DNA from: a virus
Length of the DNA stretch: 30,990 nt
IMG/VR virus record: IMGVR_UViG_3300020469_000164
Coordinates: 1 to 30,990 of that record
Strand: one strand, 5' to 3'
Shown here piece after piece: positions 1 through 30,990 of the stretch. The notes under the pieces were generated by a model. It saw only the letters and a program-made list of their open reading frames with translations. It was not told the DNA's origin and made no database searches. The translations under genes were made by a program, and so were the position numbers. How positions within the stretch are numbered: the stretch's first letter is position 1; every line of letters begins with the position of its first letter.

Positions 1-863
1 CAACTCTTAACTGCTGATTGGAATAGTTTATAGAAGGGGATAACTCCTGTGTGAGTTGCGTCTCCACTCCTAATAGGCGAGCCAATTGCTCTAATGCTAC
101 CTGCACCTATGCCAATGCCTGCTTTTTGACTTACATACTTAACTACAGCACTAGACGTTGCGTTAATGCTATCTAAACTGTCATCAGTTTCAATTAGTAC
201 ACAACTACTAAACTGTCTTTGTGGTGTACGCACACCTGCCATAACTGGCGTAGGCAAGGAAATTCTAAATGTGCTGATAGCATCGTAGTATGCTTTCACA
301 TACGCCATTCTTTTCTTTTCAGGATATCTACCAAACAATGTAGCCGCAATCATCATGTATGCTACTTGCGGTGTTTCGTAAATTTGACCAGTTGCTCTGT
401 TCTGTACTAGGTACTTGCCACGGAACTGTTCCATAGCCGCATAAGTCAAATCTTCATCGCGTTCATGTTTGATATAAGATTGTAATTGATTTATTTCGTC
501 TTTGGTGTAGAGGTCTGTGAACTCTGAATCATAAAAGCCATCATCAATATTTTTTTGTACAATATCACAAAGACACGGTGGCTCAAATGTGCCATATACT
601 TGCTTACGCAAATGATAGTTGATTAATCTACCTGCTACATACTGATAGTTTGGTGTCTCTTCTGATATAAGATCTGCTGTACTTTTAATTAATGTTTCTT
701 GGATATCAGTAGAGTTGATGCCATCATAGAATTGTATTTGGCTATTGATTTCGACTTGTGATGCACTAACGCCAGTAAGGTCTTCTACTGCATACATCAC
801 GACCTTGTGTAATTTGTCGATATTTAGGTCTTCTCTAGTGCCGTCTCTCTTTGTAACTTTCAT
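1..863 (-). CDS. nrdA: Ribonucleoside-diphosphate reductase alpha subunit, class I (N-terminal part)
   Basis: Catalytic large subunit that reduces ribonucleoside diphosphates to deoxyribonucleotides for phage DNA synthesis, working with an NrdB radical subunit not seen here. The gene runs off the left edge, leaving 287 codons. The start (MKVTKRDGTREDLNIDKLHK) is the ATP-cone region, and the order of blocks follows E. coli NrdA closely: VEINSQIQFYDGI near 37-49, KYLVQNRATGQIYE near 150-163, TFRISLPTP near 198-206, then RQFSSCVLIE. Cys221 there corresponds to the active-site cysteine at E. coli position 225. The SINATSSA and GIGAGSIRA blocks follow. The ATG at 863 overlaps the 150-residue gene upstream by 29 nt, and only a distant AGGA precedes it, so translation may depend on coupling. 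Identity is very secure; only the C-terminus is missing. Confidence 0.97.
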   Translation of the reverse strand, partial: MKVTKRDGTREDLNIDKLHKVVMYAVEDLTGVSASQVEINSQIQFYDGINSTDIQETLIKSTADLISEETPNYQYVAGRLINYHLRKQVYGTFEPPCLCDIVQKNIDDGFYDSEFTDLYTKDEINQLQSYIKHERDEDLTYAAMEQFRGKYLVQNRATGQIYETPQVAYMMIAATLFGRYPEKKRMAYVKAYYDAISTFRISLPTPVMAGVRTPQRQFSSCVLIETDDSLDSINATSSAVVKYVSQKAGIGIGAGSIRAIGSPIRSGDATHTGVIPFYKLFQSAVKS

Positions 864-1287
864 GAATCTTTGTGAGTTTTTCCTGTCTAATAATTTCTCT
901 AACTGTTATGTAATTATCAAAATTTTCAATATTTACACTTGTATTCGGTAAAATGTTATAATAACATACTCCGTCAAAAAACACAAGTCCTTCATGATAA
1001 ATTTCTTTATTTTCGGCTACAAGCCACCTTACGTTTTTTGTATCTATGTACTCTAATTGTGCTAATGTATGATACAATAATATTGCTTTACCACTCATAC
1101 AAAACATTTCTGCTTCAAGTACTTCCCATGGTGTAGGCCAAGTACCTGGCGTAAAATAGTCAAAAGTTCTAGGTTTTGTTTCTATTCTATTGATGTATTG
1201 TAACACATTTTTCAACGATGGGCGACCATTTTTATATTCTCGCCATATTGACAATCGTTGTTGGGGATTAACTATTTTGTCAAGCAA
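835..1287 (-). CDS. Hypothetical protein, 150 aa, TTG start
   Basis: I do not recognise a function. The most distinctive stretch is an aromatic, proline-rich segment (DYFTPGTWPTPWEVLEAEMF, about residues 43-62) followed by a cysteine and a helical part, then a beta-like C-terminal half and a charged tail. The first in-frame candidate start is TTG at 1287, directly after the TAA of the tail-fibre-like gene (1288-1290) and in the same frame. There is no ATG until residue 61. Translation therefore depends either on a TTG start by termination-reinitiation or on stop-codon readthrough. The 3' end overlaps nrdA by 29 nt. Its length and tight packing between a structural gene and nrdA make it a believable gene, but the start is uncertain. 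Confidence 0.75.
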   Translation of the reverse strand: MLDKIVNPQQRLSIWREYKNGRPSLKNVLQYINRIETKPRTFDYFTPGTWPTPWEVLEAEMFCMSGKAILLYHTLAQLEYIDTKNVRWLVAENKEIYHEGLVFFDGVCYYNILPNTSVNIENFDNYITVREIIRQEKLTKIHESYKERRH

Positions 1288-3048
1288 TTATCCCAGCCAC
1301 TTTCTAACTAAATATTTTACTGTTGCTGGTTGGTAACTGCCGCCTTGCTGTAACCTGTTCTCTGCTGATAATCTAATATTGTTTCCGTTCATATCGACTA
1401 TAAAATCAAATGTTCCTGTGTATCCATTACTTAAAACAGCACCAGTGTCATTGAGAGAAGCATCACCGCCGTCTATATCTAAATCACCTGTAATATGTAA
1501 TGTACCAGTCCTGCTGTAACCATTACCAGAACCTGTTGATGATTTTACTGAGTATTCTACTATAATGCTGTCAACATCAACTGCTCCAAATGTTACTACA
1601 GAACTATTACCAGATGCGGCTCCTGTAATGTTTGTTGATATCGCTTCGAATAATGAATTAGCAGAACCTGTAAGTAATACTGCATAATCATCTTGTGTTA
1701 ATAATCGTTGATTTGTTTTGATATTTGTCAATCCAGTTACTGTTGCATTTGCACTAGCACCGAATAGTTTATTTGTAATTGTTGAAAAGTTTTCTGCTTC
1801 TTGATTACCAGTAAAGGTAATTGATAGATTTTCGCTACTTCTCACAGGAGTATATGCACTGACTCTAGTGGCTCCTGAATTAAATTTATTGCCTACCTCT
1901 GCGGCAACAAACATATTAAATGCTGGATCATTTAATGAGTCATGTAGCCAATCTTCTAATTGGCCTTTTACGGAATTATTTGCTCTATTGTATGCACCTG
2001 CTGGTATTTTCAGTGTAGTTGCATCGCTACTTACTGCGTATGAAATAGAAAATTCTTCATCTGAAGAGATGTACCAGTATGTGCTACTCGATGTCGACAC
2101 ATTACTTGCTGTTGCATAAGTATTTGATGCCGCTGTATTGACTTTATTAATTACATCTGCTATTGTTGTTACTGACGTTAAATCAATAGTAGTAACAGCA
2201 CTTGTAGATGCATTAGTTATTTTTATGTCTGTTAAACTACTTAAACTAGCAGTAATTTCTGTTGATTCTGCATAAACTTCTACATGCTTGTTTTCTAAAC
2301 CAATAAATGCTGTGCCAACTTCGTAATCTGCTCTGATATATGCATTGTTGAGTTTCCTATAATCAGCAATATTTTTTGCATCATAAAATCCTAATGTAGC
2401 AGTTGTGCCTACGTTACTTTGATCATTTAATACACTAATAATATCAACATTACTGTAATAGTTTATGGTAATATCGTCTGTGCCTGTTGGATTTGTTCCA
2501 AACGTAACAGTTGTATTTTGCGAATCATCCATTGGAGACGAAACAAAGAATTCGTTATTAAGTAAGTTTGCTGATGTTCTTGATGCATTTGTACTTAATG
2601 CAATACCGTTTTTAGCACCTGTAAAATCTGTTGACGCAAATGCTTCGCCATCAAAAACATTTTTGATATTGGAGGTATTTCCAGCAGTAACACTTGTATT
2701 AAATACAGGATGTCCGTGTGCTTGTCCACTTGCACCAGTAACTACAAAAGTTGTGTTATTAGTTGCTCCATTAAATGTGCCTACACCAAATCTTTTACTA
2801 GGCATAATAAGCCTTACAAAATTATTATTTAAATATGAATTTGCATAGTTGTATCCGTTTGTAATATTATTAATAGATACTGCATTTGCATTTTGAGCCG
2901 TGACTCCAATTTCGGGATCTAATCCTATGAAAACTTCTTTGCTATCTGATGCTAATGCAACTTCACCTGGTCGTAAAGGTTGAGGCAAATCTATACGATT
3001 GCCTCTTCGTTGTTGCATTCTTGATATGATTATTTCTTTGTCTGCCAT
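1288..3048 (-). CDS. Tail fibre or baseplate-like structural protein with Mtd-type N-terminus, 586 aa
   Basis: Probable virion surface protein. The N-terminus (QQRRGNRIDLPQPLRPGEVA, followed by LASDSKEVFIGLD) matches the short module that opens many phage tail fibres and the major tropism determinant N-terminal domain: a basic run, then a 'PG-E-A...D....-FIG' pattern. The rest, about 50-560, is rich in Ser, Thr, Asn, Gly and Val in alternating patterns, as expected for beta-structured fibre repeats. There is no signal peptide or enzyme motif. A late-promoter match (3054-3061) ends 5 nt before the ATG and no Shine-Dalgarno is present, so the mRNA may be leaderless. Which tail part it forms cannot be told from sequence alone. 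Confidence 0.75.
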   Translation of the reverse strand: MADKEIIISRMQQRRGNRIDLPQPLRPGEVALASDSKEVFIGLDPEIGVTAQNANAVSINNITNGYNYANSYLNNNFVRLIMPSKRFGVGTFNGATNNTTFVVTGASGQAHGHPVFNTSVTAGNTSNIKNVFDGEAFASTDFTGAKNGIALSTNASRTSANLLNNEFFVSSPMDDSQNTTVTFGTNPTGTDDITINYYSNVDIISVLNDQSNVGTTATLGFYDAKNIADYRKLNNAYIRADYEVGTAFIGLENKHVEVYAESTEITASLSSLTDIKITNASTSAVTTIDLTSVTTIADVINKVNTAASNTYATASNVSTSSSTYWYISSDEEFSISYAVSSDATTLKIPAGAYNRANNSVKGQLEDWLHDSLNDPAFNMFVAAEVGNKFNSGATRVSAYTPVRSSENLSITFTGNQEAENFSTITNKLFGASANATVTGLTNIKTNQRLLTQDDYAVLLTGSANSLFEAISTNITGAASGNSSVVTFGAVDVDSIIVEYSVKSSTGSGNGYSRTGTLHITGDLDIDGGDASLNDTGAVLSNGYTGTFDFIVDMNGNNIRLSAENRLQQGGSYQPATVKYLVRKWLG

Positions 3049-3052
3049 ACAA

Positions 3053-4957
3053 CTATTTATCTTTTTTGTTTACTTTGTGGAGATGCCATCTTCTTTGTCT
3101 TCCATATAATACGAATTCTGTGTGACTTATAATATCATCACCGTACTCACGGTAGTACTGATCATCAATAGTGTATGATTGTTTTTTGTAAATTAAGTCA
3201 TCTTCGTTATTAAAAGTGTAGTCATATAAATTAGTCAACGTGTCCATACTGCCCTGTTCTTTATAATAATTGCCCCAGTATTTTACTCTGTGTTTAGATA
3301 TATGATTATAATCTTCAATAATTGTTTTGTCTACATTCCATTTTTTTGAAACGTACTCACTTATTTTATCTATAAAATATGGAACTTTTTTATTATAATG
3401 AAGTTGCATAGGAATAATATATGGTATTGCCCAACTGTAAATTTTTATTGCATCTTCTCCAACAGTTGTATCAAAAATTCCTGTATCGTGCCATTTATAT
3501 AAACTATCTTCTAATTGTTTTGACCATTCTTTAAAATCATCTTCTAGGTATTCTATAGCACCTTCATAAAATTCTCTATACGTCACACCATGTGATTTGT
3601 ACAAGTATATAGAAATCAAATCGCTTATCCCAGAATTGTGTAGAGCAAGTACTTGGCTAGAATACTTGTAAGATTTTATTAAATCATCTTGCGACATTGT
3701 AGAATTAGACTTTATTACCTGAATTTCTTCTGACAGTCCTAATTCAACATCTTCAAAATTAGTGACATCTACCAGCATGTCGTATGCAGAAAATGTTTTT
3801 AAATCAAATTGTTGTCTCTGCATATTCATAGGTGCATTTTCTATTACTTGCAACGAAAAAATATCTAAAGATGAGTGAAAACCTTTCTCGTATAATATGC
3901 TCATTGTATCTTTCCAAGAGTCGTATGTTTCGCCTGGTAATCCAATTATTAATTCAGTGCCCATTGGTAAATGTCTTTTATTAGCATAGGTCGTTAGCCT
4001 TGCTATTTCGTCTAATTTCATATTTTTTCTTTCAACATTTTCCAATGCTTGTTGTGTGAATGTCTGTAAACTGATTAGAAATTGAGCATTGACTCCGCCC
4101 TCGTTTAATAATTTTATTATTTCTAGTACGTCAGCATTACTGTTTTTAGCATAACTACATTGAAACTTTCTAATAACGCCGTGCTTCTGATGTTCGTCTA
4201 CCATTTTTTGTGCAATCATCATATCTCTTTCTTTGAATACACCAAAATTAGCCGCTGTACAAGAAATAAAGTCGCAATTATTTTTACTGAACCATTCTAA
4301 TTCTGCAAACACTCTGTCTAATTCAAATTTATGAATTTTAGCATTAGTTAAACCACCCCAATCACAGAAGGTGCATTTATAGGGACACCCTCTATCTGTC
4401 TCCAGGGTTGGATTCCAGATAATATCTGGATTTTCAGCCATTATCTCATCAAATATTCCTTCAAGATATGGACTTGGTATTTTTAAATCTTTTAGCCTTT
4501 CTGCTCTTATAATTTTATCAATAGTTTTATTTTCTAGATACGATAATAAAATTTCTTCAAATACCTGTTCGCCTTCGCCTACTACAATAGTGTCAATTTG
4601 CGGATATTTTAGAAATAAATCTTTATCTCCATGTGGTATAGAAGGACCACCAAAAACAGTGATTATGTCTGGATTAGATTTTTTTAATTCTTCTGCAAGC
4701 CTTAATGAAATTTTCCAATTCCAAACATATACACTAAAAAATACAATCTTACTTTTTTTAAGTTTTTCTAAATTTTCATAGAAAGGCATCCTGCTGAAAA
4801 TGATACTATTAACATTAAAGTTGTCTTCTATTGCTTTATTTTGTTTTGCGTATGCCCAGAGCAGGCCAACCGTATAGGGCAGATAATAAACATTTAATAG
4901 AGTTGGTCCAACGTCGAATCCTGGTTGGACTAGACTTATATTAAATTTTTCCTGCAT
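3053..4957 (-). CDS. B12-binding-domain radical SAM protein, about 634 aa
   Basis: Predicted iron-sulfur enzyme that cleaves S-adenosylmethionine to start radical chemistry; the substrate is unknown. The N-terminal part has a Rossmann-like cobalamin-binding fold pattern (NISLVQPGFDVGP, then VFFSVYVWNWKISLRLAEEL, then VFGGPSIPHGD and VVGEGE), but the DxHxxG cobalamin motif is not visible. The radical SAM core follows: DRGCPYKCTFCDW gives CxxxCxxC at about residues 191, 195 and 198, then a barrel with ELIIGLPGET. The C-terminal 250 residues are unassigned. I placed the start at 4957 (preceded by GGAAAAG); ATG 4969 is an alternative. Longer in-frame extension to 5062 would run deep inside the exonuclease gene and lies before the conserved fold. 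The gene overlaps the exonuclease by 17 nt. Confidence 0.88.
   Translation of the reverse strand: MQEKFNISLVQPGFDVGPTLLNVYYLPYTVGLLWAYAKQNKAIEDNFNVNSIIFSRMPFYENLEKLKKSKIVFFSVYVWNWKISLRLAEELKKSNPDIITVFGGPSIPHGDKDLFLKYPQIDTIVVGEGEQVFEEILLSYLENKTIDKIIRAERLKDLKIPSPYLEGIFDEIMAENPDIIWNPTLETDRGCPYKCTFCDWGGLTNAKIHKFELDRVFAELEWFSKNNCDFISCTAANFGVFKERDMMIAQKMVDEHQKHGVIRKFQCSYAKNSNADVLEIIKLLNEGGVNAQFLISLQTFTQQALENVERKNMKLDEIARLTTYANKRHLPMGTELIIGLPGETYDSWKDTMSILYEKGFHSSLDIFSLQVIENAPMNMQRQQFDLKTFSAYDMLVDVTNFEDVELGLSEEIQVIKSNSTMSQDDLIKSYKYSSQVLALHNSGISDLISIYLYKSHGVTYREFYEGAIEYLEDDFKEWSKQLEDSLYKWHDTGIFDTTVGEDAIKIYSWAIPYIIPMQLHYNKKVPYFIDKISEYVSKKWNVDKTIIEDYNHISKHRVKYWGNYYKEQGSMDTLTNLYDYTFNNEDDLIYKKQSYTIDDQYYREYGDDIISHTEFVLYGRQRRWHLHKVNKKDK
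3054..3061 (-). promoter_or_regulatory. T4-type late promoter, leaderless class
   Basis: Minus-strand GATAAATA matches the T4 late -10 element TATAAATA at 7 of 8 positions. It ends 5 nt before the ATG of the 586-residue structural gene. With the usual T4 spacing, the +1 base would be the A of the ATG. Confidence 0.65.
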
Positions 4958-5657
4958 CGACTTTTCCATAGTAGTCAGCCAATCTTTCGGCCCATTTACC
5001 ACAGTACTTATCAAATTCTTCGCCTTCGATTTTAAATTCCTTAAACTTAGATTCTCTGTCAACCATAAGTATAACTACTTTTCTTATTTTTGTTTCAAAC
5101 ATTTCATTATGTGCCAATGCGTATGCACAACCTTGCATAAAGTAATCTTCGATCCATTCGCGTTTCTTAATTTTTTTAGCAGTCTTGAAGTCAATAATTG
5201 CTTCTTCGCCCTCGTACATACCTATAGCATCGCTTGTACCTGCGTATAAGCCTTTTGCAATTAAGGCTACTTCTACGCCCCACAGTTCATCTATTTTTGT
5301 TAATCCATTATTAACCATTTCGTTTGTCATACTTTCTGCTAATATACTAACATGGTTATTACCAAAGGTATTCCATTCTTCTCCAAGAATATACTTTTCT
5401 AATGCATTATGCACTTTAGTACCAAGACCTGCGGCCTCTGTGCTGATACGAGTTGCTTCGGCATTGCCTACACGTTTACGCCAGGCTATAAGAGCAGTCT
5501 TGTCTCCTGTATCTGAAAGGATAGTTGTAACACTAGGAACAGGATTATTATCATCGCCAGTATATTGACGTTGTCCTGACTTTGCTGTTACTCTTTTTAG
5601 TTGGGGATAATTGTATTTGTTTTCTAAAAGGCTTTCTGTTACCACTTGATTGTCCAC
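4941..5657 (-). CDS. PD-(D/E)XK exonuclease, MGME1/RecB-like, 238 aa
   Basis: Predicted DNA exonuclease for phage recombination, replication-end processing or host DNA breakdown. Nuclease-fold motifs appear in order: GTKVHNALE (His83), LWGVEV (Glu129), YAGTSDAIG (Asp143), AIIDFKTAKK (Asp156 and Lys158 of the D-x-K core), and QGCAYALA (Gln175). This order is that of the RecB/Cas4-type nuclease family, and the spacing fits the MGME1-like exonucleases found in marine T4-like phages. The upstream gene overlaps by 19 nt and the radical SAM gene starts inside its last codons, so all three are probably co-translated. Metal dependence and polarity cannot be read from sequence. Confidence 0.85.
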   Translation of the reverse strand: MDNQVVTESLLENKYNYPQLKRVTAKSGQRQYTGDDNNPVPSVTTILSDTGDKTALIAWRKRVGNAEATRISTEAAGLGTKVHNALEKYILGEEWNTFGNNHVSILAESMTNEMVNNGLTKIDELWGVEVALIAKGLYAGTSDAIGMYEGEEAIIDFKTAKKIKKREWIEDYFMQGCAYALAHNEMFETKIRKVVILMVDRESKFKEFKIEGEEFDKYCGKWAERLADYYGKVDAGKI

Positions 5658-5962
5658 TGAATTGTATTTCCGGTTGATGCGTTAGTGCTAATATTTACCG
5701 AATACCCTTTGTCAGTGAAATGTTTCTTGACCGTATTTATTTGGTCAGTGATAGTGGTGTTAGTGGTGATGCCATTGTAGGCTTGGTAATAAGATGTATT
5801 ACCGGTCATTGTTGTTCCTGTTGATTGTACAAGTGTTAGTGAACCTGCACTTATGTTTGATAAAACATTGGCTTCGAGTGCTCTTACTTCATTAAGTATT
5901 ATCACACTATCTCGTGATCTTCTACGAGCCTCTGTTGCATTTATAAAAATGTTATCAGACAT
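5639..5962 (-). CDS. Hypothetical protein, 107 aa
   Basis: No function recognised. The first half is helical and charged (NATEARRRSRDSVIILNEVR), and the second half is Thr, Asn and Ser rich with beta character (TTNTTITDQINTVKKHF and STGNTIQWTIKW). This helix-then-beta layout is common in small virion or assembly proteins. The ATG at 5962 has a good Shine-Dalgarno (GGAGACGAACTAA before the ATG) and overlaps the previous stop by 8 nt. It sits between a CTS-like 118-residue protein and the exonuclease. Confidence 0.8.
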   Translation of the reverse strand: MSDNIFINATEARRRSRDSVIILNEVRALEANVLSNISAGSLTLVQSTGTTMTGNTSYYQAYNGITTNTTITDQINTVKKHFTDKGYSVNISTNASTGNTIQWTIKW

Positions 5963-6311
5963 TTAGTTCGTCTCCTATGCCTTTGTTAGCGGCCGATGTT
6001 GCTAGATTAGAAACATTATTTTCCATGTCCTCTGGTTCTGGTACCATCTCGTCTGGTACATTACCCGGTACATTGAATTCAATTTCTGTATCAGATACAT
6101 TTGCTATATGACTTTGAAAATCATCTGATTCTAGTATAAGTCTCAGCATTGCTTTTGAAATTGGAATACCTAATTCGTTTACTTCTTCTACAAATGCATC
6201 AAGACTTGCTGACTGTACACCGCTTTGTATTTTGTTTATAACTAGTTCTTCTACATCTGACTTTACATCAGACATGTCAGATTCTGTGAGTGCAAAGTCC
6301 GTAAACCTCAT
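5955..6311 (-). CDS. Hypothetical protein with capsid-targeting-like N-terminus, 118 aa
   Basis: Function unknown. The first ten residues, MRFTDFALTE, match T4 internal protein III's capsid-targeting peptide (MKTYQEFIAE) in length, in the basic second residue, in the acidic and aromatic centre, and in ending L-x-E, the T4 prohead protease consensus. Cleavage would leave a protein starting SDMSDVKSDV. The rest is acidic and probably helical (EELVINKIQSGVQS), with a proline and glutamate-rich linker near 85-105 (VPGNVPDEMVPEPEDMENN). It starts 2 nt after the stop of the 401-residue gene without a clear Shine-Dalgarno, so it is probably translationally coupled. Packaging in the head is inference. 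Confidence 0.8.
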   Translation of the reverse strand: MRFTDFALTESDMSDVKSDVEELVINKIQSGVQSASLDAFVEEVNELGIPISKAMLRLILESDDFQSHIANVSDTEIEFNVPGNVPDEMVPEPEDMENNVSNLATSAANKGIGDELNV

Positions 6312-6313
6312 GA

Positions 6314-7519
6314 TTAAATCTTTTCTGCTCTACCTAGTGGCTCTTCTTCTGGACCTGCTTCAGCATCTGCTCCAGCAAAATCATCTACTGGCTCGTCCAT
6401 TGCTGGTTCCATCATGTCGCCTGCTAGTGGGTCTTCTGTTGGCATTGGTGCGGCTGACTCTTCTCCAGTCATTGTACCAATAAGTGCATCAACACCCTCT
6501 TTAGATGATTTATTTGCATCTAGTAATGAACTTAGTAAACCTTCCATTTGATTTTTGAAATCTGCGGCTTTTTGTGCACCAAATTCATGTGCCATTGAGT
6601 CAGCAATCGAAGGTATGTCTTCATTTGCCATTCTACCGATTCTTTCAATATGATCTTGAATGTCGTTACTTAATGCTCTTGCCGCCATAACAACTTCTGC
6701 TTCTTCAACACTAGTACCTGAAATTTCTTCAGTAATAGTTTCTTCTGCAACCATTTCGCTTACTAAATTATCTAAGAAAGATTCAAAATCTTTCATTTCT
6801 TTTAAGTCTTTTATTCCGTATTTTTTTGCCATTTTTTCTACCTTGTTTGCTTTTTCAATATCAACACTTTCTAATTCTGCAAATAATTCACCTAATGAAA
6901 ATTCTTTCCAATTTTCTTTTCTAAGGTAATTGCCAATTAGACCTGCTAACATTTCCTCTGTAGCATCTTCATAGTTTGAAGGGATTTCATCTGAATTATC
7001 TACATCAATTTTTATTTCTGGTTCGTCAATAACGTCCAGTATTTCGTCTTCCATGTCTTCTTCTACAGGCATAGTGCCATCGAACATAGGCATAAGATGT
7101 TCAGCAATAGCGGCCAATATCATATCTTTTGGATATCTGGCAGGCATTGCCTCATATTTTTTACCGCAACTGTCCATTACAGTATCGTAATCATCGCCGC
7201 TTTCTGCAAGTTGGCAACCGTATTCATACAGTTCGTCCATTAGTTTGCGATATGTTTCACCTTCGTAGTATAGTCCTTCGTTTATCATAATGCCTAATGC
7301 ATCTCTAACCATAATATTCATACCATAGTTAGGATCTTGTTGAAACTTGTTACTTTTATTTCTTAAATTTACAAGTCTTTTTTCAACATTTTGATATGCT
7401 TGTTCTAACTTCTGCTTAGGTAAAACTTTTTTGACGTTGATGTCATAATTTTCTGTTAGGTAGTTTTGTATTTTACCTAATCTAGTTAAGTTATCTGAGT
7501 TTAAATGTTTTACTTCCAT
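6314..7519 (-). CDS. Acidic hypothetical protein, probable virion or assembly factor, 401 aa
   Basis: No family recognised. Residues 1-60 form a basic, coiled-coil-like helix (KQKLEQAYQNVEKRLVNLRN). A compact helical region follows (about 65-150; DYDTVMDSCGKKYEAMPARY). The middle and C-terminus are acidic, with a long Asp/Glu stretch near 155-185 and a disordered Pro, Ala and Glu-rich tail from 355 on. The alternation of helical bundles and acidic linkers resembles head core or scaffold proteins, which is a guess. It has its own late-promoter match (7541-7548) with a 21-nt leader and an AAGGGA ribosome site before the ATG. It opens a run of four overlapping or abutting genes down to the radical SAM gene. 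Confidence 0.85.
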   Translation of the reverse strand: MEVKHLNSDNLTRLGKIQNYLTENYDINVKKVLPKQKLEQAYQNVEKRLVNLRNKSNKFQQDPNYGMNIMVRDALGIMINEGLYYEGETYRKLMDELYEYGCQLAESGDDYDTVMDSCGKKYEAMPARYPKDMILAAIAEHLMPMFDGTMPVEEDMEDEILDVIDEPEIKIDVDNSDEIPSNYEDATEEMLAGLIGNYLRKENWKEFSLGELFAELESVDIEKANKVEKMAKKYGIKDLKEMKDFESFLDNLVSEMVAEETITEEISGTSVEEAEVVMAARALSNDIQDHIERIGRMANEDIPSIADSMAHEFGAQKAADFKNQMEGLLSSLLDANKSSKEGVDALIGTMTGEESAAPMPTEDPLAGDMMEPAMDEPVDDFAGADAEAGPEEEPLGRAEKI

Positions 7520-7540
7520 AGTAGTCCCTTCTAATAGTTA

Positions 7541-7548
7541 TATTTATC
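7541..7548 (-). promoter_or_regulatory. T4-type late promoter, leadered class
   Basis: Minus-strand GATAAATA, 21 nt upstream of the 401-residue gene. An AAGGGA ribosome site lies between the motif and the ATG. Confidence 0.6.
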
Positions 7549-7560
7549 AAAGAAGTATAA

Positions 7561-8004
7561 TTATATGGAGATTAACAGTTGACAATAATTTAATAAATTG
7601 TTGATTGCGTTCTGAGATTTATGTTCTGCTTCGGTTAATTTTGTTTCATATATTGCTAATTTGTCTACATTCGAAGCATGATCGGATAATTCTTCATAAA
7701 TTTTAACTTCGACCATTTTAGATACAGCATATCTTTCGATTTCTAGTATTTTATCAATAGTAGAAATATTTAATTCTTCGCCTGTATTCATAGCCGCGGA
7801 TAATATATCTGCTACAACATTAAGATGTATGTTTTCAACTACAATATCATTGTTTTTTAAGTTTATAATATCATATGTATCACCATTATCTATTACTTCA
7901 TAGATATCTAGTGTGGAAATGATACCACTTAAAATTTCTTGCAACTGAGTTTTTAGATCAGATTCGTTTAGTTGATGCATAGAGTTTATATCCGGTTTGT
8001 CCAT
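7561..8004 (-). CDS. Hypothetical protein, 147 aa
   Basis: No function recognised. It is a mostly helical, acidic protein. A short beta-like segment (VIDNGDTYDIINLKNNDIVV, about 37-56) is followed by a long helix (KILEIERYAVSKMVEVKIYE) and a coiled-coil-like C-terminus (YETKLTEAEHKSQNAINNLL). The 8004 ATG lies 47 nt inside the upstream 73-residue gene; an internal ATG at 7980 would shorten the overlap to 23 nt and has GGAT upstream. I cannot decide between them. Confidence 0.75.
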   Translation of the reverse strand: MDKPDINSMHQLNESDLKTQLQEILSGIISTLDIYEVIDNGDTYDIINLKNNDIVVENIHLNVVADILSAAMNTGEELNISTIDKILEIERYAVSKMVEVKIYEELSDHASNVDKLAIYETKLTEAEHKSQNAINNLLNYCQLLISI

Positions 8005-8179
8005 CTTTGAGTTTTACTAGTTTAATTATCTCTCTTTTTCTTAAATCTTCAGCAATTTGAACCTGTCTTTCGTTCATTTTGCTTTTATAGTATGTTCCAA
8101 ACTCTTTTAGTGTTTCACAAAATGAGATCTCATCGCCCATTATGTATGTTAATCCGTATTTACTGTCTATGCTACGCAT
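7958..8179 (-). CDS. Small hypothetical protein, 73 aa
   Basis: Function unknown. It has an amphipathic helical middle (ISFCETLKEFGTYYKSKMNE) and a charged second half (QIAEDLRKREIIKLVKLKDG) ending in a small basic beta-like stretch. The ATG overlaps the stop of the 52-residue gene (ATGCGTAG), so coupling is likely. The downstream 147-residue gene starts within it. The second half (helix, then a basic strand pair) faintly recalls a winged-helix wing, but this is too weak to name. Confidence 0.7.
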   Translation of the reverse strand: MRSIDSKYGLTYIMGDEISFCETLKEFGTYYKSKMNERQVQIAEDLRKREIIKLVKLKDGQTGYKLYASTKRI

Positions 8180-8330
8180 TTTTCTTTTTCTTCTTTTTCT
8201 TTTTAGGCTTGCGTTTAATTGGTTCTGCTTGTTTAAAAGGCATGACTACACCACCAATAGCACCTGCTACTGTTTCATTGATGCTATTATAGAACGAATC
8301 TATGTTTGTGTCAACCTCTTTTATACGCAT
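8172..8330 (-). CDS. Small protein with CTS-like start and poly-lysine tail, 52 aa
   Basis: A short gene of 52 codons plus stop. The N-terminus MRIKEVDTNIDS fits the pattern shared by seven other proteins in this window. The centre is small and hydrophobic (VAGAIGGVVMPF, 21-32). The C-terminus is strongly basic, with eight consecutive lysines (43-50) encoded by a mix of AAA and AAG. Such a tail suggests binding to DNA or to an acidic partner. A late-promoter match (8336-8343) ends 5 nt before the ATG with no Shine-Dalgarno. The stop overlaps the next gene's start. Promoter, start pattern and coupling together make it a convincing gene despite its size. Confidence 0.75.
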   Translation of the reverse strand: MRIKEVDTNIDSFYNSINETVAGAIGGVVMPFKQAEPIKRKPKKKKKKKKNA

Positions 8331-8335
8331 ATATG

Positions 8336-8343
8336 TATTTATC
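8336..8343 (-). promoter_or_regulatory. T4-type late promoter, leaderless class
   Basis: Minus-strand GATAAATA ending 5 nt before the ATG at 8330; the intervening bases are CATAT, with no ribosome site. Confidence 0.65.
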
Positions 8344-8344
8344 T

Positions 8345-9802
8345 TTAATCGCCTAACTCTTGCATCGGTATTATTAATTCTCCCGTCCCTGCAACATAGT
8401 CATCAAGTGTTGTCATTCTAACACGCCTGATCAAATTGTCTAGATAAATGTTATAGTTTTGTATTGCAATACTATTTACACCCTCTAGCCAATCTCTCCA
8501 TGCTTGTTTATTACGTTTAAGTTCTTGTAGTCGCAATAGTTCTTGAATCATTTCATTCATTCTTTGCAGTTCGTCATCGTTTTTATCATACGATTCTTTT
8601 ATAAATGGTTCATATGATATGTAACCCATTTCTTTTATTTTAGTCCAACTATTAGGCGAGCCCAATATCATAAATGGTTGTTTAAAAATAATTGCTTTTA
8701 AAAATTTTTCTGTTAAAAATATAGAACCTTCAAACTCACTTTCGCCTACAATTTCGATGTCACAATTTCTTCTAGCATTATAATACATGTAGTTATCGCT
8801 ACTAAAATTTGTGTTAGGATCAAAGTCCAAATGATTATGTTCTCTATCAATATATGTTGGTATTTTGCCTTTAACATTCAACAATGTAGGATATAATTCT
8901 TCAAAACCTTCTGCCCAATTTCTGTCCCACGTAATTGAATTTATGTACTTCACAGCACTACTTTGTGTACCTCTCCATTCTTCAGGAGTACTATATAAGT
9001 TACCGTCAAGTAAATGTTCTTTATGTAGTAATGCTAAAAACAACGTTCTAAATCCACGTTTTGCGTTCATGTGCTTGTACATAAATAAATGTGGCTTATT
9101 AATATCGATATTAATATGTTCTAGTTTTCTAGAACAATCCACAGACAAACTCCAATATTCATCAGGGGTAACTGACGGATCATCTCTAAACTCGCACATA
9201 TCTTCATCTTTTTCTATTTGATAATTATCGTCGAGCATTTGCTGACACACTAGTTCATTCCAGCCACCGCAATTAAACATTTTGATTTTGTCTATTGTTG
9301 CGTATGGTTTATTAAGCAAATATTTGTCGTACATTTCTCTTAGATTTTGTGTGCTGTTTGTGTAATAAGTTTTTTCAAAAGGTATACCAATCTGACTAAC
9401 TAATACATGCAATGCATCAAATAATTGATCACTGGCGTGGCCTTCAGCGGCATTTTCAATTATAAGTCCGCAGTTATGAAAGTTATTTAGATCATCTATT
9501 GCTTGTTGAGTAATGTAAGGTCTTACTAAATTTTGATTTACTAATTCTCTGCCATAGTAAATTAATTCTGCAATACTGTCGTCATCACAGCAATCAATAC
9601 TGATTAAGTAGAAAAAACTTTTTGATTCATCAATTTGATCTCTGGATTTGATAAAACTTTTATCTCCAAAGTAGTGTGTAAAACTATTAATGGTATTGTC
9701 AACTGGACAATGTTCACTGGCATCTCTAAGATGTGTTGGGCCTCTGCGGGCCATGTCTTCTAAAAAATCTCTGTACCAATTGGGGTGGTGTACTATTTGC
9801 AT
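8345..9802 (-). CDS. Glycosyltransferase-like hypothetical protein, 485 aa
   Basis: Assignment is tentative. The C-terminal third carries SEFEGSIFLTEKFLKAIIFK, then QPFMILGSPNSWTKIKEMGY (about 355-400). This 'TEK-x-K-x(5)-PF-x-x-G' block followed by a lysine, glycine and Asp-rich helix is seen in putative glycosyltransferases of marine viruses. The first 330 residues have no recognisable nucleotide-sugar motif; they are rich in Asp, Tyr and Trp, with several cysteines (CDIEIVGE, FNCGGWNELVC). It could glycosylate a virion protein or host surface, or be unrelated. A late-promoter match ends 6 nt before the ATG at 9802. The gene sits next to the SOD-ParB fusion. Confidence 0.55.
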   Translation of the reverse strand: MQIVHHPNWYRDFLEDMARRGPTHLRDASEHCPVDNTINSFTHYFGDKSFIKSRDQIDESKSFFYLISIDCCDDDSIAELIYYGRELVNQNLVRPYITQQAIDDLNNFHNCGLIIENAAEGHASDQLFDALHVLVSQIGIPFEKTYYTNSTQNLREMYDKYLLNKPYATIDKIKMFNCGGWNELVCQQMLDDNYQIEKDEDMCEFRDDPSVTPDEYWSLSVDCSRKLEHINIDINKPHLFMYKHMNAKRGFRTLFLALLHKEHLLDGNLYSTPEEWRGTQSSAVKYINSITWDRNWAEGFEELYPTLLNVKGKIPTYIDREHNHLDFDPNTNFSSDNYMYYNARRNCDIEIVGESEFEGSIFLTEKFLKAIIFKQPFMILGSPNSWTKIKEMGYISYEPFIKESYDKNDDELQRMNEMIQELLRLQELKRNKQAWRDWLEGVNSIAIQNYNIYLDNLIRRVRMTTLDDYVAGTGELIIPMQELGD

Positions 9803-9808
9803 AGTACA

Positions 9809-9816
9809 TATTTATT
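9809..9816 (-). promoter_or_regulatory. T4-type late promoter, leaderless class
   Basis: Minus-strand AATAAATA, ending 6 nt before the ATG at 9802. No Shine-Dalgarno is visible in the TGTACT gap. Confidence 0.6.
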
Positions 9817-9822
9817 GAATGT

Positions 9823-11745
9823 TTAGTGTACGGTTTTGTTTTGTTGAACTAGATGCCAAACTTGAATACCGTTGTCCAATCTAAGGTCATCGACTGTAAA
9901 CTGCACAGGCATTTGTGCTAAGAATTTTTGCATAACTTTGATATCATTTGCTTTAACCATTTCAAAAGCCATATCGCCCATGCCTTGATCACTCATTGCA
10001 AGATCGTCGTCGCTGTCTAAATCCATATGTGCTACATAGTCGCCGTATCTAGGGCCAAAGTCTTGTGCAAATGATTTTTCTAAACTGGTATGTGACATCC
10101 AAGTTGGTAATTTTAAATTTTCAAATGCTGATTCGTTGACTGCATCTGGTAGATTGTGTGGATTGACGGTCAAGTGATGTATCCAAAGTGCTCTGGCATC
10201 TTCGGCATGATCTATTATCCTTGAAAGTCGTAATTCTACTATATATCTTTTGAGGTCATCTAGGTTTTTAATTTTGCCACTCTTAACATCACTGTTAATA
10301 TATTCGCCTGCCAGTTTTGCACTAGGAGATAAATGCTCCATATCTTCATTTGTTTTCTTTTTGCCCGACTTCATATTAGCACACCAATGATACATTTTAG
10401 CACGTTCACCTGAATATTTTTTGGCTTTGGCTCTTAGACTGGTAACAGAACCTTTACAACTTGCTCCACTACGTTTTACTCTGCCTGGGCGACTTTTGCC
10501 TTTCTTTTTACCGTCAGCAAAGTTTTCTTCTACATAATGTCCTGTTGGACTATGATAGTATAACAGTTCTGCGGCATCTGGATATCCTTCTGTATCAATG
10601 TAATTTGGATCTGTAAGTCCTTGTAAAAATACTTCGCCATCTTCAAAATGTTGATTACCGTAACTGGTCATTATGCGATACTGTTTGCCGTCTGTGCCTT
10701 TTATAATTACACCATCGTCCTGATCTACTTGTGCTTGGTTTACCCATTCATCATTGGCTCTGTCTGCTTCCTGTGGTGAAAAGAAAGGTTTTACTGCTTG
10801 TGGATTCATGCCTACAACATCTTCAACCATTGTATTGCTTGTAGTGTGGCTAAATTTTTTCATTAATAATTCAATTGGCACATCTACTTTAATTGCATCT
10901 ACTTTTTCTATGCCCAGTAATCTAGCCGCATCATATCTATGATGTCCGTTAACTAAGTAATTGTTTTTGTCTAGTATAAAAGGCTTGTCTTTGCCGTGAA
11001 AGTTTTTTGCAACCTTTTGTGCTAAACCTGGCACTCTATCTGTCTGTACTGGCTTTATATTTGCAATACTTATTTTGCCTTTTTTGTAAGGTATATCAAG
11101 GTCCTTTAAATCTGGTTCTTTGACCTGCGGCATTTCACTTCTGCTAAAATGCTTGTCGCTGATATTTTTATCTAAATCACCTAATTCTGATTCTGTTAAT
11201 TCTGTAAGACTTATAACTCCGCAACCTGCTCTGTTGCCTGCGTTACCTGTTTTTAAACTTTCTTCATCGCCGCCTTTGCCTAGATCATCTTCGTCTTCGT
11301 GTACAACTACTGCTCTACCTACTATGCTTGTAGGTCCTTGCAAGTTTATTCTTTTGGCTTTAATACTAAATTTAGCAACACCTTTACTGTCAGCAATTAT
11401 ATTACCTAAGTCGCCTACATGCCCGTTGTCTGTGTCTCCATGATCAACACCAGTTGGGTTATAATGTCCACCTGCACTATCACAGCCGTCACTGAGATCA
11501 CCAAATTCATGTATGTGAAATCCATGCTTTCCTTCTGAAAGTCCTGTTACAGTACCACTAATAATTGTTGCTTTGCCTGGTTTTTGTTTGAAAGAAATCA
11601 TTCCTTTTGCATCACCGTGGCCTAAAACTGCTACTGCTTCTATTGTCTTTTCTGCTTCTGTTAATTGATTTACACTTTTACATTCGCATACTTTTGCTTT
11701 TGTTCGTGGACACTTGCCCGGTGTTGTTACTTCGTATAATCTCAT
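9823..11745 (-). CDS. Cu/Zn superoxide dismutase fused to a ParB-like domain, 640 aa
   Basis: A multidomain protein. The N-terminal MRLYEVTTPGK fits the shared CTS-like pattern and a possible LTE cleavage point (28-30) lies just before the first domain. Residues 33-180 form a complete Cu/Zn superoxide dismutase: GFHIHEFGD (His77, His79), GGHYNP (His94), DHGDTDNGHVGDLGN (His102, His109, Asp112), VVVHEDEDDLG (His149), and GNAGNRAGCGVI (Arg172), with the disulfide pair Cys88 and Cys175. Residues 215-300 resemble a ParB/Srx-type fold (IANIKPVQ, then NYLVNGHHRYDAARLLG). A basic Cys/Lys module (GRVKRSGASCKGSVTSLRAK and MYHWCANMKSGKKK, 420-465) follows, then an unassigned acidic C-terminus. No signal peptide is seen, unlike most bacterial SodC. 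The start overlaps the giant gene's stop (ATGA). Confidence 0.92.
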   Translation of the reverse strand: MRLYEVTTPGKCPRTKAKVCECKSVNQLTEAEKTIEAVAVLGHGDAKGMISFKQKPGKATIISGTVTGLSEGKHGFHIHEFGDLSDGCDSAGGHYNPTGVDHGDTDNGHVGDLGNIIADSKGVAKFSIKAKRINLQGPTSIVGRAVVVHEDEDDLGKGGDEESLKTGNAGNRAGCGVISLTELTESELGDLDKNISDKHFSRSEMPQVKEPDLKDLDIPYKKGKISIANIKPVQTDRVPGLAQKVAKNFHGKDKPFILDKNNYLVNGHHRYDAARLLGIEKVDAIKVDVPIELLMKKFSHTTSNTMVEDVVGMNPQAVKPFFSPQEADRANDEWVNQAQVDQDDGVIIKGTDGKQYRIMTSYGNQHFEDGEVFLQGLTDPNYIDTEGYPDAAELLYYHSPTGHYVEENFADGKKKGKSRPGRVKRSGASCKGSVTSLRAKAKKYSGERAKMYHWCANMKSGKKKTNEDMEHLSPSAKLAGEYINSDVKSGKIKNLDDLKRYIVELRLSRIIDHAEDARALWIHHLTVNPHNLPDAVNESAFENLKLPTWMSHTSLEKSFAQDFGPRYGDYVAHMDLDSDDDLAMSDQGMGDMAFEMVKANDIKVMQKFLAQMPVQFTVDDLRLDNGIQVWHLVQQNKTVH

Positions 11746-14700
11746 TTTAACACTGATACCTGTACTGCTGGACCATTTTGACTGTCTGCCATATCTAAAC
11801 TTGTAAATGCTAAATGCTCACTGAATTTTGGAAATTCTTCTGTTGTACAATTTACTACTTTATCATGTCTCCAATTTAAAAATATTAATCTATTAAAACC
11901 TTTTTTGTTTAACATGTATGCATAATTTTTAAATGACATTAATCCTACAAGTGTTAAGAACCTTGCCTTATCCATATTCATAAATGAACTAGTTAATTCT
12001 GTTTCTTCTTCTGAGTCAATAACAAATTGATATGTGCTAACAATTAATTTTAAAAATTCAGCACCTACGCCTTGCTTTACTTGTTCTAATTGTTGTGCTT
12101 GATCTAGTATATGGGCCTGGCCTTGATTACGACCACCACCAATTGCGCCTTTTAAATTGTATATTCTTAATTCTTCTGGTATTTCATGCTTTTCATAAAA
12201 TGGTACTAGTTGTGATTTAACCTGTGCTAATCCACTAAACTTAAAGTCGTCAATACCGTTAACCATTCTACCGCCGCCTGACGACACTTCACCTTTAACT
12301 TCTATTTCTTCGCCGTTAACTTTAATATCACCTACTGAAGCAAGTTCTACATTAGGTGATAGCAAACACAATCCAAGTTCACCTGGTCCTCTGTTTGAAC
12401 CAGATATATTAATTCTAAAATCAAATAATTTTTCATAAAGATCATCTATAAATTCTTTAGATACTGCATCAGTTCCTACAAACATGTCTGAAATTTTAAA
12501 CACACCAGACTTGTTTAATAATTCTGTGTTTACATAATCTGCATGTCCGTAAGTTTCAACAAATGCATTTATTTCGTCAAAATCATGATCTAGTTGCTCT
12601 AGAGATACAACTAATTGTCTCATGATATTCTTGTTAATTCTATGATCGTTTTCTTTACCAGTGTCGTTATTTTTAAGTCTATCTTCAATATCCAAATGGT
12701 CTGCTGATTCTTTATCAAGTTTTAACATTTTGTAAACTCGTTTTGCAAAACTTGGATTATTTTCTAATGCAGTCATTATGCTGTTTAATCTATCTTCAGT
12801 TGCATCTTCTCTAATATAACTTTCATTGAGATCAAGTTGCTTTACTTCTGCATCTGGTAATCTATTTTTTGCAAAATGTCTTAGGATATCTCTACCACAT
12901 GCTTCTGGTCCTTCTATGCTTTTTAATTGACTAAATGCTGTCATCATTCTCGGTACGGGTAATGCCAAATATGCTTGGAATTGCATATCTAAGTCACCTA
13001 CAGGAAAAGTTTTTGACAGTAATCTTTTTAGTATTGCTAATTTATTATTGTTAGGCATATTTTCTGTGAGTTTTTTAGTTCTTGCTAAAACATCTATACC
13101 TAATAAACTTTCTGTTTTTTGTTTATCAAAATAACCACGGTCTATCATTCTTTGCATCATCATATCTGCTTTTGCTTTGCCGTGCTGTTGTATGAACTTC
13201 TTGTGCGTATTTTTAATATGTTGTTTTTTATTGTAAGGTGTTTTTTGCATTTTAACTGGCTTAGTTGATAGTTCTTCGACACCTGGATGTAAATGTGCAT
13301 ACTCTGGATATTTTTTAGCAAATGCTTGATATGACAATTCTCTTATGTCGATATCTAAGTTGCTAAAAAATCCTTCCACTACAGGACTATGCAATATTTC
13401 TAATTGTTTTTCTAATGATAAATTTTCAAACTGTTCAAAAACATTTTTCATATTAGTATTTATTTTATTTTCCTTTGCCATCTTAGTTGCAGTTGCATAC
13501 ATTACTGCTTCTGCGTCATCTCCATATCTTTTTTTGAAACCTTTTTTGTTTTTCTTCATGCCTTTGACGTATTTTTCTTTGTCTTCTTTTTCATCTTTAG
13601 ATAATTTTCTTTCAGTAAATTTTTCTAATACATTTGATTGATTTATAATACGCAACTGTTCTTGTAAAGGCAATGCATCAAATTTATCAAATACACTTTC
13701 ATTGCCTTGTCTACGAGTAACTGCTAATGCATCTTGGAAAGTAGCAAAAGGACCGTTTTCCATATCACCTCGATTTGTTATAGTATTTAAAACCTGCGAT
13801 TTGAAAACATTATCATTGCTTGGATTGTTTAAAAATCCTACTAGGTCATTTACTTGACCACGTGCTAAGTAATTCTGCATACCACGTTGCATCATTCTAT
13901 CAAAGCCTGGATGGTCTGCTCTGGCTTTGTCGTAATCTGAATCAAACTCATTTTCTGGTGATGTTGATATTGTATTATTACTATACATACTGCTTACATT
14001 GTCGCCGTCACTGCCATCTGCATTCTTTCTAAAGTAGTTCCCACCACTTACATTGTAGTTGTCTTTGATATATTTTTCTGCTTCTTTAACTGCGGCGGCC
14101 CATCTTTTTAATCCAATTACATTTTTGCCATCCTCGTCGGTTTCTTCAGGTCTCCAGTTGTGGTCGCCATCAAATTGATTATAAACTTTTAAAAGTAAGT
14201 TTGGACCTTGATCGTTTACACCTCGTTCTATTCCTAAGTAGTCAGACAAGTTAGTCCAATTTGTTTTACTTGCTATACTGTTTGAACTGTCTCCGTCCAT
14301 TTCTTCTACACCAGCCGCTCTGGCCAATCTGTCTAGAGGTCTTCCTAAATCTTCTTTGTCTATGGACACTTTACCATCTAAAACTTTTCTAAGTACATCT
14401 TCTAATGCTACTTTAAAACTACCATATCGATCTTGCTTCATAACCTTAGCAACAATATCTTTCATTTTTGCCGGATACTGTTCCCAATCAAATGCATCAA
14501 ATTGTTTTTGGCTTGCTTCGTCGTTGTTCATTGACCAACTTGTTGCACTACTTCTGTTTAGTGGTTCACCGCTGGCAGAATTCTTAGTTAATTCGTCTGA
14601 CAGTAAATCTGTTTGACCAGGTGCACCTTTTCTGCTGTCGCCTTTGTGAGATATTTCAATACCAAGGTCTTTGAGTTTTGAATACAAGTCCCCGTCGCCT

Positions 14701-17700
14701 GAATAAAACTTTTCGTCGTTGGTTAAATCTTTCCAACTGTAACCATATGTGTTCTGGAATTTGTTGATTATCCGTTTATAACCTTTTTTACGCCAAGTAT
14801 GAAAGTAGTTTTTGCTTTTTTCAAAAGTGTCTATAAGTTCCAAACCATTAGTGGCGTCCTCGGCATCACTCCAGTGACTGGAAGGTATAACATACACTTT
14901 GGTATTGTTTACATTTTTGTTAAAGTTGTCTATATGATTATCTAAATATGCTTCTCTATCACCATAACTTTTATCTGTTATTGTATCAAAAAAGTCTTTG
15001 TCTATGTACATCCAACTGTGACTTGGTATGTTTAGTTTTGCTCTTGCATTGTCTCTGACATTCTTTTCAAAGTCCTTATTTCTTCTATCTAATGTATTTT
15101 TTGCTTGTATTTCTGCTTTTAAATCTAAGAAGCCTTCTTTGCGGAATACTTTATCAAATTCTGATAAGAATTTTTTAATTGACGCAAATCTTTCTTTGTG
15201 TAAGTTTTTCAAAACAGCACTTTGCGTAGGTCCGTTGGATTCTTTCCAAGAATAATATCTATCTAAATGTATAACACCTATAATATAGTCGTCATACGCA
15301 CTAGTAAAATTATATGTTTTATCGCCTGATGTTAGTTCACTTTCTAATTTTACTATTCTGTCCATAGCATTATTCCAACGTTCTAGATCACTATGTGTAG
15401 CCAAATCTGCTTCTCCATCAGAGCCGCGGGTGATTTGGGCACGTCCGTCTTCATTTTCGTCCCAAAGATCTGGTCTAGGCTTTAAGCCTTCTAATAATTC
15501 AATTCCAACTTTGACCAATTGTTGCTGTAGTTTGGTTGCTTTTTCTGGATCGTCTGATTCTAACTCTCTTATATGTTCTAATCTTTCTCTTAAACGTTGT
15601 CGAAGTCTCATGTCAAATACAGATGCATAAGGGTCATCGCTTTTGATATTAATATGATGCTCTTTGCCGGTTGGGTGTTTGTAACCACTATATGGTTCTA
15701 AGAATTTTAATAATTCTGCAGATGCTCCTGGTGTGGTAATTTTTCCTGTGCCCATCAAAGTAATACCGGTATTCCAACCTGAGCCTTTTAGTTTAGCACT
15801 AAATCCATTTTGCTGTCTTTGATGCATTAAATCTTTTAATATTTCTACAACATTAGGTTTATCATTTCTTGGATTTAATTGCATGAATAATTCTGCAAGT
15901 TCGTCAGTTTTACCATTGTCTTTTACATCGTCTGATTGATAAAATTGCCACATACCTGTAGCAATCCTGTCGGCATCTTGCGGTGAGAGATATTCTGGTT
16001 CTGAAATTATATTTCTTTTGAATAAAGTATCTATACCTTTTTTCAATCTTTTAATATTGCTTCTATCAGGATCACCCCAGTTAAAATCATCCATTTTTGT
16101 TATGACAATTTTTTCTAATTCTTTATCATCTAACTTAATTAAATTTGCATATTTTCTAAATGCACCTATATCTTTTGCTGAAACATTTCCTCTGTTGTTG
16201 CCGTCTGCTATGTCTCTTGCTATTATAGTAACAGCCGATGCAAATTTTTCTTGTGCTTTTTTTAGTTCGCTTGCCGCACCTTTGCTTGGTCGTATATTGT
16301 CTGGTGCTATATAACCTGTTATCTCTGCTTCTTTTATATCAAATTTTGTACCAGTATTTTTTTCATATTCTTTAACACTTTTTAACCATTCTTTGTCAGC
16401 ACCTGGTTTGCTTAATTCTTCATAATATCTCAAACTTTCAACACTATTGCTTAATAAATTAATAACATCAAAGTAGTCTTTTTTACCTACAATACCTTTT
16501 GCAGAGTCTATGATTTCGTGATTAACAACTGATAAGGCTTTTAATTTTTTAGGATCTATTTCTTGTGATTTACGCAAAAGCCTGAACACAGCATTAACAT
16601 AATCTCTTTTATATGCGTCTTTTTCATATCCGGCTTGCATTATAGTTGCGTATCGCACAACTGCTTTTGCAACTTTGTCATACATTTCTTGATAGTCTGA
16701 GCCACCAGCAATTCTAAATTCAATAAGGTTAGTTCCTGCTATTCTATCTTTTTCGCCTTTGAAATGTATACTGTTAAACTTACCAGTGTCTATGCCTTTT
16801 GTGAGTATCTTTTCAAATTCTTTAAAACTTTTTGCCTCACCACGTTTCATGCCTTCTGCATGTTTTAATACATTATTGTATTGGCTTTTTGTGTAACTAT
16901 TTCTTAGTCTGCCGAACTCTGCTAGTAAGTATTCATCACCTAATAGCAATGCCATTTTTAATTTGTTTGGTCCTGTTGCGTCAAGGTTATAAAATTCGTC
17001 GTCTTCATCTTTCACTGTATCAGGATTTTTACCGTGCCAACTCATTGTGACATGTAGACCTGTGGAATTGTTTGTGCCAAAGTTTGTTTCGCTCCAATCA
17101 AATAAACTTTTCATTTCTTTGAGCATTTTTTTTGGAGAATCAAAAACAGGTGATATAAGTTCTGCACCTGCACCTTCGTCCGGATTTATACTGCTGTCTG
17201 TTTCAACTGCCCAACTTGTAGTTGTGTTAGTATCGCCATACTCGCCTGATTCAGGATAACTATCAAATTCACTGTTATCTCTGATCCATGTATGTAATTC
17301 ATCTGCGACACCTTCTACATCGCCACTTGGTCTACTGTAGTCATAACCATAATCATCAAGGAAACTGCTCATATAACTGTGGTTGTCATAAACCCAATCT
17401 TCCATGCTGTAATCACCTTCAGCAAGTTCTTTGGCTTCATCTTCAAAATTGTATTCGTCTCTTACTGCCCTATCTAACCACTCTAAATAGTCGTCTTCGT
17501 ATTCTTCTTCGACATATTCTCTTACCCAATTCATATACTCCCAACCGTCTTCTTCACGGTTTTCGTATTCTTTGGGATTTTCTTCTTCAAATTCGTTTTT
17601 GTATACTTCTACTGCTTCTGAACTTGGTCCTGCACTACTGTCTATAAAATCATTTAAATAATCTTCATCTTCTTTAACTTCGTGTACTTTGTCTGAAATT

Positions 17701-18398
17701 AAATCGTCTATGTATTCGTCTTGTCCTTTTTGATATAACCAGTCCTGATAATCTTCATATGCTTGATCTGGTAAGTCTCCATATTCATATTCTATGTCAC
17801 TGATGCTCATGTTGTCTACATCATCACTGGCTCCACCTCTATCCACATTAAAGAAATATGTTTCTGCTTCAAATCCACATTTTATAGGTAGTTCTAACGA
17901 ACCTTTTGCTATTTCTTTTTTATTAAAATTTATTTCGAATAATGTAGGATCTGCTTCTTTTAGTAATTTAGATCTTTTTTTGAACTTTGTTAAATTCTTT
18001 TTACCAGTTAATTTTTTTAATATTTTTTTAGCAAGTGTACTTTCGTCGATGTCCATTTGGTTTGCTTTTTTAAGTATGTTTGCTAATTGATTTCTCAATG
18101 CAGGAGTCTGCATTGCTTTTGTTAATTGTACATCAATTGGTAATTTTGATTGTAATTGTTGTGGTGTTGGCTTATCGCCTTGTATGGCCTTGTTTATGCC
18201 TTTAGCGGCCATTTTAGGATTCTGTATAGGCTGTCCCAACTTGGCTCCTAGTGCCTTAAAACCTTTTGCTACTTCCTTTTCTTGGTCAGGTGTGAATGGC
18301 TCCATTTCCATTTCGTCGTCATTTTTATTTGACTGCTTCGCATTGGAATTTGGATCTTGTATTCCTTTGTTATATTCGTACAAGTCGTCTATTTTCAT
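11742..18398 (-). CDS. Giant multidomain protein, amidoligase-like plus PD-(D/E)XK-like, 2218 aa
   Basis: About a fifth of the window. The N-terminus MKIDDLYEY follows the shared pattern, and 1-160 is Lys/Gln-rich. Residues 175-570 fit the amidoligase (carboxyl-amine ligase, glutamine-synthetase-like) family: GFEAETYF (175-182), WAVETDSSINPDEGAGAELI with SP (396-417), NNSTGLHVTMSW (443-454) and IEFRIAGG (559-566). A long Asp/Glu/Tyr/Trp-rich insertion fills about 190-385. The middle has no named domain, but carries a basic module (KYVKGMKKNKKGFKKRYGDD, then VMYATATKMA, about 1605-1640) seen in other marine phage virion proteins. Near the C-terminus (2004-2045) GPGELGLCLLSP, VGDIKVNG (Asp2024) and EVKGE (Glu2033, Lys2035), followed by GGGR, look like a PD-(D/E)XK nuclease core. 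A likely packaged virion protein; its chemistry is inferred. Confidence 0.9.
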   Translation of the reverse strand: MKIDDLYEYNKGIQDPNSNAKQSNKNDDEMEMEPFTPDQEKEVAKGFKALGAKLGQPIQNPKMAAKGINKAIQGDKPTPQQLQSKLPIDVQLTKAMQTPALRNQLANILKKANQMDIDESTLAKKILKKLTGKKNLTKFKKRSKLLKEADPTLFEINFNKKEIAKGSLELPIKCGFEAETYFFNVDRGGASDDVDNMSISDIEYEYGDLPDQAYEDYQDWLYQKGQDEYIDDLISDKVHEVKEDEDYLNDFIDSSAGPSSEAVEVYKNEFEEENPKEYENREEDGWEYMNWVREYVEEEYEDDYLEWLDRAVRDEYNFEDEAKELAEGDYSMEDWVYDNHSYMSSFLDDYGYDYSRPSGDVEGVADELHTWIRDNSEFDSYPESGEYGDTNTTTSWAVETDSSINPDEGAGAELISPVFDSPKKMLKEMKSLFDWSETNFGTNNSTGLHVTMSWHGKNPDTVKDEDDEFYNLDATGPNKLKMALLLGDEYLLAEFGRLRNSYTKSQYNNVLKHAEGMKRGEAKSFKEFEKILTKGIDTGKFNSIHFKGEKDRIAGTNLIEFRIAGGSDYQEMYDKVAKAVVRYATIMQAGYEKDAYKRDYVNAVFRLLRKSQEIDPKKLKALSVVNHEIIDSAKGIVGKKDYFDVINLLSNSVESLRYYEELSKPGADKEWLKSVKEYEKNTGTKFDIKEAEITGYIAPDNIRPSKGAASELKKAQEKFASAVTIIARDIADGNNRGNVSAKDIGAFRKYANLIKLDDKELEKIVITKMDDFNWGDPDRSNIKRLKKGIDTLFKRNIISEPEYLSPQDADRIATGMWQFYQSDDVKDNGKTDELAELFMQLNPRNDKPNVVEILKDLMHQRQQNGFSAKLKGSGWNTGITLMGTGKITTPGASAELLKFLEPYSGYKHPTGKEHHINIKSDDPYASVFDMRLRQRLRERLEHIRELESDDPEKATKLQQQLVKVGIELLEGLKPRPDLWDENEDGRAQITRGSDGEADLATHSDLERWNNAMDRIVKLESELTSGDKTYNFTSAYDDYIIGVIHLDRYYSWKESNGPTQSAVLKNLHKERFASIKKFLSEFDKVFRKEGFLDLKAEIQAKNTLDRRNKDFEKNVRDNARAKLNIPSHSWMYIDKDFFDTITDKSYGDREAYLDNHIDNFNKNVNNTKVYVIPSSHWSDAEDATNGLELIDTFEKSKNYFHTWRKKGYKRIINKFQNTYGYSWKDLTNDEKFYSGDGDLYSKLKDLGIEISHKGDSRKGAPGQTDLLSDELTKNSASGEPLNRSSATSWSMNNDEASQKQFDAFDWEQYPAKMKDIVAKVMKQDRYGSFKVALEDVLRKVLDGKVSIDKEDLGRPLDRLARAAGVEEMDGDSSNSIASKTNWTNLSDYLGIERGVNDQGPNLLLKVYNQFDGDHNWRPEETDEDGKNVIGLKRWAAAVKEAEKYIKDNYNVSGGNYFRKNADGSDGDNVSSMYSNNTISTSPENEFDSDYDKARADHPGFDRMMQRGMQNYLARGQVNDLVGFLNNPSNDNVFKSQVLNTITNRGDMENGPFATFQDALAVTRRQGNESVFDKFDALPLQEQLRIINQSNVLEKFTERKLSKDEKEDKEKYVKGMKKNKKGFKKRYGDDAEAVMYATATKMAKENKINTNMKNVFEQFENLSLEKQLEILHSPVVEGFFSNLDIDIRELSYQAFAKKYPEYAHLHPGVEELSTKPVKMQKTPYNKKQHIKNTHKKFIQQHGKAKADMMMQRMIDRGYFDKQKTESLLGIDVLARTKKLTENMPNNNKLAILKRLLSKTFPVGDLDMQFQAYLALPVPRMMTAFSQLKSIEGPEACGRDILRHFAKNRLPDAEVKQLDLNESYIREDATEDRLNSIMTALENNPSFAKRVYKMLKLDKESADHLDIEDRLKNNDTGKENDHRINKNIMRQLVVSLEQLDHDFDEINAFVETYGHADYVNTELLNKSGVFKISDMFVGTDAVSKEFIDDLYEKLFDFRINISGSNRGPGELGLCLLSPNVELASVGDIKVNGEEIEVKGEVSSGGGRMVNGIDDFKFSGLAQVKSQLVPFYEKHEIPEELRIYNLKGAIGGGRNQGQAHILDQAQQLEQVKQGVGAEFLKLIVSTYQFVIDSEEETELTSSFMNMDKARFLTLVGLMSFKNYAYMLNKKGFNRLIFLNWRHDKVVNCTTEEFPKFSEHLAFTSLDMADSQNGPAVQVSVLK
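13457..13464 (-). promoter_or_regulatory. Possible internal late promoter inside the giant gene
   Basis: Minus-strand AATAAATA, followed after exactly 5 nt (CTAAT) by an in-frame ATG at 13451. This is the arrangement found at five independent gene starts here. It would drive a leaderless 569-residue C-terminal product (MKNVFEQFENLSLEKQ...) carrying the nuclease-like domain. In AT-rich DNA a chance match is quite possible. Confidence 0.35.
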
Positions 18399-18673
18399 CT
18401 TCTTCTGTTTAGTTTTGCTACTCTTTTGCTTATTGGATTACGCCTTTTTGTTCTAGCGGCTCTCCTTGCCATTCTCTTGCCCATTTTTGCTCTAGTCTTC
18501 TTGAGCGTCATACGTTTTTTTAAGTTGATAGGTTTAGAGCATTGGCCTGCATTAGACACCATTCTGCCTTTGCGTGGACCACTAGTACATCTGACCTTAC
18601 GAACAATTTTACTGCCTCGCTTGGCCCAGACCATTTTGGCCTCCATTACTTCTTCTACTTCAACTATTCTCAT
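18395..18673 (-). CDS. Very basic small protein, probable DNA-binding packaged protein, 92 aa
   Basis: 33 of 92 residues are Lys or Arg. The start MRIVEVEEVMEAK fits the shared CTS-like pattern with a near-match VME cut site at 9-11. A two-cysteine module follows (VRKVRCTSGPRKGRMVSNAG, then QC), whose RCTSGPRKGR core recurs in small marine phage proteins as I recall. The C-terminal half (MGKRMARRAARTKRRNP and a final RRR) is histone-tail-like. It could neutralise packaged DNA or bind nucleic acid in the host. The start is 2 nt after the preceding stop, and the end overlaps the giant gene's start (ATGA). Confidence 0.85.
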   Translation of the reverse strand: MRIVEVEEVMEAKMVWAKRGSKIVRKVRCTSGPRKGRMVSNAGQCSKPINLKKRMTLKKTRAKMGKRMARRAARTKRRNPISKRVAKLNRRR

Positions 18674-18674
18674 T

Positions 18675-18917
18675 TTAAAATAACTTAAATATTAATGCGA
18701 TTATCAAACTTGACATTGTCGCAAATACACCTGCCATAATACCTACAAGCCAATTCTCTATTTTAGCAAAATGGTCTTTTACTTCAACTTTGAATTCTTT
18801 GATTTCTGTTGTGACTTGCTCTATTCTCAGCATGTCAGCAATAACTTGTGATTTTAAATCTGGTTCGTTAGCATACAACTGTTCTGCTGGTTTGCTATCT
18901 AATTTTTTGTCTGCCAT
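18675..18917 (-). CDS. Small membrane protein, coiled-coil plus C-terminal TM helix, 80 aa
   Basis: Residues 1-45 are hydrophilic, 30-55 form a probable amphipathic helix (EQVTTEIKEFKVEVKDHFAK), and 56-80 form one hydrophobic transmembrane span (VGIMAGVFATMSSLIIALIF). This layout, with a helix and then a C-terminal membrane anchor, resembles the XhlA/holin-accessory type, but there is no specific match and no lysis neighbours. It could equally anchor a complex to the host membrane. It overlaps the 134-residue gene at TAATG. A single C-terminal TM is clear; function is not. Confidence 0.75.
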   Translation of the reverse strand: MADKKLDSKPAEQLYANEPDLKSQVIADMLRIEQVTTEIKEFKVEVKDHFAKIENWLVGIMAGVFATMSSLIIALIFKLF

Positions 18918-19321
18918 TATAATACGTCCTGTTTAGAAAATTCCATATTTACGGAACTTTTAGTATTAATAGTACCACCATTTAGTACTATTCCGTCTAA
19001 CTCGTCTTTTAATGTGTCTAATGTATGAGCGCCTTGCCTTTCAAATGCAAACTTAAATACCCAACCTGCACCTGTTAATGTTGGTGCACCATAATCATCA
19101 AGTCCTGCCGAACTTCCGTCTACTGTGATTGGTGTGTTCATCAGCATTGGCTGTGCTCTCAAACTTATTACCTGTACTAAACTTTCAAAATCTTTTTGTG
19201 TATCATCTGAAAAATTGTCTGTGGCAGTTATGTCTAATTTGGTGAACAAAGTAAAAAATTCAACATCACCTGTGAGTACCTCACTTGATGTTAAAAGTCC
19301 ACCCGATCTTGTTTGTGCCAT
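18917..19321 (-). CDS. Hypothetical structural-type protein, 134 aa
   Basis: No family recognised. It is moderately acidic, with alternating hydrophobic residues (DVEFFTLFTKLDITATDNFS; WVFKFAFERQGAHTLDTLKD) that suggest a mixed alpha-beta fold. There is no enzyme motif. It has a late-promoter match at 19349-19356, a 27-nt leader with a good GGAG ribosome site, and it follows the terminator at 19400-19421, so it starts a new transcription unit. It is followed in overlapping series by the membrane protein and the basic protein. Confidence 0.8.
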   Translation of the reverse strand: MAQTRSGGLLTSSEVLTGDVEFFTLFTKLDITATDNFSDDTQKDFESLVQVISLRAQPMLMNTPITVDGSSAGLDDYGAPTLTGAGWVFKFAFERQGAHTLDTLKDELDGIVLNGGTINTKSSVNMEFSKQDVL

Positions 19322-19348
19322 ATGTGTCTCCTGTCACTGTTATAAGCA

Positions 19349-19356
19349 TATTTATC
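19349..19356 (-). promoter_or_regulatory. T4-type late promoter, leadered class
   Basis: Minus-strand GATAAATA, 27 nt before the ATG at 19321, with GGAG in the leader. It lies just downstream of the terminator of the preceding gene, as expected for a fresh transcription unit. Confidence 0.65.
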
Positions 19357-19399
19357 ATTTTCTCAGTATATTCAGGTACTATTTTAAAAGCCACAAAAA

Positions 19400-19421
19400 A
19401 ACCCCCTTAAAAAAGGGGGTT
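19400..19421 (-). terminator. Rho-independent terminator
   Basis: On the minus strand the hairpin is AACCCCCTT, loop TTTT, AAGGGGGTT: a perfect 9-bp stem including five G-C pairs, followed by a run of T. It lies 43 nt after the stop of the 105-residue gene and ends that transcript. On the plus strand no T-run follows, so it acts in the minus direction. It is the only clear factor-independent terminator in the window. Confidence 0.92.
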
Positions 19422-19463
19422 AAAATTTCTAAATTTTAAGTTGTTATCTAAAACTAATTGTTA

Positions 19464-19781
19464 TTAGTCTACAAAGATTGCTTCAACAGTTGTAACTGCT
19501 CCAGTAACGCCGTGTGCGTTTGAACCTTCTGCTGTATAATCTGCGCCTGCGCCTTGTAATGCAACAAATACTGCGTCTGTTGTTCCGCCAACAAATGCTG
19601 ATCCGTCTGCTGTTCCAACGCCTGCTACTGCAAATCCGTCTAATTGCATATCTGCTAGAACAGTTTTTAATTCTGCTTCTGTGATATTTGTTTTTGCAAC
19701 TTTAACGATATCTGTTTTTGAACCTAATCCGTTACCAATGCCTTGTCCTGCTTGGCTTGTTTCAAATGCTACTAATGCCAT
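19464..19781 (-). CDS. Small Gly/Ala-rich protein, likely abundant structural protein, 105 aa
   Basis: No family recognised. The sequence is Gly, Ala, Val and Thr rich with no charged clusters (GQGIGNGLGSKTDIVKVAKT; GVGTADGSAFVGGTTDAVFV), a compact beta-like profile. Codons are GC-richer than the neighbours. It stands alone: a late-promoter match 71 nt upstream, a 10-bp inverted repeat in the leader, a GGAG ribosome site and a strong terminator after the stop. That layout suggests high, separately tuned late expression. A head decoration protein or major virion component is a reasonable guess, but not shown. Confidence 0.82.
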   Translation of the reverse strand: MALVAFETSQAGQGIGNGLGSKTDIVKVAKTNITEAELKTVLADMQLDGFAVAGVGTADGSAFVGGTTDAVFVALQGAGADYTAEGSNAHGVTGAVTTVEAIFVD

Positions 19782-19806
19782 AATACATCTCCTAATTCTT
19801 TATTGC

Positions 19807-19840
19807 GTTATAAAAGTATGATTTTTAAAACTTTTATAAC
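19807..19840 (-). repeat. 10-bp inverted repeat in the leader of the 105-residue gene
   Basis: GTTATAAAAG at 19807-19816 and CTTTTATAAC at 19831-19840 are exact reverse complements, separated by 14 nt. It begins close to the predicted mRNA 5' end from the late promoter at 19853-19860, so it could form a 5' hairpin that protects the transcript or regulates it. Confidence 0.7.
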
Positions 19841-19852
19841 TTTGGTTACTTT

Positions 19853-19860
19853 TATTTATC
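19853..19860 (-). promoter_or_regulatory. T4-type late promoter, leadered class
   Basis: Minus-strand GATAAATA, 71 nt upstream of the ATG at 19781. This is the longest leader in the window and contains the 10-bp inverted repeat. Confidence 0.6.
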
Positions 19861-19911
19861 TAAGAAGTTAGATTTTTTGAGGTTTTAAAATTGAAAATAT
19901 TGAGATTTTGT

Positions 19912-20472
19912 TTACTTTTGCAGTAAATCTTTGAATTTATATCTCAGATTTGCCATGGTATCGCTTGGTTTTCTAATAAATGATGCTACTGTATTCTTAA
20001 CTGCCTTACCAGCCTTTTTAATTGTGTCTTTACCAGGTACAATGTAGTCATAATCTTTAATACGGTCAACTTCTTTATCAACATAATACTTATCGTGTCT
20101 AAGTTGTCTGCCATCGGAACCGTATCTTTGGTCTCCTCGCTTGCCTCTACCTCTTAGAATGTCGTCTTGTCGTTTACGTCTTGTTTTTTGAGCGCCACTA
20201 TCTCTAGGGTCTTTTTTAGGTTCTGCCTTAGAAGTTGCTTGTCCTGTGTCTTGTTTACTGACTTCTTGGTCTGTAGTACCTTTTTTCTGTACATTTGTCA
20301 AGTCACCAATTTCAACACCTGTGCCTAATGAATGCCCCATTTGAGAACCTATTGATTTTGTATCAATACCTTGCCCAGCAAGCCTACGTTGAATATACAA
20401 ATCCTGCAATTCTTTGTTTTTTGCTCTTTGGTCGTCGCTTACTTCTGTTATTACTACTTCGTCTATTCTCAT
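19912..20472 (-). CDS. Hypothetical protein with capsid-targeting-like N-terminus, 186 aa
   Basis: Function unknown. The first ten residues MRIDEVVITE end in I-T-E, an exact match to the T4 (L/I)xE cut consensus at the same length as T4 internal protein III's targeting peptide. The remainder is mostly hydrophilic and probably disordered: a Gln/Lys/Asp-rich middle (SKQDTGQATSKAEPKKDPRD) and a basic stretch (QKTRRKRQDDILRGRGKRGD), then a basic helical C-terminus (AGKAVKNTVASFIRKPSDTM). A late-promoter match (20478-20485) ends 5 nt before the ATG. It overlaps nothing downstream and precedes the 105-residue gene by about 130 bases of mostly leader sequence. Confidence 0.82.
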   Translation of the reverse strand: MRIDEVVITEVSDDQRAKNKELQDLYIQRRLAGQGIDTKSIGSQMGHSLGTGVEIGDLTNVQKKGTTDQEVSKQDTGQATSKAEPKKDPRDSGAQKTRRKRQDDILRGRGKRGDQRYGSDGRQLRHDKYYVDKEVDRIKDYDYIVPGKDTIKKAGKAVKNTVASFIRKPSDTMANLRYKFKDLLQK

Positions 20473-20477
20473 ATTAC

Positions 20478-20485
20478 TATTTATG
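20478..20485 (-). promoter_or_regulatory. T4-type late promoter, leaderless class
   Basis: Minus-strand CATAAATA ending 5 nt before the ATG at 20472. It overlaps the stop of the preceding gene by a few bases. Confidence 0.6.
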
Positions 20486-21248
20486 ACCTTTTTCTACTTT
20501 GCCAGTATGCGGCAATGCCTGCCAACCCAGCCGCGGACTTAGGTCCTAGCCTTCCACCTGTTATTCTTGGACCAAATTCTGCACCAACGTATGCCGATGC
20601 ACCTGCTACTGCTAAACGTTTTAGTGTTGTTTGATCAGTTGCTTTGTCTAATTCTGTATTAGTTGCATTAACTAATTTATAGTTTCTCTCTTTTGCAAAC
20701 TTATTTAAAGTTTTATACAAGTCACTTCTTACTGCTTTGGCTCTCATTATATGTAGCATTTTTGTAACTGCTAATTGTTTCTGTCTATATTTTAATCTAC
20801 TCCAATCTGATATTAATCTTCGTACATTCTGTATGACCATATCATTAATTTTTAGTTGCTTTTGCAATCTTAAAAAGTAAACTGAGTTTGGAATTTTACC
20901 TTTAGCAATACTAATCATAAATTGATGCATTAATTGTTCATTAAATTTAAAATCTTTTTTGTATTTAGAATTAATTGTGTATGCAATCATGTAATGATCG
21001 TTTGCACCCAATCTACTTGCACGATATTTTCCGTGCCTTACATTTGCATTTGCATATTGTATTGCAAATGGTCTGTATTTTTTATCTTGTGCAAACACAT
21101 ATACCAACATGGTTGTTACCATTAGTAATTGTGCCATATCATCTTTAGTATATGGCTTGAACCCTTCGGTTGTTCTGAATAATCTACTTTCCTGTAGATC
21201 GCCTAAGAATTGATATTGTGCTTGTTTTTGTTCTTTAGGTGTTTCCAT
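20481..21248 (-). CDS. Hypothetical protein, 255 aa
   Basis: No family recognised. It is largely helical. Near 35-55 is a hydrophobic helix (MAQLLMVTTMLVYVFAQDKK), then a Tyr/Asn-rich stretch (YRPFAIQYANANVRHGKYRA), then basic helices (KYRQKQLAVTKMLHIMRAKA). A small Gly/Ala-rich C-terminal segment (VAGASAYVGAEFGPRI...SAAGLAGIAAYW) is followed by a basic end. No catalytic motif is visible. The start has GGAG and overlaps the ligase-like gene at TAATG, so the two are co-translated. It could be a partner or a virion protein; no function is claimed. Confidence 0.8.
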   Translation of the reverse strand: METPKEQKQAQYQFLGDLQESRLFRTTEGFKPYTKDDMAQLLMVTTMLVYVFAQDKKYRPFAIQYANANVRHGKYRASRLGANDHYMIAYTINSKYKKDFKFNEQLMHQFMISIAKGKIPNSVYFLRLQKQLKINDMVIQNVRRLISDWSRLKYRQKQLAVTKMLHIMRAKAVRSDLYKTLNKFAKERNYKLVNATNTELDKATDQTTLKRLAVAGASAYVGAEFGPRITGGRLGPKSAAGLAGIAAYWQSRKRS

Positions 21249-22516
21249 TATGCTCCTGGTCTCCCTGTGCCAAAGTTTTTAACACTAAAGTCTAATCTGT
21301 CAACTAATTTAATTGCGTTTCCAATATGATCAACAGCAACAAAGCCTTCTTCACCTGTAACATCATAGTCGCCTTCTTGGTTTTGTACAAACGTGTCTAT
21401 TTGTCTTATGTTTGCTAATTTTTTAATTATCATTTCTTTTGCTTTGATCAAATCTAAATACACAACGTATGCTTTTTCTATCTCTTCTTGATTGCTTTCT
21501 AAAAATTTAATACCGTCTATCATTAATTTTGTTTTTCTTACTTTACCGTCATCACTTTTTAGTTTTTCAACTGCTGATTTGAGTGTGCCTTTATACTCTG
21601 CAATAAATCTTTGAGCAAATACTTTTGGATCTTGTTCGAAACCTACTAATTCTCTGATAATTTTATTTACACTTGCTTTGATTCTTGTTCTTAAGTCATC
21701 ACCAAATTCGTTATTTTTAAGAAAGTCTAAATCTGTAACTGCTTTCAAGTTTTGATCTGCATTGTTAATTAGTTCAGCCATTTCTTGTGACTCTTCTTGT
21801 GTAAAAGTAACTTGCCCTGAGTAGTCTCTTATGATTGCATCTCTGTGCCAAACATTAGGGTGACTGCCTAAACTACTTGCATCAAAGCCAAACTTTGCTG
21901 ACAAGTCTGCTAATCCGCCTCCGCCAACATATTCTGTGTGAAACACTATGCCTATTTTTGAACGTAGAATATCATTTGCAAGATTACTGTTTTTAGGAAT
22001 GGCATATATAATTGTGTTTGGTTTAAACACTATAAATTCTTCGCCTTTGATATTTGCTTCTGATATACTGTCGTCTGTGTACAGTAAATCTCCTTGTACA
22101 ACTTTTCCTTTAAAATTTAATTTTTGTAAATGCATAAATGCACTAATTAATTTTTCTTGTAAGCCTTCTGCTTCGTGATTTGCTTTGATGTCTTCGATGC
22201 TTTTGTTTACTAATGGATTTCTTTTGTTGAATACACTTTTAGTACCTACAAAAAACTTACCGTCTGCTGGGTCTGTACCTACAAATACTGCTGGAGCACC
22301 GTCCCATTTTGTTGTTAAGTTGAATTTTGTTTTAGCACTACCTTTCAGCATCTCATGAAAACTGTGAAGGTATTGTATTGCTTGTTTACCTCCAGGTAAT
22401 CCGTCGTTAAATATTAAATCTTCTAAATGTTCAAGGTGAGTGTTTTTGCTTTCATCTAGTCTGTGATGAATTACACATTCAGTTAAGTATCCTTTAGTAA
22501 GATCGACTGCTCTCAT
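21248..22516 (-). CDS. Nucleotidyltransferase (ligase-fold)-like protein with CTS-like start, 422 aa
   Basis: Probably related to DNA/RNA ligases or mRNA capping-type enzymes, with an unknown substrate. Motif I is clear: TTKWDGAPAVFVG gives K70-x-D-G, where the lysine would carry AMP. Other blocks fit the same fold: TKSVFNKRN near 92-100, KGKVVQGDLLYTDD near 137-149 (motif III/IIIa position), and EFIVFKPNTIIYAIP (160-174). A later FHTEYVGGGGL is less typical. It begins MRAVDLTKGYLTE, fitting the shared pattern with a possible L-T-E cut at 11-13, so a packaged enzyme is possible. Classical motif V could not be placed. It may be a DUF6267-type member, from memory. Confidence 0.7.
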   Translation of the reverse strand: MRAVDLTKGYLTECVIHHRLDESKNTHLEHLEDLIFNDGLPGGKQAIQYLHSFHEMLKGSAKTKFNLTTKWDGAPAVFVGTDPADGKFFVGTKSVFNKRNPLVNKSIEDIKANHEAEGLQEKLISAFMHLQKLNFKGKVVQGDLLYTDDSISEANIKGEEFIVFKPNTIIYAIPKNSNLANDILRSKIGIVFHTEYVGGGGLADLSAKFGFDASSLGSHPNVWHRDAIIRDYSGQVTFTQEESQEMAELINNADQNLKAVTDLDFLKNNEFGDDLRTRIKASVNKIIRELVGFEQDPKVFAQRFIAEYKGTLKSAVEKLKSDDGKVRKTKLMIDGIKFLESNQEEIEKAYVVYLDLIKAKEMIIKKLANIRQIDTFVQNQEGDYDVTGEEGFVAVDHIGNAIKLVDRLDFSVKNFGTGRPGA

Positions 22517-23328
22517 TAAAAACTCGTATCAATTTTTGGTATTCTAGCATCGCCTGGGTCACTACTTAGAGGTGCTGGCATCTCTGGTGCGGCACCTTTC
22601 TTAATTTTCATTCCGTTTACACTTAATACTTGTGAACTTATAAGTGCAAATTGAGTTTTACCGTCTGGTGTTGAACAAAGTAGATCTGGTACTCCGTCGC
22701 CATCTCTATCCACTTTGAGGTCTAGTCCAATTGCTTTTGCAGTTTTAAATTCGCCGTTTTTATTTTTATAAACTATTTCGTCACCGGCTTTTGGTTCTGC
22801 AATACCATATACCTTTTTCCACACATCGCCGACAATTTGCTTACTGCGTCTTTTTGCTCTCATTCTATCGATAACTCCGCCTACTCTTGCTCCAGCCATA
22901 CCTAATGCTTTATTAAAGTTCGGTGTTAGAGCACCTCTCATGTTAGGTTTAGTTGCATACTTCATTGCAGAAGCGGCTCCTGGTTGTGTAGGATCAGTTG
23001 GATCAAATAAATTTTTTATTTTTTGTATAAGTGTAGGCCCTTTGCCTTTCTGCGCCTTTACTCGTTGCTTCTGTACCTGCCTTATAATAGATATATCTGC
23101 TTGTACAAAACCACCTATTGCAGGATCAAAAATATACATCAAGCCATCACCATTATCAATATATGCTTTTTGATCGACACCGCTTAATTCAAATTCAAAA
23201 GCATCATATTGATCTTTGTTTTTTAGAATGTTTTTCCACATTAATTTATCACCGTCCCTATCTAAGGAGGCCATGCGTCTACTTCTTCTATTTTCGTCTT
23301 CGAATTGAATTACTTCATTAATCTTCAT
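22516..23328 (-). CDS. Hypothetical protein with CTS-like start, 270 aa
   Basis: Function unknown. The start MKINEVIQFEDE fits the shared pattern but lacks a perfect (L/I)xE. Residues 10-75 are charged and helical (ENRRSRRMASLDRDGDKLMW), and a small beta-like unit (AYIDNGDGLMYIFDPAIGGF) follows. Residues 80-165 are basic and probably disordered (RQVQKQRVKAQKGKGPTLIQ; RVGGVIDRMRAKRRSKQIVG). A C-terminal domain near 180-245 contains DRDGDGVPDLLCSTPDGKTQ, a Dx[DN]xDG-type calcium-binding loop (DRDGDGVPD). The stop touches the ligase-like gene's start (TAATG). Confidence 0.8.
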   Translation of the reverse strand: MKINEVIQFEDENRRSRRMASLDRDGDKLMWKNILKNKDQYDAFEFELSGVDQKAYIDNGDGLMYIFDPAIGGFVQADISIIRQVQKQRVKAQKGKGPTLIQKIKNLFDPTDPTQPGAASAMKYATKPNMRGALTPNFNKALGMAGARVGGVIDRMRAKRRSKQIVGDVWKKVYGIAEPKAGDEIVYKNKNGEFKTAKAIGLDLKVDRDGDGVPDLLCSTPDGKTQFALISSQVLSVNGMKIKKGAAPEMPAPLSSDPGDARIPKIDTSF

Positions 23329-23584
23329 TTGTTTTGGACCTTGATTCTTTGATAATCTGTACGCCCTTTACAAATCTTTCTGGCCTGTTGCCTTTGATAG
23401 AATTAATTAGACGCCTTTGTAAGTCTAATGCTTCTGCTTCATCAAAGTTTTCTTGAATTAATTCGATTAAATTTAAGGCACTTTTGATAATGTGATTACC
23501 TCTAGACTCAATGACATTGAGTTTGTCTCTTTCTGAAACTATAGAGTTTAATTCATCTAAGATTGATCTGTGATTTAAGGACAT
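23318..23584 (-). CDS. Small conserved-type hypothetical protein, 88 aa
   Basis: No function known to me, although the core pattern (NVIESRGNHIIKSALNLIEL, then IQENFDEAEALDLQRRLINS) looks familiar from T4-like marine phages. It is an all-helical, charged protein with no catalytic motif. It has its own late-promoter match (23603-23610), an 18-nt leader and a GGAG ribosome site. It lies between the helicase gene and the CTS-type block and overlaps the latter's first gene by 11 nt, so it is transcribed into that late block rather than with the primase-helicase unit. Confidence 0.82.
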   Translation of the reverse strand: MSLNHRSILDELNSIVSERDKLNVIESRGNHIIKSALNLIELIQENFDEAEALDLQRRLINSIKGNRPERFVKGVQIIKESRSKTNED

Positions 23585-23602
23585 TTTATCTCCGTTTAAG
23601 CA

Positions 23603-23610
23603 TATTTATC
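23603..23610 (-). promoter_or_regulatory. T4-type late promoter, leadered class
   Basis: Minus-strand GATAAATA, 18 nt before the ATG at 23584, with GGAG in the leader. It opens the 23.6-20.5 kb overlapping gene series. Confidence 0.62.
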
Positions 23611-23614
23611 AAAA

Positions 23615-25000
23615 TTACTTCTTCTTGAGGAGATTCCTAAGTTCCAAACCTTGCTGTACAATGTCAACATTGTCTTCTGTGGCATCATCGTCGCTTCTAA
23701 TCGCTGAAGATCGTTTGAGTGTTTCGGTCATTGTTATTGTGTTGATGGTGTCATATGTTTCTTCGTCTTCCTCTAGGTCTTCGATTCTCAGTGTTTCTGG
23801 GTTAAATTTTAAGTCTACCTTACTGCCAACACCACTACTTGAACGTGTTTTCATGAACTGTATCTGATATCTACCACGTTCTCTCATGGCATTACTTGTA
23901 AATATACCCACAACATTATCTGCTGTTTGTATTTTACTAATACCACCTGCAATATGACTGTGATCAAACTCTATTTCCTCTACTGCACCTCTGTTTAACT
24001 GCGATGCTGTGACTAACAGTACATTTAATTCTACTGCTAAGTTACGCAACTCTTCAGATACATACTTGTCTTTAATAAACAAGTCACTTGGTGACACTTT
24101 TCCACTAATTGGCATCATCAAATCCAAGTAATCTACCAATAATGCGTCTACTTTGATGCCTGTTTGTATCTCATATTCTCTCAAAAACGACCTAATATCA
24201 TTGGCATTTACACCATTGCTCATCTGTTTTATGCGGAATTTACCTGCACCTTTACCTTTCATTACTACTTTTAGGTGAACATCATCCATGTTTTTCATGA
24301 CATCTCTGGTTGCATATTCACTGACCATAGCATCAATACGCATACTTGACAGTTGTTCACTTAACTCTAGACTCAAATAAACAGTATTAAGTCCTGCTTG
24401 ACTCCAGTTTACACCTAAGTTTTGTAAAAACAAACTCTTACCTGCACCTGAACCACCTGCAAATACTGTAAGTTCTCCCCTATTAAGTCCACCATATAAC
24501 TTTTGATCGAAGTTTTTCCAGCCTGTGCTTATTGCTCCTGCTTGATCTTTAATCCATTGTAATCTTTCTTTAGGATTTTCATAATAATCTAAACCAAAAT
24601 CACTTACTAAACCTACGCCAGTTGCTTCTTTGATAAGTGCCTCTACACTACCATAGTCTTTATTTTCTAATAAGTCTGTACTATCTAGTATTGCTTTTTC
24701 TAATGCTTTATGTCTACAGAATGTTTCAAACTCATCCATAAACCAACTCATATGACTGTCATGTGCATCTTCAACTGGCTTTAATTCTATGCCGTTCACT
24801 GCTTCTAGTTGTTCTAGTGTCGGAATACTAGCATATTTGTTAGCATGGTCTTTTAAAAACTCTACTGCTTCTCTGTATTTTCTATTAAACATGTAAGGCT
24901 CAACGATATTGTTTACCCTTACGAATACATCAGGATCTGTAACTAAAAATCTTAGAAACAGTTCTTGTATATCTTCGCCGTATTCTTTTATATCACTCAT
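23615..25000 (-). CDS. gp41: Replicative DNA helicase, T4 gp41/DnaB type, 461 aa
   Basis: RecA-fold hexameric helicase that unwinds the phage replication fork. Residues 1-150 are an N-terminal helical domain (DIQELFLRFLVTDPDVFVRV). The C-terminal ATPase begins about 155: TGWKNFDQKLYGGLNRGELT, then Walker A FAGGSGAGKS (about 180-189), VYLSLELSEQ (the H1a/DnaB-typical Glu region), and Walker B VDALLVDYLDLM. A basic loop region and TASQLNRGAVEEIEF follow, with KTRSSSGVGSK near the arginine-finger end. Length fits T4 gp41 (475). It overlaps the primase stop by ATGA, as expected for a primosome pair. Confidence 0.95.
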   Translation of the reverse strand: MSDIKEYGEDIQELFLRFLVTDPDVFVRVNNIVEPYMFNRKYREAVEFLKDHANKYASIPTLEQLEAVNGIELKPVEDAHDSHMSWFMDEFETFCRHKALEKAILDSTDLLENKDYGSVEALIKEATGVGLVSDFGLDYYENPKERLQWIKDQAGAISTGWKNFDQKLYGGLNRGELTVFAGGSGAGKSLFLQNLGVNWSQAGLNTVYLSLELSEQLSSMRIDAMVSEYATRDVMKNMDDVHLKVVMKGKGAGKFRIKQMSNGVNANDIRSFLREYEIQTGIKVDALLVDYLDLMMPISGKVSPSDLFIKDKYVSEELRNLAVELNVLLVTASQLNRGAVEEIEFDHSHIAGGISKIQTADNVVGIFTSNAMRERGRYQIQFMKTRSSSGVGSKVDLKFNPETLRIEDLEEDEETYDTINTITMTETLKRSSAIRSDDDATEDNVDIVQQGLELRNLLKKK

Positions 25001-25986
25001 AACATTTTACTCTGTACTTCAATCTTAATTTTATTTGCGACAGCATATTTAATTATACTAGATAATGTCAAAAGTCTGCCATATTTGAGTACCGCATCAC
25101 CAACATCTTTTATATCAGTGTGCCAAGGCGGGAAACTTACTTCCCACCCTAGTTCAGCGGCCTGCCTTATTAAATCTTTACCTGGTGCATCTCTGTCCGG
25201 GCAAAGTATTACTCTTTTATTTAACGAATTTATCTGTTGTATCTGTCTTTCGTTCATGGTATTACCTAATACACTTACACCATCTATTAGTATAGCATCA
25301 ATAACACCTTCTGTTACTACTACAATGTCTCTATCTGAATAAATGTATTTGTCTATATTAAACACATATCCTGCTTGACTGTTGTTAATATATTTAGGTG
25401 TTTCTTTTGTAGGTGGATTTATATGCCTACCTACATATCCTACTACTTCTTGGTTGTAGTAGAATGGTATTATTAATCTGTTCTTTAACATAAAGTCATC
25501 ACAAATAAACAAATCATAATTTGTGTCTAGCAGTTTTCTTTCTTTTGCATACAACATTATATTTTCATGTGCTTCGTTGTATGGCAGTTTAGGAATATCT
25601 CTGACGTTTACTACATTTGGTAATTCTACTGGTTTAAATTTTTCATAGTTTATTACAATATCATCAAGTTCGCTATCAAACTCTTCGATCTTCATAAGTT
25701 CTAGTACAAGTTTCTTTACACTTTCATTAGTTGCACCTAACTTTACAACTAAGTCCTTATACTTTTTACCAATCTTTTTGCTAGGACTCCATCCTGTAGA
25801 GAAGCCACAGTTAAAACAGTTATACGCAATCTTAGGACCAGTGGCAATTACACCTGCTCTACCTCTTCTATCGTTACACATAGGGCAACTAAAAGTTACC
25901 CAACCAGCAGGTGTCTTTTTATGCTTATGCGGTATATGAGATGTTAGTAACTCGTGTACCTGTTGTATTGCGTCAGAGTGCTCCAT
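24997..25986 (-). CDS. gp61: DNA primase, T4 gp61 type, 329 aa
   Basis: Makes RNA primers for lagging-strand synthesis together with the gp41-like helicase. The N-terminal zinc-binding module has CPMC (Cys34, Cys37) and CFNC (Cys57, Cys60). The central core includes CDDFMLKNRLIIPFYYNQEV, then the TOPRIM domain with VVVTEGVIDAILIDG (about 218-235) and VILCPDRDAPGKD (about 257-270), containing the conserved Glu and DxD. The start ATG at 25986 is preceded by a strong sigma70-type promoter whose -10 ends only 7 nt before the ATG, so the mRNA may have little or no leader. The stop overlaps the helicase start. Confidence 0.95.
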   Translation of the reverse strand: MEHSDAIQQVHELLTSHIPHKHKKTPAGWVTFSCPMCNDRRGRAGVIATGPKIAYNCFNCGFSTGWSPSKKIGKKYKDLVVKLGATNESVKKLVLELMKIEEFDSELDDIVINYEKFKPVELPNVVNVRDIPKLPYNEAHENIMLYAKERKLLDTNYDLFICDDFMLKNRLIIPFYYNQEVVGYVGRHINPPTKETPKYINNSQAGYVFNIDKYIYSDRDIVVVTEGVIDAILIDGVSVLGNTMNERQIQQINSLNKRVILCPDRDAPGKDLIRQAAELGWEVSFPPWHTDIKDVGDAVLKYGRLLTLSSIIKYAVANKIKIEVQSKML

Positions 25987-25993
25987 TGCTGTT

Positions 25994-26022
25994 ATTATAC
26001 TAGATTATATGTATGAAGTCAA
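25994..26022 (-). promoter_or_regulatory. Strong sigma70-type (early) promoter for primase-helicase
   Basis: On the minus strand the -35 is TTGACT (26017-26022), the -10 is TATAAT (25994-25999), and the spacer is exactly 17 nt: a near-perfect host consensus. It overlaps the end of the sulfotransferase-like gene. The -10 ends 7 nt before the ATG, so +1 falls close to the start codon. It is the only clear sigma70-type promoter noticed in the window, consistent with early expression of the replication proteins. Confidence 0.88.
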
Positions 26023-26535
26023 GTTAAAATCTATCAGTTTTATATCTTGTGCATACTTCTCTAGTACACGATCTTTCATGTTATTATCAAATGCAGATAC
26101 ATCGTCTAAATCATCTACTGGGAAATGATAATCGAGTATGTACTCGCTTTTTATGTTAAATGTTTTATGTAAAAAATCACTTATATCTTCTAAATGTACA
26201 AATTTATTAATTAAGTTTATGTTGTCTTGATATGTTCCTATATAAGATGGCTCGTGATAAAACAATTCGCTGTTTACATAGTCACTAAAAGTTATATTTT
26301 CATACACATCTTTTTGAATGATGGCTTTCCATCTAAATATACTGCGTTCTCTTGTAAATGGATTTCGTACAAACATGATATTTTGTAAATTACTATCAAA
26401 CTCATTTAAATCAAACATATGATGAGGTGCGGCATAATCCAATAAATTATGATCAAATAATTTTTTTCCTATCCACCGTGTGCCACACCTAGTAGGAAAC
26501 ACACAGGCGTGGATGCCGTTGTTCAACTTATGCAT
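26005..26535 (-). CDS. Sulfotransferase-like protein, 176 aa
   Basis: Predicted PAPS-dependent sulfotransferase. The 5'-phosphosulfate loop is CVFPTRCGTRWIGKK (residues 11-25), and the 3'-phosphate binding block is IMFVRNPFTRERSIFRW (53-69), with the usual R...S pattern of the carbohydrate (Sulfotransfer_2) group. The fold's C-terminal catalytic part (KFVHLEDISDFLHKTFNIKS, about 110-130) is present but short compared with typical members of 250 or more residues. It could modify a host or phage surface sugar. No late promoter with a strong match was found (ATTAAATA at 26541-26548 is a weak candidate). It is followed by the primase promoter. Confidence 0.78.
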   Translation of the reverse strand: MHKLNNGIHACVFPTRCGTRWIGKKLFDHNLLDYAAPHHMFDLNEFDSNLQNIMFVRNPFTRERSIFRWKAIIQKDVYENITFSDYVNSELFYHEPSYIGTYQDNINLINKFVHLEDISDFLHKTFNIKSEYILDYHFPVDDLDDVSAFDNNMKDRVLEKYAQDIKLIDFNLTSYI

Positions 26536-26543
26536 AGTAATAT

Positions 26544-27362
26544 TTAATTTCTGAGGAGGATTTTATCAAATGATCCTGAATTAGTTGGACCAGGAGAATA
26601 TTTAAATCTTAAGAAATTAAAGTTGCCTGTGAAACTGTAATAAGTTACACCAGACACATTTGCCATTGGTATTCTTTCTAAATTGTTGACTACAGGAACA
26701 CTTGCCCAATTGGAATCATCGCTTGATGGTGCTTGTAAACTTAAACTACCTTCTACAAAAACATTACCTGTAAATGTAGTTGAGTATAAGCCTATTGTAT
26801 GAGTTGCATCTCTAAAGTTTTTGTGTTGATTACCTTCGAATGAACCACTAGTGAATTCATTTGCGGCATCACCGTTGCCAGTATTTTTAGTTTGGCTCCA
26901 AACATTTGCAACCTGCGTTGCTACTGGAGTTGGGTTTGCATCATTCTTTACTATTAATGTGCAAAGTATTCCATTATTGTAATCAGAATAGATCGGAGTC
27001 TTAGTGCCATCGTCTGCAACATTTTTAAATGAAACTTTGTATTGCCCTTCAACTAAGGAATTCATATCTTCTTCTGACAGTTTGAGTTCTGCTGTACCTT
27101 TATTAAGACCAGGTACTGCAAACCTTGTCAATACTTTTTCGTTAGTAGAGTATTTGATAATGTCTGCTTGTATATCATTATTATACACATTTTCTTTTTT
27201 TCTATCTTGATTTGTAATATTGATGTACACGATATTGTCCATACCTTTGTGTACTATAAATTCTTTTCTGTTCATACTTCTGTTATCCACATAATAATTT
27301 TCCTGCTTCTTTACAAGATTCAGTGTGTTTGATTGATACATTAATAGTGTTAAATTGCTCAT
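26544..27362 (-). CDS. Structural protein, probably baseplate or tail, 272 aa
   Basis: No exact family, but beta-rich features are clear: SMNRKEFIVHKGMDNIVYIN (about 29-48) with LTRFAVPGLNKGTAELKLSE (about 87-106) resembles the N-terminal domain of upper baseplate proteins. The second half is Asn, Ser, Thr and Gly-rich (GNVFVEGSLSLQAPSSDDSN; SFTGNFNFLRFKYSPG) and looks like fibre or adhesin material. It is transcribed from a late-promoter match (27384-27391) with a 21-nt leader carrying AGGAA. It diverges from the 123-residue plus-strand gene. Confidence 0.7.
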   Translation of the reverse strand: MSNLTLLMYQSNTLNLVKKQENYYVDNRSMNRKEFIVHKGMDNIVYINITNQDRKKENVYNNDIQADIIKYSTNEKVLTRFAVPGLNKGTAELKLSEEDMNSLVEGQYKVSFKNVADDGTKTPIYSDYNNGILCTLIVKNDANPTPVATQVANVWSQTKNTGNGDAANEFTSGSFEGNQHKNFRDATHTIGLYSTTFTGNVFVEGSLSLQAPSSDDSNWASVPVVNNLERIPMANVSGVTYYSFTGNFNFLRFKYSPGPTNSGSFDKILLRN

Positions 27363-27383
27363 ACATGTTCATTCCTTATAATG

Positions 27384-27391
27384 TATTTATC
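27384..27391 (-). promoter_or_regulatory. T4-type late promoter, leadered class (divergent pair)
   Basis: Minus-strand GATAAATA, 21 nt before the ATG at 27362, with AGGAA in the leader. It faces away from the plus-strand promoter at 27400-27407, only 8 bp away. Confidence 0.65.
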
Positions 27392-27399
27392 TACAAAGG

Positions 27400-27407
27400 T
27401 ATAAATA
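27400..27407 (+). promoter_or_regulatory. T4 late promoter, perfect consensus, leaderless class (divergent pair)
   Basis: TATAAATA is the exact T4 late consensus. It ends 5 nt before the ATG of the lone plus-strand gene (AAAAT then ATG), with no Shine-Dalgarno. Confidence 0.78.
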
Positions 27408-27412
27408 AAAAT

Positions 27413-27784
27413 ATGCAGGACCAACAGGAAATACAAGAAAAGTTTCCTTTCTTTACTATGCTTACTTATGGTGAGAAGGAATACTTTGGTATAGTTCAAA
27501 ATCAAGACAATGCAGTCACATCTTTCTACGATTATAATGTGCTAGTTGCACCCGAAGAAAAGAAACAATTTGTAGAATTAGGAGAAACATGGTGGTGGGA
27601 AAGTAATCGGCAAATCCCTATTGATGTGTTTTTATTTAATGAGATGAGAGAATTTAGGAATTGTTTAAAAACATTCAATAACAAAGATATAGATGTTATA
27701 TTTGGTCCAGTGACCAGCATTCATAATCTAGTTAAGAAAAGAATTAAAAGAAGAACAATTCAATTAGTCAAGAAGGCTGACTAA
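27413..27784 (+). CDS. Conserved-type hypothetical protein, 123 aa, the only plus-strand gene
   Basis: Function unknown, although its pattern (QDQQEIQEKFPFF near the start, then EKEYFGIVQNQDNAVTSFYD, GETWWWESNRQIPIDVFLFN and KKRIKRRTIQLVKK) looks familiar from marine T4-like phages. It is a compact aromatic-rich fold with a basic C-terminus. The start is set at 27413, behind a perfect late promoter; a longer in-frame ATG at 27323 would read into the divergent gene and lacks support. The stop lies inside the last codons of the convergent DnaE-like gene (21-nt tail-to-tail overlap). Confidence 0.85.
   Translation: MQDQQEIQEKFPFFTMLTYGEKEYFGIVQNQDNAVTSFYDYNVLVAPEEKKQFVELGETWWWESNRQIPIDVFLFNEMREFRNCLKTFNNKDIDVIFGPVTSIHNLVKKRIKRRTIQLVKKAD
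27764..27784. repeat. 7-bp hairpin spanning two convergent stop codons
   Basis: TTAGTCA (27764-27770) and TGACTAA (27778-27784) are exact reverse complements around a 7-nt loop, and each arm contains one gene's stop codon. The flanks are T-rich when read in each direction of transcription, so it could act as a weak bidirectional terminator. Confidence 0.5.
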
Positions 27785-28339
27785 CTTATTTAACTGAACA
27801 ATTATTGCCATCGCATAACTATATGCATGAGACTTCTTAAAGGAGTATGTGTCATTGTCACCTTTGATCCAAACTTCCTTTTCAATATCACTCCAACTTT
27901 TGCCGACTAAATGTCTTTTACCAGGCCTTATCATTGCAAGTATCATTGCTAGTTGATCTATGTTTGTAGGCTTATGTTGGTTTACAATATCAAAATGATT
28001 ACTAATATGAAATAGTTGCTCTACTATTTCTTTAGCACCAAATAAATCCCATACAGGTTCTTGACTACATAATCTATCTAACTCCTGCTCTGATTCTATA
28101 TTGTTGTATACACTATTGTTTAGTACATCTAATTTAAAATAACCTAAATCATCTGCTTCTTTGTGATCAATATTACTTAACCCTGTTACAGGATCATGGG
28201 GTATAGGCTGTATATAAACGCCTGTGTTGTGTTTTTCCATGCCACCTGGACGTTTGATACTACCTGTGATATTATCTAACACACAAAGCAGTTTATCGCG
28301 GTTAGCCATATCGATATCTACATCAAAATCAATCTTCAC
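27764..28339 (-). CDS. Mini C-family DNA polymerase (DnaE palm)-like protein, 191 aa
   Basis: Reduced relative of the bacterial DNA polymerase III alpha subunit palm. Blocks appear in DnaE order: KIDFDVDIDMANRDKLL (Asp6 and Asp8 match the two PDFDVDF palm aspartates), KHNTGVYIQPIPHDP (36-50; DnaE's 'H..GVVI' block), DLGYFKLDVLNN (Asp71 matches the third palm aspartate, E. coli D555), HKPTNIDQLAMILAMIRPGK (122-141; DnaE's 'RPGPM' block), and FKKSHAYSYAMAII (167-180; DnaE's 'KSHAAAYA' block). PHP, fingers, HhH, OB and tau-binding regions are all absent, in a protein of about one sixth usual length. Whether it can polymerise is unknown. It overlaps the MazG gene by 11 nt. Confidence 0.8.
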   Translation of the reverse strand: MKIDFDVDIDMANRDKLLCVLDNITGSIKRPGGMEKHNTGVYIQPIPHDPVTGLSNIDHKEADDLGYFKLDVLNNSVYNNIESEQELDRLCSQEPVWDLFGAKEIVEQLFHISNHFDIVNQHKPTNIDQLAMILAMIRPGKRHLVGKSWSDIEKEVWIKGDNDTYSFKKSHAYSYAMAIIVQLNKLVSLLD

Positions 28340-28580
28340 TGAACAATAAACTCCACTTCATTAGTTTTTCTTTTTTAACTGCCATACGTTTTTGTATTTG
28401 TTCATCAGTAACAAGGCCGCCATTTTTGAGTATATCTATCATACACATGACATCGCCGATCTCATCTTGTAATTGTTTATAATCACACGGTTCATCAAAT
28501 CTTATCATTTTGCTACATGCCTGAATAAGTTCTGCACATTCCTCCATTGTGATTACTAACATTTCTTCTCGTTTTTTCAT
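28329..28580 (-). CDS. MazG-like nucleotide pyrophosphohydrolase, 83 aa
   Basis: Predicted all-alpha NTP pyrophosphatase, hydrolysing (d)NTPs or ppGpp-type nucleotides to monophosphates with Mg2+. The motifs are MEECAELIQA (EExxE: Glu13, Glu14, Glu17) and DEIGDVMCMIDIL (ExxD: Glu40 and Asp43). At 83 residues it is a single-helix-bundle form like phage MazG and dCTPase types. It sits between thyX and the DnaE-like gene in overlapping order, so it is probably part of the nucleotide-supply group. The real substrate cannot be told from sequence. Confidence 0.85.
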   Translation of the reverse strand: MKKREEMLVITMEECAELIQACSKMIRFDEPCDYKQLQDEIGDVMCMIDILKNGGLVTDEQIQKRMAVKKEKLMKWSLLFSED

Positions 28581-29248
28581 ATCTCTTTACCTTTAAATTC
28601 TTCTGCAAGTGGAAATATGTTTGCTATAACATCTGCTACTGCATGAGCAATGTCAATGTGCTCTTGCTGTGTACCATTTGCACCACGTAATTCAATGTAG
28701 TGAATCCAACTACGCAACGTACCGTTAACATACATTCTGCTCATTGTATTACCTTCTGGTAATACTGCTCTTGCTTGTTCTTTAGCAATACCGTTTTCTA
28801 TTGCCCAAGTATATGTGTCTGTTGCTTGTCTAATTAGATCCTCTTGTTTTTGTCTCCATTCCAACTCTAACTCTTCGTTATCTGTTTTAATACTGTTCTG
28901 TCTATTTTTAAGATCTTGTAATCTAGCCTCACGGATTTCAAAACTTAGATCCTGTGTAGGGTCAGCATAACGTTGACTAAACTCTTGGAAACTAAAACTT
29001 CTGTGCCTTAGTATTTGACGTGCAATGTCTCTGGTTGTTTCAATCTCCAAACATGCTGACACCATTTCAAGTGGTGACCAATGTTTGTGTTTCATCAAAT
29101 ACTTCACAAGTTTTTCATTTGTTTCTATATTATTTTGATTGTTTGGGTTACTTACCCTGGCGCAATAGGCTATTAAGTCTAATGCTGAATGTTTGTGCAA
29201 AGCATCATTATATGGTGCTTGGCTGTGACTTACTATTTTTACGTTCAT
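28577..29248 (-). CDS. thyX: Flavin-dependent thymidylate synthase
   Basis: Converts dUMP to dTMP using methylene-tetrahydrofolate, FAD and NADPH, to supply thymidine for AT-rich phage DNA. The signature RHRx7S is present as RHRSFSFQEFS (residues 81-91). Other family blocks are visible: HWSPLEM (56-62), EQARAVLPEG and GTLRSWIHYIELRG. Length (223) is typical. It overlaps the zinc-finger gene at ATGA upstream and the MazG gene downstream. Confidence 0.97.
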   Translation of the reverse strand: MNVKIVSHSQAPYNDALHKHSALDLIAYCARVSNPNNQNNIETNEKLVKYLMKHKHWSPLEMVSACLEIETTRDIARQILRHRSFSFQEFSQRYADPTQDLSFEIREARLQDLKNRQNSIKTDNEELELEWRQKQEDLIRQATDTYTWAIENGIAKEQARAVLPEGNTMSRMYVNGTLRSWIHYIELRGANGTQQEHIDIAHAVADVIANIFPLAEEFKGKEI

Positions 29249-29919
29249 AATCCTGACGCCTCCGCTATGTCTTGTACTAGATTAACTTCTTCTGTGTTTT
29301 TTAAAAATATTCTTTTCCAAAATCCTGGATCAGCAATATCTTTTATAAGTTCAACTTGTTCACTGTTAAACTTTCCCCATAGTTCTTGTCCGCTTTCGCT
29401 TAGGAATAAAAACCATGGAGAAATTTTACCACCCCTTATGTGATAGACTGCTAGTTGCGGTGCTACTTTTCTAAAGTAATCTGCCCAGTCTTCACTTTTC
29501 TCTTCTCCCCATGCCTGCATACATTTAACACTTCTTTCTATGCCTCGTTGTGCAGGTTCTTTTTTAATCAATTCTTTTAAGTAAACGTCATATGTAGCAT
29601 CTTTTGTCCAGTCTGCTAATTTAACACTTTCTCTAATTAGCCATTCTGCATAATTGTTTGGCTCTAGTAAATCTTCTTTAACCATTTTTCTACCAAACTT
29701 TACAAAACCTGTGTAGTATTTGCTTTCAGCAAATTCATCATACGTTTTTGTCTTTGCATTATGCATGTTTATTTCATAAAATTTTTGATAAGTTCTGAAT
29801 GCTAATCTTACATGAGTTAAATCTTTATCTGTGTGCCTTCTTTTTTGTGGGCACATATGAGCACTTAGAGTTCTTTCACTCATAAATGTCTTTTTACAAT
29901 ATGTGCAAGTTAAACTCAC
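29245..29919 (-). CDS. C2H2-type zinc-finger hypothetical protein, 224 aa
   Basis: The N-terminus carries one zinc-finger-like unit (CTYCKKTFMSERTLSAHMC, with CxxC, then H and a following C or H), suggesting nucleic acid or protein binding. The remainder is helical and charged with several aromatic residues (FAESKYYTGFVKFGRKMVKE; GFWKRIFLKNTEEVNLVQDI). I do not recognise the larger domain. It overlaps thyX and the gp62-like gene by ATGA-type junctions, so its expression is tied to DNA metabolism. It may be a regulator or a nuclease accessory; not claimed. Confidence 0.8.
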   Translation of the reverse strand: MSLTCTYCKKTFMSERTLSAHMCPQKRRHTDKDLTHVRLAFRTYQKFYEINMHNAKTKTYDEFAESKYYTGFVKFGRKMVKEDLLEPNNYAEWLIRESVKLADWTKDATYDVYLKELIKKEPAQRGIERSVKCMQAWGEEKSEDWADYFRKVAPQLAVYHIRGGKISPWFLFLSESGQELWGKFNSEQVELIKDIADPGFWKRIFLKNTEEVNLVQDIAEASGL

Positions 29920-30380
29920 TTAAATATTTCCTTTATTTCTTTGTCATCGATACCATTGATTTCTGCTAATACTTTTAAATCTTCTTTAGTGTTAATACTT
30001 AGCAATAACTCTACTTCATCGCTCTTTGCTAACGGAAATATTTCTCTAATTAGTTCTTCAACTTTATCTTTTTTACGTTTTGCTTTAGGCACTTTTACAA
30101 AAGGGTGAAATTGGCTTTTGCCCACTCCTGCTAAACACATCAACTTCCATTGCAGTTCTGGATGCTTACTTACATCACTCCAGTTAGTATTCATAAATTC
30201 ATTTATCATTACTAGATAGTGACCTGCAAATTTACCTTGTACACTACTAGCATATCGCTGAGTCATCCACAAGTTTAAACTTTTGCGTTGTTCGTCTGTA
30301 AGATTAGTATAGTAGTTGTAGTCTTTGCGATCTACTGCCGCCATTATATCTTTAATTTGTAGCAGAGGCTTTTTAGCCAT
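29916..30380 (-). CDS. Probable sliding-clamp loader small subunit (gp62-like), 154 aa
   Basis: Tentative. In T4, gp62 works with gp44 to load the gp45 clamp. The pattern here fits the short phage version: WMTQRYASSVQGKFAGHYLV, then MINEFMNTNWSDVSKHPELQ, then WKLMCLAGVGKSQFHPFVKV, and a helical C-terminus ending LLLSINTKEDLKVLAEINGI. I match these to the 'RYxS..., N.xxN, K.pelqW..L' arrangement recalled from marine phages; no catalytic motif can confirm it. The gp44-like partner is not in the window. It overlaps the 29-residue microprotein by 8 nt. Confidence 0.5.
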   Translation of the reverse strand: MAKKPLLQIKDIMAAVDRKDYNYYTNLTDEQRKSLNLWMTQRYASSVQGKFAGHYLVMINEFMNTNWSDVSKHPELQWKLMCLAGVGKSQFHPFVKVPKAKRKKDKVEELIREIFPLAKSDEVELLLSINTKEDLKVLAEINGIDDKEIKEIFK

Positions 30381-30462
30381 TGCGTCTATCCCGTGCTTGT
30401 TTCTTTTTAAGTTCTTCCAGTTTTTTATCTACTGGCTTTTGTTGTTGTTGTGGTCTTGCCAT
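30373..30462 (-). CDS. 29-residue Gln/Lys-rich microprotein
   Basis: The protein is MARPQQQQKPVDKKLEELKK followed by KQARDRRNG, a hydrophilic, helical, charged peptide. A strong ribosome site (GAAGGAGAATAA, then ATG) precedes it, the start is directly next to the apt stop (TAAATG), and its own stop overlaps the next gene's start (ATGGCTAA). Such placement and signals make it likely to be translated; it may be a small regulator or simply a coupling leader. Confidence 0.6.
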   Translation of the reverse strand: MARPQQQQKPVDKKLEELKKKQARDRRNG

Positions 30463-30990
30463 TTATTCTCCTTCATATTCTATAAGGGCCCCGGCGTTGT
30501 ATCCTTGTTCAGTTATTTTAGCAAATCCACCTAAGTCTGTCAAGTCTATTACTGCCAGTACTGTGATATTTTCTTTTGGCACATTAAAATTTTCATGTAT
30601 TAAATCAGCACATGCTATTGCTGTACCGCCTGTTGCTATTAAGTCGTCCATGATAACAACTTTATCAGTTTCTACAAACTCTGTATTTTTTTGAATTTCT
30701 AAACTGGTACTGCCGTATTCTAAATCAAAATCTTTTTTGTATGTTTCGTTGGGTAATTTACCTGGCTTTCTTGCCATGATAAAAGGTAAGTCTAAGTCTC
30801 TGGCAATTGGGGCACCAAACACAAAACCTCTACTTTCTATACCAACTATTTTTGTTGCTTTAAAAGATAAGGTTGTTAAGTCTACTAGTGCTTTGTTAAA
30901 TGCTAATGGATTTTCTATGAGGCTTGTGATGTCTCTAAATTGTATTCCAGGTATAGGAAAGTCAGGTACTGTCCTAATTGCTTGTTTTAG
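30463..30990 (-). CDS. apt: Adenine phosphoribosyltransferase (lacking its N-terminal end)
   Basis: Makes AMP from adenine and phosphoribosyl pyrophosphate (purine salvage). The right edge cuts the 5' end, leaving 175 codons. The first visible block, IRTVPDFPIPGIQFRDITSL, and ESRGFVFGAPIA and RKPGKLP match E. coli Apt closely. The PRPP-binding motif is VVIMDDLIATGGTA. The C-terminus ends GALIEYEGE. The visible reading frame is open from 30990 and begins within the family's N-terminal region, so only a few residues are probably missing. It suggests that the phage recycles purines during infection. Confidence 0.93.
   Translation of the reverse strand, partial: LKQAIRTVPDFPIPGIQFRDITSLIENPLAFNKALVDLTTLSFKATKIVGIESRGFVFGAPIARDLDLPFIMARKPGKLPNETYKKDFDLEYGSTSLEIQKNTEFVETDKVVIMDDLIATGGTAIACADLIHENFNVPKENITVLAVIDLTDLGGFAKITEQGYNAGALIEYEGE

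Follow-up and report, generated by a model that had tools for sequence, protein, structure and literature searches.

The late cassette in the window

The window, by which we mean the whole stretch of 30,990 bases analysed here, comes from an uncultivated virus record and carries, on its minus strand, a 105-codon gene within the following arrangement:

19853..19860, minus strand: late promoter motif of the T4 type, GATAAATA, from a motif match; the same TAAATA core lies 5′ of 54 of 55 related genes
19782..19852, minus strand: leader of 71 nt from the promoter motif to the ATG, by distance count
19807..19840, minus strand: leader hairpin of 11 bp (arms 19840-19830 and 19817-19807, 12-nt loop), from folding, repeat search and compensatory pairs
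19789..19793, minus strand: Shine-Dalgarno (SD) sequence AGGAG, 7 nt 5′ of the ATG, unpaired in the predicted fold
19464..19781, minus strand: 105-codon gene of an unnamed small-protein family, ATG at 19781, with the top per-codon bias in the window
19393..19421, minus strand: intrinsic terminator, stem 19421-19400 plus T-rich tail, from a terminator scan
18917..19321, minus strand: downstream neighbour, a homologue of PA5oct gp250 that lacks a leader hairpin and has a separate GATAAATA at 19356-19349; a synteny anchor outside the cassette

The late promoter, the 71-nt leader and the GGAG of the original prediction were all confirmed, the last as AGGAG at 19793-19789. The promoter motif at 19860-19853 is one of seven copies of GATAAATA on the coding strand of the window, the opposite strand having none; shuffling the coding strand gave a mean of 2.5 copies and a maximum of 9 (200 shuffles). 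As in promoters of the T4 type, a TAAATA core lies directly 5′ of late genes on the coding strand. This core near late genes is common to the window motif and the T4 late promoter TATAAATA, but the first base of the window motif is G, and the GATAAATA form also occurs in 12 of 15 promoter-leader pairs of the phage PA5oct.

The inverted repeat proposed near the predicted 5′ end exists, but it is 11 bp long rather than 10, with perfectly paired arms (GTTATAAAAGT / ACTTTTATAAC) around a loop of 12 nt. Only two of 1,546 71-nt stretches of the window reach 11 perfect pairs, both overlapping the cassette repeat, and 0.2% of 2,000 dinucleotide-shuffled leaders attain that number. Folding energy alone is weaker evidence for the hairpin, since the leader had a z of -2.1 and 7 of 200 shuffles folded equally well. 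A role of the hairpin as an SD-sequestering switch was rejected, the SD being unpaired in the predicted fold.

At the other end of the gene, a GC-rich stem followed by a T run lies 3′ of the stop codon, as in intrinsic terminators. The claim that this is the only clear terminator holds for the coding strand, where 19421-19400 alone passed a strict filter, but two further strict-filter sites lie on the opposite strand, within a 2218-aa gene; a laxer scan of positions 14,000-26,000 returned 12 candidates against 5.8 expected, with 19421-19400 the strongest. The coding region is indeed GC-richer, at 42.1% the highest of 30 ORFs (GC1 62%, GC2 48%), but its GC3, at 18.1%, is the lowest of the 30, so that the high GC stems from amino-acid content, and we rejected gene GC as an expression signal.

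The 105-aa protein and its relatives

Relatives of the 105-aa protein were found only in uncultivated viral contigs, 208 in total; single-sequence search gave 113. Queried by tblastn, the window protein and a divergent member had no relative in 50,697 phage records, and two other leader-associated small proteins likewise had no match in phage records. A bacterial genome collection yielded 71 stretches in a pattern search, none encoding a relative. No DNA similarity to phage records was found for 20,991 window bases, and the leader as a blastn query gave just short, chance-level matches. No Pfam or PHROGs family matched the window protein; 46 family members reached a best E of about 0.006 against scattered models of these two collections, in which the proteins behind GAG-loop leaders (see below) had no convincing family either.

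The structure predicted for the 105-aa protein (mean pLDDT 82.8) aligned with ferredoxin-like domains (best Z 8.4, rmsd 3.4, 79 residues), which is a generic match, and a Foldseek search of viral proteins had a single significant match, to an uncultured-phage protein that is uncharacterised. With regard to known capsid decoration proteins, fold and sequence comparison showed just these generic ferredoxin-like matches and the one uncharacterised phage protein. Taken to mean the major capsid protein, the suggestion that this gene encodes a major structural protein was not supported: the window protein lacks any Pfam match, PF07068 (Gp23) included, and capsid genes are separate and without a hairpin leader both in PA5oct and in a 354-kb contig, the one of ten long contigs in which a Gp23 gene was found. 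We rejected the 105-aa gene as the major capsid gene.

For comparisons of leaders, 55 distinct sequences were drawn from 102 loci (80 kept of the 208 relatives, plus 22 of 80 single-sequence-search loci), after dropping loci with a cut gene or a gene start less than 100 nt from the contig end and merging identical 90-nt upstream regions. Behind hairpin leaders we counted 95 distinct proteins, 63 in family A and 32 outside it, a count that mixes loci fetched by gene and by pattern. Families A and B showed no profile similarity and were rejected as a single family; the score of 97.5% for A4 versus A5 is inflated because the L089 protein is in both alignments. The predicted structure of family B had a mean pLDDT of 60.8. 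In L089, L093, L125, L153 and L058, the family-A gene has a further small-protein gene, of family B or paralogous, directly 5′ of it, and in the first four loci the leader of this further gene has a GAG-type hairpin; the second small protein of L058 was counted among the hairpin-led proteins.

A covarying hairpin in the leaders of related genes

A hairpin of at least 5 bp with the loop NGAGN is present in 35 of the 55 distinct leaders, and L136, L150 and L155 have six-base loops starting AGAGT. Its 23 distinct 19-mers align gap-free, with GAG the sole invariant part (23/23; 7 of the 23 loops are GGAGC). All six stem pairs tested change on both sides, and 99.3% of cells pair; the covariation score was 1.06, compared with 0.25 in shuffles (none of 500 reaching it) and no more than 0.17 when partners were slid. 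The form of the hairpin differs among lineages. Four of seven L014-type leaders have, close to the 5′ end, stems of at least 6 bp of the TAGGGT..ACCCTA type without a GAG loop, and L124-type leaders have an additional stem with the loop AGGT 5′ of the GAG hairpin. In the window clade the stem is A/T-rich and the GAG is missing; four distinct versions of this stem show three compensatory pairs, which were counted directly, as the MAFFT alignment misplaces the 3′ arms. On the evidence of these sequences, the window clade has kept the stem and lost the GAG loop.

In 29 of the 35 leaders the GAG hairpin begins 7-13 nt 3′ of TAAATA, and in the other six a different hairpin is present at 3-6 nt. From the GAG hairpin to the SD the distance varies between 7 and 21 nt; given the fixed short spacing from the promoter, the hairpin appears anchored to the 5′ end and not to the SD. 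The ribosome-binding site is unpaired in the predicted folds, as in a stabilising stem-loop.

A structured 5′ UTR with covariation is a trait shared with Rfam cis-regulatory leaders, but no Rfam family scored above the gathering threshold in the window and 13 related loci (14 sources). With lax thresholds, 10 sub-threshold matches appeared in the window region, of which 9 fall in the terminator/stop region, and the surroundings of the L160 gene gave no match.

A corresponding cassette in the cultured phage PA5oct

The replicative helicase encoded in the window has matches in 3,187 phage records, the best being PA5oct-group jumbo phages (58% identity). The gene 3′ of the cassette matches PA5oct gp250 (38%), which is annotated as structural by ESI-MS/MS, and also proteins of SCTP-2, Atu_ph07 and Phosso. 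We compared the first 200 kb of PA5oct, a Pseudomonas jumbo phage (Arenbergviridae). Upstream of gp250, in the slot that corresponds to the 105-aa gene, PA5oct has gp251, of 100 aa, annotated as a structural (virion) protein by ESI-MS/MS. The gp251 cassette shares with the window its slot, promoter, 5′ hairpin, SD and terminator: it consists of GATAAATA, a 7-bp hairpin (TACAAAG-GAAA-CTTTGTA), GGAGA and a terminator. It differs in its loop, GAAA, and in its protein, which has no detectable homology to the 105-aa family (HMM E 0.09); tblastn of gp251 gave no match in the family loci. PA5oct also has an annotated late sigma factor, gp346; late promoters of the T4 type are recognised by a sigma factor of the gp55 type.

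Elsewhere on the minus strand, the window encodes a 669-aa protein with radical SAM and B12-binding domains (3053-5062), a 640-aa protein with a Cu/Zn superoxide dismutase domain (PF00080, E 4e-45) and a long further region (9823-11745), and the 2218-aa protein mentioned above (11742-18398), which has short local matches to PHROGs without known function (best E 3e-8 over about 50 residues).

The hairpin marks one small late gene in most long contigs

A stem of at least 6 bp starting no more than 14 nt from TAAATA was found in 43 of the 55 family leaders and in 12 of 83 other TAAATA-led genes of the same loci. Four of these 12 control stems belong to the sister small-protein genes of L089, L093, L125 and L153; without them 8 of 79 remain (43/55 vs 8/79, Fisher p 4e-16). 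The search admitted loops of up to 16 nt and so misses long-loop stems, those of L084, L086 and L087 being counted as 5-bp stems. The family genes of L089, L153 and L157 lack such a stem, that of L058 lacks a promoter, and those of L099 and L119 were missed by the filter of the stem search. By the 6-bp measure, one of four promoter-led leaders in the window has a stem, as does one of 15 promoter-leader pairs (14 genes) in PA5oct 50-200 kb, namely that of gp251, and we rejected the idea that late leaders in general have the hairpin.

The leader was also sought without reference to genes, using the pattern TAAATA, 5-35 nt, CYCNGAGCGRG, which occurs at no fewer than 120 sites in viral contigs. 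Among the matches listed, 59 sites have at least 6 stem pairs: 48 of these lie before a complete ORF of 73-165 aa with an SD and 7 before an ORF truncated where the contig ends, and the remaining 4 lack an SD/ATG. Of the 61 listed sites with 5 or fewer pairs, 57 lack an SD/ATG, 1 is followed by a small ORF and 3 by ORFs of different length. These classes were taken from the pattern-fetched set alone.

A covariance model of the hairpin matched exactly once in 8 of 10 long contigs (70-355 kb), always 5′ of a small late gene. By coordinates, six of the eight single matches lie directly 5′ of a family-A gene, and the remaining two, in the L187 and L193 contigs, precede small proteins outside family A; the contigs without a match are those of L112 (L014-type) and L154. 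The occurrence of one hairpin per genome in these eight contigs indicates that the hairpin is gene-dedicated. The model gave no match in the window or in PA5oct 1-200 kb, as expected from their different loops. At two further positions (L077:3805 and L147:6854), a GAG-loop hairpin without TAAATA just upstream lies before a gene whose product starts MATKEA, with stems GTTC/GAAC versus ACTC/GAGT.

Codon usage and terminators

The codon usage of the 105-aa gene departs from that of the rest of the window with a z of 5.3 over about 103 codons, and all 18 of its alanines are encoded by GCA. Two large window genes have a codon-bias z of about 5, with a far smaller excess per codon. In per-codon bias the family gene came top in 19 of the 31 loci that are 7 kb or longer, where 2.6 firsts were expected, and first or second in 24; it ranked low in L097, L105, L123 and L125. 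A terminator follows the family gene in 53 of the 55 distinct relatives, the others being L087, whose contig ends shortly past the gene, and L089, where the hairpin after the gene is imperfect. From these indirect signals, the family gene is apparently highly expressed and its protein probably abundant. The proposal that the late cassette is isolated and tuned for a high output thus gained indirect support, from the covarying hairpin, the terminators, the codon bias and the synteny with PA5oct.

A 5′-terminal hairpin as a putative mRNA stabiliser

We consider it moderately probable that the cassette is an insulated monocistronic late unit, in which a hairpin at the 5′ terminus would shield the message for a small, abundant protein of virion type. 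A promoter of the T4 type would give rise to a short mRNA whose stem-loop would begin about 2-8 nt from the predicted 5′ end, and the SD would stay free. The hairpin would most likely block 5′-end-dependent decay, which would make the single message longer-lived, and the strong codon bias and the terminator would complete a high-output cassette decoupled from its neighbours. The sequences themselves establish the motif, the stem with its covariation and recurrence, the terminator, the codon bias and the synteny with an annotated virion protein, whereas the transcription start, the stabilisation of the RNA, the abundance of the protein and its place in the virion are predictions. Late transcription in T4 starts about 6 nt 3′ of TAAATA. 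By analogy, the window transcript probably starts near 19847, and stems beginning at 7-13 nt would leave 2-8 unpaired 5′ nucleotides, given T4-like start spacing.

Two properties of the leaders point to a function at the mRNA 5′ end, namely the narrow spacing between promoter and hairpin and the turnover of loops between clades. As the loops differ by clade (NGAGN, AGGT, A/T-rich, and GAAA in PA5oct), pairing at the 5′ terminus emerges as the common denominator. According to a review (PMC3997798), a 5′ hairpin impedes 5′-end conversion by RppH and stabilises bla mRNA in E. coli. The ompA and papA messages, and bla with an appended 5′ hairpin, resemble the present cassette, which has a stem-loop near its predicted 5′ end, a free SD and a single, apparently highly expressed message; the present case differs from them in being a phage late gene and in having an invariant GAG loop in most lineages.

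Alternative readings

Stabilisation alone does not account for the invariance of GAG in the majority lineage, and this keeps alive the possibility of a translational operator, in which a factor of the phage or host, such as the small virion protein, would bind the GAG loop and tune translation. The stem would then serve to present the loop, as in autogenous control, and the window clade would have lost or changed this control. That GAG is fixed in all 23 distinct hairpins while six stem pairs covary is consistent with such a reader, as is the single hairpin per genome in 8 of 10 long contigs, a gene-dedication that fits a stabiliser and an operator alike. The generic ferredoxin-like model also agrees with it, this fold being common to some RNA-binding proteins, e.g. 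ribosomal protein S6. However, the same hairpin leads protein families without detectable similarity, the window clade, L014-type leaders and PA5oct have a hairpin without a GAG loop, and the distance from the hairpin to the free SD is variable. We regard an operator as possible, at roughly one chance in four.

A more specific proposal is that the NGAGY hairpin is an undescribed, gene-dedicated RNA operator of T4-superfamily late genes, with a phage protein reading the GAG loop, a 3′ handle added by GGGATGGG (see below), and only the protective stem kept by the window clade. The reader would perhaps be the small ferredoxin-like virion protein, matching its own synthesis to assembly. This elaboration we hold to be tentative, at slightly less than one chance in four.

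Much less probable is a ribosome standby or second docking site, in which the loop GAG would mimic the SD core and draw 30S subunits to a heavily translated message. GAG does lie inside the SD core, and GGAGC loops make up 7 of the 23, but the hairpins of the window, L014-type leaders and PA5oct have no GAG, and the spacing to the true SD varies over 7-21 nt. We think it equally improbable that the repeat acts at the DNA level on late initiation, or as a nuclease site on read-through RNA from upstream: its short fixed spacing from the promoter motif would suit such an element, but it is absent at other late promoters (stems in 1 of 4 window leaders, 1 of 15 in PA5oct and 8 of 79 controls), and changing arms around a fixed asymmetric loop suit a folded strand over a protein-bound palindrome. 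That the window repeat is a chance A/T-rich palindrome, as a folding z of only -2.1 might suggest, is very improbable given its uniqueness among 1,546 window stretches, the three compensatory pairs in its clade and a position the same as that of the hairpins in 43 of 55 relatives.

Relation to known elements

The late promoter, the 5′ hairpin and the terminator are each of a known kind. We found no description of a covarying GAG-loop leader in literature titles and abstract openings, although one may already be in print. To our knowledge, the post-transcriptional control of late phage genes has been little explored. A covarying hairpin that occurs once per genome (8/10 long contigs), together with a cassette in the cultured phage PA5oct, raises a testable question: why a single small gene of virion type should require an RNA element to itself, be it for message stability or for a binding protein. 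The hairpin also offers a means of recognising, in uncultivated T4-like and jumbo phages, a small unnamed protein that is probably abundant.

A recurrent element 3′ of the stop codon

In 22 of the 55 distinct relatives, GGGATGGG (mostly GGGATGGGAAG) lies directly 3′ of the stop codon, before the terminator; L160 is an example (record G001:12458-12468), and the element is absent from the window. Of 10 records searched, 8 contain the 11-mer GGGATGGGAAG a single time, and none contains its reversed control. The element can fold into a hairpin whose AGGGAT loop is similar to a CsrA/RsmA site.
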